From NCBI RefSeq assembly GCF_000022205.1, contig NC_012029.1, forward strand, positions 2,666,001 through 2,730,000: a stretch of 64,000 nucleotides of DNA. The letters run 5' to 3'. This DNA is from Halorubrum lacusprofundi ATCC 49239 (GTDB lineage Archaea > Halobacteriota > Halobacteria > Halobacteriales > Haloferacaceae). A program made the translations under genes and the position numbers. The notes below the pieces were generated by a model that did not search any database, was not told the origin of the DNA, and saw only the letters and a list, made by a program, of their open reading frames with translations. Positions within the stretch are counted from its first letter, which is position 1. Each line of letters begins with the position of its first letter. Shown here in pieces: positions 1-64,000 of this stretch.

Positions 1-1
1 G

Positions 2-232
2 ATTGAGTTGGTCGTGACCGTCGCCGCACCCGGGATATTCTACGCCCTCATCGTTCGGATCGGCGGCGAGGTTCCCGGTCCGGGCGCTATCGGACTGCTG
101 TTCATCGGGATCGGCCTCGGTCTGCTGGCCTACGGCGCGGTATTACTGCGGACGCTCGTCGAGTATTACTATCACCGGCAGCGTACTTCCGTGTCGAGAA
201 CCGATGAACGCGGCGGAGATCTTGCGGAATAA
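2..232 (+). CDS. C-terminal part of a membrane protein, cut by the left edge
   Basis: The reading frame is open to the first base of the window, so the gene starts outside it. About 76 residues are visible. They contain two hydrophobic segments (roughly residues 4-20 and 29-50), separated by a glycine/proline-rich turn, then a short charged tail with arginines and acidic residues. This is consistent with the end of a small integral membrane protein with a cytoplasmic C-terminus. I recognise no family. An internal TTG at position 8 could be read as a start, but nothing upstream of it can be seen, so treating the gene as partial is safer. Confidence 0.5.
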   Translation: MELVVTVAAPGIFYALIVRIGGEVPGPGAIGLLFIGIGLGLLAYGAVLLRTLVEYYYHRQRTSVSRTDERGGDLAE

Positions 233-337
233 GCCGGTAGGTCACTCGTAGTGAGAACAGTTGAGGGAAATCACTGAACAAACCGCGTACCAGGTATCCG
301 GCGACTGAGCAGCTCTAAGGACCTGTAAGTTGTCGGT

Positions 338-703
338 TCACTCGCTAGAGTCGGATTCGTTGGTAGCCGTCGATTCGACCGGGAAAACCTGCGTGTCAGG
401 TGCGTTGAGTGGGCTATCCGAGCCGGTAAGCCACGCGGTGAGGTAGACGACGCAGGCTGCGATGACAGCAATGGGAAGTTGGAGCGTGAAAACGCCGTAA
501 ATGAGTGTGATGATGATCGTTACGCGAGTGACCGTCTGCCGGTTGGCGTCTCCGTAGTATGCGAATACTGCGACGACGAAGGACGCGAACGCGACGCCCG
601 TGCCGAGGAGGGGTCGAGACGCGATAATCCAAGAGTACAGGAGTGTACCGATGCCGAACAGGACAAACGCTGCTACTATGTGGACGCGTTTTAGGGAGGG
701 CAT
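338..703 (-). CDS. small multi-pass membrane protein, unknown function
   Basis: About 121 residues beginning MPSLKRVHIV. Four hydrophobic stretches (about residues 6-25, 29-48, 57-76 and 78-97) suggest four membrane helices, followed by an acidic, serine/threonine-rich tail of about 25 residues. The start at 703 is preferred because a CTTAAG TATA-like box at 729-734 sits 26 nt upstream, as in leaderless haloarchaeal genes; a start at 721 would lie too close to that box. The gene is AT-richer than the core genes from 1.25 kb on and lies in the same low-GC stretch as the neighbouring empty DNA, which hints at acquired DNA. No family is recognised. Confidence 0.55.
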   Translation of the reverse strand: MPSLKRVHIVAAFVLFGIGTLLYSWIIASRPLLGTGVAFASFVVAVFAYYGDANRQTVTRVTIIITLIYGVFTLQLPIAVIAACVVYLTAWLTGSDSPLNAPDTQVFPVESTATNESDSSE

Positions 704-728
704 ACGGCTGACGTGTTTCAATTACGTA

Positions 729-734
729 CTTAAG
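729..734 (-). promoter_or_regulatory. TATA box of the small membrane protein gene
   Basis: CTTAAG centred about 28 nt upstream of the ATG at 703 on the minus strand. This spacing predicts a leaderless transcript and decides between the two in-frame ATG codons. Confidence 0.45.
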
Positions 735-1151
735 AAACACGTGTTCTCAATTGGAGATAGACTGAATACATCACTGCGGTACTCACTACGCAATATTCAG
801 TGATCGGCCATTTCACATAGTATTATGTCTGAAAATAGTTTCAACAGAGCCATTCTCTATTCAATAGTCGAATCTTGATGGAATTCGGGCATTCTCTCAG
901 GTCACCCAAGAGGAGTGAGTCAATCGGCGATTGATTTTCTCTCCCTACACCAGGTTTGGATGTACGCGAACCCCACCGATGGACCAGCGGACGATCACCT
1001 ATCGAACGAAAGCACGCGCCTCGCACTATTACGGCGTCTACCCCGACGCTGTCATGCGATTAGAACGATACGGGCGCGACGGGATCCTCGCGAGTGAGCG
1101 GAGCGAACGAGCGAGGGTCAGTCGCGCCCGTGACTGAACGAAGTGAAGGAA
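735..1151. other. gene-poor, AT-richer spacer with a partial copy of the tRNA 3' end
   Basis: About 400 bases without a convincing gene. The left half is AT-rich. The right half becomes GC-rich and contains a 16-base copy (1070-1085) of the 3' end of the adjacent tRNA-Arg gene. Short open frames around 915-1137 have unconvincing composition and no recognisable product. The stretch looks like decayed or integrated DNA next to a tRNA attachment site. Confidence 0.5.
1070..1085. repeat. direct repeat of the tRNA-Arg 3' end (possible attachment-site remnant)
   Basis: ACGGGCGCGACGGGAT here is identical to 1151-1166, which covers the acceptor 3' strand and part of the T arm of the tRNA-Arg gene. 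The copies are 81 bp apart. Haloarchaeal integrative elements commonly use tRNA 3' ends as att sites and leave such duplications. No integrase gene is visible in the window, so this role is inferred. Confidence 0.45.
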
Positions 1152-1224
1152 CGGGCGCGACGGGATTTGAACCCGCGGCATCTTGGTCCGGAACCAAGTG
1201 CTCTGTCCGCTGAGCTACGCGCCC
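1152..1224 (-). tRNA. tRNA-Arg (anticodon CCG)
   Basis: On the minus strand the acceptor stem GGGCGCG pairs with CGCGCCC. The D arm has GCTC/GAGC, the anticodon stem CTTGG/CCAAG encloses the loop TTCCGGA, and the T arm has GCGGG/CCCGT around TTCAAAT. The anticodon is CCG, so it reads the arginine codon CGG. No CCA is encoded, which is usual in archaea. No intron is seen. The 3' end points left, toward the low-GC region. Confidence 0.93.
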
Positions 1225-1251
1225 TCACGACCGGGTATCCGCGGCGAGCGT

Positions 1252-3891
1252 TTAACGCTTCTGACTGCGGTCGTCCGGATCGCCTCCCGCTCCCCGACGA
1301 TCCGCCTCGTTCAAGGGCGGACTCCACTGGAAACGGCCCTCCGCATCGCCTTCGACGACCCCGCCGTCAGTACGCGCGTCTTCGGCGGTGCGCTCGACGC
1401 TGTCAGGAGTCCCAGTCCCGCCATCACTCCCGGATCCCAACCCACCGACCAGCCGACCGGTCCACAGCAGGTCGGGTCGGCGCTCGACGACGGCAGCCCA
1501 GACGATGAGCGCCGGCGGCAACACCACGAGCGAGGCGACGTACGCGAGCGAAATGCTCGCGGCGGTCAGGAGGCCGAACTGGCCGAGGATCGGGGTGATT
1601 GCGAGCACGAGCACGCCCGTGCCGAGCGCGGTGGTCGCCATCGTACCGGTGAGCGCACCGCCGGTTCCTCGGAGGGTGGTCTCGACCGCGGCGTCGGCGT
1701 CGCCGAGTTCGACGTACTCGTCGTGGAAGCGGTGAGCGACGTGAACCGTGTAGTCGACCCCGAGCCCGATGGTGATGGAGAGGATCGTCGCCGTAAGCGC
1801 ATTGAAGGGGATCCCGGCCAGCCGCATCGTCGCGGTGAGTGTCGCGACGGTGACGGCCACGGGCAGGAGCGTGACGAGCCCGAGCGCGGGGCTTCCGAGG
1901 AACAGCCGGAAGAGGACGATCAGGAGCAGCGCCGAGAGCCCGAGCGCGGCCGACAGCGAGACGATCGCCGAACTGAAGATCGTCTCGCTCACCGCCTGAA
2001 AGACGACGATCTGGCCGGTGGCGGTGGCGTCGCCGCGGTAGCGGTCGGCCACCTCGCGGGCGTCCGCGGTGATCGCGGCGTCGGAGGCGTCTGACTCCAC
2101 GTCGTACACCACGCGCGTGGACCGGCTGTCGTCCGCGAGGTACTCGCCGGTGAAGTCCGCGTATCCCGAGTCGCGCAACTCGCCGTAGATCCGGTCGAGG
2201 TTCCGGTTCGGCGGGCCGTCGTCAAGCGCCGACTCGTCGACGAGCTGTCCGAACTCTGGATCCTCATCAGCGTAGCCGTCGATCGCGTCGGTCACGCCGG
2301 TGGCGCTGGCGCGGCCGTCGGTCTCGACGAACGTGTCGGGCGGGTCGCGCTCCGCCCGGTCGAGGCTCCGGAGGGCGGCGTCGCTGGTCATCCGCCGCTC
2401 CACGTAGACGGTCACGGTGTCGTCCTCGCTCGTGGCGAAGTTGTCGGACAGGAAGTTGATCGTCTCGGTCGCGGTGTACTCGCCGGGCTGCATCGGGCCG
2501 GGGAAGTAGTCGACGTAGCCGGGCTGCTCACTCGGGGGGAGGAAGTCGTCGTCGTCGAACGTGGTGTCGACGCCCGCGCCGTACCCGGCCGCGCCGGCGG
2601 TCAGGAGGAGAACGACGACGAGGAAGACGGCGGGGGCCGGACGAGAGATCGCGGTCAGCGACGGAAGTAATCGACCGAGCGCCGAGTCCTCGGAGCCAAG
2701 CGGGCGGGAGCCGAACTCGGGGAGCGACCGCTCGGCGCGCCAGCGGTCGACGAGGAGCTTCGCCGCCGGCAGAAAGCCGACGAAAATGACGAGGATGAAA
2801 CAGATGCCGATACCGGCGACGAGCCCGAACTCCTGAAGTGGGCCGAGCGAGCTGGTCAGGTTCGCGAGGAAGCCGATGATCGTCGTCCCCGCGATGATCG
2901 AGTACGCGACCGTCAGCTGCCCGAGTGCGTCTCGCATGGCGGCCGTCGGTTCGACCCCCTCCGCGCGCTCCTCGCGGTAGCGGTTCACCGTGTGGATCCC
3001 GAAGTCGATCCCGATCGCGAGCAGGAGGACGGGCACCGCGATCAACACGTCGGAGAAGGCGATACCGGCGTAGCCGGTGAACCCGAACGTCCAGACCACG
3101 GTCATCAACAGCGCGACGCCGCCCAACACGAAGTCGAACGGGTCGCGGTACGCGTACGCCAACAGCCCCAGGATGACGGCGAGCGCCGCCGGCACGACGA
3201 TCGCGAGCGAGTCGAAGATCACCTGCGCGAACTCGTTGTCGACGATGCCGCCCCCGAAGACGGTGACATCGCCGGGCGAACGCTCGGCGATGTCGCGCGC
3301 CTCCAACTGGAGCGACTGGGCGTCGGCCGACGCGGGGAACGAGTGGGTGACGACGCCGAGCGCGGCGGAGGCGGTCTGCGACTCCCGGTTGTAGTCGTCC
3401 GAGAGCAGCGTGTCGAAGCCGGGGTCCTCGGCGGCCGCGTCGACCGCGTCGTCGATCTCTCCCTCGCTGGCGCGCTCGACCGCGTCGCGCGCGTCGCCGG
3501 CGGTCTCGACGTTCTCGTCGAGTTCGGCCGCCACGTCCATCGCCGGGGCGGACACCTCGGTCACCCGGAGGTCGTCACGGTCTTCGAGCCGCTCGGCCGT
3601 CTCCAACATCGCGAGCAGTCCGCGCCGGTCGAGCACGTTGCCGTCCCGCTGGATCAGCTGCGTGGTCGGCTCGTCGCCGCCGAACGCGGGCTCGAACTGC
3701 TCGTTCACCCGGTCGAGCGCGTCGGCCTCGTCGATCCCCTCGGTGAACTGGTCGCTGCCCGCCTCGGACTCGAGGAGGGCCATCCCGGGCGCGAAAAGCA
3801 CCGTGACGAGCAGGCAGGCGACGACAACCTGCTTCGGTCGGTCGACGACGCGGTCGGTTATCTCCCGGAAGACGCGCTCTACTCCCGACAT
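1252..3891 (-). CDS. RND/MMPL superfamily exporter
   Basis: An 879-residue protein with the RND layout. There is one N-terminal membrane helix (about residues 20-40), a large extracellular domain, a block of five helices (about 230-375), a seventh helix (about 420-440), a second large acidic extracellular domain, and five C-terminal helices (about 640-840). Each half carries the family motif in its fourth helix: GIDFGIHTVNRYREE near residue 297 and GVDYTVHVAHRFHDE near residue 710. The family (MMPL, HpnN-like) exports lipids or other hydrophobic compounds using the ion gradient; the substrate here is unknown. The start codon directly follows the stop codon of the upstream NEW3-like gene, with no gap, so the two are almost certainly co-translated. 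A TrmB-like regulator is divergently encoded upstream. Confidence 0.9.
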   Translation of the reverse strand: MSGVERVFREITDRVVDRPKQVVVACLLVTVLFAPGMALLESEAGSDQFTEGIDEADALDRVNEQFEPAFGGDEPTTQLIQRDGNVLDRRGLLAMLETAERLEDRDDLRVTEVSAPAMDVAAELDENVETAGDARDAVERASEGEIDDAVDAAAEDPGFDTLLSDDYNRESQTASAALGVVTHSFPASADAQSLQLEARDIAERSPGDVTVFGGGIVDNEFAQVIFDSLAIVVPAALAVILGLLAYAYRDPFDFVLGGVALLMTVVWTFGFTGYAGIAFSDVLIAVPVLLLAIGIDFGIHTVNRYREERAEGVEPTAAMRDALGQLTVAYSIIAGTTIIGFLANLTSSLGPLQEFGLVAGIGICFILVIFVGFLPAAKLLVDRWRAERSLPEFGSRPLGSEDSALGRLLPSLTAISRPAPAVFLVVVLLLTAGAAGYGAGVDTTFDDDDFLPPSEQPGYVDYFPGPMQPGEYTATETINFLSDNFATSEDDTVTVYVERRMTSDAALRSLDRAERDPPDTFVETDGRASATGVTDAIDGYADEDPEFGQLVDESALDDGPPNRNLDRIYGELRDSGYADFTGEYLADDSRSTRVVYDVESDASDAAITADAREVADRYRGDATATGQIVVFQAVSETIFSSAIVSLSAALGLSALLLIVLFRLFLGSPALGLVTLLPVAVTVATLTATMRLAGIPFNALTATILSITIGLGVDYTVHVAHRFHDEYVELGDADAAVETTLRGTGGALTGTMATTALGTGVLVLAITPILGQFGLLTAASISLAYVASLVVLPPALIVWAAVVERRPDLLWTGRLVGGLGSGSDGGTGTPDSVERTAEDARTDGGVVEGDAEGRFQWSPPLNEADRRGAGGDPDDRSQKR

Positions 3892-5721
3892 CTACCGGTT
3901 GCCGCCGAACCGGTCGCGGGCCCGCCGGCGGAACCGCGAGATCGCTCGGCTCACCCGGCCGCGCTTCCAGACCGCCGCGGCGCCGATCGCAAGGGCGCTC
4001 AGCAGGGCGACGATTCCGACCGGTGACCGGAGCACGCTGCCACCGTCGTCGGTGGCGACCTCGACGGGGAGCCGGTAGGTGTCCGAGAGCTGCTCGTCGC
4101 CCTCGGCGTCGTCGTACCGGAAGTCGACCGCGGCGGAGTACGTCTTCGGCGCGGCCCCGCCGTCAGCGCTTACTTCGAAGCGCAGGGTCGTCTCCTCGCC
4201 CGGATCCAGCGACGTGACGAACGCCTCGTCGTCGTCCGAGGAGATCGGCTCGTCCACGAACAGCTTCGCCTGCACGTCCGAGACCGGCTCGGAGCCCGTG
4301 TTACGAACGACCACGTCGTACCGGGCGGTCTCACCCGGCGCGATTCCGGTCGCGGCGCCGGCGACGGCGGCGGTTCTGTTGTCGCCCTCGTCAGTCCCGT
4401 TACCGTCACTGCCGGTCTCGTTACCGCCCGCACCGTCCTCGTCGACACGCGGTTCGACCGGTGAGACGGCGAAGGTCTCCTGTTCCGGGCGCACATCGAC
4501 GACGGCGTCGTACGCGTCGGAGACGACCACGTCGTCGTCGAGCCCGCGATAGCGCACGACGAGGTTGAGCGTCCGATTGCCCGGGGTTGCGTCGGTGCGG
4601 ATCCCGGCGTCGAACGTCGCCGTCGCGGTCTCGCCGACCCCGAGGTCGCCGACGGTCACCCGCGTCTCGCGGGGGACGACGTTCTCGTCGGTCGGAATCG
4701 TGTCCGCCCCGACCCCCTCCGGCGCCGGCGCCTCGTTGTCGAAGGCGACGACGGCGTTCTCCACCGGACGCGGGCCGTCGTTGCGGACCGCGACCGTGAA
4801 CGAGCCGTCCTTGCCGACCTCCAGCGAACTGTTGAGGCCGGTCACGTCGAACGCCTGCCGCGAGAGCGGGGTCACGCCGGTCCGAACCGTTCGGGCGGTA
4901 GCGTCCGCACGCTCGGCGTCTCGGTACTCCACGTCGAACTCCAGCGTCGAAGCCCGTGGCGTCGCGTCGGCGGCGGCGTCGAACCGGTAGGTGAAGGTGC
5001 GGTTCTCGCCGGGCGCCCAGTCGTCGACGTACGTCTCGGTGGTGCCGGCCTCGGTGGTGAAGGTGAGATCAGGGTCGACCGGGGTCGCCGCCACCGACGC
5101 CTCGCGGGCGGTTTCGTTCTGGACGTTTCGCATCGTCACGTCGACGACGCCGGTGTCGCCGGCTTGGACCGCGCCGTCGACGGCGGTGACCGCGAACTGC
5201 GCGCGGTCGGTTATCTCGACGTCGACGACCACGGTCTCGGTCTCGACGCGCTCGTCGCGGAGGGTCGCGCCGTTGTCGTCCTCGGCGTTGTAGACGTTCC
5301 GGTACTCCAGTCGGATCGGGACCTGGTAGACGCCCGGTTCCGCGTCCTCGTCGGGGACGACGGTGAAGTCGATCGGACCGGTGACGCCCCGAGGCACGTC
5401 GCCCACCGTCTGTTCGCCGGTGCGCACGTCGAACGGAACGTCGCGGTTGGTCTCGTCGCCGGAGAGGATCCGCGCGGTGGTCTCGTGGGCGGTCACCACC
5501 TCGCTTTCGAGGTCGTCGAACCCCTCCTCGCTCACGTCGCCGCGGTTGTTCAGACTCACCTGCAGCGTCGACTCCTCGCCGGGAACGAACGCCGTCTCGG
5601 GCGCGAACGCCTCGATGTCGGGATCGCCGCTGACCGTGTCGTTGGCCGCGACCAGCGCGGTGCCGGCCACTAGCAGACAGCAGACAAGCGCGACGACCGC
5701 GATCTTCCGGATACGGCTCAT
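3892..5721 (-). CDS. exported NEW3/CARDB-like adhesion-type protein, membrane-anchored partner of the RND exporter
   Basis: A 609-residue protein. A hydrophobic signal sequence covers about residues 5-26. It is followed by repeated beta-rich segments with the pattern of COG1361/NEW3 and CARDB domains (recurring V.N.G and PG.....F phrases), a low-complexity acidic and glycine/asparagine-rich linker near residues 425-445, and a C-terminal membrane helix near 570-590 followed by an arginine-rich cytoplasmic tail. It is probably displayed outside the cell and held by the C-terminal helix. It is the first gene of a two-gene unit with the RND exporter, and this pairing is common in haloarchaea, which suggests a periplasm-like adaptor or substrate-handling role (inference). 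Confidence 0.85.
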   Translation of the reverse strand: MSRIRKIAVVALVCCLLVAGTALVAANDTVSGDPDIEAFAPETAFVPGEESTLQVSLNNRGDVSEEGFDDLESEVVTAHETTARILSGDETNRDVPFDVRTGEQTVGDVPRGVTGPIDFTVVPDEDAEPGVYQVPIRLEYRNVYNAEDDNGATLRDERVETETVVVDVEITDRAQFAVTAVDGAVQAGDTGVVDVTMRNVQNETAREASVAATPVDPDLTFTTEAGTTETYVDDWAPGENRTFTYRFDAAADATPRASTLEFDVEYRDAERADATARTVRTGVTPLSRQAFDVTGLNSSLEVGKDGSFTVAVRNDGPRPVENAVVAFDNEAPAPEGVGADTIPTDENVVPRETRVTVGDLGVGETATATFDAGIRTDATPGNRTLNLVVRYRGLDDDVVVSDAYDAVVDVRPEQETFAVSPVEPRVDEDGAGGNETGSDGNGTDEGDNRTAAVAGAATGIAPGETARYDVVVRNTGSEPVSDVQAKLFVDEPISSDDDEAFVTSLDPGEETTLRFEVSADGGAAPKTYSAAVDFRYDDAEGDEQLSDTYRLPVEVATDDGGSVLRSPVGIVALLSALAIGAAAVWKRGRVSRAISRFRRRARDRFGGNR

Positions 5722-5747
5722 ATCGGTTATCCGTGGTAGACCGCGCC

Positions 5748-5754
5748 GACGTAA
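5748..5754 (-). promoter_or_regulatory. TATA-like element of the NEW3-RND operon
   Basis: Reading the minus strand, GTATTAC lies about 28 nt upstream of the ATG at 5721. It is a modest match to a haloarchaeal TATA box, but the position is right for a leaderless transcript. Confidence 0.35.
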
Positions 5755-5769
5755 TACCCTTCGGGAACC

Positions 5770-5796
5770 TCTAGAAACATCGTATCAGTTTCCAGA
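5770..5796. promoter_or_regulatory. candidate operator, 9-bp inverted repeat
   Basis: TCTAGAAAC (5770-5778) and GTTTCCAGA (5788-5796) form an inverted repeat with one mismatch and a 9-bp spacer. It lies between the divergent NEW3-RND operon and the TrmB-like regulator gene, just upstream of the probable TATA box of the operon. It is a plausible binding site for that regulator. Confidence 0.4.
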
Positions 5797-5910
5797 AATA
5801 TATTGCAGATCGGTTGGTAGTCTCAGCTCGGTTTGGGGTGCTAGAATACGGATTCCATTCGAATATCGTCGTATCCATGCCAAAACAAAATTCAGTTTCA
5901 GCGCCACTCA

Positions 5911-5918
5911 TTTAAATA
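5911..5918 (+). promoter_or_regulatory. TATA box of the TrmB-like regulator gene
   Basis: TTTAAATA lies about 25 nt upstream of the ATG at 5939, predicting a leaderless mRNA. Confidence 0.6.
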
Positions 5919-5938
5919 TACTTAGCGTAGATCGCTGC

Positions 5939-6745
5939 ATGGAGTCGCTTCGCGATCTGGGGCTGTCGAGCTACGAGGACCGGGCGTACCGCGGACTGCT
6001 CGGGCTCGGCACCGGGACCGCCGCCGACGTGACCGCCGAGAGCGACGTGCCGAAGGGGCGCATCTACGACGCGCTCGGCGGGTTGGAGTCCCGCGGGCTC
6101 GTCCGCGTCCAGAGCGATCGGGAGCCGAAGCGGTACGCGCCGGTCGAGCCCGCAGTCGCCGTCGATCGGCTCGTCGAGGCCAAACGCCGGGAGCTGGAGC
6201 GCCGGATCGAGACGTACGAGTCGGGGAAAGACGAGCTGATCGACCAGTTGGCCGACGCTGAGACGACTGACGACCGGTTCTGGACCGCCGCCGTCGGTGC
6301 CGAGGATTCGCTGGATCTGCTCTTCGAGCGGGTCGACGCCGCGGCGGACTCGATCGTCGTCGTCGCCACCGAGGTCTCCTCGCAGTTCGAGGTGGACCGC
6401 GAGGGGCCGGTCCTCCTCGACCGGCTGCTGTCGGCGATCCGACGCGGCGTCGACGTCTCCGTGCTGTTGTCGCCGGCGATGTTCGACGACGCGCTGGCCG
6501 CGATCGACGAGGACCACGCCGTGCTCGCGATGGCACAGGGCGCCTTCACGCTCCGCGTGACCGACGACGTGTACGGTAACTTCTACCTCATCGACGACGA
6601 GGAAGTGTGTCTAGAGGTGTCCGACCCGCTCGCGCCCGACCGTCTGTTCGGTATGCTCGACCTGCGCGACCGCGGCTTCGCGACCCGCGTGAGCGACGGG
6701 TTCGTTGACGCGTGGGAATCGGCCGACGTGGTCGAGGAGATCTGA
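5939..6745 (+). CDS. TrmB-family transcriptional regulator
   Basis: A 268-residue protein. The N-terminal 75 residues form a winged helix of the TrmB type (LSSYEDRAYRGLLGLGTGTA, then DVPKGRIYDALGGLESRGLV). A helical segment rich in E and R follows (about 85-105) and may dimerise. The C-terminal half resembles the PLD-like sugar-binding domain of TrmB proteins. The start is chosen at the ATG 25 nt after a TTTAAATA box, although the frame is open far upstream. It is divergent from the NEW3-RND exporter operon and probably controls it; the ligand is unknown. Many TrmB paralogues in haloarchaea act on neighbouring transporters. Confidence 0.85.
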   Translation: MESLRDLGLSSYEDRAYRGLLGLGTGTAADVTAESDVPKGRIYDALGGLESRGLVRVQSDREPKRYAPVEPAVAVDRLVEAKRRELERRIETYESGKDELIDQLADAETTDDRFWTAAVGAEDSLDLLFERVDAAADSIVVVATEVSSQFEVDREGPVLLDRLLSAIRRGVDVSVLLSPAMFDDALAAIDEDHAVLAMAQGAFTLRVTDDVYGNFYLIDDEEVCLEVSDPLAPDRLFGMLDLRDRGFATRVSDGFVDAWESADVVEEI

Positions 6746-6898
6746 GCGCCGATCCGAGAGGGTCGCTGGCTCGAGAGATTCACCGATTCGATGACAGGAG
6801 ATCGACCGCAGTCACCGAAAAACGCCTTATTTTATCCGTTATGATAATTGTGGGGCGCAGCTTTATCCGATCGCGACCGAAGGAGGGACCGAACCAGC

Positions 6899-8449
6899 GT
6901 GACCCTCCGCCCGACCGACCGCCCGGCGATCGCCTGCCGCGATGTCCGGGCCGATACCGACGACACCCGACAGTCGATCGACGGATCGGCCGAGTCGCCC
7001 GCTTCAAGCGGTTCGCCCGCTTCGCCAGTCCCGGGTGCCGACCGGTTCGTCGCGGCTGTCGCGGTCGACGGCGAGGTGCTGTTCGCCGGTCCCTCGGTGC
7101 CCGCGGTGCTCGGGATCGAGCGGGCGACCCTCGTCGGTGATGACCTCTTGGATTACGTTCACCCGAACGACCGCGAGCCCGTCTCCGACGCGCTCTCGGC
7201 GGTCGCGACCAACCGCGTCGTCACCCACCGGCTCCGCCACGCCAACGGCGGGTTCGTCTGGGTCGAGTCGGTCGTCGACGAGGAGTTAGCCCCCGAGTTC
7301 GGTGGGCGCGTCGTCACGGTGCGTCGCGTCGACGCCGAGCAGACCTTCCCGGAGCGGTTCCGGGAGTTCCTGGAGTACGGCACGGATCTGGTCACCGTCG
7401 TCGACGCGGACGGGCGGGTCCGGTACGAGAGCCCGGCCGTCGAGGAGGTTCTCGGCTACGAGCAGGGGTCGACCGTGGGGCGCTCCCCGCTCGGCTACGT
7501 CCACCCCGACGACCGCGAGCGCGTGACCGAGCGGTTCTACCGCGCGCTCAACGATCCCGACGCGACCCCCACGATGGAGTACCGCTACCGTACCGCCGAC
7601 GGCAACTGGGTCTGGCTGGAGTCTCGAAGCCGGTCGCTACCCGACGACGTCGCGGTCGGACGCCTGCTCATCAACTCGCGGGACGTGAGCGAGCGGAAGG
7701 CGCGCGAGCGCCGGCTCACCGACCGCAACGAGCGGCTCGACCGCTTCGCCAGCATCGTCTCGCACGACCTCCGGAACCCGCTGTCGGTGATCCGAGGATC
7801 GATGGAGATGGCGGAGCTAAACGGCGACACAGAGCCCTTGGAGCGCGGCGAGCGCGCCGTCGACCGGATCGACCAGCTGGTCTCGGAGCTGTTGACGCTC
7901 GCCCGGCAGGGCTCCGGGATCGACGAGCCGACCGAGTTCGCGCTCGGTGGCGTCGCTCGCGAGGCGTGGGACACCGCCGGGAGCGCGGACGCGACCCTCG
8001 TCCTCGGCGCGGATGCCCGAGTGTGCGGCGACCGCGGCCGGCTGCGACAGGTGTTCGAGAACCTGTTCCGGAACGCGACGGAACACGCCGCGCCGGACGG
8101 CACAGACGCGATTCGATCGACCGACAGCGGCGAAGACGCCCCACTCACCGTCCTCGTGACCGCGACCGGCGGGGGATTTCTCGTCGCCGACGACGGACCG
8201 GGGATCGATCCGGCGCACCGCGAGGAGGTCTTCGACCCTGGCTTCACGACCCGCGAGGACGGGACAGGCTACGGGCTCGACATCGTCCGCGAGGTCGTCG
8301 AGTCGCACGGGTGGACGATCGGAGTCCGGAGAGACGGCACCGATCCGGCGTGCCCGGACGACGTGACGGTCCCCGACGGGGCGTGCTTCGTGGTCGGAGG
8401 CCCCGACTCCGACGCGGCCGACGCGGACGAACCGTGGATCGACGGGTGA
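6899..8449 (+). CDS. soluble PAS-domain sensor histidine kinase
   Basis: About 516 residues from the GTG at 6899. After a disordered N-terminus come two PAS domains (about residues 45-150 and 155-270), each ending in the PAC-like phrases FVWVES and WVWLES. Then come HisKA with the phospho-acceptor His289 in SIVSHDLRNP and a HATPase domain with an N box (NLFRNATEH, near 388), the G1 box VADDGPGID and the G2 segment EDGTGYGLDIV. No membrane helix is present, so it senses a cytoplasmic signal. An AGGAGGG run at 6881-6887 lies 11 nt before the GTG; an earlier TTG at 6848 is possible but less likely. No response regulator is adjacent, so its partner is elsewhere. Confidence 0.85.
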   Translation: MTLRPTDRPAIACRDVRADTDDTRQSIDGSAESPASSGSPASPVPGADRFVAAVAVDGEVLFAGPSVPAVLGIERATLVGDDLLDYVHPNDREPVSDALSAVATNRVVTHRLRHANGGFVWVESVVDEELAPEFGGRVVTVRRVDAEQTFPERFREFLEYGTDLVTVVDADGRVRYESPAVEEVLGYEQGSTVGRSPLGYVHPDDRERVTERFYRALNDPDATPTMEYRYRTADGNWVWLESRSRSLPDDVAVGRLLINSRDVSERKARERRLTDRNERLDRFASIVSHDLRNPLSVIRGSMEMAELNGDTEPLERGERAVDRIDQLVSELLTLARQGSGIDEPTEFALGGVAREAWDTAGSADATLVLGADARVCGDRGRLRQVFENLFRNATEHAAPDGTDAIRSTDSGEDAPLTVLVTATGGGFLVADDGPGIDPAHREEVFDPGFTTREDGTGYGLDIVREVVESHGWTIGVRRDGTDPACPDDVTVPDGACFVVGGPDSDAADADEPWIDG

Positions 8450-8551
8450 CCGCGGTCGGCACGTCGCCGTCCCGTCGCCGCGCGGGCCCGCCCACATCAC
8501 GCCACCGCGCCGTCCCGTCGCGTTTATTCCTCCCGCGCGCCAATCCGGCCC

Positions 8552-9025
8552 GTGACCCCCGTCGATGCGACCATCCGGCCAGTCGAGCGCGCCGACCTGC
8601 TCGCCGTGGTACGGATCGAGCGAACGTGCTTCTCGGACCCGTGGCCGTACGACGCCTTCGAGCGGCTACTCGAGGAGCCCGCGTTCCTCGTCGCGGAGTG
8701 GGAGGGGGCAGTCGTCGGCTACGTCGTCGCGGATTCCACTCCGAACCACGGCCGCGACATCGGCCACGTGAAGGACTTCGCAGTCCACCCCGAGGCGCGC
8801 AAGCGAGGGGTCGGTCGGACGCTGCTCCGCTCGGCGCTCGTGCGCCTCCACGCCGTCGGCGTCGCAGTCGTGCGACTTGAGGTCCGCGAGAGCAACGCGG
8901 CCGCACGCTCTCTGTACGCGGACGAGGGCTTCGATCCGATCCGCCGCATCTCGAACTACTACCGGGACGGCGAGGACGCGTTCGTGCTCGTCGTCGACCT
9001 CGCGGAGTGGACGGCGGGGGAGTGA
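8552..9025 (+). CDS. rimI: ribosomal protein S18-alanine N-acetyltransferase-like GNAT enzyme
   Basis: 157 residues with a full GNAT fold. The acetyl-CoA-binding motif A is VKDFAVHPEARKRGVGRTLL (about residues 70-90), with the R-x-x-G-x-G loop as RKRGVG, and the C-terminal ESNAAARSLYADEGF and ISNYYRDGEDAF segments are typical of RimI/Ard1. In archaea these enzymes acetylate protein N-termini. The GTG start is supported by a TTTATT box about 26 nt upstream. It is a stand-alone gene between the histidine kinase and pepF. Confidence 0.85.
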   Translation: MTPVDATIRPVERADLLAVVRIERTCFSDPWPYDAFERLLEEPAFLVAEWEGAVVGYVVADSTPNHGRDIGHVKDFAVHPEARKRGVGRTLLRSALVRLHAVGVAVVRLEVRESNAAARSLYADEGFDPIRRISNYYRDGEDAFVLVVDLAEWTAGE

Positions 9026-9096
9026 CAGTCTGTCACTTCTCGCGCAGACTTCCGCTTTTTAAAAAGGCTTAGTGCCCCGGAGGCAAACCTCGTGGT

Positions 9097-10896
9097 ATGA
9101 GTTCGGTTCCCGAGCGAGCGGAGATCGACGAGGCGTACAAGTGGGACCTCCAGGGCATCTACGCGGACGACGAGGAGTGGGAGTCCGCGTACGAGGCGGT
9201 GTCGGAGCGGATCGAGGAGTTGGAGGCGTACGAAGGGCGCGTCGCCGACGACGCCGCGACCCTCCTCGAACTGCTGGAGTTGCGCGAGGCGATCTTCCGC
9301 GATCTCGAGCAGGTGATGACGTACGCCCAGCTCCGCAGCGCCGAGGACACCCGGAACCAAGAGTATCAGGCGATGTCCGCGAAGGCGTCCTCGCTCGGCT
9401 CCGAGGCGTCGAGCACGATCTCCTATCTCGAACCGGAGCTCCAGTCGCTTACCGAGGCGGACGTGGCGGCGTTCGTCGACGACGAGCCCGCGCTCGCCGA
9501 GTACGAGCACTACCTCGACGACGTGTTACGGATGAAAGCCCACACGCGTTCGGCGGAGGTCGAGGAGGTGCTCGCGGACCTGTCAGAGGTTACCGACGCG
9601 CCGAGCGAGATCTACTCGATGCTGACGAACGCCGACATGACCTACGGCGTCGTCGAGAACCCCGACGGCGAGGAGGTCGAGATCACGCAGGCGAACTTCA
9701 CAAAGCTCCAGAAGAACCCGGACCGCAAGTTCCGCGAGCGCGTCCACGAGACGTTCTACGACGAGTGGGCCGGCGTCCGCAACACGGTCGGTACGTCGCT
9801 TAAAAAGGCCGTCCGAGAGCACGCGACGAGCGCCGAGATCCGCGGCTACGACTCCGCGCGTCAGGCCGCGCTCGACGGCTCGAACGTCCCGGTCGAAGTG
9901 TACGACACCCTCGTCGACACGGTCGACGACAACCTCGACGTGCTTCATCGGCATGCCGAGCTGAAGGCGGACGCGCTCGGCGTCGACCAGTTGGAAAGCC
10001 ACGACCTGTACATGTCACTGACGGGCGATCAGGGGCCGGACGTGGCGTACGAGCAGGCCCGCGAGTGGGTGATCGAGGCGGTCGCGCCGCTGGGCGAGGC
10101 GTACCAAGAGCGGATGGCCGAGGGGCTCGACTCGCGGTGGGTCGACGTGTACGAGAACCGCGGGAAGCGCTCGGGCGCGTTCTCGTCGGGTACGTACGAC
10201 ACCCAGCCGTACATTCTGATGAACTACCAGGACGATATCGCCTCGATGTTCACGCTGGCCCACGAGCTTGGCCACTCGATGCACTCGGAGCTGTCCGGCG
10301 ACACCCAGCCGTGGCACGATGCGAGCTACGACATCTTCGTCGCCGAGATCGCCTCTACCGTCAACGAGACCCTGCTCACCCACCACCTGCTCGACACGGT
10401 CGAGGACGACGAGCTGCGGACCCACGTGCTCGACGAGTATCTCGAACGCTTCCGTTCGACCCTGTTCCGCCAGACGATGTTCGCGGCCTTCGAACAGCGG
10501 ATTCACGAGCGCGTCGAGGCCGACGACGCGCTCACGCCCGACGCGTTCGACGAGATCTACGCCGACCTCAAAGGCGACTACTACGCGCCCGCCGAACTGA
10601 CCGGCGGCGTCGAACGAGAGTGGGAGCGGATTCCGCACTTTTACTACAACTTCTACGTGTACCAGTACGCGACCGGCATCTCCGCGGCGGCCGCGATCGT
10701 CGAGCGCGTCCTCGACGAGGGCGACGAGGCCGCCGCCGACTACCGCGAGATGCTGCGGGCGGGCGGTTCGGATTACCCCCTCGACGTCGTCGAACTCGCG
10801 GGGATCGACATGGCATCGCCCGAACCGATCGAGTCGGCCGTCGGGATCTACGACGAGTACCTCGACGAGATTGCGGCGCTTCTGGACGTGGAGTAG
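9097..10896 (+). CDS. pepF: oligoendopeptidase F (M3 family zinc metallopeptidase)
   Basis: 599 residues, the usual size for PepF. The catalytic zinc motif is HELGH at residues 389-393, and the downstream third ligand lies in the FVAEIASTVNE segment about 24 residues later. The N-terminal half is the all-helical PepF domain that restricts access to short peptides. The enzyme is cytoplasmic and cleaves oligopeptides of roughly 7-17 residues. A CTTTTTAAAAAGG box about 35-40 nt upstream of the ATG marks the promoter. The sequence is highly acidic, as expected of a haloarchaeal cytosolic enzyme. Confidence 0.93.
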   Translation: MSSVPERAEIDEAYKWDLQGIYADDEEWESAYEAVSERIEELEAYEGRVADDAATLLELLELREAIFRDLEQVMTYAQLRSAEDTRNQEYQAMSAKASSLGSEASSTISYLEPELQSLTEADVAAFVDDEPALAEYEHYLDDVLRMKAHTRSAEVEEVLADLSEVTDAPSEIYSMLTNADMTYGVVENPDGEEVEITQANFTKLQKNPDRKFRERVHETFYDEWAGVRNTVGTSLKKAVREHATSAEIRGYDSARQAALDGSNVPVEVYDTLVDTVDDNLDVLHRHAELKADALGVDQLESHDLYMSLTGDQGPDVAYEQAREWVIEAVAPLGEAYQERMAEGLDSRWVDVYENRGKRSGAFSSGTYDTQPYILMNYQDDIASMFTLAHELGHSMHSELSGDTQPWHDASYDIFVAEIASTVNETLLTHHLLDTVEDDELRTHVLDEYLERFRSTLFRQTMFAAFEQRIHERVEADDALTPDAFDEIYADLKGDYYAPAELTGGVEREWERIPHFYYNFYVYQYATGISAAAAIVERVLDEGDEAAADYREMLRAGGSDYPLDVVELAGIDMASPEPIESAVGIYDEYLDEIAALLDVE

Positions 10897-11064
10897 CCGG
10901 GAGGGTAAGAGCGGTCGTCGAGTCCGAACTGATCGAATATATCGGTGATCTCAGACGAGTCTTCAGCTCGCTCCCGAATTGGTGAGCAGACACGTGAGTC
11001 AGCGAGTACAGCCTGACTGAACTCCGAACACAAGCGTACAGAATATCCCGCTCGTTGGAGGTTC

Positions 11065-12462
11065 TCAGTCCTCTTCCTGTTTCGAGCTGGTGGGAGCCTC
11101 ATCCAGTGGTTCCAACAAATCCGGCACACGATCGAAGTACGTTGCGAGTACGCCGCGACGGTCAGTACGCGGGCGTGCATAAGCGAGGTACCAGGCGACA
11201 CTGCCAACGCTGATTCCAACGGCACCAATGATCGAAATGAGTCCCATCTGAATGATCAGTATGACACCACCGACCACGCCGAGAATCTGCACCGCCGGGT
11301 ATCCGGGAGATCGAAAGTCCGGGTTATAGAAATCGACATCGGCCTCCCGAAAGACGATCACAGACAGATTCTCCAAGGAGAACACGAGGATGAGAAAGGC
11401 ACTAGCCAGCTTTGCAAGGTTGACAACTGGAACGAACGCAATGAGCGCGAGCAACACCCCACCAGTCACGAGAACGGCGTTTACCGGCGTCAAAAACCGG
11501 TGGTTGATCCGCCCGACCTGATCAGGCAAAAGGGAGTCACGACTCATCGCAAGGAGGAAACGAGACGTTCCGAGAACACCCGCATTCGCCATGCTGGTAA
11601 GTGCAAGCACAGCGGTAATAGCGACCACCGTGACGCCCACACCACCAAACACCATCTCGGCACTGTCGGCCATCGGAGTGAGCGAGGTGCCACCGTCCGG
11701 GCCGCCGTGAATGAGCGTGTCGGCTGGCACAATGCCAACGATAACGCCCACTACGGCGGTATAAATCACCATCATCACTCCGATGGAAATCAGCATTGCA
11801 CGAGGGATGTTCCGGCCCGGGTCAGTGATCTCTTCGGCAACGGAGGCGACTTCTCCGATCCCAGCATACGAAACGAAGACGAAAGCGGTGGCGGTGGCAA
11901 TCCCGCCGATTCCGCGGGTGACAAACGGTGTATACTGTACCGAGTCAGAGGGCACGACTCCGCCGACGACGTAGGCGCCGAGCACGAGTACGACGAACGT
12001 TACCAGAACACCCTGCACCTGACCGCTTTTTTCGGTTCCGACAATATTGAGTAAGATGACAATAACTCCGAGGACAAGTGCAACCACTTTCACGAGGGTA
12101 GCCGGAATGCTCACGAGCAATAATAGGTATGCACCGAGGCCGACAAGCGCGAAGGCACTTTTGAATACAAGCGAAAACCAGACACCGATACCTGCAATCG
12201 TCCCAAAAAGCGGACCCATCGCACGGTCAATATAGATATAGGTCCCACCATCTTCCGGCATCGCCGTCGCCATTTCCGCCTTTGAGAGCGCGTTCGGGAG
12301 GACGATTAACCCAGCTAGCAAGTAGGCAACGATGATTGCAGGTCCTGCCTTCTTGTATCCGACTGCAGGGAGAACGAAGATCCCGCCACCGATCATTGCC
12401 CCCATGCTCAGCGTCACTGCTGAATAGAGCCCTAGATCTCGGCTCAACTCTCCGTCACTCAT
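11065..12462 (-). CDS. APC-family amino acid permease, low-GC codon use
   Basis: 465 residues with about 12 membrane helices and the APC signature GAMIGGGIFVLPAVGYKKAG in the first helix. Helix 6-like segments include FVFVSYAGIGEVASVAEEI, and the C-terminus is short and charged. The family moves amino acids or polyamines with cations; the substrate cannot be inferred. The coding sequence has clearly more A/T at third positions than its neighbours, and it lies in a low-GC stretch of about 10.9-12.7 kb, which suggests horizontal acquisition. The C-terminal 30 residues (YARPRTDRRGVLATYFDRVP) resemble those of the APC-USP protein at 16.4 kb, so the two may share ancestry, this one lacking the stress domains. 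Confidence 0.88.
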   Translation of the reverse strand: MSDGELSRDLGLYSAVTLSMGAMIGGGIFVLPAVGYKKAGPAIIVAYLLAGLIVLPNALSKAEMATAMPEDGGTYIYIDRAMGPLFGTIAGIGVWFSLVFKSAFALVGLGAYLLLLVSIPATLVKVVALVLGVIVILLNIVGTEKSGQVQGVLVTFVVLVLGAYVVGGVVPSDSVQYTPFVTRGIGGIATATAFVFVSYAGIGEVASVAEEITDPGRNIPRAMLISIGVMMVIYTAVVGVIVGIVPADTLIHGGPDGGTSLTPMADSAEMVFGGVGVTVVAITAVLALTSMANAGVLGTSRFLLAMSRDSLLPDQVGRINHRFLTPVNAVLVTGGVLLALIAFVPVVNLAKLASAFLILVFSLENLSVIVFREADVDFYNPDFRSPGYPAVQILGVVGGVILIIQMGLISIIGAVGISVGSVAWYLAYARPRTDRRGVLATYFDRVPDLLEPLDEAPTSSKQEED

Positions 12463-12484
12463 TACGTATTTTTTGTATTGAGTG

Positions 12485-12495
12485 GAGTTATATCT
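12485..12495 (-). promoter_or_regulatory. TATA box of the low-GC permease gene
   Basis: GATATAACT on the minus strand is about 28 nt upstream of the ATG at 12462, in an AT-rich stretch. It predicts a leaderless transcript. Confidence 0.45.
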
Positions 12496-12796
12496 TCGTA
12501 ATCAGCAATTTGACATAGATGTATTTCGTATTGCTAAATATTGTAAGTGATTTTTAATATGCAGGTAGAGGCTAACAGCAAATAGATGTACTCCTCTACC
12601 TGAGTAGCACCTCCAGACACTAGACAAGACGGGAGGCCCAGCAGACATCACAACCGTGTGTTGCTATTCACCTGTTCCCCATCCGATTGAGAACAGACGA
12701 GAGTACCACAAGAATGGGACTTCGACAGCGCCGAACCGCCGTCTCCGCGACGCTCCGACGCAACCCTTACGCGTCGTGACCCGCTAAACCGGGTAT
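12496..12796. other. AT-rich intergenic spacer
   Basis: About 300 bases between the divergent permease and TPR genes. The left part is AT-rich (poly-T and TATTTCGTATT stretches). The right part returns to high GC, with promoter sequence of the TPR gene near its end. I see no ORF, RNA gene or repeat in it. Confidence 0.4.
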
Positions 12797-13702
12797 ATGA
12801 CCGATAAACGCGACGACGACCGCCACGAGTTCTCTGCCGGGCAGGGCGTCGACGCCGAGTACGAGGAGTTCACCCTCGACCCCGAGGAGATCGACGCCGA
12901 CCCGAACACGGTCGACCCCGTCGACTCCCGCGTCCTCACCGACATCATGGACAAGCGCAACGTCGAGAGCGACGCCATCGACGTCGAGCGGCTGATCGAC
13001 GTGGGGCTGTCGTACATGGGGATCAACCGCTTCGAGGAGGCGACGGAGACGTTCGAGCGCGCCGCCAGCTTCGCCGACGAGGACTCGCCGGAGGCCCAGG
13101 AGGCGTGGGTGAACAAGGGCGCGGCCCACGCCGAGCTCGAAGAGTACGATCAGGCGATCGGCGCCTACGAGGAGGCGCTGCGGATCGACGGCGACTCCGA
13201 GCACGCCGCGACCGCCGAGACCAACCTCGCGTACGCGCTCTGGGAGTCGGGCCGCGGCGAGCAGGCGCTCGAACACGCCGAGCGCGCCGTCGAGATCGAT
13301 CCGCGCTTCGCGGAAGCGTGGTACAACCGCGGATTCCTGCTGGTCGAGCGCGGCCTCGCCGAGGACGCCGTCAGCTGCTTCGACAACGCGATCCGACTCG
13401 GCTACCGGAGCGCGGGCGTACTAGAGGAGAAGGCCCGCGCACTCGAAGAGGCCGGCGAACACGAACAGGCCGAGGAGGTCGCCGACCGCGCCGACGAGAT
13501 CCGGCGCGAGGCGGAAGAGCAGATGGTCGAGGAACAGACCGGTCAGGCGCCCGGACCCGGCGGGCAGGGCCGTCAGGGCGGCCGACCCGGCGGACAGCCC
13601 GGTGCCGGCGGTCGGGGCGGCCGCGGCGGTCGAGGCGGGCAGGGCGGCACCCGCGAGGAGCCGGAGCGAGAGCTCCAGGGCGAGGGGCCAGAGGGCTTTT
13701 AA
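12797..13702 (+). CDS. TPR protein with an RGG-rich C-terminal tail
   Basis: 301 residues. After an acidic N-terminus (about 1-65) there are four tetratricopeptide repeats (about residues 70-205; phrases such as GLSYMGINRFEEATETFERA, AHAELEEYDQAIGAYEEALR and AWYNRGFLLVERGLAEDAV). A charged helix follows (to about 245), then a glycine/arginine/glutamine-rich tail with several RGG or RGGR units (about 250-285). TPRs mediate protein contacts, and RGG tails often bind RNA; their combination here suggests an RNA or RNP-associated scaffold (inference). The stop codon is immediately followed by the DUF424 ATG, so the two genes form a tight operon. Confidence 0.8.
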   Translation: MTDKRDDDRHEFSAGQGVDAEYEEFTLDPEEIDADPNTVDPVDSRVLTDIMDKRNVESDAIDVERLIDVGLSYMGINRFEEATETFERAASFADEDSPEAQEAWVNKGAAHAELEEYDQAIGAYEEALRIDGDSEHAATAETNLAYALWESGRGEQALEHAERAVEIDPRFAEAWYNRGFLLVERGLAEDAVSCFDNAIRLGYRSAGVLEEKARALEEAGEHEQAEEVADRADEIRREAEEQMVEEQTGQAPGPGGQGRQGGRPGGQPGAGGRGGRGGRGGQGGTREEPERELQGEGPEGF

Positions 13703-14002
13703 ATGCTCCTCCGAGAGCGCGAGACCGCCGAGGGGCGGCTCGTCTCCGTCTGCGACACCGACTGCCTCGGCGAAACGTACGACAACGGACGTGCGACGAT
13801 CACCGTCAGCGAGGAGTTCTACGGCGGCGACGACGCGGTCGAGGCGACCGCCGAGGAGGTCGTCGCGGGGCTCCACCGCGCGCAGGTCGCGAACATCGTC
13901 GGCACCGAGGCCGTCGGCGTCGCCGTCGAGGCCGGGCTCGTCGACGAGGAGACCGTACTGGAGTTCGACGAGACGCGACACGCACAACTGCTCTGGCTGT
14001 GA
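13703..14002 (+). CDS. DUF424 family protein
   Basis: 99 residues matching the archaeal DUF424 family. The pattern starts MLLRERETAEGRLVSVCD, has VSEEFYGGD in the middle and ends with an AQVANIVGTEAVGVAVEAGL helix region. It is a small cytoplasmic protein found across archaea with no established function. It begins directly after the stop codon of the TPR-RGG gene, so translation is probably coupled. Confidence in the family is good; the function is unknown. Confidence 0.8.
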   Translation: MLLRERETAEGRLVSVCDTDCLGETYDNGRATITVSEEFYGGDDAVEATAEEVVAGLHRAQVANIVGTEAVGVAVEAGLVDEETVLEFDETRHAQLLWL

Positions 14003-14045
14003 CCGACCGGCGATGGCACGACGGAGCGACTGACGAGATAATGCG

Positions 14046-14360
14046 ATGAAGCGACTGACGAGAGCCGAGTTGGCCGAGCGCGTGGGGCCGCAACCGCCCT
14101 CAGACGCGTTCTGGAACCGCGTGATCGCGGCCGAACGCGGGACGATCAGCGTCGGACCCGAGGTCGTCGGCGACACCGACCGCCGCGAGCGGGAGAACCG
14201 GCGTCGGCGCGGCGAGTCCGGCGACGACGGTCCCCTCTCGCCGGGCGACATGATCGATGTAGGCGAGAAGTCGTTCGTCGTCATCGCGGTCGAGGAAACG
14301 GAGTCGGGCGGTCGGCGATACCGGATCGACCGCGTGGAAGAGCGAGCAGACACGCAGTAA
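14046..14360 (+). CDS. small hypothetical protein
   Basis: 104 residues, charged, with no membrane segment. The N-terminal part is helical (LTRAELAERVG), the middle is arginine-rich and probably disordered (about residues 38-60), and the C-terminal part looks like a small beta domain (GDMIDVGEKSFVVIAVEET). It has coding-like third-position bias and follows DUF424 by 43 bases on the same strand, so it may belong to the TPR-DUF424 transcript. No family is recognised. Confidence 0.6.
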   Translation: MKRLTRAELAERVGPQPPSDAFWNRVIAAERGTISVGPEVVGDTDRRERENRRRRGESGDDGPLSPGDMIDVGEKSFVVIAVEETESGGRRYRIDRVEERADTQ

Positions 14361-14440
14361 GGGCGTTATGCGGTCCCAGGACGCACCGACAAGGGCTGAT
14401 TCGGTGGAATAGTTAATCTGTATCCCAGCCAGCAGGAGGT

Positions 14441-14932
14441 ATGCCACTCGAAGTTCGGGAACGAGACATTCCCGGTGTTGGGATGCGGTACGAGATCGAC
14501 CTCGACGACCATCAGACGGTGATGGTGCTGTTACACACCAACGGCCGGCGCGAGATATACTATCGCGACACCCAGAAATCGGACGATTTCGAACGGGTAT
14601 TCAGCCTCTCTGACACGCAAGCGCGGGCGCTCGGGCTTTTTCTCGTCGGCGCGTACTACCAGCCGATCGCGACGAAGTTCGGCCAAGAGTCGTCGTCGGG
14701 CAGATATGTCGACTGGTACGCGGTCGATTCGAGATCGCCGCTCGACGGTGTCCAACGAGAGACGGTCCCGTTTACCGACGAGTACGGGGTGACGCTGCTC
14801 GCAGTCGAGCGCGACGACGCGGTCCACTCGACTATCGACGACGCGTTCACCTTCGCGGCCGGGGATAGCCTGATCGTCCTCGGGACGGACGGACAGCACA
14901 ACGACTTCGCGAGGTTCGCGTACGACGGCTGA
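14441..14932 (+). CDS. cation:proton antiporter regulatory subunit-like protein (TrkA-C domain)
   Basis: 163 residues. It opens with VRERDIPGVGMRYEIDL, the conserved start of KhtT-type subunits that regulate potassium/proton antiporters. The C-terminal half (about residues 75-163) fits a TrkA-C (RCK-C) ligand-binding domain, ending with the family phrase GDSLIVLGTDGQ. It is cytoplasmic. In bacteria and other haloarchaea the subunit usually sits next to the antiporter gene, but no transporter is adjacent here. A TTAATC box lies about 27 nt upstream of the ATG, so the mRNA is probably leaderless and the GGAGGT directly touching the ATG is unlikely to act as a ribosome site. Confidence 0.75.
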   Translation: MPLEVRERDIPGVGMRYEIDLDDHQTVMVLLHTNGRREIYYRDTQKSDDFERVFSLSDTQARALGLFLVGAYYQPIATKFGQESSSGRYVDWYAVDSRSPLDGVQRETVPFTDEYGVTLLAVERDDAVHSTIDDAFTFAAGDSLIVLGTDGQHNDFARFAYDG

Positions 14933-15005
14933 GAACGAACGGTCGTCGTCGGATGGCTCAGTTGCCATCGTGACCGCGTCTGCACGTCATGGCGTGTTCG
15001 TTCGC

Positions 15006-16127
15006 CTACAGATCTGCGACGTCTTCGATCGCGTCGGTGAGTTCCTTGACGCTCTCGACGGTGTGCTCGCCCATGTGACCGATGCGGAACGTCTCCTCGC
15101 CGAGCTGTGAGCCGTAGCCGTTCGAGAAGGCCATATCGTACTCCTCGCTCACGTCCTCGATAGTCGCGGCGACGTCGATGCCCTGCGTGTTCTCGATGCA
15201 GGCGACCGTCTGCGACTCGTATCCTTCCTCGGGGAACATCGCGAAGTGCTCGTCGGCCCAGTCGTGAACGTATTCCATCATCTCGCGGTGGCGTTCGTCG
15301 CGGGCGGCGTGGCCCTCGTCGAGCATGTGTTTCATCTGCTGGCGGTACGCCAACATGATCGGGATGGCGGGCGTCGAGTGGGTCTGGCCCTTGCGGTCGT
15401 AGTAGTCGATGGTGCGCCGGAACCCGCCGTACCACGAGGACTCTCCTTTCTCAACCTCGCGATCGTAGGCGTCGTCGCTGACGACGCAGACCGCCAGCCC
15501 CGGCGGCATCGCGAACGCCTTCTGGGTGGACGCGAAGATCACGTCGATGTCGTGGTTGTCGATGTCGACGTAGTCGCCGCCGAGCGCGGAGACGGCGTCG
15601 ACGACGAAGTAGGTGTCCGGGTAGTCGGCGATTACGTCGCCGATCTCCTCGATGGGGTTGCGGACGCCGGTCGACGACTCGTTCATCACGGTCGCGACCA
15701 CGTCGTAGTGTTTGTCGGTCGATTCGAGGTGCTCGCGGATATCTTCGGGCTTGACGGCCTCGCCCCACTCGTACTCCAGCCGATCGACGTCTTTGCCGAG
15801 TCGCTCGGCGACGTTGGCGTGGCGCTCGCTGAAGCTCCCGCAGGTCGGCACCAAAATGTTCTCGTCGACGAGATTGAGCGTCGACGCCTCCCAGAACTCG
15901 GTGCCGGAGGCGGTGAGGATGACCACGTCGTTGTCGGTGCCGAGGAACTCCTTCGTGTCCTCGACGATGGTGGTGTACAGATCGGTCATCCGGTCCATCC
16001 GGTGGCCGAACGTCGACTCCGTCATGGCCTCGATAACGTCCTCGCGGACCTCGGTCGGCCCGGGGATGTACAGCGTCTTGTCGTCGTAGTCGTCTCGGTA
16101 TTCGCGTTTCTTCGTCACGGGATCCAC
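15006..16127 (-). CDS. class V aminotransferase, alanine-glyoxylate / serine-pyruvate type
   Basis: 373 residues, fold type I PLP enzyme. The start (DDKTLYIPGPTEVREDV) and the FGHRMDRM segment are hallmarks of the alanine-glyoxylate/serine-pyruvate aminotransferase group. The PLP-binding aspartate lies in FVVDAVSALGGDYV, and the Schiff-base lysine is in STQKAFAMPPG near residue 203. It probably transfers the amino group of serine or alanine to glyoxylate or a similar oxoacid; the exact substrates are not certain from sequence. It is a single gene divergent from the APC-USP transporter. Confidence 0.85.
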   Translation of the reverse strand: MDPVTKKREYRDDYDDKTLYIPGPTEVREDVIEAMTESTFGHRMDRMTDLYTTIVEDTKEFLGTDNDVVILTASGTEFWEASTLNLVDENILVPTCGSFSERHANVAERLGKDVDRLEYEWGEAVKPEDIREHLESTDKHYDVVATVMNESSTGVRNPIEEIGDVIADYPDTYFVVDAVSALGGDYVDIDNHDIDVIFASTQKAFAMPPGLAVCVVSDDAYDREVEKGESSWYGGFRRTIDYYDRKGQTHSTPAIPIMLAYRQQMKHMLDEGHAARDERHREMMEYVHDWADEHFAMFPEEGYESQTVACIENTQGIDVAATIEDVSEEYDMAFSNGYGSQLGEETFRIGHMGEHTVESVKELTDAIEDVADL

Positions 16128-16306
16128 CTGATGGTTGCTACGGGGACGCGTGCGGGTATGTTCCTTGTGATACGCTCGAAAAATCGCGGTCGGAGCGCTT
16201 CCAGAACCACGTGCTCGCGTCGCGCTTGCGAAAACCGGAGAGCGACGCCGATTTCTGCAGAGCGCCCCCGACTTCCGAAGACGGCGCCGTTGCCCGGATC
16301 AGTCGG

Positions 16307-16314
16307 GTTTATAC
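16307..16314 (+). promoter_or_regulatory. TATA box upstream of a leader ORF and the APC-USP gene
   Basis: GTTTATAC lies about 26 nt upstream of the ATG at 16337. This spacing predicts transcription starting at that ATG rather than near the transporter start, so the transcript would begin with the short leader ORF. Confidence 0.55.
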
Positions 16315-16336
16315 GAGCGGAGAAGAGAACAACGGT

Positions 16337-16384
16337 ATGACACACGCCCGAAGAGTTACAACCGTCCGAGGTGATCCGCCGTGA
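16337..16384 (+). CDS. short leader ORF overlapping the start of the APC-USP gene
   Basis: A 15-codon ORF ([15 protein letters not shown]). Its ATG falls where a TATA box at 16307-16314 places the transcription start, so it could be translated from a leaderless mRNA. Its TGA overlaps the GTG of the transporter in the form GTGA, and it contains the sequence GAGGTGAT (16368-16375), which lies 5 nt before that GTG and matches the 16S anti-Shine-Dalgarno. This fits translational coupling or regulation of the transporter by the leader. It may simply be an untranslated leader. No amino acid bias typical of attenuators is seen. Confidence 0.4.
16368..16375 (+). promoter_or_regulatory. strong Shine-Dalgarno sequence deciding the GTG start of the APC-USP gene
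   Basis: GAGGTGAT, 5 nt before the GTG at 16381. In this mostly leaderless genome such a strong site supports an internal, leadered start for the transporter. Confidence 0.6.
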
Positions 16385-18741
16385 GCGGCGACGGGGAGCT
16401 CGCGAAGGACCTCGGGCCGCTCGCGGCGCTCACGATCGGGATCGGAACGATGATCGGTGCCGGGATCTTCGTTCTCCCCGGCACCGCGGTCGCCCGCGCC
16501 GGGCCGCTCGCGGCGCTCACGTTCGTCCTCGGTGGCGTGATCGCGCTGTTCACCGCGCTGTCGGCCTCGGAACTGGGGACCGCCATGCCGAAATCGGGCG
16601 GGGCGTACTTCTACGTCAACCGTGCGCTCGGGCCCATGTTCGGCTCCGTCGCGGGCTGGGCGAACTGGCTCGGGCTCGCGTTCGCCTCTGCCTTTTATAT
16701 GTACGGCTTCGGCGAGTACGTCAACGCGCTCGTCGGCCTCGATCCGGTTGGTCTCGGACCGGTGACGCTGGAAGCGGCGCAGGTGATCGGGCTCGCCGGT
16801 GCGCTGCTTTTCATCGCGGTCAACTACTTCGGCGCGAAGGAGACGGGAGGGATCCAGATCGTCATCGTGATGTCGCTTCTGGGGATCCTGGCGGTCTTCA
16901 CCGTCGTCGGCCTGCTGAACGCCGACATGGAGTCGCTGCGGCCGATCGCGCCGCCGGGGACGACGAGTCAGGTGCTTCCGGTGACAGGGATCATCTTCGT
17001 CTCGTATCTCGGGTTCGTGCAGATCACCTCGGTCGCCGAGGAGATCAAGGACCCCGGGCGGAACCTTCCGCTCGCAGTCCTCGGCTCGGTCGTCATCGTC
17101 ACGGTCGTGTACGCGCTGTTCCTCGTCGTGCTGCTCGCGGCGGTCCCGACTGAACTCGTCGCGAACAACGAGACCGCGGTCGTCGACGCCGCCCGACTGC
17201 TGTTCGGCAACTACTCCGTGTTCGGCTATTCGCTGGGCGCCGTCGGCGCCGGCATGCTCCTGATCGGCGGGCTGCTCGCGACCGCCTCCTCGGCGAACGC
17301 GTCGATCCTCTCGTCGTCGCGGATCAACTTCGCGATGGGTCGCGAGAAAATCGTCACCCCGAAACTCAACCAGATCCACGACCGGTTCGGCACCCCCTAC
17401 AAGTCGATCGCGCTCACCGGCGCGCTCATCCTCGTGTTCCTCGTCGCCGGCGGCGTCGAGTCGCTGTCGACGATGGGCTCCGTCCTCCACCTCATCGTCT
17501 ACGGGCTGCTCAACATCGCGCTCATCGTGATGCGCGAGTCGGAGGTCGAGGGGTACGACCCCGACTTCGAGGTCCCCTTCTACCCGATCGTGCCGATAAT
17601 TGGAACGCTGTCGTCGTTCGCACTGATCGTCTACATCGAACCGCGGATCATCGCGCTGTCGGCCGGACTCGTCGCCTTCGCCGTGCTCTGGTACCTGCTG
17701 TACGCTCGCGGAAAGGTGGAGTCGCGCGGTGTGTTGGGCGCATGGATCCTCGACCGGTCCGACGACCTCCCGAAGGCCGCCGTGTCGGCCGCCACCTCGG
17801 TCCAACCGAGCGGTGACGACTACCGCGTGATGGTGCCGCTAGCGAACCCCGCGACCGAAGAGCACCTGATCACGCTGGCGTCGGCCATCGCCAAGCAGCG
17901 GAACGGGACGGTCGTCGCGGTCAACATCGCGAACGTGCCCGACCAGACCTCGCTGGAGGCGGCCCGCGACCGCGGCGCCCACGAGGCGGCACACGACCTG
18001 CTCGACAAGGCCCGCGACGACGCCGAGACGTTCGGCGTTGACGTGGAGACCCACGTCGTCCTCTCACACCGCGTGTTCGAAGAGGTGTTCGACGCCGCGC
18101 GCACCTACGGCGCCGACCTCACGGTGATGGGCTGGGGCGAGGACTCCCACGGGGCGCCGGGGCGCGCCGAGTCCGCCGTCGACGAGCTGGCGCACTCGCT
18201 CCCCTCCGACTTCCTCGTGTTCCGCGACCGCGGGTTCGACGCCTCGCGGATCCTCGTGCCGACCGCCGGCGGTCCGGCCTCGGACCTGTCCGGCGCAGTC
18301 GCCCGAATGTTACAGGCCGAGTTCGGCGGCGAGGTCACCTTGCTTCACGTCGCCGACGACGAGGCCGAAGGGCGGGCGTTCCTCTCCGAGTGGGCCGACC
18401 AGCACGGCCTCTCGGACGCGACCCTGCGGATCGAGAGCGGCGACGTCGAGGCGTCCATCGAGCGCGCGGCGCGCGACGCCACGATGCTCATCGTCGGCGC
18501 GACGGAGAAAGGGCTGCTCTCGCGGCTGGTCAGCGGGTCGCTCGTGTTGGACGTGCTCAACGAGGTGGAGTGTTCCGTGCTGCTCGCGGAGAAGCGCGGC
18601 GACCGCGGTATCGTCGGCCGGCTGTTCGGCAGCGGGACGCGGTCGAACGACATCGTCGAGACCGACGAGACGCCCGCCGACACCGGCGTCACGCCGGAGC
18701 CGTCGACGCCGGAGATCGACGACAGCGACGCGGAGAAGTGA
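16381..18741 (+). CDS. APC-family transporter fused to two universal stress protein domains
   Basis: 786 residues. Residues 1-470 form a 12-helix APC permease with the first-helix motif [20 protein letters not shown]. Two cytoplasmic universal stress protein domains follow, about 479-595 ([11 protein letters not shown] start) and 619-740 ([11 protein letters not shown] start, [15 protein letters not shown] nucleotide-binding-type loop). The rest is an acidic tail. Such fusions in haloarchaea are thought to let nucleotide-binding stress domains gate amino acid uptake (inference). The GTG start has a GAGGTGAT ribosome site 5 nt upstream and overlaps the stop of a 15-codon leader ORF. A permease without the stress domains is encoded at 11.1-12.5 kb. 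Confidence 0.88.
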
Positions 18742-18788
18742 GGCGCAAGTCGGCGGTTACACGTGCGGATTTAGCTGGCGGGAATTGT

Positions 18789-19147
18789 TTATAAGTGAAA
18801 GCGGAGGCTACGTGGTCTATTTATAAGGGAATGTGCGGTGGCGCGCCCCGGTAAGCGGCCCGAAGGGCCGCGAACCGACGGTGCGAGGGAGTCGGTCGCC
18901 CGAGCAACGCGGAGGGCGACCGACGAGGCTGGGGAGGTGTGAGGCTGTGGTTGCGGTGCGGGCGGGGTGGGACTGAAAGGGGGCAGTCGCCGGCGGCTTT
19001 GCCGCCGGCTGCAAGCGAGAGCTTCGCTCTCGCCCTGCCACGAGGACGAAGCACACCGACGTAAGCACCGCAGCAAGCCGCGCGAGTCGTCGCGGCTGGG
19101 GCTTTGGAGGTGTTCACCGTCGATCTACCGGCAATCACTTATAAGTG
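18789..19147 (+). repeat. structured intergenic repeat, copy A (sense strand +)
   Basis: First of five related non-coding elements in the window. It starts with TTATAAGTGAA, has a second TTATAA at 18821-18826, and ends in the 12-bp palindrome CACTTATAAGTG (19136-19147). Possible stems: closing CGGTG 18836-18840 with CACCG 19115-19119; hairpin 1 GCGGCCC/GGGCCGC (18855-18861, 18865-18871); hairpin 2 GTCGGTCGCCC/GGGCGACCGAC (18891-18901, 18914-18924); hairpin 3 CCGGCGGC/GCCGCCGG (18990-18997, 19001-19008); hairpin 4 GCGAGAGC/GCTCTCGC (19015-19022, 19026-19033). Invariant blocks: GAGGCTGGGGAGG 18925-18937 and GGCTGGGGCTTTGGAGG 19094-19110. It has no protein gene. It is a mobile repeat, an RNA gene, or both. 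Confidence 0.75.
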
Positions 19148-19203
19148 AACACCGGCGTATCCACGGCGACACGCATTAGCGCGCTGAGCCGCAACCGATA
19201 CGT

Positions 19204-19461
19204 ATGGCCACGGAGTCCTGTGACGTCTGCGAGCGGTCCGTCAGGATCGCCGGCGGAATCGGCGACCTGTGGAACTTCGCGTTCGAGTCGACGCAGGGAC
19301 TGACGCTGGAGCTGACCGACGGCTCCGAGTTCTTCCTCTGTTTCGAGTGTATGGAGTCGCTGCCGGACGACCACGAGCCGACCGCCGACGACGTCGCCGA
19401 CTTACGGGCGCGAACCGAGCCGGTTGAAGGCGGTCGCGACCACTTCTGGCACTGGAAGTAA
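19204..19461 (+). CDS. small zinc-ribbon protein
   Basis: 85 residues. It has CDVC near the N-terminus (residues 6-9) and CFEC in the middle (about residues 49-52), giving a four-cysteine zinc-binding pair. The rest is acidic, with a histidine/tryptophan-rich end (GGRDHFWHWK). It is probably a cytoplasmic single-domain zinc-ribbon protein; the haloarchaea encode many such small proteins and no function is assigned. The gene is flanked on both sides by repeat copies A and B in opposite orientation, which makes it the centre of a composite-like structure. Confidence 0.75.
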   Translation: MATESCDVCERSVRIAGGIGDLWNFAFESTQGLTLELTDGSEFFLCFECMESLPDDHEPTADDVADLRARTEPVEGGRDHFWHWK

Positions 19462-19496
19462 AACGGCTGGATCAGCGTGTTTCAGCGGTCGGTCGT

Positions 19497-19846
19497 TTAT
19501 AAGTCGTTGACGATGGATCGACGGTGAACACTTCCAAAGCCCCAGCCGCGAGGACTCGCGTGACTCGCTGCGGTCCTCGGTCGGTCGCTAGCGCTCTCTC
19601 CCTATGGTCCTTGCGTCGTCATGCGTCGTCCTCGCGGCAGGGCGAGAGCGAAGCTCTCGCTTGCAGCCGGCGGCAAAGCCGCCGGCGACTGCCCCCTTTG
19701 AGTCCCGCCCGCACAGCACCGCAGCCTCACGCCTCCCCAGCCTCGTCGGTCGTCCTCCGCGTTGCTCCGGACGACCGACTCCCTCGCGGGCTCCTCGCGG
19801 GCCGATGGCCCGCTCGGAGGCACGCCACCACTTCGTTCACTTATAA
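19497..19846 (-). repeat. structured intergenic repeat, copy B (sense strand -)
   Basis: Same family as copy A, inverted. Its 5' TTATAA (19841-19846) lies 10 nt past the thiQ stop codon, and its 3' TTATAA is at 19497-19502. Hairpin 2 pairs GTCGGTCGTCC with GGACGACCGAC (plus-strand arms 19769-19779 and 19745-19755), so it differs from copy A at one position in each arm with pairing kept. The GAGGCTGGGGAGG and CTGGGGCTTTGG blocks are present. A 74-nt segment (19626-19699) is the reverse complement of 18976-19049 in copy A with one mismatch. Confidence 0.75.
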
Positions 19847-19856
19847 AGCGCCGCAC

Positions 19857-20981
19857 TCACTCCTCGCCAATCCCGATCATGTGCGCGTCTGCCGGATCGA
19901 AGCCGACGACGACCTCGCCAGAAAGGGGATCGCGCGTCCGGACCACGAGGTCGCGACCGCCCCAGTCGAGGGTTATCCGGGTCGTCTCGCCGAGGAACTC
20001 CGCGCTCTCGACGGTCGCCCGGATTCGGCTCTCCCCGTCGCCGATTCGCAGGTACTCGGGGCGGACGCAGAAGGTGAGGCGGTCGCCGGGCGCGACATCA
20101 ATCACGTCATCCACCTCGACCCGGAGGATCTCACCGCCCACGTCGACGCCGGCGGTTCGGGGAGCGCTGTCGTCCACGTCTCCCCCCTCGACATCGACCA
20201 CCCGCCCCACGAACACGTTGTTGTCGCCGACGAACTCCGCGACGAACCGGCTCGACGGCTCCCGGTACACCGTCCGCGGGGGCGCGATCTGCTCCGGCGT
20301 CCCGTCGCGCATCACCGCGACGCGGTCGGAGATCGCCAGCGCCTCCTCCTGATCGTGGGTGACGTAGACGGTGGTGATCCCGAGCTCCGACTGGATGCGC
20401 CGGACCTGCACCCGGAGGCGTTCGCGGAGCTGCGCGTCGAGCGCGCTCATCGGCTCGTCGAGGAGGAGGAGATCGGGACCCGGCGCGAGCGCGCGGGCCA
20501 TCGCGACGCGCTGCTGCTGTCCGCCTGAGAGGCTCTCCGGATCGCGGTCGGCGGCGTCGGGCAGGTCCACCAGTTCGAGCAGCTCCGCGACGCGCTCCGA
20601 GCGACTCATTCCCTCTGGCGGGTCGGCGAAGTTGAGCCCGTAGCCGACGTTCTCGCCGACGGTCATGTGCGGGAACAGCGCGTAGTTCTGGAAGACGACG
20701 CCCACGTCCCGGTCCTCCGGAGGCACCCCCGCGACTGACTCGCCCGAAAAGCGGATCGTCCCCGCGGTCGGCTCCTCGAACCCCGCGATCAGCCGGAGCG
20801 TCGTCGTCTTCCCGCAGCCGGAGGGGCCGACGAGCGTGAAGAACTCCCCTTCGCGCACGCTGAGGCTCACGTCGTCGACGGCGGCGGTGTCGCCGTAGCG
20901 CTTGGTCACGCCGTCGAGTTCGACGGCGGGGGGGCCATTGGGTGAGTCGGCGGCGGCTTGGAGAGCCGGATCAGAGCCCAC
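19857..20981 (-). CDS. thiQ: thiamine-type ABC transporter ATP-binding protein
   Basis: About 374 residues from a GTG at 20981. Walker [10 protein letters not shown] is near residue 51, the Q loop lies in [16 protein letters not shown], the signature is LSGGQQQR, Walker B is [12 protein letters not shown], and the switch histidine is in [10 protein letters not shown]. The C-terminal 120 residues form a TOBE-type regulatory domain, as in the CysA/PotA/FbpC/ThiQ group. It powers the fused permease encoded upstream; the start overlaps the permease stop by 11 nt. The thiamine assignment rests on the TbpA-like binding protein in the same operon; iron or spermidine import is the alternative. Repeat copy B begins 10 nt past its stop codon. 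Confidence 0.85.
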
Positions 20982-22842
20982 GCGTCTCACCCCCGAGACG
21001 CTCGATAACGACGAAGCTGAGCCCGGTGACGACCAGCAGGACGACGCCCATTGCGGTCGCCGGTCCGAGCCGGCGCCCGATGAAGCGTTCGATGGCGACC
21101 GGCATCGTGTAGGCGTCGGCGCCGGTGGCAAGCACCACCGTCGCCGTGAACTCGCCGATCGAGATGGCGAACGCGAACGCCGCGCCGGCGACGACGCCCG
21201 GCCACACGAGGGGGAGCTCCACGTCCCGGAGCACCCGCGCCCGCGAGGCACCGAGCGCCCGCGCCGACTCGATCAGCGAGCGGTCGAGCCCCTCCAGCCC
21301 GGGCGCGACGGTCCGGACCACGAACGGGTAGCCGGCGATCGCGTGCGCGACGACGATGGCTACCGCGCCGGTCGCCGCGAACCGCCACCCCGCGATCTCC
21401 ACGCCGAAGACGAGCCCGCGGAGGAGCCCGAGTCCGACGATGATCCCGGACACCGCAAGCGGCGCCATCGCGACCGCGTCGACCAGCTTCCGCCCGCGGA
21501 ACCGCCGGGTCGTCAGCACCGCGACGACGACGCCCATCGGAAGCGCAAGCAGGGTCGCGGCGCTCGCGAACGTCAGCGAGTTGCGGATCGCGGGCCACGG
21601 CCGCACCTGAAACGCCGCCCCCGTCTGCTGGCGGTCGATGAGGAACCGGTAGTGGTCGAGCGTGAGCGCGCCGTCACCGCCCGTGACGCTCGCGAGCACC
21701 ATCGAGGCAATGGGCGCGACGAAGACGAGCCCCGCGACGACGGCGTAGGCGGCGAGGCCGATCCGGGGAAGCACCTCTCGGAGGGTGGGGGCGGCTGGGA
21801 CGAGAGACCTGCGCGGGAGGGGTCGGACCCCGCGAGAGCTGACCGTGTTTCGCGCCTCGTACCGCAGGTACGCGAGCAGCACCCCCAGCGAGATGACGAG
21901 CTCGACGATCGCCAGCGCGGCCGCCTCGGCGTAGTTCAGGTCGCGAACAAGCCGGTAGACGAACACCTCGACCGTCGCTAGCTCGAACCCCCCGAGCGCG
22001 AGGACGATGGGGAAGGTGCCGAACGTGAACACGAAGGTGAGCGCCGCGCCCGTCAGCACGGCGGGATACACCTGCGGCGCGACCACGTCGAAAAACGCCC
22101 GGGTCGGCCCCGCGCCGAGGCTCCGAGCGGTCTCGACCGCACTCGCGTCGACCGACTCCCACGCCGCGGTCGTCACCCGGGCGACGAGCGGCGCGTTGTA
22201 GAACGCGTGGGCGATCACGATCGCTTCCAGCGTGAACATGAGGTCGACGGGCGGGAGCCCGAGCGCGCCGAGAACCCCGTTGAGGGTCCCGTTCCGGCCG
22301 AACGTGGCGACGAAGCCGACGGCGACCATGATCGACGGGAGCACGAACGGGACGATCGTCAGCGATCGCAGGGTGCGTCGCCCCGGGAACTCGAAGCGCG
22401 CGAGGAGGTAGGCGGCCGGGAGCCCCAAGGCGACGCTGGCGATCGTCGACAGCGCGGCCTGATACGCGGTGAACCCGACGATCCCGAGCCGCCGGTCCGG
22501 ACCGAGCAGATCGCGCGCGACCGCGATCGGCGACTCGCCCGCGAACAGCCGGGCGAACTCACCGAAGTAGAACGGGTCACGGAGCAGCTCGACGAATATG
22601 GCGAGCGTGGGGACGCCGTCGACGACGACCGCCTCGATCAGGACCGTCCCGACCGGGTAGTAGAACGCGGCGACGAGCACGACGCTCGTGACGACCGCGA
22701 GCGCGGTCAGCAGGCGCCCACGGAGGCGCCGGGTGATCTGCTCGCGAAGAGTGCGACGGCTGCCGTCGGCACCGCGGCTAGCGTCTGACACGCCGCCGTC
22801 AGTTCCCGGCGTACTGTCGCTCCCAGTCTTCGACCCACTCAC
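20971..22842 (-). CDS. thiP: thiamine-type ABC transporter permease, two fused membrane domains
   Basis: 623 residues with about 12 membrane helices in two homologous halves, typical of ThiP/FbpB permeases that work as a single chain. Each half has an EAA-type coupling loop for the ATPase: ARSLGAGPTRAFFDVVAPQV in the first and ARALGASRARVLRDVELPLV in the second. The N-terminal 40 residues are polar and probably cytoplasmic. The ATG at 22842 overlaps the end of the binding-protein gene by 44 nt; a GTG at 22791, seven bases past that stop, is a reasonable alternative start. Confidence 0.85.
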   Translation of the reverse strand: MSGSKTGSDSTPGTDGGVSDASRGADGSRRTLREQITRRLRGRLLTALAVVTSVVLVAAFYYPVGTVLIEAVVVDGVPTLAIFVELLRDPFYFGEFARLFAGESPIAVARDLLGPDRRLGIVGFTAYQAALSTIASVALGLPAAYLLARFEFPGRRTLRSLTIVPFVLPSIMVAVGFVATFGRNGTLNGVLGALGLPPVDLMFTLEAIVIAHAFYNAPLVARVTTAAWESVDASAVETARSLGAGPTRAFFDVVAPQVYPAVLTGAALTFVFTFGTFPIVLALGGFELATVEVFVYRLVRDLNYAEAAALAIVELVISLGVLLAYLRYEARNTVSSRGVRPLPRRSLVPAAPTLREVLPRIGLAAYAVVAGLVFVAPIASMVLASVTGGDGALTLDHYRFLIDRQQTGAAFQVRPWPAIRNSLTFASAATLLALPMGVVVAVLTTRRFRGRKLVDAVAMAPLAVSGIIVGLGLLRGLVFGVEIAGWRFAATGAVAIVVAHAIAGYPFVVRTVAPGLEGLDRSLIESARALGASRARVLRDVELPLVWPGVVAGAAFAFAISIGEFTATVVLATGADAYTMPVAIERFIGRRLGPATAMGVVLLVVTGLSFVVIERLGGETRGL

Positions 22843-24094
22843 TGACCGAGCCTTGGAGCTCGTCGTACGTGAACGTCACCGGTTCGGACGGCTCCTGCGC
22901 CAGTTCGGCGTAGTCGTCGGGGAGCTCGGCCGTGTCGGTCGCGGGGAACGCGACGTTGCGCTCGGCGATAACCCCCTGCACGTCCGGCTCCAGCATGAAC
23001 GACATGAACTCGCGGGCGAGCTCCGGCTCGTCTGCGTCGGCGAAGACGGCCATCCCCTCCGGGTTGGCGTACGCCTGATCGTTCAGGAACCGAATTTGGT
23101 GTTTCTCCAAGTCTGCCCCCTCCATGCTCGCGAACACCTGATCGGTCGAGTAGGAGACGACCATCGGGGCCTCCCCCCCGCTCCAGGCGGCGTAGGCGTC
23201 GTCCCACGAGCCGAGCACACGCACGTCGTTGTCCTGTAGCTCCGCCCAGTAGTCGAGGTAGTCGTAGTCGGGGTCGCCGTCGCCGCCCTCCACCGACCCG
23301 TCCGGCCCGTCGCCGAACCGGTGGACCGTGTGGAGCAGGAACGACCGCCCCGTCGTCGAGGCGCCGGGATTCTGCGCGATGAGCGCGCCTGCGTGCTCGT
23401 CATCCAGCAGGCCCTCGAACGTCTCCGGCGCCTCGATCGCGGTGCCGTCGTACACGAGGCTCACGTAGCCGGTGTCGAAGGGAACCGCGCGGTCGAACGG
23501 GTCGAACAACAGCCCCTCCCGCACGTCGTCGAATCCCTCGACCTCGCCGCGCTCGACGAACAGGTCGTCGTCGAGCGTCTCGTCGACGCGCACCAAGTCT
23601 TCGGTGGTGAGCCCGACGTAGAGGTCGGCGTCGATCGACACCCCCGAACTGGCCCGCTCGACGTAGTAGTTCACCTCGTTGTCCGGGGTCGCCCACTCCA
23701 GTTCGGCGTCGACGCGCGACTCGAACGCCTCCTTGAGCCACTCACCGGGACTCACCGACGGCGCGTCGATGAAGCTACTGTAGGTCGCGACCGTCAGGGT
23801 AGGGGTCTCCTCGTCGTCGCCGTCGCCATCGTCACCGTCGCTGGACCCCGGCCCGTCGGCGCTGTCATCACCGGCGGTCCCGTTTTCTCCGTCTCCGTCC
23901 TCACCGTCCGTCGGCTCGGCACTACACCCCGCGAGCGCGACGGCGCCCGCCGCGCCGCCGAGCGCGAGGAACCGCCGGCGGGTGGGGACCCCGGTACGTC
24001 GATCGGTGCGTCTGCCGGCGCCGCCGCCAGAGTCCGCCTGCCGGTCGTCGGGGGCGTCACGCCGGTCCGTCTCGGTCGCGTCGTCGTTAGTCAT
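22799..24094 (-). CDS. tbpA: thiamine ABC transporter substrate-binding lipoprotein, Tat-exported
   Basis: 431 residues. A Tat signal (RRR at 39-41, then FLALGGAAGAVALAGC) ends in a lipobox with Cys57, and an acidic linker of about 45 residues follows. The mature domain carries phrases typical of TbpA: YSSFIDAPSVSPGEWLKEAF, PFDTGYVSLVYD, QNPGASTTGRSFLLH and VLGSWDDAYAAWSGGEAPMV, then SYSTDQV. It should capture thiamine or a derivative outside the cell and pass it to ThiP. It is the first gene of the operon. The start is the ATG next to a TATA-like CTTTTTGTAA and an inverted repeat; the open frame extends further upstream without support. Confidence 0.87.
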   Translation of the reverse strand: MTNDDATETDRRDAPDDRQADSGGGAGRRTDRRTGVPTRRRFLALGGAAGAVALAGCSAEPTDGEDGDGENGTAGDDSADGPGSSDGDDGDGDDEETPTLTVATYSSFIDAPSVSPGEWLKEAFESRVDAELEWATPDNEVNYYVERASSGVSIDADLYVGLTTEDLVRVDETLDDDLFVERGEVEGFDDVREGLLFDPFDRAVPFDTGYVSLVYDGTAIEAPETFEGLLDDEHAGALIAQNPGASTTGRSFLLHTVHRFGDGPDGSVEGGDGDPDYDYLDYWAELQDNDVRVLGSWDDAYAAWSGGEAPMVVSYSTDQVFASMEGADLEKHQIRFLNDQAYANPEGMAVFADADEPELAREFMSFMLEPDVQGVIAERNVAFPATDTAELPDDYAELAQEPSEPVTFTYDELQGSVSEWVEDWERQYAGN

Positions 24095-24095
24095 T

Positions 24096-24115
24096 ACCGG
24101 GTTGTTACACCCGGT
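24096..24115. promoter_or_regulatory. candidate operator of the thiamine transporter operon
   Basis: ACCGGGT (24096-24102) and ACCCGGT (24109-24115) form a perfect 7-bp inverted repeat with a 6-bp spacer. It begins two bases upstream of the tbpA ATG and reaches the TATA-like CTTTTTGTAA on the minus strand (about 24111-24120). This position would block initiation when bound. No TPP riboswitch consensus is visible here. Confidence 0.45.
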
Positions 24116-24266
24116 GGTTACAAAAAGGATCCGCGTCGCCGACAGCGGGCGACCGCGAGAGGACTGGCGAAGCGAAAACGAAGACTCAACGCGCGAACGA
24201 AACGGCGGTATCACCCTCGATAGCGCCGCCGACACAGATTTACCACGTCTCGGTCTTCGGACCCCT

Positions 24267-25115
24267 ATGAGCGAGGAACCGAGAGAAGGAAGGGGAAGAG
24301 CAGCGACGACGAGCGGACTGACCAGCGTCACGCGGCGTCGCCTGCTCGCGGGGGGTGCGGCCGTCGCCGTCGCGGGACTAGCAGGTTGTCTGGGCACCCG
24401 AGACGGACCGGTGCCGGAGCCGAGGGTGACCAGCGACCGGATCGACGACGGCTGGCGGCTCCTCGACGAGTCGGAGAGCACGGTGTTCGAGCAGTCGTAC
24501 GGGCCAGTGACGGTGACTGCGCTCGAACACACCCGGATCTACGAGTACGTCTCGGTCGCCGAGGCGCTGTCAGAGGCGTTCGGTGCGAGCGGGTCGCCGG
24601 TCGTCTTCTTCGCCACTCGGATCGACATCCGGCCGGCGATCGACAGCCTCCCGGCCGGGATCGGCCGGGACCGGCTGATGACGGAGGTGGAGTCGGCCGC
24701 GGTCGAGGCGTTCCGGTCGCAGCTGAACGCGAGCGGGATCGAGAACGTCGAGATCGTCGATCAGGGGACGAGCACGGTGGAGACCGGCCACACCGCGACG
24801 ACGTGGCGGCTGACGGGCGAGTTCGCCTTCGAGGGCGAGATCCCGACTGCGGGCGGGTCGACGGCGGATCTCGGCGAGACCGTCGATATCGAAGCGCGGC
24901 TGGGCGTCTGGCACGACGGCACCGACGTGTTGGTCGCCGGCGGCGCGCACCCGGCGGAGCCGCTCATCGAGACGATTGACGAGGCCCTTCCGAACCTGAT
25001 CGACGCGGAGACCGCGATTGGCGCAGTCGCGGACGCGGAGGCCGCCGACGCGCTTGCGACCGAATCCGATACCTTCGACGAGGAGATCTCGGCGCTGCTC
25101 ATCTCGGTGGAGTGA
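24267..25115 (+). CDS. Tat-exported lipoprotein, DUF6517-like
   Basis: 282 residues. A Tat signal with RRR at 23-25 runs through LLAGGAAVAVAGLAGC to the lipid-attachment Cys41. The mature part is one acidic domain of about 240 residues resembling the haloarchaeal DUF6517 family, with phrases WRLLDESESTVFEQSYGPVT and GHTATTWRLTGEFAF. Function is unknown; it is anchored outside the membrane. The start is the ATG 25-30 nt after GATTTACC, not the far-upstream open frame. It is divergent from tbpA with 172 bases between, so the two may share control, but no functional link is established. Confidence 0.75.
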   Translation: MSEEPREGRGRAATTSGLTSVTRRRLLAGGAAVAVAGLAGCLGTRDGPVPEPRVTSDRIDDGWRLLDESESTVFEQSYGPVTVTALEHTRIYEYVSVAEALSEAFGASGSPVVFFATRIDIRPAIDSLPAGIGRDRLMTEVESAAVEAFRSQLNASGIENVEIVDQGTSTVETGHTATTWRLTGEFAFEGEIPTAGGSTADLGETVDIEARLGVWHDGTDVLVAGGAHPAEPLIETIDEALPNLIDAETAIGAVADAEAADALATESDTFDEEISALLISVE

Positions 25116-25192
25116 GCGCGGTCGCAGTTTGAGAGGGTTCCAATACCGCCCGAACCGACCGGTTTAATCGGCGGCCGCGACTGTACCGCAGT

Positions 25193-25933
25193 ATGAGCCA
25201 CTTCCCTTCCTTCGAGGTGATCCCCGCCGTCGACGTGCAGGACGGCGAGGTCGTCCAGCTGGTCGGCGGCGAGCGCGGCACTGGCAAGCGGTACGGCGAC
25301 CCGGTGGAGGCCGCCGAACGCTGGATCGAGGCGGGCGCCGAGACGCTCCACCTCGTCGACCTCGACGGCGCGTTCGAGGGCGAGCGCGTCAACGCCGACG
25401 CGATCGAGGCGGTCGTCGAGAACGTCCCGGACGAGATCGGCCTCCAGCTCGGCGGCGGCATCCGGACCGCCGAGGGCGCGCGAGAGCTCCTCGATCTGGG
25501 GCTGGACCGCGTCATCCTCGGGACCGCGGCGGTCGAGACGCCCGAGATCGTCGCCGAGATCGACGAGACGCACCCCGGCAGCGTCGTCGTCAGCCTCGAC
25601 GCGAAAGACGGCGAGGTCGTCGTGAGCGGGTGGACCGAGGGGACCGGCCTCGACCCGGCGGAGGCGGCCGCACGCTACGAGGAGCTGGGCGCGGGCGCGA
25701 TCCTCTTTACGAACGTCGACGTGGAGGGGCAGCTGGAAGGGATCGACCGCGAGGCGGTGGAGAGCGTCGTCGACGCAGTGGAGATCCCCGTGATCGCCTC
25801 CGGGGGCGTGGCGGCGATCGACGACGTGGTCGCACTGAAGGAGGCTGGCTCGGCTGCGGTCGTCGTGGGGACCGCGCTGTACGAAGGCGAGTTCACGCTG
25901 CGAGAGGCGCAGACAGCCGCGGACGGGAAGTGA
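25193..25933 (+). CDS. hisA: phosphoribosylformimino-AICAR phosphate isomerase
   Basis: 246 residues, a (beta/alpha)8 barrel of usual length. The first strand IPAVDVQDGEVVQL has the catalytic aspartate (D14); the second catalytic aspartate is in VVSLDAKDGEVVVSGW. The two phosphate-binding loops are LGGGIR and ASGGVA. It performs the fourth step of histidine synthesis, isomerising ProFAR to PRFAR. A TTTAATC box lies about 28 nt upstream. hisB follows 1.5 kb downstream on the same strand with an old yellow enzyme gene between them. Confidence 0.95.
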   Translation: MSHFPSFEVIPAVDVQDGEVVQLVGGERGTGKRYGDPVEAAERWIEAGAETLHLVDLDGAFEGERVNADAIEAVVENVPDEIGLQLGGGIRTAEGARELLDLGLDRVILGTAAVETPEIVAEIDETHPGSVVVSLDAKDGEVVVSGWTEGTGLDPAEAAARYEELGAGAILFTNVDVEGQLEGIDREAVESVVDAVEIPVIASGGVAAIDDVVALKEAGSAAVVVGTALYEGEFTLREAQTAADGK

Positions 25934-26073
25934 CTGCGGGGCACTCGGGACCGTAGACGGGAAGCGACCGAAGGCGACGGTCGGAGCCGTGGACCGTGGT
26001 ACCACACATGTTGTGCGACCGGACGCACACATCCGCCGGCAGCTTATGTTTCCGACGGCGGTACGTGAACGCG

Positions 26074-27180
26074 ATGACTGACGATCCTCTCTTCGACGAG
26101 TTCGAACTGAGCGGCCACGTTCTCGACAACCGCGTCGGTCTCGCACCGATGACGCGGACGAGCGCGACCGACGCGGGACACGCGACCGACCGAATGGCCC
26201 GATACTACGCCTCCTTCGCTCGCGGCGGGTTCTCGTTTCTCGTCACCGAGGGCGTCCACCCGGACGCCACCCACAGCCAGGGCTACCTCAATCAGCCCGG
26301 CCTCGCGACCGACGAGCAGGCGGCGGCCTGGGAGCGAGTCGTCGACGCCGTCCACGAGGAGGGCAGCCCGATCTTCGCGCAGTTGATGCACGCCGGGGCA
26401 CAGGCACAGGGCAATCGATACGGGTACGATCCCGTCGCGCCTTCGCCGTACCGCCCGCCGGGAGAGATGGCGGAGCTGTACGGCGGGTCCGGAGCGTTCC
26501 CCGAGGCGGACCCACTCGACGACGAGGGGCTCGACGAAGCGAGAGAGGGATTCGTCGCCGCCGCGGAGCGCGCGGTCGAGGCCGGTTTCGACGGGATCGA
26601 GGTCCACGCGGCCAACGGCTACCTCCTCCACGAGTTCGTCGACCCGCTGGTCAATGACCGCGACGACGAGTACGGGGGCTCGCCGGCTAACCGGGCGCGC
26701 TTCCCCGCCGAGGTGACCGCCGCCATCGACGACGCCACGCCCGACGACTTCGTCGTCGGAGTCCGCGCCTCGCAGGCGGCCGTCACCGACGAGGAGCGGG
26801 TCTGGCCCGACGGCGAGGCGACCGCCGCCGCGCTGTTCGACGCGCTCTCAAACGCCGGCGCCGACTACGTTCACGTCACCGGCGGCGACGCGACCGCCGC
26901 GGAGGTGCCGGACACCGATCGCACGCTCGCGGACCTCGCGGTCGAGCACGTCGACGACGACGTCGCCGTGATCGCCAACGGAAGACTCGGAGACCCGGAG
27001 CGCGCGCGGGCGGCGCTGGCAGACGGATCCGACCTGATCACTCTCGGAACCGGCGCGCTCGCGAACCACGACTGGCCCGATCGGGTCCGAGCGGGCGAGG
27101 CGCTCGACGATCTGGACCCAAGCGTCGTCTTCGAGCCCGACGCCTCGCTTAGCGACGCCGAGGTCCCCGGCGACGACTGA
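26074..27180 (+). CDS. NADH:flavin oxidoreductase, old yellow enzyme family
   Basis: 368 residues. The barrel starts with LSGHVLDNRVGLAPMTRTSATD, the FMN-binding opening of the family. It has QLMHAGAQAQGN, an active-site HAANGYLLHEFVDPLVNDRDDEYGG segment of the type that binds substrate and FMN, and the late phosphate-binding part VIANGRLGDPERARAAL. Such enzymes reduce activated C=C bonds of enones or nitro-olefins with NAD(P)H. The physiological substrate is unknown. The start is taken at 26074, about 27 nt after CTTATG; the longer frame from 25996 is not supported. It lies between hisA and hisB but has no known role in histidine synthesis. Confidence 0.85.
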   Translation: MTDDPLFDEFELSGHVLDNRVGLAPMTRTSATDAGHATDRMARYYASFARGGFSFLVTEGVHPDATHSQGYLNQPGLATDEQAAAWERVVDAVHEEGSPIFAQLMHAGAQAQGNRYGYDPVAPSPYRPPGEMAELYGGSGAFPEADPLDDEGLDEAREGFVAAAERAVEAGFDGIEVHAANGYLLHEFVDPLVNDRDDEYGGSPANRARFPAEVTAAIDDATPDDFVVGVRASQAAVTDEERVWPDGEATAAALFDALSNAGADYVHVTGGDATAAEVPDTDRTLADLAVEHVDDDVAVIANGRLGDPERARAALADGSDLITLGTGALANHDWPDRVRAGEALDDLDPSVVFEPDASLSDAEVPGDD

Positions 27181-27409
27181 TACCGTCGAGGCGAGGATCG
27201 TCGGGCGTCGGTCCCGCTTCCGCGGCCGCAGTCGCAGCCCTCCGCCACCGGCTTCCCGCGGTGTGTAGCGCCACGCCGTCACCGCGCCACGCGTCGACCG
27301 CGCTACCGTCCGTCGGTGACCGACCATTTCGGCAGAGCGGTTCACTCGTCACCGACTCGAACTCCCCCACACCCGCAACCGCCTTAAGAATCGCCCGCGA
27401 CGAGCCGGT

Positions 27410-28006
27410 ATGAGCGACCACGAGCGCGCGGCCGCCGTCTCGCGGGAGACCAGCGAGACGACGATCGACCTCACTCTCGCGATCGACGGCGACGGCGACA
27501 GCGAGGTCGACACCGGGATCGGCTTCTTCGATCACATGCTTTCGTCGTTCGCCAAACACGGCCTCTTCGACCTGACGGTCAACTGCGACGGCGATACCGA
27601 GATCGACGACCACCACACGGTCGAGGACGTGGCGATCTGCCTCGGCGAGGCGTTCGACGAGGCGCTCGGCGACAAGCGCGGCATCCGGCGGTACGCCGAC
27701 CGACGCGTCCCCCTCGACGAAGCGGTCGCGAGCGTCGTCGTCGACGTAGCGGGTCGGCCGTACTACGAGTTCTCCGGTGAGTTCTCACAGGAATCGGTCG
27801 GAGAGTTCACCAGCGTCATGGCCGACCACTTCGCGCTGTCACTGGCGCACAACGCCGGTCTGACGCTCCACGCCGCGATCGAAACGGGCGACAACGCCCA
27901 CCACGAGGTGGAGGCGCTGTTCAAGGCCCTCGCGCGAGCGCTCGACGACGCGACGCGGCTCGACGGGCGACGCAGCGATACGCCGAGCACGAAGGGCGAA
28001 CTGTAG
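27410..28006 (+). CDS. hisB: imidazoleglycerol-phosphate dehydratase
   Basis: 198 residues, single-domain archaeal type without the phosphatase half. Manganese-binding histidine clusters are present: [14 protein letters not shown] and [16 protein letters not shown] in the first half, and [16 protein letters not shown] plus the [17 protein letters not shown] segment in the second. It dehydrates imidazole-glycerol phosphate to imidazole-acetol phosphate in histidine synthesis. A CTTAAGA box about 26 nt upstream predicts a leaderless mRNA. Confidence 0.95.
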
Positions 28007-28088
28007 CCCGCCTGCGAGGAAGCTGGCACAGACCCCGCCATCGGCGCGTTCCGACGGTTTAAATCGGGTCGGGGCCCACTCTCCGGTA

Positions 28089-30563
28089 ATGCAACCGAGT
28101 TCGCTCTCCGGGCTCCCCGCGGGCGTCGGCGAGGCGCTCGAAGCGGAGGGCGTCGCCGAGCTGTATCCGCCCCAAGAGGCCGCCGTCGAGGCCGGCGTCG
28201 CCGACGGCGAGAGCCTCGTCGCCGCGGTCCCGACGGCTTCCGGGAAGACGCTGATCGCCGAGCTCGCCATGCTCTCGTCGATCGAGCGCGGCGGGAAGGC
28301 CCTCTACATCGTCCCCCTGCGCGCGCTCGCCAGCGAGAAGAAGACCGAGTTCGAGCGCTGGGAGGAGTTCGGCGTCACCGTCGGCGTCTCCACCGGCAAC
28401 TACGAGTCCGACGGCGAGTGGCTCGCCACGCGTGACATCATCGTCGCCACCTCGGAGAAGGTCGACTCGCTGATCCGTAACGGCGCGCCGTGGATCGACG
28501 ACCTCACCTGCGTCGTGAGCGACGAGGTCCACCTGGTCGACGACCCGAACCGCGGCCCGACTCTCGAAGTGACCCTCGCGAAGCTCCGCAAGGTGAACCC
28601 CGGGCTCCAGACGGTCGCGCTCTCGGCGACCGTCGGCAACGCCGACGTGATCGCCGAGTGGCTCGACGCCGAGTTGGTCGAGTCCGACTGGCGTCCCATC
28701 GACCTCCGGATGGGCGTCCACTTCGGCAACGCCATCGACTTCGCCGACGGCAGCAAGCGGGAGGTACCCGTCGAGCGCGGCGAGGACCAGACCGCCCGGC
28801 TCGTCGCCGACGCGCTCGACACCGAGGAGGACGGACAGGGCGGCTCCTCGCTCGTCTTCGTCAACTCCCGGCGCAACGCCGAGTCCTCCGCCCGGAAGCT
28901 CACCGACGTGACCGGACCCCGACTCACCGACGACGAGCGCGATCAGCTCCGCGAACTCGCCGACGAGATCCGGTCCGGCTCCGACACCGACACCGCCTCC
29001 GACCTCGCGGACGCGGTCGAGCAGGGGTCTGCCTTCCACCACGCGGGGCTCCGGAGCGAGGACCGCGCCCGCGTCGAGGACGCGTTCCGCGACCGCCTGA
29101 TCAAGTGCATCTCCGCGACGCCCACGCTCGCCGCCGGCGTCAACACCCCCGCCCGTCGGGTGATCGTCCGCGACTGGCGACGGTACGACGGGGAGTTCGG
29201 CGGGATGAAACCCCTCGACGTGCTGGAGGTCCACCAGATGTGCGGGCGCGCGGGCCGCCCCGGCCTCGATCCGTACGGGGAGGCGGTGCTGCTCGCGAAC
29301 GACGCCGACACCAAAGAGGAACTGTTCGAGCGGTACCTCTGGGCCGACCCGGAGCCGGTCCGGTCAAAGCTCGCCGCCGAGCCCGCGCTCCGGACCCACG
29401 TCCTCGCCACCGTCGCCTCCGGGTTCGCCTCCACGCGCGACGGGCTGCTCTCCTTCCTCGACAACACCCTCTACGCGACCCAGACCGACGACGAGGGACG
29501 GCTCGCGGCCGTTACGGACACCGTCCTCGACTACCTCGCCGTCAACGACTTCATCGAGCGCGACCGCGACGGCGGGAGCGAGAGCCTGACCGCGACCGGC
29601 ATCGGTCACACCGTCTCGCGGCTCTACCTCGACCCGATGAGCGCGGCCGAGATGATCGACGGACTCCGGTCGGTGGCTCGGGACGCCGCCGACACAGGCG
29701 CGAGTGCCGAGGCCGACAACGGCGAGTTCGTCAGAACTGGCGACGCAGACGACGCGAGCGGCGGCGACGAACCCGGGTTCGGGACCTACACGCGGGCCGG
29801 CGACGACGAGTCGGGCGAGAGGGAAACGGAGAACGAGGAGACGGACGAAGAGGAGACGGAGGCGTCCGAAGTCACCCCGCTCGGCCTCTATCACCTCATC
29901 AGCCGCACTCCCGATATGTACGAGCTCTACCTGAAGTCGGGGGACCGCGAGACGTACACCGAGCTCTGCTACGAGCGCGAGACCGAGTTCCTCGGCGACG
30001 TGCCCTCCGAGTACGAGGACGTGCGTTTCGAGGACTGGCTCGCCTCGCTGAAGACCGCCCGCCTGTTAGAGGACTGGGTGAACGAGGTCGACGAGGACCG
30101 AATCACCGAGCGGTACGGGGTCGGTCCCGGTGACATCCGCGGGAAGGTCGACACCGCCGAGTGGCTCCTACGCGCGGCCGAGACCCTCGCACGAGACGTG
30201 GAGGGGGTCGACGGCGACGTGGTCGTCGCGGTCCGCGAGGCCCGGAAACGCATCGAGTACGGCGTTCGCGAGGAGTTACTCGATCTGGCGGGCGTCCGCA
30301 ACGTCGGCCGGAAGCGCGCCCGGCGCCTGTTCGAGGCCGGGATCGAGACGCGCGCCGACCTCCGCGAGGCCGACAAGGCGGTCGTCCTCGGCGCGCTCCG
30401 CGGCCGCGAGCGCACCGCCGAGCGTATCCTGGAACACGCCGGCCGCGAGGACCCCTCGATGGACGACGTGCGACCGGACAAGTCGGCCTCCGCGGCCGCG
30501 ACTGCCGGCTCCGCGAGCGACGAGGACGGCGAGGGCCAAGCGAGCCTGGGTGATTTCCGATGA
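28089..30563 (+). CDS. hel308: Hel308 ATP-dependent DNA helicase with an acidic insertion
   Basis: 824 residues, Ski2-like superfamily 2 helicase. The Q motif area is [12 protein letters not shown], Walker A is [13 protein letters not shown] (near residue 47), motif II is DEVHLVDD, motif III is SATVGN, and motif VI is [11 protein letters not shown]. The C-terminal helix-hairpin-helix ([20 protein letters not shown]) belongs to the DNA-grip domain. It unwinds lagging strands at stalled forks. Residues about 532-595 are an acidic low-complexity insertion ([24 protein letters not shown]) that makes it longer than most homologues. A TTTAAAT box precedes the ATG by about 28 nt. Its TGA overlaps the cgi121 ATG (ATGA). 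Confidence 0.95.
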
Positions 30564-31159
30564 GCGACGCCGACGCCGAGTCCGACGGCGCACTTCCCGA
30601 TCCGCCGGCTCCACCCTACCAACTGGTCACGGGGACCGCCATCATCGACGATCTCGACGCGTTCCTCTCGGCGCTTGACGAAATCGCCGCGGAGACGGGC
30701 GCGGTCGTGCAGGCGTTCGACGCCGACTTCGTCGTCTCGGCCGCACACCTCCGCGAAGCGACCCGCCTCGCCGCCCGCGCGATCGCCCGCGACGACGCCG
30801 TCGCCCGCGATCCGGGCGTCGAGATTCTGCTGTACGCGGCCGGGAGACGCCAGATCGACCGCGCGCTCGCGCTCGGTCTCTCGGAGGGGGAACAGCGCGC
30901 AGTCGTCCTCGTCACGGATTTCGGTAGGGTCCCGGGTGCGGACCGGCCCGACGCGGACCTCGACGCGGCCGCCGCGTCGGTGAGAGACCTGCTTGTGTCG
31001 ACAGCGGGGTCCGCCGACACCGAGGAGTTCGAACCCGCGTTCGATTCGGAGCAGGTGCAAGAGTTCTACGACATCGGCGATCGAGAGATCGCCGCGACCA
31101 TCGGCGGCGTCGCCGAAATCGTCCGCGAACGCGTCGCGCTCCTCGACGTCGAGAAGTAG
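30560..31159 (+). CDS. cgi121: KEOPS complex subunit Cgi121
   Basis: 199 residues. An N-terminal acidic tail of about 20 residues is followed by the Cgi121 fold, with [25 protein letters not shown] and the [21 protein letters not shown] segment. The subunit binds tRNA for the KEOPS complex, which makes t6A at position 37 of ANN-decoding tRNAs. The gene overlaps hel308 by four bases, a pairing seen in many archaea. The last 60 residues are acidic and may extend beyond the core fold. Confidence 0.88.
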
Positions 31160-31336
31160 GAGTTGCGAACCCCTTTGCTTCGCTTGGAAAACGCAGTACG
31201 TGGCGGGGTTTTCGTTCCAGTTGAAATGCGAACGGAGAGCGGATCGAGCCGCAACCCCAGTGGGGTCGAGACGCGGATCCGAGGGCAGGCGAATCGAGGG
31301 GCCGGACGGAAACTCGACCGAAGCGAACCGCGAGAA

Positions 31337-31409
31337 TAGTCCATCCTGGATTCGAACCAGGGTCGTTGCCCCCAGAAGGCAACAGGATTGGCCACTACCC
31401 CAATGGACT
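31337..31409 (-). tRNA. tRNA-Gln (anticodon CTG)
   Basis: On the minus strand the acceptor stem AGTCCAT pairs with ATGGACT, followed by discriminator A; the T arm is CCTGG/CCAGG around TTCGAAT. The anticodon stem TTGCC/GGCAA encloses TTCTGGG, giving anticodon CTG, which reads CAG. No CCA is encoded and no intron is seen. A CTTACAAAG TATA-like box lies about 30 nt upstream (31438-31446 on the minus strand). Confidence 0.93.
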
Positions 31410-31596
31410 GTGCGCACTCACCGATAGCCAGTGGGTCTTTGTAAGCGTTGCGCGTCGCCGGCCCTCTGTTACGCGTTCACAGTCCTTCGAGAGCCGAGCG
31501 GGACCAGTGAGGAAAGCGAGAAGAAGTCCCGCGAAACTGATCGCCGAACGTGCGTATATCGATGCGCTTTAGCCGGTTGAATAGCCACGAACCTGT

Positions 31597-32205
31597 ATGT
31601 ACGTCGGACGATTCGTCGTCGTCGCTCCCGGTATCGGCGCCTACCGCGTCTCCTCGCGTTCGTTCCCGAACCGCCGCGTGACCGATCGCGACGGGAGGCT
31701 CACCGTCGGCCCGACCCCGGACGCCCCCGAGACGGACAACCCGTACGTCTCGTACAACTGCGCGCGCGCGGTCCGCACGCCCACCGACGAGCCGTTGGCG
31801 GTCGTCGGCAACGGCTCGCACGTCGACCCGATCGCGGAGAAGCTCGAACTCGGGTACCCCGCCCGCGACGCGCTGGCGACGCCACTGCTCGCGCTCGACT
31901 TCGAGAAGGACGACTACGACACCCCCCGGATCGCCGGCGTGGTCGGCGCCGAGACCGCGACGATCGGGGTCGTCCGCCGCGACGGCCTCGTCGTCGAGGC
32001 CGTCGACGAGCCCACCATCGTCGCCACCTACGAGACGGACAGCCCCGAGCCCTACGCTCTCGCAGCCGCGGACGCCGAAACGCCCGACGCCGCCGCGGCC
32101 GCGACAGAGGTCCTCGGCGCCGACTTCGAGCACCCGGTGTGCGCCGCGGGCGCGACCGTCGACGCCGACGGCGCAACGCTGGCGTTCGACAACGACGCGG
32201 AGTAG
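31597..32205 (+). CDS. purO: archaeal IMP cyclohydrolase
   Basis: 202 residues matching PurO, the archaeal enzyme that closes FAICAR to IMP in the last step of purine synthesis; bacteria use PurH instead. The start [20 protein letters not shown], the SRSFPNRRV segment and [10 protein letters not shown] are conserved features. A GCTTTAGCC promoter-like stretch lies about 28 nt upstream. The gene stands alone beside tRNA-Gln. Confidence 0.92.
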
Positions 32206-32240
32206 CGAACCGGCCGAGACGGCTCCGATGGGGAGCCGCG

Positions 32241-32378
32241 CTGGACCCATCCGGAGACCGCATCGAGCGGATCATCCGCTGCTTCGACGGCTGCTCCGAA
32301 CACCACGACGCGCCGCGCGCGCTCGACCGCTCCGACGAGGAGGGGCTGAGCGCCGGGAAAGAAGAGGACGAAGAATAA
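32241..32378 (+). CDS. possible small acidic protein, start uncertain
   Basis: A 45-codon stretch beginning LDPSGDRIERIIRCFDGCSE and ending in the acidic tail GKEEDEE, 35 bases after purO. Third positions are nearly all G or C and the product is acidic, both signs of real coding in this genome. There is no ATG, GTG or TTG in frame near the beginning, only CTG, so it may be a truncated gene or start with an unusual codon. No family is recognised. It carries a CFDGC pair that could bind metal. Confidence 0.3.
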   Translation: MDPSGDRIERIIRCFDGCSEHHDAPRALDRSDEEGLSAGKEEDEE

Positions 32379-32402
32379 AACGAGGAGACGGCCGGCAGAC
32401 GC

Positions 32403-32780
32403 TCACTCTCGGTCGTCCGGGTCGAACCCGTCGATCGCGGCGTGGACTCCCTCCACCCACTCGTCTAAGGCGCCGTGGAGTCGCTCTTTCGCCTCCGGAA
32501 CCGGAATCGCGGTGTATTGGTAGACGTAGCCGCCCGAGTCGAGTAGCCGACGACGGCGCTCAACGAGCCCTTTCTCCCGCAGCGTCGACAGCGACCGATT
32601 CACGTTCGACCGGTCTCGGTCGAGGGTCTCCGCGAGTTCGGCGACGGTGCTCCCCGGATGATCGAGCAGCGTCAGGTACGTGCGGCTCTCGTGGTCCCGG
32701 ACGCCGAACACGCAGGAGAGCACGTGATCGAAAGAGGGGGACACGTCGCCGACGAGGTCCTCGATCTCGGGATCGCTCAT
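32403..32780 (-). CDS. winged-helix transcriptional regulator (TrmB/MarR-like)
   Basis: 125 residues. A winged helix covers about residues 25-85: ESRTYLTLLDHPGSTVAELAE, then the recognition helix DRSNVNRSLSTLREKGLVERR and the wing SGGYVYQYTAI. The C-terminal 35 residues form an amphipathic helix likely used for dimerisation (AKERLHGALDEWVEGVHAAI). It has no ligand domain, so it may respond to metal or redox changes or work as a simple repressor. It is the last of three small genes on the minus strand; its targets are unknown. Confidence 0.8.
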   Translation of the reverse strand: MSDPEIEDLVGDVSPSFDHVLSCVFGVRDHESRTYLTLLDHPGSTVAELAETLDRDRSNVNRSLSTLREKGLVERRRRLLDSGGYVYQYTAIPVPEAKERLHGALDEWVEGVHAAIDGFDPDDRE

Positions 32781-32855
32781 GGGCGCCGTTCGGCGGCGTT
32801 CGGGTTAAAAGTCGCCATCCGTGGTCTGCAATGTCGGCATCGCGGTCGTCGATGC

Positions 32856-33098
32856 TCAGTCGTCGCCCGCAGCGTATCCCATCCGGCGGATGCACCCGCG
32901 CATCCCCGACTCGTCGCTGTGACGGTGGAGATTCGTCGGCGTGTCACAGTGGTAGGTCTCCCCGTCGTACCGGAGGACGACCTCGTGGTCGCCGCCGGCA
33001 ACTTCGACATCGACGAGGATCCGCCGCCCTTCGTTGAGGGCGTCGATGAGCTCGTCGACCGACAGATCGCCGGCCGCCACCCGGAGTACCTCGGACAT
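32856..33098 (-). CDS. small conserved haloarchaeal protein
   Basis: 80 residues starting MSEVLRVAAGDLSVDELIDALNEGRRILVDVEV. It has a short helix, then a beta-rich part with cysteine/histidine residues (ETYHCDTPTNLHRH and GMRGCIRRMGYA) that could bind a metal. It is cytoplasmic and acidic. The ATG at 33098 is chosen over the open frame that continues upstream because conserved-looking sequence begins there. No function is known. Confidence 0.65.
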   Translation of the reverse strand: MSEVLRVAAGDLSVDELIDALNEGRRILVDVEVAGGDHEVVLRYDGETYHCDTPTNLHRHSDESGMRGCIRRMGYAAGDD

Positions 33099-33157
33099 TG
33101 GCGTTGGTTCGCGGCTCGGCGAGTTAAGTTCGGTGTGTTCGCGTCGGCGGATAGTTT

Positions 33158-33844
33158 TCACGTCATCGTCGAGTCCGGGCCACCCTCTTCTGCGGGTGGT
33201 TCGACCCCCTCAGCGGCGGCCACATCCTTGGTCCGTTTTTCGGCCTCGACGTGCCAGCGGTCGATCTCGGACTCGTAATCGGCGAGGATGTCGCTCACCT
33301 CGTCTTTCAGCTCGTCGTCGTTGACGTTCACCTCGAAGACGAACGTCTCGCCGTTCTCGCCGCGGCCGACCTCCTGAACGTTGGCGCTGACGAGTTCGTT
33401 GTCGAAGTAGTAGGGCGCCATCTGGGTCATCACCTTCCGGTAGACGGTGTCCTCGACCTTTCGAAGCGCCTTGCGGCTCGCCGAGTCGGCTGCGCGAGCG
33501 ACGTGGCCGATCGACTCGCCCCAGCTCTCCATAGCGCTCTCGGTGTCGTTCTCCTCGACCTTCTCGTAGGATTCGGTGAGCTTCTCGCCGGCAGTCTGGA
33601 GGTCGCCACCCGGCGTCTTGCCGGCTTGTTCTCCCTCGCCCTCGCCGACGGACGCCTGTTCGGCGGTTTTCTCTGACACGTCCTCGTCAATGCGCTCGTG
33701 GGACTTCGGGCGCCAGTCGTCGAACTCGTAGAACGCATCGTCGTCGGTGCCCGTCTCTCGGAGCGCCAACGCGATTCGCTCGCCGTGTTCGACGATATCG
33801 CCCCAGTCCCCGCGCACCTTGAAGCCGGAGATGCTCTCTTCCAT
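33158..33844 (-). CDS. conserved haloarchaeal protein, DUF5828-like
   Basis: 228 residues, very acidic, no membrane segment. The N-terminal part (MEESISGFKVRGDWGDIVEHG, FYEFDDWRPKSHERIDEDV) and the long helical middle (SYEKVEENDTESAMESWGES) match what I recall as the DUF5828 family. The last third has beta strands (GETFVFEVNVNDDELKDEV) and ends in a disordered tail. It is cytoplasmic; function is unknown. The family label is from memory and moderately certain. Confidence 0.7.
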   Translation of the reverse strand: MEESISGFKVRGDWGDIVEHGERIALALRETGTDDDAFYEFDDWRPKSHERIDEDVSEKTAEQASVGEGEGEQAGKTPGGDLQTAGEKLTESYEKVEENDTESAMESWGESIGHVARAADSASRKALRKVEDTVYRKVMTQMAPYYFDNELVSANVQEVGRGENGETFVFEVNVNDDELKDEVSDILADYESEIDRWHVEAEKRTKDVAAAEGVEPPAEEGGPDSTMT

Positions 33845-33901
33845 CGCTTGCCCCCGTTATGGCGCGAACGCGTATAAGTCTCTCCGACCTGACGTGAACC
33901 G

Positions 33902-34195
33902 CTACCGCCCGTACGTGAGCCGTCGACCGATCGCGTCGAAGCGCTCTTTGAGGTCGCTCAGGATTCCTCCGGGCGAGATACGCCGGATAGACGACTCCTC
34001 GACCTCGATGCGCTCGCCGGCGAACGGATCCCGCTCGGTGCGCTCCGCCGCCGACCGGTCCCCGCTCACCGCGCCGACGACCGTCGTCATCGAGCATCGT
34101 CCGCACGCCTCCGCGGGGACCTCTTGGCTGTGAGCCTCCTGAACTCTGGCCTCTTGGGTTCGGGCCTCTCGGGCTCGGGCCTCCTGATCAGTCAT
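33902..34195 (-). CDS. hypothetical protein with QEAR tandem repeats
   Basis: 97 residues. Residues 4-27 are imperfect repeats of a 6-7 residue unit (QEARARE, ARTQEARVQEAHSQE). A CGRC pair, a polar middle and a C-terminal helix (ISPGGILSDLKERFDAIGRRL) follow. The repeats are encoded by short tandem DNA repeats, so the N-terminus is prone to length change. The start is the ATG at 34195; the open frame extends to 34330 but reads through the divergent cupin promoter. No family is recognised. Confidence 0.55.
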   Translation of the reverse strand: MTDQEARAREARTQEARVQEAHSQEVPAEACGRCSMTTVVGAVSGDRSAAERTERDPFAGERIEVEESSIRRISPGGILSDLKERFDAIGRRLTYGR

Positions 34196-34330
34196 GGGTC
34201 TCTCTCTCGTGCGTAGTCGTCCCAGCGTCTTAAACCCGCACCTCGGGCACGCGATCGTCCCGCGGCCGGTCTCGGTCCGCCCCGAGCGCGCCCCGACGGC
34301 CTTTTTACTCGCACCGTGGAACGGCTTCAC

Positions 34331-34711
34331 ATGGGATATCGCGTCGTCGACACCGAGTCGGTCGATTCAGAGCCCGATCGCCCCTGCGAGTGCCGGAAAC
34401 TCGCCGGGCCTGGCGGGCTCGACGAAGCGGCGATCAACCGGTTCCGCGCGGAGCCGGGCGAACAGCTGCCGCTGGCGTACCACTACCACGAAACCCAACA
34501 GGAGGCGTTCTACGTCCTCGACGGGACCCTCGTGGTCGAGACGCCGAACGAGACCTACGAGGTGCCCGCAGACGACCTGTTCGTCGTCGACCCCGAGAGT
34601 CCGCAGCGAGCGTACAATCCTGCGGACGCCGACAGCCCGGTAACCGTGCTCGCGATCGGAGCACCGCCGGCTGACGGCGACGCAGTCGCGTACGATCCGG
34701 CCGATGAGTAA
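34331..34711 (+). CDS. cupin-domain protein
   Basis: 126 residues with one cupin barrel. The metal-binding motif is YHYHETQQEAFYVLDGTLVV (two histidines and a glutamate, then the G of motif 1), and motif 2 is VPADDLFVVDPESPQRAY, where the usual histidine appears replaced by glutamine. It may bind a metal weakly or only a small ligand. The ATG at 34331 lies about 26 nt after CTTTTTAC, so it is preferred over a GTG at 34316. Its 3' end overlaps the next gene by 8 nt. Confidence 0.8.
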   Translation: MGYRVVDTESVDSEPDRPCECRKLAGPGGLDEAAINRFRAEPGEQLPLAYHYHETQQEAFYVLDGTLVVETPNETYEVPADDLFVVDPESPQRAYNPADADSPVTVLAIGAPPADGDAVAYDPADE

Positions 34712-35354
34712 AGCTGCCGAGTCGGAAGACGAAAGCTCGGCCAGCGACGCTGACCGCCGTGACCCCGAGGAGTTGCCGCCGGAGATCCGCGAGGCGGTCC
34801 CCGACTACGACGACGAGTACCTCGACCGCGTCTCCGACCGGCTGATGTACAGTTACGACCTCGGCGCGGACGTCGTCGTCGACGGCGAACACTTCGATCT
34901 CACCGCCGAGATGCGGGTGCGTAACCAGAAGCAGTTTCTCCATCCGGCGTTGAGCTACGCAGACCACGACATGATGGAGTACGTCTTCGCTCGTCGGGTA
35001 TCGACGCCGAGCGTTACCGAACTGGAGCGGCTGGTCAAGTTCGGTCACGATATCGCCGACAAGCGGATCGACGGCCACGAAGAACACTACGGCACCGACA
35101 TCACCGTCGCGCTCGTTGCCGACCGAGTCCCGGACGACGTCGCCGCGTTCGTCGACGGGTTCCGCGACCGGACGCTCCTGAAGTTCGGCTACTACGGCCA
35201 CTACGAGGTTCACCTCGTCGTGGTCGCGCCCGACCGCGAGGAGATCGTCGCCAGCGAGAGTGCCGACACCGCCGCCGCCTTCCGCCTGTGGGAACGGGTC
35301 GACGCGCCGGACGAGGGGTTCTTCTCGCGGTTCGCAAAGCGCTTCTGGCGCTGA
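34704..35354 (+). CDS. conserved haloarchaeal protein, unknown function
   Basis: 216 residues, acidic at the N-terminus (about 35 disordered residues) and globular afterwards (LMYSYDLGADVVVDGEHFDL, then MRVRNQKQFLHPALSYADHD, and a strand-rich TDITVALVADRVPDD part). No membrane segment or enzyme motif is visible. It overlaps the cupin gene by 8 nt on the same strand, so the two are likely co-translated. The C-terminus ends with an aromatic/basic segment (FFSRFAKRFWR). No family is recognised. Confidence 0.65.
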   Translation: MSKAAESEDESSASDADRRDPEELPPEIREAVPDYDDEYLDRVSDRLMYSYDLGADVVVDGEHFDLTAEMRVRNQKQFLHPALSYADHDMMEYVFARRVSTPSVTELERLVKFGHDIADKRIDGHEEHYGTDITVALVADRVPDDVAAFVDGFRDRTLLKFGYYGHYEVHLVVVAPDREEIVASESADTAAAFRLWERVDAPDEGFFSRFAKRFWR

Positions 35355-35374
35355 GCGTTGCGTCCGCGTTTGCG

Positions 35375-35380
35375 AAAAAA
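35375..35380 (-). terminator. oligo-T terminator of the CstA-type gene
   Basis: A run of six T residues on the minus strand, about 35 nt past the stop codon at 35414. Oligo-T runs are the usual archaeal termination signal. Confidence 0.4.
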
Positions 35381-35413
35381 TAGGCGTGAAAACCGCCCAG
35401 ACGAAACCGCCGG

Positions 35414-37267
35414 TCAGTCGTCGCTCGGTTTGGCCGCCGGCTCGCTTCCGCTTCGCACGTTCGTGATGTTGTCGTAGCCGATACGCACCAGCGACAGCGC
35501 CAGGTAGATCAGCAGCACGGCGAGCAGGACGCGCACGCCGGCCGACACCTGAGCGCCGATTCCCTGCGCGCCACCCTGGATCAGCTGATCGTAGAGCTGC
35601 TCTTTAAAGGCGACCCAGGACAGCCCGAGCACGGTGACGACGACCATGAGGGCCATCGGGACACCGGTGCTGACGAGCTGCTTGGAATCGTCCCAGTTGG
35701 CGAGCCAGACCGTGCCGGTCAACAGCGCGAGCGCGGCGAGTAACTGGTTGGCGCCGCCGAACAGCGTCCATAGCGTCGCCCACTCACCGGAGATAACGAG
35801 CAGGTACGCGATGCCGCACTGGACGACAGGATTCGTGTATCGGCCGCGAGCGAACGAACCGATGCCCCCGGAGAGGCCAGTCTCGGAGCCGCTGCTCTGA
35901 GGGCCGACGATCTCCTCCATCATGTAGCGGCCGAGCCGTGCGGCCGTGTCGGTGGAGGTCAGCAGGAAGCTCACGAGCACCAGCGCCATGAACGGCGCGC
36001 CGTAGGAGGCGGGGAGACCGAGGCTAGTGAGGATGGTGCCGCCGCCCGCCGCGAAGTTGGGCAGGGCGCCACCGATGCCGCCGGCTGCCGCGTCGGACGC
36101 GACGCCGGCAACCGCGAGCGTTGACAGCGCGACGGCGGCGAGAAGGCCTTCACCGAGCATGCCGCCGTAGCCGATGAGGCGCGCGTCGCTCTCTTTGTTC
36201 AGCTGCTTCGCGGTCGTCCCGGAGGAGACCAGCGAGTGGAACCCACTGATCGTCCCGCAGGCGATGGTGACGAACAACATCGGGAACAACGGGAACGGGG
36301 CGACGCTCTCGACCCCCAAGAATCCGGTGAACGGTTCGATGCTGTCGGCGACCACGAGCGGCTCGGTGGACGTGTTGAAGATGGTGCCGACAATAATGGC
36401 GAGCAGCGCACCGCCGACGCCTGCGTACAGCAGGAACGACGAGAGGTAGTCACGCGGCTGGAGCAGCACCCACACCGGGAGGGCGCTGGCCAGGGCCGCG
36501 TACACCAGAATCACCGGGACCCAGGCGGCGGTGTTGCCGCCGAGGGCGCCCGCGCCGGGCACCCAAGAGCCAGTGCTGCTGAAGAGGACGAACGTGCCCG
36601 CGGTGTGCGAGGCGTCGCCCGCCAGCTCGAACAGCGCGAACGGGTATTGGATGCCGAGCCAGACGCCGGCGAACACGCCGGCGACGAACACGACCGTACC
36701 CGGGATGAATGGGCCGTCAAGCTGGTAGAGGTAGACGCCGAAGGCGAACGCGAGCGCGATGTATACGAAGCTCGCGGTCGCCGCCGACGGGTAGGCGTTC
36801 AGAACGATACCGACGACGAGCGCGAACACCGCCACCACGAGGATGATGGTGAGGAAGGCGAACCACAGCAGCATGTCCTTCCCGCGCTCGCCGACGTACT
36901 CGCCGATGATGTAGCCGATGGACTTCCCCTCGTGTCGCATCGAGCCGGACAGCGAGATGAAGTCGTGAACCGCCCCCATCAGTGGGTTGCCGATGGCGAC
37001 CCACAGCAGCGCGGGGACCCACCCCCAGATGGCCCCCGCCGTGATCGGGCCGACGATCGGCGCGCCGCCCGCAATACTCGAGAAGTGATGCCCCAGTAGC
37101 ACCGGCTTCTTCGCCGGTACGTACTCCTGTCCGTCTTCGTACTTGTGTGCTGGCGTCTCCCGCTCGTCGTCGATTTCGACGAACCGCGAAAGGTACCGCG
37201 AGTACCCCATATACCCAACGGTGAACGTGCCGAGCACGGCAACTACAATCCAGATTACGTTTGTCAT
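35414..37267 (-). CDS. cstA: CstA-family carbon starvation transporter (peptide or pyruvate permease)
   Basis: 617 residues with about 15-18 membrane helices. The CstA signature is clear near the N-terminus: LGHHFSSIAGGAPIVGPITA, then WGWVPALLWVAIGNPLMGAV and the HDFISLSGSMRHEGKSIG segment. In bacteria the family imports peptides or pyruvate during carbon shortage; the substrate in haloarchaea is not known. It is a single gene with an oligo-T terminator 3' of it and about 215 bases upstream before the ArsA gene. Confidence 0.9.
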   Translation of the reverse strand: MTNVIWIVVAVLGTFTVGYMGYSRYLSRFVEIDDERETPAHKYEDGQEYVPAKKPVLLGHHFSSIAGGAPIVGPITAGAIWGWVPALLWVAIGNPLMGAVHDFISLSGSMRHEGKSIGYIIGEYVGERGKDMLLWFAFLTIILVVAVFALVVGIVLNAYPSAATASFVYIALAFAFGVYLYQLDGPFIPGTVVFVAGVFAGVWLGIQYPFALFELAGDASHTAGTFVLFSSTGSWVPGAGALGGNTAAWVPVILVYAALASALPVWVLLQPRDYLSSFLLYAGVGGALLAIIVGTIFNTSTEPLVVADSIEPFTGFLGVESVAPFPLFPMLFVTIACGTISGFHSLVSSGTTAKQLNKESDARLIGYGGMLGEGLLAAVALSTLAVAGVASDAAAGGIGGALPNFAAGGGTILTSLGLPASYGAPFMALVLVSFLLTSTDTAARLGRYMMEEIVGPQSSGSETGLSGGIGSFARGRYTNPVVQCGIAYLLVISGEWATLWTLFGGANQLLAALALLTGTVWLANWDDSKQLVSTGVPMALMVVVTVLGLSWVAFKEQLYDQLIQGGAQGIGAQVSAGVRVLLAVLLIYLALSLVRIGYDNITNVRSGSEPAAKPSDD

Positions 37268-37458
37268 AGGTGCCCTCCCTCATGAGATCGATTCACTATC
37301 GACCACTTAAGTATTATCTTCAATCGTGACACACTGGGAGAACCACCCGCCAGTGCGCGATTTCGCTCGGTCGAGGTAGGTTTGTTCCGTATCTCGTTTG
37401 ATGAAATTCACAGTGATGGGGCCCAGCCCCTATCGCGCGCGATCGCACGTTACCGATA

Positions 37459-37508
37459 TTACCGATCGGCGCGGGCGGGGCCGTTACCGATCGGCGCGGA
37501 CGGGGCCA
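37459..37508. repeat. 25-bp tandem duplication spanning the stop codon of the ArsA-type gene
   Basis: Two adjacent 25-bp units (37459-37483 and 37484-37508), beginning TTACCGATCGGCGCGG, differ at position 17 and at the last base. The second holds the stop codon and last codons of the minus-strand ATPase gene, and the first lies just past it. Confidence 0.7.
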
Positions 37509-38509
37509 CCGTCGTCACTTCGGGTGCGGTCGTCGTCCTCCCCGCTCACGTCGCTCGCCGTCTCGATGTCGAGCGCGGCCGCCACCTCCGCGAGCACGTC
37601 GCCGCGGACTTCCCGCGTCCGCGACTCAATCTCGGCGACGAGCGGGGGCTCGAACTCCTCTCGGACCTGCCGGAGCCGGTCGCGCTCGGTCGCGACCTTC
37701 TCGCGGAGGTAGGTGGCTCCGCGTCCCTCCTCGTCGTCGTCGGGCTCCGGGGTAAGCTTGTTCGCGACGAGCCCACGGACGCGCAAGTCGCGCTCGGCGA
37801 ACCCCTCGATCGCCCGTCCTGTCTCGTTGACCGAGAGCTGGTCGGGGTTCAACACGAGGAAGAAGGCGGCCTCGTCTCGCATGGTGTCGCCCGCGAACTC
37901 GAAGAACTCCTTGCGGCGCTGGAGCCGCTCTAAGACGGGGTCGCCGTCCATCAACCGCCGGGGTTCCATGTCGCCGATAGCGGCCTTCTCGAACAGGTCG
38001 ATCGACTGCTTGCGCTTGTACAGCAGCCGGTCGATCCAGTCGCCGAGGAACTCGGGGAGCCCCAAGAGCCGCAGCGTCGACCCGGTCGGCGCGGTGTCGA
38101 AGACGATCCGATCGTACGACTCACCCTCCTCGCGCATCACGCTCACGAACGCGTCGAAGAGCGCAGCCTCGTACGCGCCCGGCGTGCCGTGCGACATCTC
38201 CAGTTGGCGGTTGATCTCCGAGACCATCGCCGCCGACACCTGCTCGGAGAGCGCCTCGCGGATCTCCTGGAGGTGCCGCTGCATCTCGTCTTCGGGGTCG
38301 ATCTCCATCGCGTCGAGTCCCTCGATCCCGTCGACGGGCGCCGGCTCATCGCCGAACGACTGGTCGAACACGTCCGACACCGAGTGTGCGGGGTCCGTCG
38401 AGACGACCAGCGTCCGCACCCCGTCGTTCGCACAGCGAGAGGCGTACGCACAGGAGACGGTGGTCTTGCCGACGCCACCCTTCCCGCCGAAGAAGACGAA
38501 CCGTTCCAT
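37484..38509 (-). CDS. ArsA/Get3-family ATPase
   Basis: 341 residues. The deviant Walker A is FFGGKGGVGKTTVS with the signature lysine, switch I contains VSTDPAHSVSDVFDQSFG, and switch II is VFDTAPTGSTLRLL. The ATP-binding part NKLTPEPDDD is near residue 235. The archaeal members bind tail-anchored membrane proteins like Get3 or take part in metalloid export; the lack of a second ATPase half favours the dimeric Get3 form. The start overlaps the stop of a 98-residue gene by one base (TGATG), so the two are translationally coupled. The last residues are disordered and acidic. Confidence 0.88.
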   Translation of the reverse strand: MERFVFFGGKGGVGKTTVSCAYASRCANDGVRTLVVSTDPAHSVSDVFDQSFGDEPAPVDGIEGLDAMEIDPEDEMQRHLQEIREALSEQVSAAMVSEINRQLEMSHGTPGAYEAALFDAFVSVMREEGESYDRIVFDTAPTGSTLRLLGLPEFLGDWIDRLLYKRKQSIDLFEKAAIGDMEPRRLMDGDPVLERLQRRKEFFEFAGDTMRDEAAFFLVLNPDQLSVNETGRAIEGFAERDLRVRGLVANKLTPEPDDDEEGRGATYLREKVATERDRLRQVREEFEPPLVAEIESRTREVRGDVLAEVAAALDIETASDVSGEDDDRTRSDDGGPVRADR

Positions 38510-38805
38510 CAGAAGTGGTACTGCTGTCCCTTCCGCTCCATCAGGGTCTCACGATCCCACAGCCGTCGCTCCCACGCCTCAAACTCGTCTTCGAGGTAAG
38601 GGAGCAGCTCGGCAGTGTAGTACGAGACCGGCGAGGGGATCCCGAACGCGTCCGGGAAGCATGCGAGCATGAACTCGTCTTCCGTGTCCTCCGCTTCCTT
38701 CTCGATCTTCTCGTAGGCCGGATGGGTGATCATCCCGTGGTACAGCCCACGGAGCCACTCATCGAGGGCGGCCCGAAAGGCGGCGATCCGGTCTGCAACG
38801 GTCAT
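38509..38805 (-). CDS. small conserved protein coupled to the ArsA/Get3 ATPase
   Basis: 98 residues, mostly helical, acidic and aromatic-rich (FRAALDEWLRGLYHGMITHP, CFPDAFGIPSPVSYYTAELL, YLEDEFEAWERRL). There is no membrane segment. The TGA overlaps the ATG of the ATPase (TGATG), which strongly suggests a functional link, perhaps as a partner or regulator of that ATPase. No family is recognised and no function is established. Confidence 0.7.
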   Translation of the reverse strand: MTVADRIAAFRAALDEWLRGLYHGMITHPAYEKIEKEAEDTEDEFMLACFPDAFGIPSPVSYYTAELLPYLEDEFEAWERRLWDRETLMERKGQQYHF

Positions 38806-38866
38806 GATTCATCGTGATACGCGGGCGCGGTAAAAGCTGTCGCGGGCCTGCGGATTGTCGGGCGGG

Positions 38867-39073
38867 TTAGGCCGAGTTGCTGTCGGCGGCAAGTTCGCCC
38901 TGCGTCTCGTCCGCATCGTCGCCCTCGCCGAGTTCCGGCTGATCGCCGTCGTCGGGACTCGGCGTGTGGGCGCTGTTACCGAGCGCGCCCCAGACGAGGT
39001 ACAGCATCGCGGTGACCATGAGAAGGGTCATGATCGTCGCGACGATCCCCACTGCGGACACGTACTGGAACAT
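38867..39073 (-). CDS. small single-span membrane protein
   Basis: 68 residues. A hydrophobic helix (about 5-30, starting FQYVSAVGIVATIMTLLMVT) is followed by an acidic, disordered tail (DDGDQPELGEGDDADETQ). It is probably membrane-anchored with a cytoplasmic tail, and is a typical haloarchaeal small membrane protein of unknown function. The ATG at 39073 is chosen because the hydrophobic helix starts right after it; an ATG at 39103 would add ten basic residues. Confidence 0.6.
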   Translation of the reverse strand: MFQYVSAVGIVATIMTLLMVTAMLYLVWGALGNSAHTPSPDDGDQPELGEGDDADETQGELAADSNSA

Positions 39074-39192
39074 GGTGCGCGGTCCGCGGGCGCGACGTAT
39101 CAACGTATCGGCTTTCGATGGGGGTGGCGCTGACCGGCCTTCCGAGACCGCGTCGCCGCGGAGTTGAAGGGACCCGCCGACCGAGTGCCTCT

Positions 39193-40488
39193 ATGGACGA
39201 CCGGATCCCGGTAACCGTACTCTCGGGAAGCCTCGGCGCGGGCAAGACGACCTTGTTGAACCACCTCCTGCGAAACGCCGGCGACCGCGACATCGCGGTG
39301 CTGGTCAACGATATGGGCGACGTGAACGTCGACGCCGAGCTGATCGCCGAAGAGTCCGAGGTCGACGTCGAGGGCGTCACGGAGCTGTCGAACGGCTGTA
39401 TCTGCTGTGAGCTACAGGACGACCTCGAAAGCGCGGTGGTACGGCTCGCGAACGAGCGCTCTTTCGACGCCTTGGTCGTTGAGTCCTCGGGGATCTCCGA
39501 GCCCGCGCCGGTCGCGCGGCTGTTCACGACCGAATCGCGCGCGGCGGCCCGATACCGCGTCGACGCGTTGGTGACCGTTATCGACACGCGGCAGTTCCTC
39601 GACGCCTTCGCGGGCGAAGGAACGCCGGAGCGGCGCGTCAACCCGGACGCTGACGGCGGGGACGGAGATGCCGACGGCGACACGACCGGCGGCGCGGCCG
39701 ACGGCGCCAGCGACGGCGACCGTCCGCTCTCGGACCTCCTCGTCGAGCAGATCGAGGTGTCCAACCTCGTGGTGTGCAACAAGGCCGACCTCTGTACCGA
39801 CGCGGAGATCGACGAGGCGGTCGACCTCGTGGGCGCACTGCAGCCCGACGCGGAGACGGTCGTCACGGAGTTCTCCGCGGTCGATCCCGATCGGATCCTC
39901 GGCGTCGGCCTGTTCGAGGAGCGCGAAATCGGCGACCTGCCGGGGTGGAAGCGAGCGCTGGCCGAGGACACCGCGGACGATAGCGGCCACGACAACCACG
40001 ATCACCACGCCGACCACGACCACCGCCACCCCGACGAGATGTACGGCGTCACCTCCTTCACCTATCGCCGCCGGCGACCGTTTCACCCGAACCGGTTCGC
40101 CGCTCTCCTCCGCGACCTCCCGGACGATGTCGTCCGCTCGAAGGGGACGCTGTGGGTCGCCGGAACCGACCAGCGCCAGCAGGTCGGACAGGCGGGTCGG
40201 TCGGTCCGCGTCGAGGCGCTCGGCCCGTGGATCGCGAGCCTCCCGGCCGTCGAGCGCGACATGCTGCGCTCGAACCGGCCCGATCTGGCGTGGGACGACG
40301 AGCACGGCGACCGCCGGACCGAGTTCGTCGTCATCGGCACGGGCGTCGATGAGACCGCGCTCGTCGACCGACTCGACGACGCGCTCGTCACCGAAGCGGA
40401 GTGGAAGGCGTTCCGCGCCGACGAACCGACGACCGACCACCCGTTCCCGACCGAACAGGGCGAGTCGATCGCGCTCCGCGAGCCCTAA
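39193..40488 (+). CDS. CobW/COG0523-type metal-binding GTPase
   Basis: 431 residues. Walker A is SGSLGAGKTTLLNHLL (about residues 10-25), the conserved metal-binding CxCC is in NGCICCELQDDL, and the switch region is VVESSGISEPAPV. NKAD (VVCNKADLC) gives guanine specificity. A histidine-rich segment (about residues 265-285, HDNHDHHADHDHRHPDE) sits between the GTPase and the C-terminal CobW_C domain and should bind zinc or another metal. The family delivers metals to enzymes. The start is the ATG at 39193. An acidic insertion near residue 155-175 (DADGGDGDADGDTTGGAADG) is unusual. Confidence 0.88.
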   Translation: MDDRIPVTVLSGSLGAGKTTLLNHLLRNAGDRDIAVLVNDMGDVNVDAELIAEESEVDVEGVTELSNGCICCELQDDLESAVVRLANERSFDALVVESSGISEPAPVARLFTTESRAAARYRVDALVTVIDTRQFLDAFAGEGTPERRVNPDADGGDGDADGDTTGGAADGASDGDRPLSDLLVEQIEVSNLVVCNKADLCTDAEIDEAVDLVGALQPDAETVVTEFSAVDPDRILGVGLFEEREIGDLPGWKRALAEDTADDSGHDNHDHHADHDHRHPDEMYGVTSFTYRRRRPFHPNRFAALLRDLPDDVVRSKGTLWVAGTDQRQQVGQAGRSVRVEALGPWIASLPAVERDMLRSNRPDLAWDDEHGDRRTEFVVIGTGVDETALVDRLDDALVTEAEWKAFRADEPTTDHPFPTEQGESIALREP

Positions 40489-40552
40489 TCCGATCGTGAT
40501 GGTCCGGACGCGGTAGCGAAGAGCTAAGTGGGACTCTCCCGGGCGGTGACGT

Positions 40553-40789
40553 ATGGGCGAGGACCAGAAGGGAACGAGCGAGGATCCGAAGGGGATCCGC
40601 GAGGGCGTCGAAGGATCGAAAGGCGACCTGCGGGTGGTGTTGCTCCTGAACGCGGTGCTTTCGGGGATGTTCGCGTGGACCGCCTTCTGGGGGTTACAAC
40701 TGCTCGACGTCGCCGAGGTCACCGCGACCAACGTCGCGTCCCTCGCGCTGATCGTCTTCGCGCTGACGTACGTCACCGTGTTGCGGTGA
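40553..40789 (+). CDS. small two-helix membrane protein
   Basis: 78 residues. A charged, lysine/glutamate-rich N-terminus (residues 1-25) is followed by two hydrophobic segments (about 27-49 and 56-77) with no tail. It is probably a small membrane protein with the N-terminus inside. Third-position GC bias supports coding. No family is recognised. Confidence 0.6.
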
Positions 40790-40877
40790 CTGTAGCGACG
40801 GGAGACGCCTCTCTCGCGATCCGACGAATTGGCGAGTTTCGCCATCTTTTAACCCGAACGCGGCGCTTTTTCCGACA

Positions 40878-41555
40878 ATGACGATCGAAGACCGCGACGA
40901 CGCGCACCTCATCACGCACGCGCTGGCGAAGGACACCCTCTCGCGGCTCCGCGACGTCGAGACCGAGCAGGTCGCGTTCCGGAAGGGGCTCGTGAAGCTC
41001 GGCCGCATCTGCGGCTACGAGATCATCGACGGTGCGATGGAGACAGAGTACGTCCCCGTCCAGACGCCGCTCCAAGAGACGACCGGTGAGCGCGTGAAGG
41101 GACTCGACGACGTGGTCATCATCAACGTGCTCCGGGCCGCGACGCCGTTCGTCGAGGGGCTGTTGAAGGCGTTCCCCCGCGCGAAGCAGGGCGTCATCTC
41201 CGCCGGCCGCGACGAGGAGGCCGGGATGACCGACGACGGTGAGTTTCCGATCACGATCGACTACGTGAAACTGCCCGAGATCCGGCCCGAGGACACCGTG
41301 ATCGTCGCGGACCCGATGCTTGCCACCGGCTCGACGATGTGCGCCGTGCTCGACCACGTCCTCGACGAGGCCGACGCCTTCGAGGACCTGTTCGTCCTCT
41401 CGGCGGTCTCCGCGCCCGAGGGGCTCGTCCGGGTGAGCGAATCGGTCCCCGAGGCCGACCTACTCACGGTCGCCATCGACGACCGCCTCGACGACGACGG
41501 GTTCATCCTCCCCGGACTCGGCGACGCCGGCGACCGCGCGTTCCGGACGGTTTGA
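40878..41555 (+). CDS. upp: uracil phosphoribosyltransferase
   Basis: 225 residues. The PRPP-binding motif is [19 protein letters not shown] and the uracil-binding C-terminal [11 protein letters not shown] is preserved. It converts uracil and PRPP to UMP in pyrimidine salvage. The ATG lies about 26 nt after CTTTTAACC, so the mRNA is probably leaderless. Neighbouring genes are unrelated. Confidence 0.95.
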
Positions 41556-41627
41556 GGTCGCGGCGGCGGCAGCGACTAGCCGCTCCCGCCGACGTACTTT
41601 TAAGAGTCGCCCGCGCGACCGATCGGT

Positions 41628-41846
41628 ATGAGCGACGCGCCGACGACCGAGCCCTGCGACGACTGCGGCGACCCCACCACGGACGCGCTCGCACGCACCG
41701 TCCGGCTGAGCGTCGACCGCGCGAACATCGACACCCAGCGGCTCTGTCCCGACTGCTTTGCCGACTGGATCCAGCGCTATCAGGATCGGCTCGGCTCCGG
41801 CCCCGACGACGACGACAGCGGCAGCTCCGAGATCATCGTCGACTGA
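41628..41846 (+). CDS. small CxxC zinc-finger protein
   Basis: 72 residues with CDDC (residues 10-13) and CPDC (about residues 43-46), giving a four-cysteine zinc site. An acidic, aspartate/serine-rich tail follows. A TTTTAAG box lies about 28 nt upstream of the ATG. It is one of many small zinc-binding proteins in haloarchaea and has no known function. Confidence 0.75.
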   Translation: MSDAPTTEPCDDCGDPTTDALARTVRLSVDRANIDTQRLCPDCFADWIQRYQDRLGSGPDDDDSGSSEIIVD

Positions 41847-41936
41847 GCGGTCGGGAGCCGTCCACGCTTCTCATCGACACGGCAACGTCCGTCCCGACCG
41901 CCCGTCTTAAGCCGCGGCGGCACGGACGACGACGTA

Positions 41937-43220
41937 ATGGATCTCGCCATCGACGCCCCGACTCCGGCGGCGCCCGACTGCGCCGACGACGGGACGTGGC
42001 TCGCCTGCATCGAGTGCGACGAGACGTTCGCCCCCTTCGAGGCAGTCCGGTACACCTGCGACGAGTGTGACGGTCTGCTCGAAGTACGCTATGACGACCC
42101 GCCGACGTTCGACGACTTCGGCTCGGGCGCCGCCTCCGAGGGCCCCGATCGCGGCGTCTGGCGCTACCGCGAGGCGCTCCCGTTCGATCTGGGCGTGACG
42201 CTCCCCGAGGGCGGCACCCCGCTGCACACCGTTCCCCGAATCGAGGAGGCGGTCGGCGTCGAGACGCTCCGGGTCAAACACGAGGGGATGAACCCCACCG
42301 GCTCGTTCAAGGACCGCGGGATGACCGTCGGCGTCCGAGTCGCCGAGGAACTTGGCGTCGGCGCGCTCGCCTGTGCGTCCACCGGGAACACCTCCGCCGC
42401 GCTGGCGGCGTACGGCGGCCGCGGCGGGATGGAAACGCTCGTGCTCCTTCCGAAGGGGAAGGTCGCCGCCGGGAAGATCGCGCAGGCGAGTCTCCACGGC
42501 GCCCGCATCCTCGAAGTCGACGGCAACTTCGACGCCTGTCTCGACATCGTCCAAGAACTGGCCGCCCGCGGCGAGGCGTACCTGCTCAACTCACTGAACC
42601 CGTTCCGCTTAGAGGGCCAGAAGACGATCGGCTTCGAGATATTAGAGGAGTTCCGAGACGACTACGGGACCTTCCCGGACCGGATCGTCCTCCCCGTCGG
42701 CAACGCGGGTAACACCTCGGCGCTGTACAAGGCGTTTCGCGAGCTGGTCCAGTCGGGCGCGCTCGACGTCGACGAGGTCCCCAAACTGACCGGCGTGCAG
42801 GCCGAAGGCGCCGCCCCGATGGTCGAGGCGATCGAGGAGGGCAACGACGAGGTTCGGCGCTGGGAAGAGGTCGAGACGCGCGCGACCGCGATCCGCATCG
42901 GGAACCCGGTCAACGCCCCGAAGGCGCTCCCGGGGATCCGGAACACCGGCGGCACGGCGGTCGCCGTCAGCGACGACGAGATCACCGACGCGCAGCGCGA
43001 CCTCGCCGAGGAGGGCGTCGGCGTCGAACCCGCCTCCGCCGCGAGCCTCGCCGGACTCAGGAAGCTCCGCCGCGAGGGCGTCGTCGAGGACGACGAGCAG
43101 GTCGTCTGCCTGACGACGGGGCACCTTTTAAAAGACCCCGACGCCGCCTACGAGGCCGGGAGCGACCCCGAACCCGTCCCGAACGACGTGGACGCGGTCG
43201 TCGAGCACCTGCGCGACTGA
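41937..43220 (+). CDS. thrC: threonine synthase with an N-terminal zinc-ribbon segment
   Basis: 427 residues. An N-terminal zinc-ribbon (CIECDETF and CDECDGLL, about residues 23-47) precedes the fold type II PLP domain. The PLP lysine is K125 in NPTGSFKDRGMTVG, and the phosphate-binding loop is VGNAGNTSALYKA. It converts O-phosphohomoserine to threonine. A CTTAAGC box about 28 nt upstream predicts a leaderless mRNA. Confidence 0.92.
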   Translation: MDLAIDAPTPAAPDCADDGTWLACIECDETFAPFEAVRYTCDECDGLLEVRYDDPPTFDDFGSGAASEGPDRGVWRYREALPFDLGVTLPEGGTPLHTVPRIEEAVGVETLRVKHEGMNPTGSFKDRGMTVGVRVAEELGVGALACASTGNTSAALAAYGGRGGMETLVLLPKGKVAAGKIAQASLHGARILEVDGNFDACLDIVQELAARGEAYLLNSLNPFRLEGQKTIGFEILEEFRDDYGTFPDRIVLPVGNAGNTSALYKAFRELVQSGALDVDEVPKLTGVQAEGAAPMVEAIEEGNDEVRRWEEVETRATAIRIGNPVNAPKALPGIRNTGGTAVAVSDDEITDAQRDLAEEGVGVEPASAASLAGLRKLRREGVVEDDEQVVCLTTGHLLKDPDAAYEAGSDPEPVPNDVDAVVEHLRD

Positions 43221-43236
43221 TCGGGCCGTTCGCACG

Positions 43237-44550
43237 CTATTCCCAGTTGTACAGCGCGTCTTGGAACACCTCCTCGACGTCCTCTTTCGTCACGGGTCGC
43301 GGGTTACACCGAAGTAGCCGCTGCTGGCTCTCGACGGTGCTTTCGGCGAGCGTGCCGGTGTCGTCGACGGTGATCCCCGCCAGCTCGTTGAGCCCGCTCG
43401 GGAGCACGTTGAGGTCCCGTTGGAGCCGCACGAACTCCTCGCGGGCCTCGTCGGCGGCCTCGCGGGTGCTCATCCCGGAGGTGTCGGCGCCGAGCATCTC
43501 CGCCACCTTCGCGAACCGCGGCGGGTCGCTGGCGACGTTGTAGCCGAGGGTGCTCGCTGGCGTGAGCGCCGCGATGGTCTCCCCGTGGTACGTGTGATAG
43601 TTGTTTCCGACGGGATACGCCATCGCGTGCGCGAGGCTCGCGCCCGCGGTGAGTCCGGCGATCGCACCGAACAGTGCGCCCTTCAACATCGCGCCGCGAG
43701 CCTCGATGTCGTCGCCGTTGTTGACGACGCGTCGTACGTTCGACGAAAGGAGGTCGATCGCCTTCTCGCTGAACATCTCTGTGAAGCCGGTTCGTCCGGC
43801 GTACACCGGACGGTCTGCGGGATTTTCGGGGCGAAGCAGGTCGTCGTACTGGTGGGTGGTGTACCCCTCGATCGCGTGGCCGAGCGCGTCCATCGCGGTC
43901 TTCGCCGTGAGGTCCGGCGGCAGCGTCGTGGTGAGCGTCGGGTCGAGCACCGCGGCGTCCGCCCGGACGTGCGTGCTGGAGATCCCCTCTTTAATTCCCT
44001 TTTCGGGTACCGAGAGGATCGCCACGGGCGAGATTTCGGAGCCCGTCCCCGCGGTCGTCGGCAACAGGATCAGCGGCGGCCCCGATTCGGTGAGGTTCTT
44101 GCCCGCGCCGGTCGGCGCGGCCACGTAGTCGAGCACCTCGCCGCCGTTGGCGACGATCGCCCGCGTCGCCTTCGCGGTGTCCATACAGCTACCGCCGCCG
44201 AGCCCCAGGTAGAAGTCGTACCCGTCCTCGCCCATCTCATCGCGGACGAACGCGATGCACTCCTCGACCGCCTCGATGCTGGGTTCGCGTTCGACGCCGT
44301 CGTACACGTCGACGTCGAACCCGTCGGCCTCCAGCTCGTCGGCGACGCGATCGACGTGGCCCAACGAGACGAGGTCCGAATCGGTGACGATCAGCCCGCG
44401 ACCGTCGCCGGAGAGCCCGAGCTGGCCGAGCTGGTAGCCGAGCTCGTCGGCCGCGTCGGCTCCCACGCGGATCGCCGGCATCCGCACCTCCCAGACGGTC
44501 TCCGGCGAGAGTCGGTGCGGGTCGGCGGAGACGGAGCGCTCGTAGCTCAC
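43237..44550 (-). CDS. iron-containing alcohol dehydrogenase, hydroxyacid-oxoacid transhydrogenase-like
   Basis: 437 residues from the GTG at 44550. Nucleotide loop GLGGGSCMDTAKATRAI is near residue 120, and the iron-binding histidines lie in DALGHAIEGYTTHQ and LAHAMAYPVGNNYHTYHG. The segment RPENPADRPVYAGRTGFTEM and the arrangement after it recall ADHFE1/HOT enzymes that oxidise 4-hydroxybutyrate. The GTG overlaps the stop codon of the upstream lactonase gene (GTGA), so the two are co-translated. The pair resembles blcC-blcB of the Agrobacterium gamma-butyrolactone operon. The substrate is inferred, not shown. Confidence 0.85.
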   Translation of the reverse strand: MSYERSVSADPHRLSPETVWEVRMPAIRVGADAADELGYQLGQLGLSGDGRGLIVTDSDLVSLGHVDRVADELEADGFDVDVYDGVEREPSIEAVEECIAFVRDEMGEDGYDFYLGLGGGSCMDTAKATRAIVANGGEVLDYVAAPTGAGKNLTESGPPLILLPTTAGTGSEISPVAILSVPEKGIKEGISSTHVRADAAVLDPTLTTTLPPDLTAKTAMDALGHAIEGYTTHQYDDLLRPENPADRPVYAGRTGFTEMFSEKAIDLLSSNVRRVVNNGDDIEARGAMLKGALFGAIAGLTAGASLAHAMAYPVGNNYHTYHGETIAALTPASTLGYNVASDPPRFAKVAEMLGADTSGMSTREAADEAREEFVRLQRDLNVLPSGLNELAGITVDDTGTLAESTVESQQRLLRCNPRPVTKEDVEEVFQDALYNWE

Positions 44551-45353
44551 ACCCCCCACCCCGGCTGGATCGCCTCGAACTGCTCCGGGTCGTGGCCGAA
44601 CACGATCTCGGCGTCGTGGCGTCGCTCCAGCTCGCGGATCCGATTCATGCTCTCGGCCCACTCCGTTTTCCCCCACACGAGGGGGCCGCCGAGCGGGGTT
44701 CCCTCCTCGTAGTTCTCGTCCATGTACACCTGATCGCCGGTGAACACGACGGTGCCCTCGGAATCGAGGTGGATCACCGAGCCGGTGAGCCCCGGCGTGT
44801 GGCCGGGGAACCGGACGAACTCCAGATCGGTGAAGCGCTCCTCGCGGTCGCGATGGAGCACCTGCCAGTTCAGGTCGTGGTCGAAGTCGTCGAGCACGTA
44901 CGCGGCGCTCCCCTCGTCGGTCTTCGCGCTGTAGTAGGCGAACTTCAACTCCTCCTCGTGGACGTACACGGGCGTGTCGGTGCCCGCGAAGAACTCCAGC
45001 CCGCCGGCGTGGTCGAGGTGGAGGTGGCTCTGGAACACCGCGTCGATGTCGTCGAGCGAGTAGCCCGCCGCCTCCAGGTCGTCGTCGAGGCGGTGGTCGC
45101 TCGCGTCGTGCGGGTAAAAGGCCTGTACGAGCCCCTCGGGCCAGTGGCCGTCGGCGGCGTCGTGATGCGAGCCCGTGTCCCAGAGGATCGTCGCCTCGGG
45201 ATGGTCGATGACGAGGTTCCACACCGGAATCTCGTCGTACTCGGTGTCGGGATTCGGCTCGTCGTGGCTCCCGATCGTGTTCGCCTCCATCATGTAGTTC
45301 ATGTCGCAGTACAACCCGCCGCGGTCGATGACGTGGACCTCCGCGTTTACCAT
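44547..45353 (-). CDS. metallo-beta-lactamase-fold lactonase (AHL/butyrolactonase-like)
   Basis: 268 residues with the zinc motif HLHLDHAGG (HxHxDH) near residue 110 and additional ligands in FPGHTPGLTGSV and TGDQVYMD. The length, the start MVNAEVHVIDRGGLYCDMNY and the NLVIDHPEATILWDTGSHHD segment fit the AttM/BlcC-AiiA group, which hydrolyses N-acyl homoserine lactone and gamma-butyrolactone. With the 4-hydroxybutyrate-type dehydrogenase directly downstream, lactone catabolism is the favoured role. The operon promoter is a TTTATCAAT box inside a perfect inverted repeat. Confidence 0.82.
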   Translation of the reverse strand: MVNAEVHVIDRGGLYCDMNYMMEANTIGSHDEPNPDTEYDEIPVWNLVIDHPEATILWDTGSHHDAADGHWPEGLVQAFYPHDASDHRLDDDLEAAGYSLDDIDAVFQSHLHLDHAGGLEFFAGTDTPVYVHEEELKFAYYSAKTDEGSAAYVLDDFDHDLNWQVLHRDREERFTDLEFVRFPGHTPGLTGSVIHLDSEGTVVFTGDQVYMDENYEEGTPLGGPLVWGKTEWAESMNRIRELERRHDAEIVFGHDPEQFEAIQPGWGV

Positions 45354-45367
45354 ACGATCAGGTGTCC

Positions 45368-45391
45368 ATCATGAATATTGATAAACATGAT
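45368..45391. promoter_or_regulatory. operator-like palindrome over the TATA box of the lactonase operon
   Basis: ATCATG (45368-45373) and CATGAT (45386-45391) form a perfect inverted repeat with a 12-bp AT-rich spacer. The minus-strand TATA box TTTATCAAT (45377-45385) lies inside, about 28 nt upstream of the lactonase ATG. A bound dimer would block TBP. The region is much more AT-rich than its surroundings. Confidence 0.5.
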
Positions 45392-45521
45392 CCCGGGGCG
45401 GAGTTCCGCTTCTTCGGCTCGCCGAGCGGTATCTCAGCGCCGCCGCTCTGCGTTTCCGTCGGTCTTCGTCAAGTCGTCGATTCGAGAAACGTTAGACCAC
45501 AGTCTTCAGACTGCGACCCGC

Positions 45522-45539
45522 TCAGGTCGCGGCGCGAGG
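45522..45539 (-). terminator. possible hairpin 3' of serA
   Basis: GCGACC and GGTCGC flank a six-base loop just past the serA stop on the minus strand. It overlaps no gene and could mark the transcript end or a processing site. There is no oligo-T run, so termination is uncertain. The stem is also close to the palindrome CAGTCTTCAGACTG a few bases further on. Coordinates are approximate. Confidence 0.25.
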
Positions 45540-45543
45540 TTCT

Positions 45544-47148
45544 TTACTCCGCCGGCCGCTCGTCGGCGTCGTCCAGCGTGATCTCGGTGACCTCGACGAT
45601 CCGGTCGTCGGCGAGCAGCGCCTCGATGGCCTCGTCCGGCACGTCCTGATCGAGGTTGTAGACGGTGAGCGCCTCGCCGCCCTGCGTCTCGCGGGCGTTG
45701 TACATCCCGGCGATGTTCACGTCGTAGTCGCCGAGGACGGTACCGATGAGCCCGATGACACCCGGCTCGTCGGTGTTGCGCGCGACCAGCATGTGGCCGT
45801 ACGGGACCGCGTCGACTCGGAACCCGTCGATCCGGACGATCCGAGCGTCCTCGCCGGCGAACAGCGTTCCCTCGACCGCGATCTCGTCGTCGCCGTTTCG
45901 GACGGTGACGCGCACGAGGCTCTGGAAGTCCTCGGTCTGGCGGGTCTTCGACTCGGTGACCTCGATGCCGCGTTCCTCGGCGAGCCGAGGCGCGTTCACC
46001 GCGTTCACCTGCCACTCCAGCGGCTCGAACACGCCCTTGAGCGCGCTTGCCGTGACGAGGTCTACGTCCTCCTCGGCGATGTCGCCTTCGTAGGTCGTCT
46101 CCACGCCCGTGATGCGGCCGTCGAGGAGTTGCGCGGCGACCTTCCCGGCGGTCTCGGCCACGGCGATGTACGGCTTGATCCGCGGGAACGCGGTCTCGTC
46201 GACGGAGGGCGCGTTGAGTGCCGTGAGTACGGGCTCGTCGTCGAACGCCGCGAGCACCGCCTCCGCGGTGTCGATGGCGACGTTCTCCTGTGCGGCCTCC
46301 GTCGAGGCGCCGAGGTGGGGCGTCAAGACGATGTCCTCGACGTCGAGCAGCGGCGAGTCCTGGGACAGGGGCTCCTCGGCGAAGGAGTCGAGCGCGGCGC
46401 CCGCGAGAATGCCGTCGTCGACCGCCTCGGCGAGCGCGTCCTCGTCGACGATGCCGCCGCGGGCGCAGTTGATGAGGTAGCCGCCCTCCAGCTGGGCCAG
46501 CTCGTCTTCGCCGATCATCCCCTCGGTCTCGGGGAGGAGAGGCGTGTGGACCGTCGCGAAGTCGCCGCGGCCGAGCGCCTCGTGGAGGTCCTCGACCAGC
46601 TCGGCGCCGAGCCGGTCGGCGCGCTCCTCGGAGATGTACGGGTCGTAGACGACGAGATCCATCCCGAGCGAGTCGAGCCGCTTGGCGACCTCCTGACCGA
46701 CGCGACCGAGGCCGACGATGGTCAGCGTCTTGTTGTTCACTTCGGTGCCGAGGAACTCCCCTTTCGCCCACTCGCCGCCGAGGAGGCGGCCGTGTGCCTG
46801 CGGGATCGAGCGCGCGACGGCGAACGTCATCGCGACCGTGTGCTCGGCGGCGGCCCGGACGTTCCCTTCGGGCGCGTTGGCCACGATGACCCCGTGGTCG
46901 GTGGCGGCCTCGATGTCGATGTTGTCGACGCCGATGCCGGCGCGCCCGACGATGACGAGCTCGGAGGCGGCCTCGAACACCGCCTCGTTCACGTCGGTCC
47001 CGGAGCGAACGATCAGCGCGTTGGCGTCGCTCACAGCGTCGAGCAGCGCGTCGCCCTCGACCTCGTAGTCCGTTACGACTTCGTGGCCGGCGTCTCGGAG
47101 TCGGTCCAACCCCGCATCTGCGATGGGGTCGGTCACGAGTACCTTCAT
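45544..47148 (-). CDS. serA: D-3-phosphoglycerate dehydrogenase
   Basis: About 534 residues from the ATG at 47148. The NAD-binding motif is GLGRVGQEVAKRL (near residue 150). The catalytic Arg/Glu/His set lies in INCARGGIVDE, the LAGAALDSFAEEPL segment and LTPHLGAST. The intervening ASB domain follows, and the C-terminal ACT domain (PGVIGLIGTVLGDYDVNIAG) allows serine feedback. It starts serine synthesis from 3-phosphoglycerate. serB, the last-step enzyme, is at 55.8 kb. An in-frame ATG at 47160 adds four residues. Confidence 0.93.
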   Translation of the reverse strand: MKVLVTDPIADAGLDRLRDAGHEVVTDYEVEGDALLDAVSDANALIVRSGTDVNEAVFEAASELVIVGRAGIGVDNIDIEAATDHGVIVANAPEGNVRAAAEHTVAMTFAVARSIPQAHGRLLGGEWAKGEFLGTEVNNKTLTIVGLGRVGQEVAKRLDSLGMDLVVYDPYISEERADRLGAELVEDLHEALGRGDFATVHTPLLPETEGMIGEDELAQLEGGYLINCARGGIVDEDALAEAVDDGILAGAALDSFAEEPLSQDSPLLDVEDIVLTPHLGASTEAAQENVAIDTAEAVLAAFDDEPVLTALNAPSVDETAFPRIKPYIAVAETAGKVAAQLLDGRITGVETTYEGDIAEEDVDLVTASALKGVFEPLEWQVNAVNAPRLAEERGIEVTESKTRQTEDFQSLVRVTVRNGDDEIAVEGTLFAGEDARIVRIDGFRVDAVPYGHMLVARNTDEPGVIGLIGTVLGDYDVNIAGMYNARETQGGEALTVYNLDQDVPDEAIEALLADDRIVEVTEITLDDADERPAE

Positions 47149-47335
47149 GGGCGTTTTCACCGGCGGCGCGAGGTTAACCCTTTCCTCATCGCTCCGTTTT
47201 GCCGACCGAGACGATCCGCGATCGAGGATAGTGAACCCCTTCGTTTCGGGTGGAAACCCCTCGTTCGTGGGTACCGCTTTCCCGTTCGATCGACCGTAGG
47301 ACGCTCCAAGCGGGTGGCCGCGCAGCGGTACTACC

Positions 47336-47343
47336 TTTTATAT
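47336..47343 (+). promoter_or_regulatory. TATA box of the CorC/HlyC-type gene
   Basis: TTTTATAT, about 25 nt upstream of the ATG at 47362, predicting a leaderless mRNA. Confidence 0.6.
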
Positions 47344-47361
47344 CCGGGCGCACGTTCCACC

Positions 47362-48678
47362 ATGGATCTCACGATCGCGCTCGTCGGCGTGGCCGCAATC
47401 CTCGTGTTGACGGGGATCAGCGCCTTCTTCTCCAGTTCGGAACTCGCCGTGTTCTCGGTCCCGAGCCATCGCGTCGACTCGCTGCTCGCCGCCGACGTAC
47501 CCGGCGCGCGGGCGCTATCGGCGCTGCGCGCAGACTCGCATCGCTTCCTCGTTACCGCCCTGGTGAGCAACAACGTCGCCAACATCGCGGCCGCGTCGGT
47601 CGCGACTGCGGTGTTCGTCCGGTTCGGCTTCTCCGGTGGCGAGGCGGCCACGGGCTCGACGCTGGTCACCTCCGTGTTCGTCATCGTGTTCGGCGAGATC
47701 GCGCCGAAATCGTACGCGGTGGCGAACGCGGAGAAGCACGCCCTCCGCGTGTCGCGACCGGTGGTCGCGATCCAGCGCCTTATCCGACCCGTGTTATACA
47801 TCTTCGAGGCGCTCTCCGGCGTCGTCAATCGCTTCACCGGCGGCGAATCCGACATCGAATCGTACCTCACGCGCGAGGAGATCGAGACGCTCGTGCTCTC
47901 CGGCGAGGCGGCGGGCGCGCTCGACCCGGACGAGGGCGCGATGATCCGCGGCGTCCTCGATCTGGAGTCGACCCGCGTGTCGGCGGTGATGGTCTCTCGG
48001 ACCGACATGGTCGCGCTGCCGGACACCGCCACGCCCGCCGAGGCGGTCTCGACCGCCGCCGCGGAGGGCGTCACGCGGATGCCGGTGTACAGCCAGAACC
48101 GCGACGACGTGGTCGGCGTCGTCGACCTGCGCGACGCGATCGGCGCCAACGAGCGCGGAGAGCCCCTCGCAAGCGCGCTCCACGAGCCGACCTTCGTCCC
48201 GGAGACGCAGCCGGTCGACGAGCTGTTCGCGACAATGCGGTCGAGCGCTCTCCGGATGGCGATCGTCGTCGACGAGTTCGGCGCGGTGGTAGGGATCGTG
48301 ACCTTGGAGGATGTACTCGAGGAGATCGTCGGCGAACTGGTCGGGGGATGGGAGACCGACCACGTCGACGTGGTCGCGCCCGACGCCGCGGTGGCCCGCG
48401 GGTGGACCACCGTCGCGCACCTCAACGAGACGCTCGGGCTGGACCTCCCGATCGACGGGGGCACCGAGACCGTCGCGGGACTGGTGACCCGGCAGCTCGG
48501 GCGGGTCCCCGCTGAGGGCGACCGCGTCGAGATCGGCGACGTGACGCTCGCGGTCACGGGCGCGACCGCGACGCGAGTGACCCGAGTGCGGGTGGAGCAT
48601 CCGGGGATCGGAACCGAGGGCGAAAGCGGATCGGACATCTCCGGGTCCCCGGACGCGACGGGCGACGACACCGAGTGA
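47362..48678 (+). CDS. CNNM/CorC-type membrane protein (DUF21-CBS-CorC_HlyC domains)
   Basis: 438 residues. The DUF21 membrane domain (about 1-180) has the family opening LTGISAFFSSSELAVFSVPS and SNNVANIAAASVATAVF. Two CBS repeats follow (about 200-315; VSRTDMVALPDTATPAEAVS and VVDEFGAVVGIVTLEDVLEE), then the CorC_HlyC domain with DGGTETVAGLVTRQLGRVPAEG. This family is linked to magnesium or cobalt export. The start is the ATG 25 nt after TTTTATAT; the frame is open much further upstream through serA but not used. The C-terminus is an acidic tail. Confidence 0.85.
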   Translation: MDLTIALVGVAAILVLTGISAFFSSSELAVFSVPSHRVDSLLAADVPGARALSALRADSHRFLVTALVSNNVANIAAASVATAVFVRFGFSGGEAATGSTLVTSVFVIVFGEIAPKSYAVANAEKHALRVSRPVVAIQRLIRPVLYIFEALSGVVNRFTGGESDIESYLTREEIETLVLSGEAAGALDPDEGAMIRGVLDLESTRVSAVMVSRTDMVALPDTATPAEAVSTAAAEGVTRMPVYSQNRDDVVGVVDLRDAIGANERGEPLASALHEPTFVPETQPVDELFATMRSSALRMAIVVDEFGAVVGIVTLEDVLEEIVGELVGGWETDHVDVVAPDAAVARGWTTVAHLNETLGLDLPIDGGTETVAGLVTRQLGRVPAEGDRVEIGDVTLAVTGATATRVTRVRVEHPGIGTEGESGSDISGSPDATGDDTE

Positions 48679-48693
48679 TCGCGGTCGCTCCCG

Positions 48694-49266
48694 CTAGAGC
48701 CCGAACGACGCGACGGTCTCGTACGCCGGCCCGTCGCTCGTCAGCGTCGACGAGACGAGTCGGACCGCGTCGACCTCGAACCGGCCGATCTCCGGGTCGC
48801 GCTCGCGGACGGCTTCTTGTACGAGTTCCTTCCCGCGGGCGTCGTTCATCCGGGCGAGCGTGACGTGCGGGGTGAATGCGTGGTTCTCGGGGTCGACGCC
48901 GAGCGCGGTCGTCTCCACTTCGAGGGCCTCGTGGAGCGCGGTCAGTTCCGCGCTCCCGGCGTCGACCCCCGCCCAGACGACCGAGATGTAGTCGAGGCTG
49001 GGGAAGACGCCGAATCCCTCGACGGCGCACTCGAAGGGGTCGACGTTAGCGGTCTCGACCGCCTGTTTGCCGGCGGCGATCACGTCGTCGAGTGTGGGTG
49101 TGGTGTCGTCGTTGTCCTCGGCGATATCTCCCAAGAACTTCAGCGTGACGTGCGTCTGTTCGGGATCGACGAGTGCCAGTCCCGCTGCGTCCCCGAGCGC
49201 GGCCTGTGCGTCCGCGACGCGAGGCGCGAGGTCGTCCGGGAGGTCGACGGCGAAGAACGCGCGCAT
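48694..49266 (-). CDS. thpR: RNA 2',3'-cyclic phosphodiesterase (2'-5' RNA ligase family)
   Basis: 190 residues, 2H phosphoesterase fold with both catalytic motifs HVTLKFLG (near residue 39) and HVTLAR (near 133). It opens 2',3'-cyclic phosphates on RNA and is the archaeal member once called LigT. A TTATAA (49294-49299), which is the 3' end of repeat copy C, lies about 30 nt upstream of its ATG and can serve as its TATA box. uvrC lies 203 bases upstream in the same direction. Confidence 0.9.
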   Translation of the reverse strand: MRAFFAVDLPDDLAPRVADAQAALGDAAGLALVDPEQTHVTLKFLGDIAEDNDDTTPTLDDVIAAGKQAVETANVDPFECAVEGFGVFPSLDYISVVWAGVDAGSAELTALHEALEVETTALGVDPENHAFTPHVTLARMNDARGKELVQEAVRERDPEIGRFEVDAVRLVSSTLTSDGPAYETVASFGL

Positions 49267-49293
49267 GACGGGTGGGAAGTTGGGCGAGAGTGC

Positions 49294-49474
49294 TTATAAA
49301 TCGTTGATGGCGCGAAGGATACCTGCGAAATGCCAGCCGATCACTTATAAACGGATGGCTGCTGATCGCTGGCCAACACTGCCAAAGCCCCAGCCTCGTC
49401 GGCCGCCCTCCGCGTTGCTCCGGGCGACCGACTCCCTCACACCGGGGCGCGCCGACCGCGTCATTCACTTATAA
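49294..49474 (-). repeat. structured intergenic repeat, copy C (sense strand -), internally deleted
   Basis: TTATAA motifs lie at 49469-49474 (5' end), 49345-49350 and 49294-49299. The first overlaps the uvrC stop codon. Hairpin 2 uses plus-strand arms 49422-49432 and 49398-49408; in the sense strand it pairs GTCGGTCGCCC with GGGCGGCCGAC, with one G-U wobble. The region between the two GGCTGGGG copies of the full element is missing, so GAGGCTGGGG runs directly into GGGGCTTTGG. Hairpin 1 and most of the middle are reduced. The 3' module supplies the likely TATA box of thpR. Confidence 0.7.
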
Positions 49475-51247
49475 GCGTTCGCGGAGCGTGTCGGCGGTCG
49501 CGTCGCCGACGCCGTCGACGTCGGTGAGGTCGTCGAGGGAGGCATCGCGCACGCTCTCGACCGATCCGAACCGGCGCAGGAGCCGGCGGCGGGTCTGGGG
49601 GCCGACGCCGGGCACGTCGTCGAGGACCGTCTTGACCTCGTCGCGGACGGTCTGGTGGTAAGAGACGGCGAAGCGGTGCGCCTCGTCGCGAACGCGCTGG
49701 AGCAGGTGCAGTTCGGGGGCGTCGTCCGGCCACCGGCGGGTGCCGGTCGGGGTCACGACCAGTTCCTCGGCCTTCGCGAGCGCGACAACGGGAACGTCCC
49801 AGCCGGTCTCCGCGAGCGCGTCGCGAGCGGCCCCGAGCTGCCCCCCGCCCCCGTCGATCAGGAGAAGGTCGGGGTCGGGGCGGTCGTCCTCGCCGGCGAC
49901 CGCGCGCTCGGCGCGCCACCGGACCAACTCGCGCATGTTCGCGTAGTCGTCGTTGCGGTCGGTGAGCTTCTTCCGGCGGTAGTCGCTCGTCTCCGCGCTT
50001 CCGTCGACGAAGCACACGTCGGAGCCGACCACCGCGGTCCCCTGCGCGTGGCTCACGTCGAACCCCTCGATCCGGGCCGGGCGGTCGATTCCGAGTCGCT
50101 CGCCGAGCGCGCCGACGGGGTCCTCACGGCCGCCGCGCTTGCGGGCGTTTTTGAGGGCGAGTTCGACGAGCTTCGCCTCCCGCCCCGCACCGGGGACGCG
50201 GACCGAGACCCCCTCCGCCTCCAGCCAGTCGATCACGTCGGGGTCCGACGGGCGCTCTGCGAGGAGGATCGCGTCCGGGAACTCCCGCTCGGCGTAGTAC
50301 TGCGTGAGGAACGCTGACAGCACCGCGGCGGGCGTGTTGGCGTCGGGGTCGGCGAAGCCATCTTCATCTCCCTCGCCGTCGTCTCCCACCGCCGCCGCGT
50401 CCAGCCGGTGCCGACTGCGGTCGACCAACTGGCCGCGCTCGCTGTGAAGCCGGGCCACGCGAGCGGTGTCGCCCTCGACGGCGGCCGCGAGCACGTCGAC
50501 GGTGCGGTCGTCGGAGTGGTCGCTCACGGCCTCGCCGCCCTCACCGTGGAACGCCTCGACCGCTTCGAGCCGGTCCCGGAGGTTCGCGGCGCGCTCGAAC
50601 TCCGCGTTCTCGGCGGCGGCCTCCATCCGCCGACGCAGGGGGTCAGCGAGGACGCCCGTCTCGCCCTCGAAGAACCGGCGGGCGGCCGCAACGTCCTCGG
50701 CGTAGCTCTCGGGGTCGATCTCGCCGGTACAGGGGGCCGAGCAGATCCCCATCTCGTAGTCGAGACAGGGACGGTCCCGGTTCGCGTACTTGTGGTCGGA
50801 GCAGCCGCGAAGCCGGTACTCGTCGCGGATCGCTTTCACCACCGTCTCCACGCGACCCTTGCTCGTGAACGGGCCGTACGCGACCGCGCCCTCCTCGGGG
50901 TCGCGGGTCACCTCGATCCGCGGGACGGGGTGGTCCGTGATCGCAACCAGCGGGTACGACTTGTCGTCTTTCAGCCGGACGTTGTACCGCGGCCGGAGCC
51001 GCTTTATCAGGTTCGCCTCCAACAGGAGCGCCTGCGTCTCGGTGTCGGTGACCGCGAACTCGATCCGGTCGGCGCGCCCGACCATCCCCCGTATCCGCCC
51101 CGAGCGCGGGTCGGCGTACGACCGCACCCGATTCCGGAGGTTGACCGCCTTGCCGACGTACAGCGTCGTCTCCCCGGCCCGGAACTGGTACACACCGGGT
51201 TCAGTCGGGAGGTCTGCGGCCCGCTCGCGCACGGCGTCGGCGTCCAT
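49469..51247 (-). CDS. uvrC: excinuclease ABC subunit C
   Basis: 592 residues. The GIY-YIG nuclease domain is at the N-terminus ([20 protein letters not shown]), followed by a cysteine-containing middle ([30 protein letters not shown]), a UVR segment near residue 200, the C-terminal nuclease domain with [17 protein letters not shown] and a final helix-hairpin-helix pair ([29 protein letters not shown]). It cuts both sides of DNA lesions with UvrAB. Haloarchaeal uvr genes came from bacteria. The last codons CTTATAA coincide with the 5' end of repeat copy C. Confidence 0.95.
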
Positions 51248-51407
51248 CGAATCCTAGTAGCCGCCGAACGCGTTTGAACACTGCGGGCGAGCCGTGCTGC
51301 GGGCGGGCTCTGCGACCTAGCTCGTCGTCCGACAGCGCAGTCGATTATCAAACATGAATAGCGGGGGGAACCGTTTATGCGGGCGCTTGGGAGAGCCCCA
51401 CGTAGAA

Positions 51408-53078
51408 ATGACGGGACTTCGAGGGCTGCTCCGACGCGCGTTCGGTCGGGACCGGAACTCGCGATCGGTCCCGGACGGCGGGGTCGTCGTGAGTGACTCC
51501 GCCGATGCGGGATTGTCGGGTGACGCCCCCGGCGACGCGGCCGAGACGGAGACGGGCACAGCCACGAGCGAGGGCGAGGAGTACACCATTGCGGAGGCGG
51601 AGGGCGTCGATCGCGCCGAGACCCTCGCCGCCGCGGGCTTCGAGCAGGTGTTCAACGCCACCGGCGTCCCGACGTTCATCCTCGATAGCGAGGGGAACGT
51701 CGCCGAGTGGAACGAGTCCATCGCGTCGCTCACCGGGAACGAGCGTGAGGACGCGGTCGGCCACGCCCACGTCTCGGAGCTGTTCTACCCCGACGGGCGG
51801 CGGGCCGACACCCTCGCCGACAAGGTGCTCGACGCGCCGGAGACCGCCGACGAGGTGTACGGCGTCGAGCGCTGCGACTCGGCGCAGACCCGCTACCGCG
51901 ACACCAGCGCGATGGTCGACCGCCACGGCGACGAAAAGCACATCGAGTTCACGGCGGCGCCGCTGTACGAAGGCGACGACCTCGTCGGCGTGACGGAGGT
52001 CGTCATCGACCGGACGGAGAACATCAACCAGCGCAACGCGACCGAGGCGCTCGTCGCCGAGGTCCGCGAGACGGCGGAGGCGATCGGCGAGGGAGACCTC
52101 GACGCACGCGCGGCCCGTCGCGAGGAGTGCGAGATCCTCGACGAGGAGCTGTTGAGCGTCATCGGCGTCGTCAACCAGATGGCGGAGAACCTCCAGGACC
52201 TCTCTGAGGGCGTTCACGAGCAGGCCCGCGAGATCGACCGAACGGTCCAGAAGGCCAGCACCGCGGCCGCGAACATCGCGGAGAACGTCGACGAGCAGAA
52301 CGAACTCCTCGAAGAGAGCGTCTCCGAGATGCAGTCCTTCTCGGCCGGAATGGAGGAGGTCGCCGCGACCGCCGATCAGGTCGACTCGGCCGCGGTCGCC
52401 GCCAGCGAAGCGGCAGACGAGGGGCTCGACGCCAGCGAGGACGCCCGCGAGGCGACCGAGGACGTGGTCGATATCGGCGACGAACTCGTCGAGAGCGTCG
52501 GCGCGCTCTCCGAACGCATGGACGACATCGAGGAGGTCATCGAGGTCATCTCCGACGTGGCCGAGCAGACGAACCTGCTCGCGCTCAACGCGAACATCGA
52601 GGCCGCCCGCGCCGGCGAGGGCGGGGACGGCTTCGCGGTCGTCGCCGAGGAGGTGAAGAAGCTCGCCGACGAGACCCGCGGCTACACCGAGGAGATCACG
52701 GAGAGCCTCGCGGAGCTGCAGGCGCAGTCGGACGAGACGAGCACCGCCGTCGAGCGCTCGCACGAGCGGATCGAGGACGCCGGCACCGAGATCGAGACGG
52801 TACTCGACTCGCTCGAAGAGATCGCGGACGCGGTCGACGAGGCCGCCGCCGGCGTCGCCGAGGTCGCCCGAACCACCGACGACCAGGCCGCCACCGTGGA
52901 GGAGCTCACCTCGTCGCTGGAGGCGGTCCGAGAGCGCTCTGATCGTACCGAGGACGCGACCGAGCGCATCGTCGACGCCACCGACGACCAGGAAGTCGCC
53001 GTCGACGAACTGATCACCCGCGTCGAGCGGCTGGACGCGAGACAGGAGCGGAAGCGGGAGCGAGAGCAGCCGCAGTAG
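51408..53078 (+). CDS. cytosolic methyl-accepting chemotaxis transducer with a PAS domain
   Basis: About 556 residues from the ATG at 51408, no membrane segment. After an acidic linker a PAS domain (about 75-200; FEQVFNATGVPTFILDSEGN) senses a cytoplasmic signal. A HAMP-like stretch (DLDARAARREECEILDEELL) leads into a long coiled coil (about 255-540). The signalling tip is ISDVAEQTNLLALNANIEAA with the FAVVAEEVKKLADET segment, which binds CheA/CheW. It belongs to the soluble Htr group in haloarchaea. No other che gene is adjacent. The tail after residue 545 is charged and disordered. Confidence 0.88.
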   Translation: MTGLRGLLRRAFGRDRNSRSVPDGGVVVSDSADAGLSGDAPGDAAETETGTATSEGEEYTIAEAEGVDRAETLAAAGFEQVFNATGVPTFILDSEGNVAEWNESIASLTGNEREDAVGHAHVSELFYPDGRRADTLADKVLDAPETADEVYGVERCDSAQTRYRDTSAMVDRHGDEKHIEFTAAPLYEGDDLVGVTEVVIDRTENINQRNATEALVAEVRETAEAIGEGDLDARAARREECEILDEELLSVIGVVNQMAENLQDLSEGVHEQAREIDRTVQKASTAAANIAENVDEQNELLEESVSEMQSFSAGMEEVAATADQVDSAAVAASEAADEGLDASEDAREATEDVVDIGDELVESVGALSERMDDIEEVIEVISDVAEQTNLLALNANIEAARAGEGGDGFAVVAEEVKKLADETRGYTEEITESLAELQAQSDETSTAVERSHERIEDAGTEIETVLDSLEEIADAVDEAAAGVAEVARTTDDQAATVEELTSSLEAVRERSDRTEDATERIVDATDDQEVAVDELITRVERLDARQERKREREQPQ

Positions 53079-53156
53079 CCCCCGACGAAACCCCGAGACG
53101 CCCGCGAGTTCTCCCCGCCGCCGAATGTTTAACCCCGACGAGACCCTGTTTCTCGT

Positions 53157-54566
53157 ATGTCCGCCACGCCGCCCGGACCCATTGGTGACCCCGTCTTCGG
53201 CAACGGTCGCCAGTACGCCGACGACCCGTTCTCGTTCATGCGTGCCTGCGCAGACAGCTACGGCGACGTCGTTCGCTTCGACCTCGGCCCGCGCGAGACG
53301 TACATGCTCACGAACCCGGCCGACGTCGAGCGCGTGCTCGTCGCCGACGCCGAGCGGTATCGCAAACCGGACTTCGGCGACGACGCCATCGACACCCTGC
53401 TCGGGAACGGCCTCCTCATGAGCGAGGGGGAGACGTGGGAGCGCCAGCGCAGGCTCGCGAGCCCCTCGTTCCACAGCCGCCGGATCGGGGCGCTCGCGGG
53501 GACGATGGTCGAGCACACCGAGTCGCAGCTCGCGGACTGGGCCGACGGCGAGGTCGTCGACGTGCAGCTGGAGGTCGCCCGCCTCACCGTCAAGATCATC
53601 GTCTCGGCGATGTTCGGCGCCGACATCACCGACGAGGAGGTGAAGACGGTTCAAGAGAAGCTGGAGCCGCTCGGCGCCCGGTTCGAGCCGGACCCGCGCC
53701 GCTTCCTGATCCCGAACTGGATGCCGACCCGCGAGAACCGCGAGTTCGACGCCGCGATCGGCACCCTCGAATCCGTGATCGACGGGATCGTCGACCGGCG
53801 TCGCGGGACTGAGTACGACCCCAGCGTCGACCCGGCCGGTCCCGGGGGCGTCGCGGTGCGAGGCCCCGTGGGGGATGGTCCCGACGGGGACGGTGCGGGC
53901 GACCTGCCGATGGACCTCCTCTCGGTCCTGCTGCGCGCCCGCGACCGCGGCGAGCAGACCGACGAGAACCTCCGCGACGAGCTGGTGACGATGCTCTTGG
54001 CGGGTCACGACACGACCGCACTGGCGCTCACGTACACCTTCTACCTGCTCTCGAACCACCCCGAGGCCCGCGAGCGCGTGGCACGGGAGGCCGCGGCGGC
54101 GACCGCCGACGGCCCGCCGACCGCCGCCGACGCCCGCGAGATGAAGTTCACCGAGCGCGTCCTCAACGAATCACTGCGATTGTACCCGCCCGTCTACACC
54201 CTCTTCCGCGAGCCGAAGCTCGACGTGAAACTGGGGGGGTACCGGATCCCCGAGGGCTCCGCGCTCATGCTCTCACAGTGGGCTATCCACCGCTCGCCGC
54301 GGTGGTACGACGACCCGGAGACGTTCGATCCGAGCCGCTGGGAACCAGAACGCCAGAGCAAGCGCCCGCGATTCGCCTTCTTCCCGTTCGGCGGCGGGCC
54401 GCGCCACTGCATCGGGAAGGCGTTCTCGCTGCTGGAGGCGAAGCTGATCCTCGCCGAGGTCTGCTCGCGGTACGACCTCGACTACGAGGGCCCCGACCTC
54501 TCGCTGCGCGGGTCGCTGACGATGCATCCCGACCACCCGGTGCCGATGCGCATTCGCGAGCGGTGA
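53157..54566 (+). CDS. cytochrome P450
   Basis: 469 residues. The I helix holds LLAGHDTTALALT, the ExxR motif is NESLRLYP, and the heme-binding loop is FFPFGGGPRHCIGKAFSLLEA with the axial cysteine. The N-terminus lacks a membrane anchor, so it is soluble. An acidic proline/glycine-rich linker (about residues 215-245) is a halophilic insertion. The substrate is unknown; no redox partner is adjacent. Repeat copy D follows its stop by about 60 nt. Confidence 0.92.
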   Translation: MSATPPGPIGDPVFGNGRQYADDPFSFMRACADSYGDVVRFDLGPRETYMLTNPADVERVLVADAERYRKPDFGDDAIDTLLGNGLLMSEGETWERQRRLASPSFHSRRIGALAGTMVEHTESQLADWADGEVVDVQLEVARLTVKIIVSAMFGADITDEEVKTVQEKLEPLGARFEPDPRRFLIPNWMPTRENREFDAAIGTLESVIDGIVDRRRGTEYDPSVDPAGPGGVAVRGPVGDGPDGDGAGDLPMDLLSVLLRARDRGEQTDENLRDELVTMLLAGHDTTALALTYTFYLLSNHPEARERVAREAAAATADGPPTAADAREMKFTERVLNESLRLYPPVYTLFREPKLDVKLGGYRIPEGSALMLSQWAIHRSPRWYDDPETFDPSRWEPERQSKRPRFAFFPFGGGPRHCIGKAFSLLEAKLILAEVCSRYDLDYEGPDLSLRGSLTMHPDHPVPMRIRER

Positions 54567-54627
54567 GCGCACTAGCGGAAGGGCCATCGACGACCTCGAT
54601 CGAGAGTAACTGTTCACGGAACGGGAT

Positions 54628-54889
54628 TTATAACTGAACGGTGCGGTCGGCGCGTGCCGACGAGTGGCCGACAGGCCACGAGTCGCACGCGCGAGGGAGT
54701 CGGACCGGCGCGGCTGCGCCGGTCCGACGAGGCTGGGGAGGCGTGAGGCTGCGGTTGCGGTGCGGTCGGGTGGGCCTCGCTGGCTGGGGCTTTGGAGGCC
54801 TTCACCGTCGATTCGCGATCAGTCATTTATAAGCAAGCAGCTGGCACTCCGCCCGTATCTACCGACGATCCGCCACCAACCAGTTATAA
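54628..54889 (+). repeat. structured intergenic repeat, copy D (sense strand +)
   Basis: Begins with TTATAA (54628-54633). Closing stem ACGGTG 54638-54643 with CACCGT 54803-54808. Hairpin 1 GTGGCC/GGCCAC (54664-54669, 54674-54679). Hairpin 2 is a perfect 13-bp stem GTCGGACCGGCGC/GCGCCGGTCCGAC (54699-54711, 54716-54728), whose distal part differs from copies A-C. GAGGCTGGGGAGG 54729-54741 and GGCTGGGGCTTTGGAGG 54782-54798 follow, with a shorter middle than copy A. TTATAA repeats at 54827-54832 and 54884-54889; the last one overlaps the stop codon of the converging 2H phosphoesterase gene. Confidence 0.75.
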
Positions 54890-55462
54890 GTCGATCGTCG
54901 CGGCGACCTCCCGAAACTCGGGATCGTACAGGTCGAGCGCGTGGACGCGCCACCGGATCGGCTCGAACTCGGCGCCGACGAGGTCGGCGACGACGCCCGG
55001 CTCGGGGTTGCCACCACGCGCCACGGTAATGTGCGGAACGAAGTCGTCACCCTCGATCCCCGCGATCGCGCCGTAGGCGGCGCAGAGCCGCCGGTGGACT
55101 CGGACGAGCGCGTCGCTCTCGATGACCAGATACAGCACCGGAGCCGACCCCGACGCGGGCGCGTCGAAGATGTCGATCCCGATCACGGCGACCGGGAAGG
55201 GGTCGGTCCCCGCGAGCAGCGGGTGGAGGTCCTCGCGTAGGGCGTCGAGTGCGTCGGGCTTGGGGGGTGACGGGCCGCCGGCCGGAGCACCGCCCCCGGC
55301 GCGGTCGTCACTCGCGACGCGGTCGGGCACGTCATCGACGCCGAACCGCTTGCAGACGAGCGTGTGTCGGTCGCGCACCCGATCGAACCCCGACAGTTTC
55401 GACTGGAGATCCGCCGCGAGCCGGTCGACGGCGGGTGCGAGCGGGACGTTCAGGCTAAACAT
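54884..55462 (-). CDS. 2'-5' RNA ligase family protein (2H phosphoesterase)
   Basis: 192 residues. The second motif HITVAR (near 148) is intact; the first appears as RHTLVCKRFG (near 33), with His-x-Leu spacing less usual than in ThpR. The middle has an alanine/glycine/proline-rich insertion. It is probably a cytoplasmic cyclic phosphodiesterase on RNA or nucleotides. It forms a unit with the small membrane protein gene upstream, three bases away. Its TAA is inside the TTATAA at the end of repeat copy D. It is the second 2H protein in the window, beside thpR at 48.7 kb. Confidence 0.78.
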   Translation of the reverse strand: MFSLNVPLAPAVDRLAADLQSKLSGFDRVRDRHTLVCKRFGVDDVPDRVASDDRAGGGAPAGGPSPPKPDALDALREDLHPLLAGTDPFPVAVIGIDIFDAPASGSAPVLYLVIESDALVRVHRRLCAAYGAIAGIEGDDFVPHITVARGGNPEPGVVADLVGAEFEPIRWRVHALDLYDPEFREVAATIDL

Positions 55463-55465
55463 GTC

Positions 55466-55669
55466 TCAGATCCGATCGGTGAGCCGTAAGGCGATCAGCA
55501 CGACGATCGCGACGACGATCAGCATCGGGAGAGCGTCCAAGAGCGCGAACGTGAGATCGAGTACCGCCCCGAATATCTCCAGAAGAAGCCACGCGATCGC
55601 GAGCACGAGAATTATCTTCAGGAGGTCGTCGACATCGACATCGGCGCGGTCCACGTCTGTTCCGTCCAT
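55466..55669 (-). CDS. small membrane protein
   Basis: 67 residues from the ATG at 55669. The N-terminus is acidic (MDGTDVDRADVDVDDLL), then two hydrophobic helices (about 18-37 and 41-60). It is three bases upstream of the 2H phosphoesterase gene on the same strand, so the two are co-expressed. No family is recognised. The longer frame upstream to 55897 crosses the serB promoter and is not used. Confidence 0.65.
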   Translation of the reverse strand: MDGTDVDRADVDVDDLLKIILVLAIAWLLLEIFGAVLDLTFALLDALPMLIVVAIVVLIALRLTDRI

Positions 55670-55793
55670 AGCGGAGGGGACGGTTCGGATCGGGAAAAAG
55701 GCCACCGAGATACAGCTCCCCGAGGCGACCCGTCCGTGAGGAGTCCCTTGCGCGATCAGGTGCTTCAAAACCCTGCCGCGCCCAACGGGAGCC

Positions 55794-56438
55794 ATGAGTC
55801 TCATCGCGTTCGACTTCGACGGCACGCTCTCCGACTCCGAGATGACGGTCCTGCTCGCGAAGCGCGCGGGCGTCGCCGACGAGGTGGCCGAGATCACGGA
55901 GCGAGCGATGAACGACGAGCTCAGCTACGCCGAGAGCCTGTATCAGCGCGCGGAACTGCTCGGCGGGCTCGACGAGGACGAGGTCGCGGCTGCGTTCGAC
56001 GAGGTGGCGCTCCGGCCGGACGCCGGGGAGCTGATCGAGCGCCTACAGGCCGAAGGGCACCACGTCGCCGTGCTGACGGGCGGGTTCGAGCGCGGGGTGG
56101 AGCGCGCGCTCGCGAAGGAGGGCGTCGAGGCCGACACGATCGTCGCCAACCGCCTCCCGACGGCCGGCGGGACGCTCACGGGCGACGCCGAGGGGCCGCT
56201 CATCGAGGGGACGAAAGATGACGCGCTGGCCGAACTCGCCGACGACCTCGGCATCCCGATGGCCGAAACGGTCGCGGTCGGCGACGGCGCGAACGACCTC
56301 CCGATGCTGGAGGTCGCGGGACTCGCGATCGGGTTCGCCCCCAAGGACGCGGTCCGGCCCGTCTGCGACGACGTCGTCGACTCGATGTTCCGGCTCGGGA
56401 AGGTGCTGGAGGGGTACGACATTCTCCCCGCGGAGTAG
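55794..56438 (+). CDS. serB: phosphoserine phosphatase
   Basis: 214 residues, HAD superfamily. Motif I is FDFDGTLSDSE (nucleophile D8), motif II is the VLTGGFE segment, motif III the conserved lysine in IEGTKDDAL, and motif IV is GDGANDLPML. It hydrolyses phosphoserine to serine, the last step of the pathway begun by serA at 45.5 kb. The product could also be another phosphoester, as HAD enzymes are broad, but the serB form is the best fit. Confidence 0.9.
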   Translation: MSLIAFDFDGTLSDSEMTVLLAKRAGVADEVAEITERAMNDELSYAESLYQRAELLGGLDEDEVAAAFDEVALRPDAGELIERLQAEGHHVAVLTGGFERGVERALAKEGVEADTIVANRLPTAGGTLTGDAEGPLIEGTKDDALAELADDLGIPMAETVAVGDGANDLPMLEVAGLAIGFAPKDAVRPVCDDVVDSMFRLGKVLEGYDILPAE

Positions 56439-56497
56439 CCGGCGACTGCCGACCCCGATCGCGCTGACCGCCGAACGCGACACTGTTTGGACCGGCC

Positions 56498-56505
56498 CTT
56501 AATAA
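56498..56505 (+). promoter_or_regulatory. TATA box upstream of a leader ORF and crtY
   Basis: CTTAATAA lies about 26 nt upstream of the ATG at 56528, so transcription is predicted to begin at that ATG and not at crtY itself. Confidence 0.5.
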
Positions 56506-56527
56506 GCGGCGGAGCGAACGCGGAGCC

Positions 56528-56569
56528 ATGAACGGCGCCGATAGGGTGATCGGATGCTGCCGACGCTGA
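56528..56569 (+). CDS. short leader ORF overlapping the start of crtY
   Basis: A 13-codon ORF (MNGADRVIGCCRR) starting where a CTTAATAA box predicts the transcript start. Its frame crosses the crtY ATG at 56554 and stops 16 nt inside that gene. The sequence GGTGATC (56545-56551), inside the ORF, matches the anti-Shine-Dalgarno and lies two bases before the crtY ATG. The arrangement is the same as upstream of the APC-USP gene at 16.4 kb. It may be a translated leader or merely an untranslated leader with a chance ORF. Confidence 0.35.
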   Translation: MNGADRVIGCCRR

Positions 56570-57363
56570 CGTATCTGCAGTTCCACCTCGTCTTCAGTCT
56601 CCCCGTGATCGCGGCCCTGTGGTACGTCGCGCCGCGGTACGGGGCCGTCCGCCAGCGGCGCGCGACGATCGCGATCGCGATTCTCGTCGCCATCGCGTAC
56701 ACCTACACGACGCCGTGGATCAGCTACATGATCCGTCGGGGCGCGTGGTCCTACGCGGACGGCGCGGTACTCGTCCGGGCGCTGTCGATCCCCCTTGGCG
56801 AGTACCTCTTCTTCACCGTCCAGACCGTCGTTACCGCGTTCGCGCTCCACCGGATCGGGTTCGACCCGACGTTTCGGGAGGGCGACTTCGACCGAGGGCC
56901 CCGGATCGCCGGCGTCGTCGCCGGCGTCGCGATGATCCTCGGTGGACTCTGGCTGGTGACGATCGGCCCGTCGTACCTCTACCTCGGCGGACTGATCGCG
57001 TGGGTCGGCCCCGTCGTCGCGATCCAGTGGGCGGTCGGCGGCGGCTACCTGATCCGGACGCCGCGGACCTGGATCGCCGCGACGCTGATCCCGGCCGCGT
57101 ACTTCTGGATCGCGGACCGGATCGCGATCGAGATGAGGACGTGGCAGCTCTCTCCCGACCTCACGACCGGCGTGGCCGTTCTCGGACTTCCGATCGAGGA
57201 GCTGCTCTTCTTCGTCTCGGCCGGCGTGATGACCGTGAACGGACTCGTGCTGTTCGAGTGGGTGCTCGACTGGAACGATCGCCGCGAGCGACCGACCGAG
57301 TCGCTGGCGGACGCGCTCGAACCGGAACCAGAACCGGAGTCGGCCGAACCCGTCGATGACTGA
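56554..57363 (+). CDS. crtY: lycopene beta-cyclase, heterodimeric-fused archaeal type
   Basis: 269 residues with about six to seven membrane helices in two related halves, the CrtYcd (lycopene cyclase domain) family. Each half has a P-x-E-x-x-F-F type motif: PLGEYLFF (near residue 82) and PIEELLFF (near 213). It closes the ends of lycopene to beta-carotene. It is followed by brp, whose ATG overlaps its stop by eight bases, so the two form an operon for retinal. A GGTGATC ribosome site sits just before the ATG. The C-terminal tail is acidic. Confidence 0.92.
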   Translation: MLPTLTYLQFHLVFSLPVIAALWYVAPRYGAVRQRRATIAIAILVAIAYTYTTPWISYMIRRGAWSYADGAVLVRALSIPLGEYLFFTVQTVVTAFALHRIGFDPTFREGDFDRGPRIAGVVAGVAMILGGLWLVTIGPSYLYLGGLIAWVGPVVAIQWAVGGGYLIRTPRTWIAATLIPAAYFWIADRIAIEMRTWQLSPDLTTGVAVLGLPIEELLFFVSAGVMTVNGLVLFEWVLDWNDRRERPTESLADALEPEPEPESAEPVDD

Positions 57364-58456
57364 GACGGCGACGCGCTCGGCGGCGCACCGCGGAACGACG
57401 GCGGTCGAAGGCGACGACCGCGCCCGATCGGCGGTCGACCGGTGGTTCGCGCTGTATCCGGCGCTAGCGCTCGCCGCGCTGCTGCCGGTCGGCGCCGTGA
57501 CCCCTCTGTTTCCGGTCGAACTCGGCGTCGCGGTGTTCGCACTCGGCACGCTCGCGGTCGGCATGGTTCACGGCGCCGTCGACCACCTCATTCCGATGCG
57601 GGCGGCACCGAATGTGTCGGTCCGGCGGTCTATCGCGGTCGTCTCGGTCGCCTACGCGGTCCTCGGCGGGGCGGTCGTCGCGGCGTTCTTCGTCGCACCG
57701 GTCGCCGCGTTCATCGGGTTCATCGCCCTCACGTGGCTCCACTGGGGGCAAGGGGACGTGGCCGCGCTCGGGCTCGCGGGCGTCGAGCACCTTCCGACCT
57801 CGGCGGAGCGCTGGCTGAGCCTCGTCGTCCGCGGCGGGCTCCCGATGGGCGTCCCTCTCCTCGCCCATCCGGAGGAATACCGACTGGTCGCGGAGTGGGT
57901 CGTGAGACTGTTCGTCGTCGACGGGAGGACCGCGACCGCCGCGGTCGACCCCCTCTTCGTCCCGGAAACGCGGGCGGCCGTCGGCGCGTTCATGATCGTC
58001 GCGACGGCGCTGTCGGTCGGGGTGGGGTACCGGCGAGTCCGCGCCGGCGCCTCCCGGCGCGGCTGGCTCCGCGACGCCGGCGAGGTCGCGGTGTTGTGGG
58101 CGTGGTTCCTGCTCGCCGCGCCCGTGTTCGCGATCGGGGTGTACTTCGCGCTCTGGCACGCGCTCCGACACGTCGGTCGGCTGGTCCTCGTCGATCCGGA
58201 CGCGGCGGCCGCGCTCGGGGAGGGCGACGCCCGGCGGGCGCTCGCCCGGTTCGCCCGCGACGCAGCCCCGCTCACGCTCGGGGGGTTCGTCGTGGTTGGC
58301 GCGGTCGCGATCGCGGCTCCCGCCGGCGTCGCCTCGCCGGGCGACCTGCTCGCGACGTCGCTCGTCGGTATCGCGGCGCTGACCCTCCCGCACGTCGTGG
58401 TCACCGCGTGGCTCGACCGACGGCAGCGGGTCTGGCGACCGGGGACTGGTGGATAA
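57356..58456 (+). CDS. brp: Brp/Blh-type beta-carotene 15,15'-dioxygenase
   Basis: 366 residues with about eight membrane helices. Conserved histidines that bind iron are in VHGAVDH (near residue 70), WLHWGQGD, WHALRHVG and LTLPHVV. It cleaves beta-carotene to two retinals, the chromophore of haloarchaeal rhodopsins. The gene overlaps crtY by eight bases. No opsin gene is in the window. The first 35 residues are polar, with alanine and arginine, and are probably cytoplasmic. Confidence 0.9.
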   Translation: MTETATRSAAHRGTTAVEGDDRARSAVDRWFALYPALALAALLPVGAVTPLFPVELGVAVFALGTLAVGMVHGAVDHLIPMRAAPNVSVRRSIAVVSVAYAVLGGAVVAAFFVAPVAAFIGFIALTWLHWGQGDVAALGLAGVEHLPTSAERWLSLVVRGGLPMGVPLLAHPEEYRLVAEWVVRLFVVDGRTATAAVDPLFVPETRAAVGAFMIVATALSVGVGYRRVRAGASRRGWLRDAGEVAVLWAWFLLAAPVFAIGVYFALWHALRHVGRLVLVDPDAAAALGEGDARRALARFARDAAPLTLGGFVVVGAVAIAAPAGVASPGDLLATSLVGIAALTLPHVVVTAWLDRRQRVWRPGTGG

Positions 58457-58527
58457 GGACCGTGGATCGGGAGCGGAGTGTTCCGACACCGCGCCCCTCT
58501 TGCCCACGGGAGGCGTATCGCGCACGA

Positions 58528-59121
58528 ATGGACGAGATCGCGATTCGCGACCCGCAACCGGGCGACGCCGACGAGCTGGAGGCGCTGATCACCGCGCACT
58601 TCAGCGAGGGAAGCACCTACGGCGTCGACCTCGGGCCCGACGACCCGACGTACCACGTGCTGGTCGCGGTGGAGGCCGAGGGCGACGGCGACGCGGACGC
58701 CGAGCCCGACGATGACGACTTGATCCTCGGTGTGATGGCGCTCCGGGAGTTCGAGGACTCGACCGCTGTCGCCGACGAGATGTACTTCTTCGACGACCCG
58801 GATCTGATCCCCGCCGCGGAGCGGTACGGACACCTCGAAATGGGCTATGTCCGGGACGGGGCCACGGGGCGCGGGATCGGGAGCCGGCTCCTCGAACGGC
58901 TCCATGAGATCGGAGTAGACGCCGGCGTGGACCTGTTCCTCGCGGACTCGTGGTACCACGGCGGCGACGACTCGCCGGAGAAGCTGTTCGACCGCCACGG
59001 GTACGAGACGATCCACCGGGAGCCGATCGACCGGCCGGCGTCGGAGTGCCCCAAGTGCGAGACCGAGTGCACCTGCGAGGCCGCGCTCGCCGTGCGGCGG
59101 GTCGAGGGGGACAAGCCGTGA
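58528..59121 (+). CDS. GNAT-family N-acetyltransferase with a C-terminal cysteine cluster
   Basis: 197 residues. Motif A is MGYVRDGATGRGIGSRLLE with the GRGIGS loop, and motif B follows (LFDRHGYETIHREPI). Residues 45-60 are an acidic insertion (EAEGDGDADAEPDDDD). The C-terminus has four cysteines (CPKCETECTC) that could hold a metal and is unusual for the family. The acceptor substrate is unknown. The ATG at 58528 is used; the same frame is open far upstream through brp. Confidence 0.8.
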   Translation: MDEIAIRDPQPGDADELEALITAHFSEGSTYGVDLGPDDPTYHVLVAVEAEGDGDADAEPDDDDLILGVMALREFEDSTAVADEMYFFDDPDLIPAAERYGHLEMGYVRDGATGRGIGSRLLERLHEIGVDAGVDLFLADSWYHGGDDSPEKLFDRHGYETIHREPIDRPASECPKCETECTCEAALAVRRVEGDKP

Positions 59122-59163
59122 ACGCGAACGGAGGACCGGCGTGAACGGACCCCGAAGTCCACC

Positions 59164-59457
59164 ATGAACCACGACCGCGTCCACGCTCGGGAGCCCTCGC
59201 ACCACGTCGACCGGTGGTCGGTCGGGGTGATCGAATCGATCGACGAGCGCGACGGTCACTGCGTCGTGGCGGTTCGACCGGTCGAGTCGGAGGAAGGCAG
59301 CGGCGAGAGTGAGGACGACGAGGAAGACGGCGACAGGAGGCCCGTCGAACTCGTGATCACGCTCGCCGTCCGCGATCTGTTCGTGGGTCGACTGCCGATC
59401 GGCGACGGCGAGTCGCCGGTCGGCGAGCGCGTTTGGTACCGGAAGCGCGGCGGGTGA
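59164..59457 (+). CDS. small conserved haloarchaeal protein
   Basis: 97 residues, acidic. The N-terminal part (HHVDRWSVGVIESIDERDGH) and the C-terminal beta segment (VELVITLAVRDLFVGRLPIG, then GERVWYRKRGG) bracket an acidic linker. It may be a small beta-barrel, but no family is recognised. It follows the acetyltransferase by 42 bases on the same strand, so it may share its transcript. Confidence 0.6.
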   Translation: MNHDRVHAREPSHHVDRWSVGVIESIDERDGHCVVAVRPVESEEGSGESEDDEEDGDRRPVELVITLAVRDLFVGRLPIGDGESPVGERVWYRKRGG

Positions 59458-59505
59458 GGGAGACGCGAGCCACCCTCGTCGGACGAGCGGACCCGCAGCG
59501 GTCCG

Positions 59506-60393
59506 TCAGTCCCATCCCGACGTCTCGGGCGCGCCGGCGTCGTCCTCTAGCTCGTGGACCAGTCGCTCGCGCGCCGCCGCATCGAGCGCGACCGGGTCGC
59601 CGTCGCCAGTGGCTCGCTCGCTCCACGACCGGATCGCCCGCCCGGCCCACGAGTCGGCGTCACGGGCGAGGGAACGGGCCTCGGCCATTCGGTCGCGGTC
59701 GACGGAGAGCGATCCGGGGCTTGAGCCGACCGCAGCCCCGACGAACCGAGCGCGGTCGTCGGGGGTGAGCCGCTCCCCGCGGATCCGGTCGATCACGCCG
59801 TCGAGATCGTTGGGGTCGGGGTGCGCAAAGACGGTCGCGCCGGCCGCGTGGGGGCCGAACGGGAGCGGCGGGGTGTCGTCGGGGACCGCGTCGTCGAGGA
59901 GGCGGTCGCCACCGCCGGCGGTCTCGACGCGCTCGCACTCGGTCTCGGCGTCCAGTTCGAGGTTGTGAGCTGGATACGTCGAGCAGGTTCGCGGGTAGCG
60001 CTCGTCGCCGTGAATCCGGCACTGGAGCGTGGTCGGGTCGAGGAAGACGCAGGCGTCGAGCCAGCGATGCTCGTCGGTGCCGATCGGCGCGACCGGTTTG
60101 GGGGGTTTCCGCAGGCCGATCGCGAAGACGGGGCGGTCGCCGGCGGCGGCGATGTCGACGCCGTCGATCCGGACCGCGCTGTCGCCCTCGGCAGGCTCGA
60201 ACAGCCGAGGGACCAACACGTCACCGAGGCCGTCGTCGACGAACCCGGCGATCTCGTCGCGCGTGAGCGGCACGAGGTCGTAGGCGTCGTCGAGGGGTGG
60301 GCGACGACCGGTGCGGTCGGAGCCGGCGGCGTCCGGCGCGAGCGGCCGCCAGTCGACGCAGCAGCCGGCGCAATCCTCGCAGCGGAGTTCCAT
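59506..60393 (-). CDS. YkgJ-family cysteine cluster protein
   Basis: About 295 residues from the ATG at 60393. The N-terminus has CEDCAGCC (CxxCxxCC), and a second cluster, DACVFLDPTTLQCRIHGDER, then YPRTCSTYPAH, completes the zinc- or Fe-S-binding cysteine pattern of the family. The rest is acidic, with no other motif. Function is unknown. The ATG at 60393 fits a CTTTTTAAG box (60424-60432) about 33 nt upstream; a GTG at 60423 would lie too close to it. Confidence 0.78.
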   Translation of the reverse strand: MELRCEDCAGCCVDWRPLAPDAAGSDRTGRRPPLDDAYDLVPLTRDEIAGFVDDGLGDVLVPRLFEPAEGDSAVRIDGVDIAAAGDRPVFAIGLRKPPKPVAPIGTDEHRWLDACVFLDPTTLQCRIHGDERYPRTCSTYPAHNLELDAETECERVETAGGGDRLLDDAVPDDTPPLPFGPHAAGATVFAHPDPNDLDGVIDRIRGERLTPDDRARFVGAAVGSSPGSLSVDRDRMAEARSLARDADSWAGRAIRSWSERATGDGDPVALDAAARERLVHELEDDAGAPETSGWD

Positions 60394-60453
60394 CGTGATC
60401 GGCTGTGCGAACGGCTCGCACACTTAAAAAGGATCGCCGGATGTGAGGAGTGC

Positions 60454-60813
60454 TTGTAAACGTGGTGCGGTGGCGCGTACCGAGGAGCGCCCGAAGGGCG
60501 CGACTCGCACGCGCGAGGGAGTCGGAGCGGCGCTTATGAGCGCCGCTCCGACGAGGCTGGGGAGGCGTGAGGTGCTGTGCGGGGCGGGACTCAAAGGGGG
60601 CAGTCGGCGAGGCGGGCGCAGGGGACGTAAGGACCGCAGGGAGCGAACAAAATGAGCGACTGAGGACCGCAACGAGCGTGCGTCCGCCTCGCCGACTGGG
60701 GCTTTGGAGGTCGCGGTCGTCGCCACCGATCCGGTAGCAACCACATATAAACGATCGACGAGAGAGCCGAACGCGTTCACCGCCGATCCGCGGACACCAA
60801 CGATCGCTTATAA
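60454..60813 (+). repeat. structured intergenic repeat, copy E (sense strand +)
   Basis: Begins with TTGTAA (60454-60459), a variant of the TTATAA end. Closing stem CGGTGGCG 60468-60475 with CGCCACCG 60721-60728 (8 bp). Hairpin 1 GCGCCC/GGGCGC (60487-60492, 60496-60501). Hairpin 2 is a 14-bp stem GTCGGAGCGGCGCT/AGCGCCGCTCCGAC (60521-60534, 60539-60552). GAGGCTGGGGAGG 60553-60565, GACTCAAAGGGGGCAGTC 60588-60605. A perfect 15-bp long-range pair, CAGTCGGCGAGGCGG 60601-60615 with CCGCCTCGCCGACTG 60684-60698, replaces the local hairpins of copies A and B. It then has CTGGGGCTTTGGAGG and a duplicated 3' module ending in TTATAA (60808-60813), 14 nt from a stop codon. Confidence 0.75.
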
Positions 60814-60826
60814 ATAACCGACGGAG

Positions 60827-61504
60827 TCAGGGAGCGACGCCGACCGTCAACAGCGTCCCCCACGTCCGGTACCGATCGACCATCGCCTCGCGGGAGTGCC
60901 AACTGTCGGTCGGAAACGCCGAGGCGTCCGGAATCTCGATCTCGCGGTCGGGGATCGCGTCCTGTTCGGCGACGTATAGCCCCGCCTCTCGGAACGCCTC
61001 GCGGTACTCCGCCCGGCTCCACAGCGTCATGTCGATCGCGATGTTCTCCTGCCACGCGTGGGTCTGCTCGCTCTCCGCGAAGTAGTTGACCGCGCAGTAG
61101 AAGGTGCCGCCGGGCTTCAGCACGCGCCGGATCTCTTCGAGCGTGTGGTGCGGGTCGGCCGCGTAGTAGAACGCCTCCATCGAGAAGACGTGATCGAGCG
61201 AGTCGTCGGCGAAGGGGAGCGCGTCGAAGTCGCCGACGAGGAAGCCGACCGCGTCGTCGTCGGTGTAGCTCCGGGCGTTACACGCCATCTCGGGTGCGCC
61301 GTCGAGACCGTACGCCCGACCGATCCCCCGCTCGCGGAGCGCGCGGAGCGCGTAGCCGGAGCCGGTGCCCAGATCGAGGACGGCGTCGCCCGCCTCGACC
61401 GGCATCCGCGCGAGGACGTGTTTGGCGGTGTGCCAGTGCCGGTCCTCCATGCCGCGGTCCTTCCCCGCCGCCGCCCACTCGTCGAACTCCTCGCGAACGC
61501 TCAT
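60827..61504 (-). CDS. class I SAM-dependent methyltransferase
   Basis: 225 residues. The SAM-binding motif I is VLDLGTGSGYALRAL (about residues 42-56), motif II lies in FLVGDFDALPFADDSLD, and the post-motif region LEEIRRVLKPGGTFYCAVN is typical of UbiE/COQ5-like small-molecule methyltransferases. The N-terminal EFDEWAAAGKDRGMEDRHWH segment is characteristic of one haloarchaeal subgroup. The substrate is unknown. It is a single gene; its 3' side meets repeat copy E, 14 nt past the stop. Confidence 0.85.
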   Translation of the reverse strand: MSVREEFDEWAAAGKDRGMEDRHWHTAKHVLARMPVEAGDAVLDLGTGSGYALRALRERGIGRAYGLDGAPEMACNARSYTDDDAVGFLVGDFDALPFADDSLDHVFSMEAFYYAADPHHTLEEIRRVLKPGGTFYCAVNYFAESEQTHAWQENIAIDMTLWSRAEYREAFREAGLYVAEQDAIPDREIEIPDASAFPTDSWHSREAMVDRYRTWGTLLTVGVAP

Positions 61505-61622
61505 ACGCGGGTGAACGAGCGGGCGGGTGAAAACCGGTTCGGAGGGGAGCGACAGCAGTGAAACCGATCGCCGACGATCAAAAGCGGCGCCGTTTTACCG
61601 GCCGATGCCCCTTCGATCAGGT

Positions 61623-62066
61623 ATGAAACGACCGCGGGGCCTCCGTCGCCCAAACTTTCGGATCGCGGACTCCGCGCAGCAGGCGGTCGGGGGGTTCCTC
61701 CTCGCTGGCCCGTTCGTCGTCACCGAGGAGGTGTGGGTGCTGGCCGCGGGCATGAACGTGGGGCAGGGCGCGCTGACCGCCGGGCTCGTCGCGCTGATCG
61801 GGTACGCCGCGCTCTACCGCGCCGACACCGACCGCGACCCCGATGTCGAAAAGGAGATCGCGGGGATCCCCGCCCGGTTCGTCTCGCTGATGATCGTCGC
61901 GTTCGGCTCCGTGACCCTCCTCGCGCTGCTGTTCGACGCGCCCGGGACCTTCCTCATCGAGGAGGGCGTGGTCGGCGTCGAGCTGTGGACGACGACATTT
62001 AAGGCAATCTCCGTCGGGGCGGTGTTCAGCGTGGTCGGCGCCGCGACCGCCGACAGCGTGTTCTGA
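61623..62066 (+). CDS. integral membrane protein, DUF2391-like
   Basis: 147 residues with four to five hydrophobic helices. The segment FRIADSAQQAVGGFLLAGPF and the VTEEVWVLAAGMN phrase fit the DUF2391 family of archaeal membrane proteins, whose role is unknown. The ATG at 61623 is chosen because the basic, conserved-looking start MKRPRGLRRPN begins there and a GTTTTACC box lies about 28 nt upstream. The earlier open frame is not used. Confidence 0.75.
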   Translation: MKRPRGLRRPNFRIADSAQQAVGGFLLAGPFVVTEEVWVLAAGMNVGQGALTAGLVALIGYAALYRADTDRDPDVEKEIAGIPARFVSLMIVAFGSVTLLALLFDAPGTFLIEEGVVGVELWTTTFKAISVGAVFSVVGAATADSVF

Positions 62067-62105
62067 GGTTGGGGGCGTTTCGAGCGTCGAGCGAACCTTC
62101 GGCAG

Positions 62106-62699
62106 TCACACGACCACCGAGACGACCGCGAAGAGGATGAGCACGCCGGCGACGTCACAGAGGTTGGTGACGACGGGGATTGTCGTGTCGTCGGGGTTGA
62201 GCCCGATGCGGTACGAGAGTTCAACCGCGGTGACACTGGCGACGACCACGAGGACGGCGAGCAGCATCCCCGACACGAGCGAGACGAGCAGCACGCGGCC
62301 GAGTCCGAGGGTCCCACCGAGCGCGACGCCGATCCCCCACGCGGCGACGCCGACCGCGCCGAAGACGGTCCCCGCGAGCGCGAACACGGCGCCGACGTTC
62401 GCGCGGAGATCCGGATTCGACGGGTCCAGCTCGTACGTACCGAGGTAAAGCTGGGTAGTGAGCCGCGAGCAAGTGATCGACGCGAGGTTCCCCGCCGTCC
62501 CGATCTGGACCGGGACCAACACGAGGAGCGCGGGGTTCCGCACGAGCGTCTCCTCGTACGTTTGAAGGACAGTCCCGGAGACGAGCTGGAGCACCGACAG
62601 CGCGGCCAACAACGGGATCATCGTCCTGACGATCCGGGGGATCGACCACTCATCAACATACTCGCGGTCGGCGTTGGAACCGGAGTCACTCTGGCTCAC
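62106..62699 (-). CDS. MgtE-like magnesium transporter half
   Basis: 197 residues, five membrane helices, equivalent to the membrane domain of MgtE/SLC41 without the cytoplasmic CBS part. It has QIGTAGNLASITCSRLTTQL and the pore-motif segment LNPDDTTIPVVTNLCDVAGV (P-x-x-T-x-x-x-D). It should act with the homologous half encoded 19 nt upstream as a heterodimer for Mg2+ or another divalent ion. The N-terminus is a short polar cytoplasmic tail. Confidence 0.85.
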   Translation of the reverse strand: MSQSDSGSNADREYVDEWSIPRIVRTMIPLLAALSVLQLVSGTVLQTYEETLVRNPALLVLVPVQIGTAGNLASITCSRLTTQLYLGTYELDPSNPDLRANVGAVFALAGTVFGAVGVAAWGIGVALGGTLGLGRVLLVSLVSGMLLAVLVVVASVTAVELSYRIGLNPDDTTIPVVTNLCDVAGVLILFAVVSVVV

Positions 62700-62718
62700 A
62701 GGACCGCCCCCGCGACGT

Positions 62719-63291
62719 TCATACTACCGTCCCCACGACGTAGATCCCGACGAGGAGGAAGAAGACCCCGAACACGTCGCCGAGGGTGGTGACGACGGGG
62801 CCGATGACGTTGTCAGGATCAAGTCCTCGCCGGTAGCCCACGAAGATGACGGCGATCAGCACCGAGATCATGAGCACCGCCGAGAGGAAGCCGGAAACGA
62901 CCATGATCCCGACCAGTTCGAGGAGGTTCCCGGCGTTTCCGAAGAGCCGCAGCCAGAGGAACGTGATCACGGCGATGAAGACGGAGACGGTCATCCCGTT
63001 GATGAAGGAGGCGAGGATCGCGTTTGTGAGCCGGCGGTCGAGGCGGAATCGCGGCTCGATGAGCCCTTGGTGGAGCCCGGTCGAGAGGCGTGCGCCAAGC
63101 GAGCCATAGACGCCCCCGCGGGTAGCGAGGAACGCCGGGAGCAGCAGGAGGAGCCCCGGAACCTCCGAAATCCCGGCCCGCATCGTCTCCGATCCGAGGA
63201 TCGTGCCGGAGAACAGCCCCGCGACGAGACTGACGAGGATCACCGGGAGTGCCTGCCGGTAGACGTCGCGGGCGGTGTCGTGGCCGGGCAT
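62719..63291 (-). CDS. MgtE-like magnesium transporter half, upstream partner
   Basis: 190 residues, five membrane helices, paralogous to the next gene. The conserved segments are LPAFLATRGGVYGSLGARLS and LDPDNVIGPVVTTLGDVFGV, again with the P-x-x-T-x-x-x-D pattern. It lacks a cytoplasmic gating domain. The two genes are in one operon with a 19-nt gap and probably build one five-plus-five-helix transporter. Upstream there is no gene until the divergent partial gene at 63442. Confidence 0.85.
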   Translation of the reverse strand: MPGHDTARDVYRQALPVILVSLVAGLFSGTILGSETMRAGISEVPGLLLLLPAFLATRGGVYGSLGARLSTGLHQGLIEPRFRLDRRLTNAILASFINGMTVSVFIAVITFLWLRLFGNAGNLLELVGIMVVSGFLSAVLMISVLIAVIFVGYRRGLDPDNVIGPVVTTLGDVFGVFFLLVGIYVVGTVV

Positions 63292-63360
63292 CGACCGTGT
63301 CGACGGAGCCGACGGTGAAAAAACCGGCCGGGAGCGGGTCGGTCACAGAACGCGACCGCC

Positions 63361-63409
63361 GTGGTCCGCTGTGGCCCGCCGTGGTCCGCTGTGGCCCGCC
63401 GTGGCCCGC
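63361..63409. repeat. 20-bp tandem repeat in the divergent promoter region
   Basis: Two identical 20-bp units (GTGGTCCGCTGTGGCCCGCC at 63361-63380 and 63381-63400) and a partial third (to 63409). It lies between the MgtE-like operon and the gene starting at 63442. The repeat is too short and regular for CRISPR and has no spacers. Confidence 0.75.
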
Positions 63410-63441
63410 ATCGTTAAGTCAGTCGGGCGGTTTCCGATCCC

Positions 63442-64000
63442 ATGGACTACTCGCTCGCCATCGAGAACGGGCCGGAAACCATCCCCGGCGGAACCGGACT
63501 TCTCCTCGTTCACCCGAGCATCGGCGAGACCGACCGGATCGACACGAATTTTCTGAAGACCGACACAGACGCTTTCCTCGTCGTCTCCACGCGAACCACC
63601 GCGCGCGAGGTCGAGCAGAAACTGGAGTACTACGACGTCGACGAGACGAAGGCGACCATCCTCGACACGCTCTCCGTGGAACGAGGATACTCCCGCCGCT
63701 CCTCCGACGACGTGTACTACGTCTCCGCCCCGGACGACCTCGACGGGGTCGTCGACCGGGTGGAGCGGTTCCTCACCGAACACGAGGGGAAGCGACGCGT
63801 CTCCGTGGACTCGCTCACGGAGATGGCGTACTACGCCGACGATGATGCGGTGTACGAGGCGGCCGCGGACATCCTCGATCTCCTCGACGAACACGACGCG
63901 GTCGGCATCTTCCACCTCTCCGAAGAGGTCCACGAAGTCGCGACGCTCGACCGGTTCCGAGACCTGTTCGAGGGTGTCATCGAACTCGACGGCGACGGGA
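63442..64000 (+). CDS. conserved haloarchaeal protein, RecA/RAD55-like remnant fold, cut by the right edge
   Basis: At least 186 residues; the gene runs past the window. The start PETIPGGTGLLLVHPSIGET has the layout of a RAD55/KaiC-like ATPase P-loop but without the GKT/S signature, so it likely does not bind ATP in the usual way. Strands and helices follow (DAFLVVSTRTTAREVEQKLE, YYVSAPDDLDGVVDRVERFL). The family seems to be a degenerate RecA-type sensor, sometimes labelled HTR-like. Function is unknown. Confidence 0.6.
   Translation, partial: MDYSLAIENGPETIPGGTGLLLVHPSIGETDRIDTNFLKTDTDAFLVVSTRTTAREVEQKLEYYDVDETKATILDTLSVERGYSRRSSDDVYYVSAPDDLDGVVDRVERFLTEHEGKRRVSVDSLTEMAYYADDDAVYEAAADILDLLDEHDAVGIFHLSEEVHEVATLDRFRDLFEGVIELDGDG

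Follow-up and report, generated by a model that had tools for sequence, protein, structure and literature searches.

A core gene bracketed by an inverted pair of dispersed palindromic repeats occurs in both orientations among Halorubrum species

When two long inverted repeats enclose one small gene, are they the ends of a unit that carries the gene, or sites at which the segment between them can be turned round? This question is raised by a locus of Halorubrum lacusprofundi ATCC 49239, whose genome comprises 3,692,576 bases on three contigs. The locus lies in a window, that is, the whole stretch of DNA that was analysed, of 64,000 nucleotides (C2:2666001-2730000). There, two copies of a repeat, A and B, face each other across a gene of the DUF7561 family. 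In a preliminary description of the sequence, it was proposed that the arms of the pair could allow inversion, or that the pair could behave as a composite unit. The locus is probably best explained by an inversion of the segment, with homologous recombination acting on two oppositely oriented copies of a REP/MITE-like family.

The locus and its gene

The boundaries of the repeat copies were taken from a profile built on 26 copies of the repeat. The features of the window that are relevant here are the following:

16378..18741, + strand: left neighbour, called APC, an amino acid permease with Usp domains (Pfam)
18816..19151, + strand: repeat copy A (profile match of 223 bits; alignment of 26 copies)
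18976..19049, + strand: arm 1, 74 nt (one mismatch against arm 2)
18986..19039, + strand: 54-nt nested double hairpin in A (genome search, at most 3 mismatches)
19167..19178, + strand: TATA-like box cgacacgcatta between copy A and the gene, some 30 nt before the ATG
19204..19461, + strand: DUF7561 gene, 85 aa, two CxxC pairs (Pfam PF24442, E 3.4e-32)
19489..19848, - strand: repeat copy B, inverted (profile match of 255 bits)
19626..19699, - strand: arm 2, 74 nt (one mismatch against arm 1)
19636..19689, - strand: 54-nt nested double hairpin in B (genome search, at most 3 mismatches)
19857..20963, - strand: right neighbour, called ABC, an ABC transporter ATPase with a TOBE domain (Pfam)
49336..49477, - strand: remnant repeat copy, full-length at the corresponding place in genome G036
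54625..54841, + strand: shortened further repeat copy (profile match)
60451..60758, + strand: further full repeat copy (profile match)

Two statements of the preliminary description hold. The 74-nt arms are reverse complements that differ at one of 74 positions, and the pair encloses one gene only, the sole prediction of a composition-based gene caller between A and B being that at 19204-19461 (85 codons). Copy A has a TTTATAA box near its 5′ end and CTTATAA at its 3′ end, which is directed towards the DUF7561 gene. The 3′ end of copy B is also directed towards this gene, and B begins 9 nt past the stop codon of the ABC gene. A and B each come after a stop codon on the same strand. An alignment of about 360 positions gives 76% identity between the two copies. 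Without gaps, the arms extend to 18946-19069 and 19606-19729 (124 nt, 88%), with more blocks outside, and a 49-nt piece of them occurs twice in the window, against 0.00 times expected from 100 shuffles. Nevertheless, the near-identity of A and B alone is no proof of recent exchange, since much of it is due to the 54-nt double hairpin, which a search allowing up to 3 mismatches located six times in the genome; at three of these sites (A, B, and C2:1357286), the match is perfect.

The DUF7561 gene is a core gene of the genus, with one match in each of 52 Halorubrum genomes (one genome per species, that of H. lacusprofundi included). The four cysteines of its protein are invariant across 12 aligned homologues, and the CxxC pattern suggests a zinc ribbon. 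NCBIfam gave no match for the protein, solved structures gave only three weak matches to polyubiquitin (best E 0.029), which were taken as chance, and no paper naming DUF7561 was found. In the matched part of one distant homologue (L114:4638-4847), the translation contains one stop codon. Upstream of the gene, 39 of 42 related loci have a TATA-like motif of the GCATTA or CGCCTTA type that starts 30-33 nt before the ATG, as counted with a loose pattern chosen post hoc from the sequences, and the remaining three have a similar stretch at this position. The box is probably a promoter element and, as it is located between the repeat and the gene, it turns with the gene.

The repeat family

A and B are members of a dispersed, palindromic, intergenic, and non-coding repeat family of Halorubrum main chromosomes, most copies of which are about 300-400 nt long. 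A search of the H. lacusprofundi genome with the A-B stretch gave at least 164 matches (40 of 204 candidates were scored). The conserved core pattern, with up to 2 mismatches, has 69 hits, all of them on C2, against none for the control; there were no hits on C1 and C3, the two smaller contigs, which amount to about 26% of the genome. With up to 1 mismatch, the core is present in all 52 genomes of the genus, each of which has between 8 and 194 hits. Among 292 sampled genomes of the class, 52 have the core, of which 35 belong to the genus and 17 do not. Most of these 17 have 9 hits or fewer; the highest counts outside the genus (94 in G225 and 43 in G196) suggest a patchy spread of the core. 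No paper naming the family was found in a narrow search of the open-licence literature.

Some features are common to the copies. Both ends have a TTATAA box nearby, the two sides of the hairpins covary, and a GGCTGGGGCTTTGG block close to the 3′ end is conserved. In some copies, a 3′ unit of 54-57 nt is repeated in tandem, and some copies other than A and B have longer, related inserts at the position of the 54-nt double hairpin. Tandem arrays of the 3′ unit, spaced 54 or 57 nt apart, are found at C2:466232-466464 and C2:581806-581936. The gene context was obtained with the composition-based gene caller for 60 elements from H. lacusprofundi and from stretches of its relatives, where the own copies came from the 40 candidates scored and elements scoring below 60 were left out. 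The flanking genes are convergent for 26 of these elements, tandem for 27, and divergent for 5, and 2 are unclear. Those between tandem genes have no strand bias, 12 being on the strand of the genes and 15 on the opposite one. A role of the repeats as 3′ UTRs or promoter donors was rejected on these counts and because the DUF7561 gene has its own upstream box.

The repeats might instead encode a structured non-coding RNA, in which case inversion would be a side effect. This is consistent with the TATA-like boxes near both ends and with the fact that 19 of 50 predicted pairs have changed on both sides, although the register of the alignment is doubtful in places. However, in 33 copies from H. 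lacusprofundi (30 shuffles each), the mean z-score of the fold is -4.2 on one strand and -4.4 on the other, and the advantage of the sense strand (-25.8 kcal/mol) is that of the shuffles (-26.5). The better fold of the G-rich strand in 49 of 49 copies was likewise discarded as a sign of an RNA, as dinucleotide shuffles give an equal difference (33 copies). Rfam returned two matches for 18700-19900, both under the gathering score, and the lack of strand bias between tandem genes is not what an RNA gene would lead one to expect. Thus, a strong fold on both strands, which is not strand-specific after control for composition, favours DNA palindromes over an RNA gene, and we consider the latter unlikely.

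Orientation and breakpoints in relatives

The orientation of the DUF7561 gene was scored relative to the ABC or APC neighbour in 47 loci and the window, which yielded 34 assignable rows. Fourteen loci had no usable neighbour (L075, L093, L096-L100, L102, L108, and L111-L115), one of which, L102, has an inward pair, and three (L077, L086, and L095) were oriented from the APC gene alone. The orientation of the window is found in 4 of the 34 rows, that is, the window itself, H. salipaludis (L069), H. yunnanense (L074), and sp. CSM-61 (L076). In the other 30, the gene has the opposite orientation between the same neighbours. An inward-facing pair of repeats lies close to the gene in all four window-like rows but in only two of the 30 opposite ones (L072 and SD626R, L103), which gives a Fisher P of 0.0003, uncorrected for kinship. 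Two loci were counted here as having no pair: L094, whose second inverted repeat is at a distance of about 0.7 kb past the gene, and L106, which has a single repeat at that place.

A tree of the 34 rows, made from the ABC, permease, APC, and DUF7561 DNA, requires at least two changes of orientation. For instance, the sisters H. yunnanense and SD626R (support 99/95) differ, the gene being flipped, as in the window, in the former and unflipped in the latter. Twelve of the 31 inner branches have a support below 80, including those around the window. Overall, the comparison of sequences supports the view that the gene has been inverted over evolutionary time, in different species. As possible arguments against its proposals, the preliminary description had named a gene present without the repeats in relatives and an orientation that is fixed. 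The first was observed, as in several relatives (e.g., L083, L084, and L092) the gene adjoins the same ABC gene and no repeat was found in between; the second was not.

The boundaries of the flips lie within the repeats, which supports, at the level of species, the earlier suggestion that the arms could allow inversion. When G023 and G015 are aligned to the window, the DUF7561 gene alone is reversed, with boundaries inside A and B. However, in these two genomes themselves, the repeat is present on the ABC side only, and thus the pair was presumably lost or never present there. In G023, the APC gene is separated from the reversed DUF7561 gene by about 3.9 kb that do not align to the window (joined coordinates 39159-43076). 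In G026, a longer block, 19092-25925 of the window, is reversed, and both ends of this block of about 7 kb are within repeats, at 39134-39538 (a copy of mixed orientation) and 46437-46803 in joined coordinates. At the far junction of the block, G036 and G015 have a repeat, and the window has an Oxidored_FMN gene (26062-27180) instead.

The repeats themselves are mosaic, as observed when those of six unflipped species were compared with those of three flipped ones, in counts of agreements that share species and are not independent. Over 18781-18989, the ABC-side repeat of the unflipped species, which is upstream of the gene, corresponds to the ABC-side repeat of the flipped species (394 versus 243 agreements), and the result has the same direction in each of the six. 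The next section, 18990-19093, is undecided (121 versus 134 informative agreements). In the tail (19094-19149, restricted to the repeat proper), the same repeat agrees with the gene-side repeat of the flipped species (116 versus 73). Past the tail, the leader that belongs to the gene follows it, as is to be expected. This pattern of similarity puts the probable exchange inside the repeats, in a zone that takes in the 74-nt arms. However, the mirror-image mosaic was not seen in the APC-side repeat of SD626R, the only one available from an unflipped species (5′ part: 34 versus 47). In one section of the tail, H. kocurii has a reversed trend (25 versus 33). In H. lacusprofundi, A and B are mutual closest relatives among the copies compared, as would result if one had exchanged with or converted the other. 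In none of five other paired species, however, is the partner the closest relative; it ranks 58 (SD626R), 56 (H. yunnanense), 4 (Boch-26), 20 (H. salipaludis), and 29 (CSM-61) of 69.

A and B are inverted with respect to each other and face inwards. In the proposed mechanism, the sequence common to these two copies of the family would allow exchange by ordinary homologous recombination, and the segment between them, consisting of the core DUF7561 gene and its own promoter-like box, would be turned round. The agent of the flip would most plausibly be the homologous recombination of the host. Since the promoter-like box is inside the segment, a flip reverses the gene and probably leaves its expression unchanged.

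Both orientations might also have arisen by horizontal exchange of the locus or by separate insertion of the gene, rather than by inversion in place. Haloarchaea exchange DNA often, 12 of the 31 inner branches of the tree have low support, as described above, and what look like repeated flips could be due to replacement of the locus by horizontal transfer. By contrast, the single gene copy per genome, the same outer neighbours, and the mosaic repeats all argue against this origin, which seems to us quite improbable. Another alternative is a phase-variation switch, in which frequent inversion within a population would switch the DUF7561 gene, or one beside it, between an on and an off state. 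The 74 nt of near-identity between inverted arms and the differing orientations of sister species would be expected of such a switch. However, the putative promoter lies inside the segment beside the gene, and inversion does not separate them. Besides, Pfam families were assigned to 8 of the 10 neighbouring proteins (two had no Pfam match), and no recombinase or transposase was recognised among the ten. In addition, 28 of the 34 assignable rows have no close pair. Consequently, with a TATA-like box that flips with the gene and no recombinase recognised nearby, a switch is very unlikely. Finally, a composite mobile unit, in which A and B would be transposon ends carrying the zinc-ribbon gene, as the preliminary description had also proposed, is suggested by a single gene flanked by two inverted copies of a dispersed repeat but is hardly credible, given one gene match in each of 52 genomes, the same ABC neighbour with and without repeats, and no transposase recognised adjoining.

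Other bracketed genes, rearrangements, and known systems

The DUF7561 gene is not the only one bracketed by an inward pair. Two further genes, for a ferredoxin-like protein and for msrA, were compared in 30 loci each, out of 51 and 52 genomes with a match, respectively (the names ferredoxin, hemB, valS, msrA, ribH, and SRP54 were read from translations alone). The ferredoxin-like gene (C2:14187-15015; L137-L166) has an inward pair in 22 of 30 loci, and no flip was found in the 26 loci where the left neighbour was identified, the gene being opposite to this neighbour in all of them. The msrA gene (C2:824505-825583; L167-L196) is bracketed by an inward pair in H. lacusprofundi. Relative to its right neighbour, it is on the same strand in 15 of 30 loci and on the opposite one in 10, with 5 not assignable. 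Twelve of the same-strand loci have a pair, and one (L184, in G037) is without any repeat. The flipped state of msrA in G037, with no repeat near, and the constant orientation of the ferredoxin-like gene both count against the proposed mechanism. Two of the opposite-strand loci have a pair (L195 and L196) and eight have no repeat. A gene for an SRP54-type GTPase (L009; C2:513898-516208) is also bracketed by an inward pair.

Junctions of rearrangements were compared between 429 kb of the H. lacusprofundi chromosome and 372 kb of G026, leaving out chains below 2 kb and junctions above 3.1 kb (1 of 12 on the G026 side and 3 of 12 on the own side). On the G026 side, a repeat is found in 5 of 11 short junctions (P of 0.046 when weighted by intergenic length and 0.0006 by count), and the other 6 have none. 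On the own side, 2 of 9 short junctions have a repeat (P of 0.41 by length and 0.10 by count). These counts indicate that the repeats are at some rearrangements but not at most of them, and the repeats were consequently rejected as a general cause of rearrangement.

Nevertheless, part of the local rearrangement between Halorubrum chromosomes may be due to this family, which is a concrete candidate defined by its sequence. Perhaps, although we find this rather doubtful as a general statement, undescribed palindromic repeats that occur throughout the genus, on the main chromosome and not on secondary replicons, are recombination sites that repeatedly flip single genes or short blocks and are the source of many local inversions; close direct pairs would be deleted, leaving inward pairs around single genes. 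The DUF7561 locus is small, and inversion could be measured there by PCR. Between Halorubrum ezzemoulense Fb21 and H. lacusprofundi, numerous local recombination events that are not symmetric about the origin have been described (PMC6430316). These rearrangements are local, like those observed here, but the part of that report drawn on names no repeat family as their cause (PMC6430316).

Among described systems, the PATEs and SMRs of Haloquadratum walsbyi come closest; these repeats are non-coding, palindromic, and present in high copy, with SMR-A nested in PATEs (PMC3119063). Like these, the Halorubrum repeat is non-coding, palindromic, and of high copy number, with small repeats nested in larger palindromes. 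PATEs are related to the ends of IS605 (PMC3119063), and a parent transposon of the Halorubrum repeat was sought among IS605 types. Of 36 IS605-type loci of H. lacusprofundi (27 TnpB-type and 9 Y1 transposase matches, partly from the same transposons), only three have a strong repeat match (L269, L253, and L250) and one a weak match (L255), in each case as a scattered neighbour. The distribution also differs, as the 69 core hits are on one contig, whereas TnpB-type genes are on all three, with 14 of the 27 matches on the two smaller ones. Thus, with few IS605-type loci having a repeat match and with a different distribution among contigs, membership in the PATEs is unsupported.

Two other groups have some of these features. 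The REP and BIME sequences of bacteria are intergenic palindromic repeats of high copy number (PMC2817692), and MITEs are short, dispersed, and devoid of a transposase (PMC10969869). The Halorubrum repeat resembles the former in being extragenic, palindromic, and abundant, as its core hits indicate, and the latter in being short, dispersed, and without a transposase. A palindrome is found near its 5′ end, with none clear at the 3′ end, and the element-free junctions beside the ABC gene are too diverged to define the ends of the repeat. Of the terminal inverted repeats and target duplications that characterise MITEs, nothing clear was seen apart from the TTATAA box near both ends. The REP or BIME unit is about 20-40 nt long, whereas most copies of the Halorubrum repeat have a length of about 300-400 nt.

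Follow-up and report, generated by a model that had tools for sequence, protein, structure and literature searches.

Dispersed, non-autonomous repeats that form hairpins and lie at the 3' ends of genes are known in bacteria as the REP/BIME, ERIC and Correia (CREE) elements, and Correia ends may contain promoter boxes and give rise to a short target duplication. The repeats described here are likewise dispersed, hairpin-forming, non-autonomous and located at gene 3' ends, but they are archaeal and larger and possess a branched fold kept across genera; the comparison is one of description, with no sequence relation expected. In Haloquadratum walsbyi, the PATEs and the SMR-A and SMR-B elements are short, non-coding, palindromic and intergenic, occur in many copies and are present or absent between strains (PMC3119063). 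The SMRs have inverted ends and insert into the palindromes of other elements, the PATEs are related to IS605-type transposons, and both types are described as leaving no target duplications (PMC3119063). Our element is also short, non-coding, multi-copy, palindromic, intergenic and variably present between strains; unlike the PATEs and SMRs, it is bounded by TTATAA on either side, lacks inverted ends, shows a signature at the level of RNA and has no link to the TnpB genes tested. With the structured RNAs of Rfam it has in common a conserved fold, covariation and constant loops, but a search of Rfam release 15 at gathering and permissive thresholds gave nothing above threshold, the best permissive matches being at chance level, and a search of open-licence papers returned neither TTATAA-bounded haloarchaeal repeats nor a matching RNA family.

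We propose that the repeats are probably a dispersed, non-autonomous element with a structured-RNA body, bounded by TTATAA in the genus Halorubrum, the hexamer being duplicated or left single. In the favoured reading the element encodes a structured transcript, and its transcription is something we infer.

Copies of the element in the window

The window, which is the whole stretch of 64,000 nucleotides analysed, contains five copies of the element, listed here with the adjoining genes and hexamers.

18820..19144, plus strand: copy A (covariance-model match, sequence)
19204-19461: small gene flanked by copies A and B
19497..19847, minus strand: copy B, inverted relative to copy A (covariance-model match, sequence, inverted repeats)
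48694..49266, minus strand: thpR (open reading frame, orthologues)
49294..49299, minus strand: last TTATAA of copy C, the thpR TATA box at -33 (box kept in strains without the element)
49294..49474, minus strand: copy C, shortened, in which a fusion between two GGCTGGGG repeats joins 5' domain and 3' tail (sequence; covariance-model match G000:C2:2715381-2715475)
49469..49474, minus strand: first TTATAA of copy C, the last codon (Leu) and stop of uvrC
49469..51247, minus strand: uvrC (open reading frame; ends CGC TTA TAA)
54627..54889, plus strand: copy D (covariance-model match, sequence)
54884-54889: last TTATAA of copy D, the Leu codon and stop of the 2H gene
54884..55462, minus strand: 2H phosphoesterase-like gene, convergent to copy D (open reading frame, orthologues; ends GAC TTA TAA)
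60453..60813, plus strand: copy E (covariance-model match, sequence; RNA fold z = -7.7)

The names uvrC, thpR (RNA 2',3'-cyclic phosphodiesterase type) and 2H phosphoesterase-like are the assignments of the original prediction. The window holds 12 TTATAA hexamers, all at or beside the five copies, where dinucleotide shuffles give an expectation of 0.3. A third hexamer lies inside copy C at 49345, and the middle of this copy is gone by fusion of the two GGCTGGGG repeats. The small gene between copies A and B is zinc-finger-like, and in another family (G038) its orthologue likewise comes after a copy (L290).

The original prediction had described a tight fit of the elements to the 3' ends of genes, and this description holds. 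The minus-strand gene uvrC (51247-49469) ends CGC TTA TAA in the first hexamer of copy C and the 2H gene (55462-54884, minus strand) ends GAC TTA TAA in the last hexamer of copy D, whilst a stop codon (19857) lies 10 nt ahead of the start of copy B, and another (60827) 13-14 nt from the end of copy E; the last hexamer of copy C (49294-49299) lies, as had been claimed, at the TATA position of thpR, at -33 of its ATG (49266). Across the genome, where neighbouring genes were called with a simple codon-usage script and single cases may be off, the upstream gene ends exactly as Leu-TAA in the first TTATAA at 4 of the 84 usable copies, a convergent gene has its stop in the last TTATAA at 3-4 of the 84, and the upstream stop lies no more than 20 nt from the first TTATAA in 17/55.

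Anatomy of the element and signature of a probable RNA

Most copies have the same order of parts: TTATAA; a forked 5' hairpin whose internal loop is CGAG/CGAG (tandem G-A); a second hairpin, the sequence of which varies freely; the constant strand of the element, GAGGCTGGGGAGGYGTGAGG; a 3' stem, opened by CAAAGGGGCAG and closed by CTGGGGCTTTG, with an AAAG/CTTT closure around a GGG/GGG internal loop; and a tail unit, sometimes repeated, which ends in TTATAA. The GGG/GGG loop is invariant in the 3' stem of all copies and occurs along with many CGAG/CGAG tandem G-A motifs, which suggests a fold that may bind a protein or a metal. The hairpins of L028, L024, L014 and other copies contain small nested inserts of palindromic sequence, such as GAGGGACC..GGTCCCTC..CAGCCGGCGGCGAAGCCGCCGGC, which are like the small mobile repeats of Haloquadratum.

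Both compensatory changes of pairs and a strand-specific tolerance of G-U were found, as in structured RNAs. The 5' domain has 31 double-change cells, in which both sides of a pair are changed, and 0 of 500 shuffles scored as high, on related sequences. The structure counted was set by hand after viewing the alignment, and the test is biased towards it for that reason; it replaced a poor fold that RNAalifold had derived from the MAFFT alignment. Pairing of the 3' stem across independent genera is the stronger test. In 65 copies from outside the genus, 89% of this stem is paired over 14 positions, whereas shuffling of the arms leaves 64% (at most 68% in 1000 shuffles) and sliding the stem out of register 35-39%; the pair beside AAAG/CTTT is C-G in Halorubrum and G-C in the others. 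Stem mismatches read on the element strand are G-T in 57 cases vs A-C in 17 in one set, and 47 vs 16 in another, the sequences being related and not fully independent. Such an excess on one strand would be expected for RNA but not for DNA, and points to selection on an RNA. Copy E folds with z = -7.7, but the opposite strand folds too, and fold energy alone is therefore uninformative on the strand. Hairpins are likewise predicted for the other strand and in DNA form, which counts against the RNA reading.

Copy number and distribution

Allowing up to one mismatch, about 60 occurrences of the core GACGAGGCTGGGGAGG are present in the genome, every one of them on contig C2 (2.74 Mb). The same contig carries all 90 matches of a covariance model of the 5' domain, and the two remaining contigs (0.96 Mb) have none. 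A few pairs of matches belong to single copies, and the genome has about 85-90 copies, for which replication-strand bias shows no clear pattern. An SRP54-like gene has copies on both sides (G000:C2:513885 and 516101), and copies adjoin it in two other families.

Every Halorubrum genome sampled has many copies. A second model, built across families, has matches in 104 of 194 haloarchaeal genomes sampled and in 36 of 65 genera; up to 16 candidates were scored in each genome, and the copy numbers obtained there are to be read as at least the value given. An exact-pattern search in named genomes returned 98 stretches, nearly all of them haloarchaeal, in Haladaptatus, Haloarcula, Halopiger, Halobium, Halorussus, Salinarchaeum, Halosimplex, Natronorubrum, Halobaculum and others; a match in a planctomycete MAG was taken as chance, the rest of the element being missing there. 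The phage records searched gave no match and the plasmid records two weak matches only, with a partial match in one Halorubrum plasmid record. Outside the genus, there is neither a TATA upstream of the core nor a TTATAA downstream of it, and TTATAA ends are, on the sequences compared, a feature of Halorubrum only. Since the other families lack a TATA upstream of the core, a promoter of its own is not a general feature of the element.

Empty and filled sites

Many species have a copy between uvrC and thpR, with a TTATAA at the uvrC stop on one side of it and the TATA box at -33 of thpR on the other. In G018 this site is empty and reads CGC TTA TGA, 25 nt, ATG, so that a single hexamer, TTATGA, is the stop of uvrC and probably also the TATA box; among strains without the element, uvrC ends in TTATGA, CTGTAA, CTGTAG or CTGTGA. 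The 2H site is empty in G024, with one TTATAA, and reads TTATAA, element, TTATAA with the same flank in the relatives L116, L117 and L119; L113, L133, L134 and L135 have TTATAA at the 2H stop without the element. At hemB, G062 and G004 have no element yet have TTATAA, and G018 has neither. At 2H and hemB there are two TTATAA when filled vs one when empty, which may reflect a direct repeat of the target, through either gain or loss of the element; the empty uvrC site has TTATGA, and hemB in G018 has no hexamer. It had also been suggested that insertion creates the stop codon. The evidence on this is mixed: it is compatible with uvrC, where the element-free strains are without TTATAA, and is contradicted at 2H and hemB, where TTATAA is present without the element; at these two genes the comparisons support a stop hexamer that preceded the element.

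As empty sites have one hexamer and filled sites two, the hexamer appears to mark the boundary of insertion or excision, with the upstream stop and the downstream promoter kept. We propose that a copy bounded by TTATAA would double the hexamer on insertion, or leave it single on loss, and that an existing upstream stop and a downstream TATA which use the hexamer would stay intact. The ends of the element would then "fit" stops and promoters because a hexamer already used by both stays intact on insertion and loss. In a search for joined flanks, which took in 15 of 17 segments, most sites were filled in several species and a few were empty, with inserts of about 180-600 nt. With most sites filled in several species, the element would move slowly or have moved long ago, and a precise deletion between the two TTATAA may account for some of the empty sites.

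Mobility and larger units

Four units of about 450-470 bp (462-bp) in G012, which are 97-99.8% identical and lie at different loci, indicate recent copying. They belong to a class (class M) in which the element is enclosed by a larger unit whose inverted ends are GATCGATAGCGGGAGTG/CACTCCCGCTATCGATC, whereas the TTATAA-bounded form has no inverted terminal repeats; about 11-15 copies in this genome resemble the larger class. At a shared site in G031 (L272), the whole larger unit is reversed. The outer flanks of the larger units (L137-L140 in G012; L272) look like degenerate CTGTTGAAATCC-type insertion-sequence ends. A mobilising enzyme is presumed, and a search for a mobilising gene or transposase partner found none. 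The 30 TnpB loci of the genome have no ends or motifs in common with the element, and on this comparison of TnpB loci an IS605/TnpB origin was rejected.

Discussion

The original prediction held that the repeat end acts as the promoter of thpR, the terminal TTATAA supplied by the element being TATA boxes that drive the downstream gene. TTATAA is plausible as a haloarchaeal TATA box, the last one of copy C lies at -33 of thpR, and the first one precedes the structured part by a nearly constant distance. However, about ten thpR orthologues with no copy in the upstream 520 nt have a TATA-like hexamer (TTATAA, TTATGA, TTATCA or TTTATG) at -31 to -36, mostly exactly at -33, even where the upstream gene differs; the box is thus not missing where the element is missing. 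Because these orthologues have it at the same place, the box is thpR's own and was not brought by the element, which is probably not the thpR promoter. In addition, 59 of 84 copies have a convergent downstream gene, hence no start there to drive, and the other families have no TATA. We therefore regard a repeat that carries promoters as very unlikely, and warn against reading such TTATAA boxes in this way.

Gene 3' ends are favoured by the copies in the genus (upstream in 55 of 84, p 0.006; downstream in 59 of 84, p 0.0003; both vs one half), the same loci are filled in several species, and the neighbours of copies here also adjoin copies in other families more than control genes do (odds ratio 2.2-3.7, p 0.02-0.08), which hints at a function or at shared permissive sites. 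These observations, along with hairpins that vary and strands that stay constant, would fit a cis-acting structured RNA at gene ends, with a role in processing, termination, stability or the insulation of convergent genes, which is selected at fixed loci and spreads mainly by gene conversion with little transposition. We hold this to be unlikely, since the orientation bias is different in other families (a co-directional downstream gene in 36 of 57) and the element has no T-run, and since its absence from several genera, its presence or absence between species and the four near-identical G012 units fit a dispersed element better. It is also unlikely that the repeat is mobile purely at the level of DNA, as a MITE, PATE or small mobile repeat whose hairpins would be used by a transposase, on single- or double-stranded DNA, and have no RNA role. 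Such elements are abundant in haloarchaea (PMC3119063), some copies lie inside the larger unit with inverted ends, and the hairpins contain nested palindromic inserts; but DNA would not be expected to have an excess of G-T over A-C on one strand, the long unpaired strands are conserved, the TTATAA-bounded form is without inverted ends, and the TnpB elements of the genome share neither ends nor motifs with it.

The interesting part is the element itself, an unnamed haloarchaeal structured RNA, its transcript predicted, that is expanded in the genus Halorubrum. Our fuller suggestion is a tentative one, possible rather than probable: that of a previously unnamed haloarchaeal RNA of about 250-350 nt which spans genera, and which forms here a chromosome-restricted family of about 90 copies, mobile at TTATAA and harmless to TATA boxes and stops. 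If this is true, a structured RNA missing from every RNA library searched would be abundant in haloarchaea, at up to about 90 places per genome, and its function, transcription and spread would be directly testable in the cultivable Haloarcula, Haladaptatus and Halorubrum. The element would then do no harm on entering promoters and gene ends, as the hexamer that it duplicates serves both as stop codon and as TATA box.
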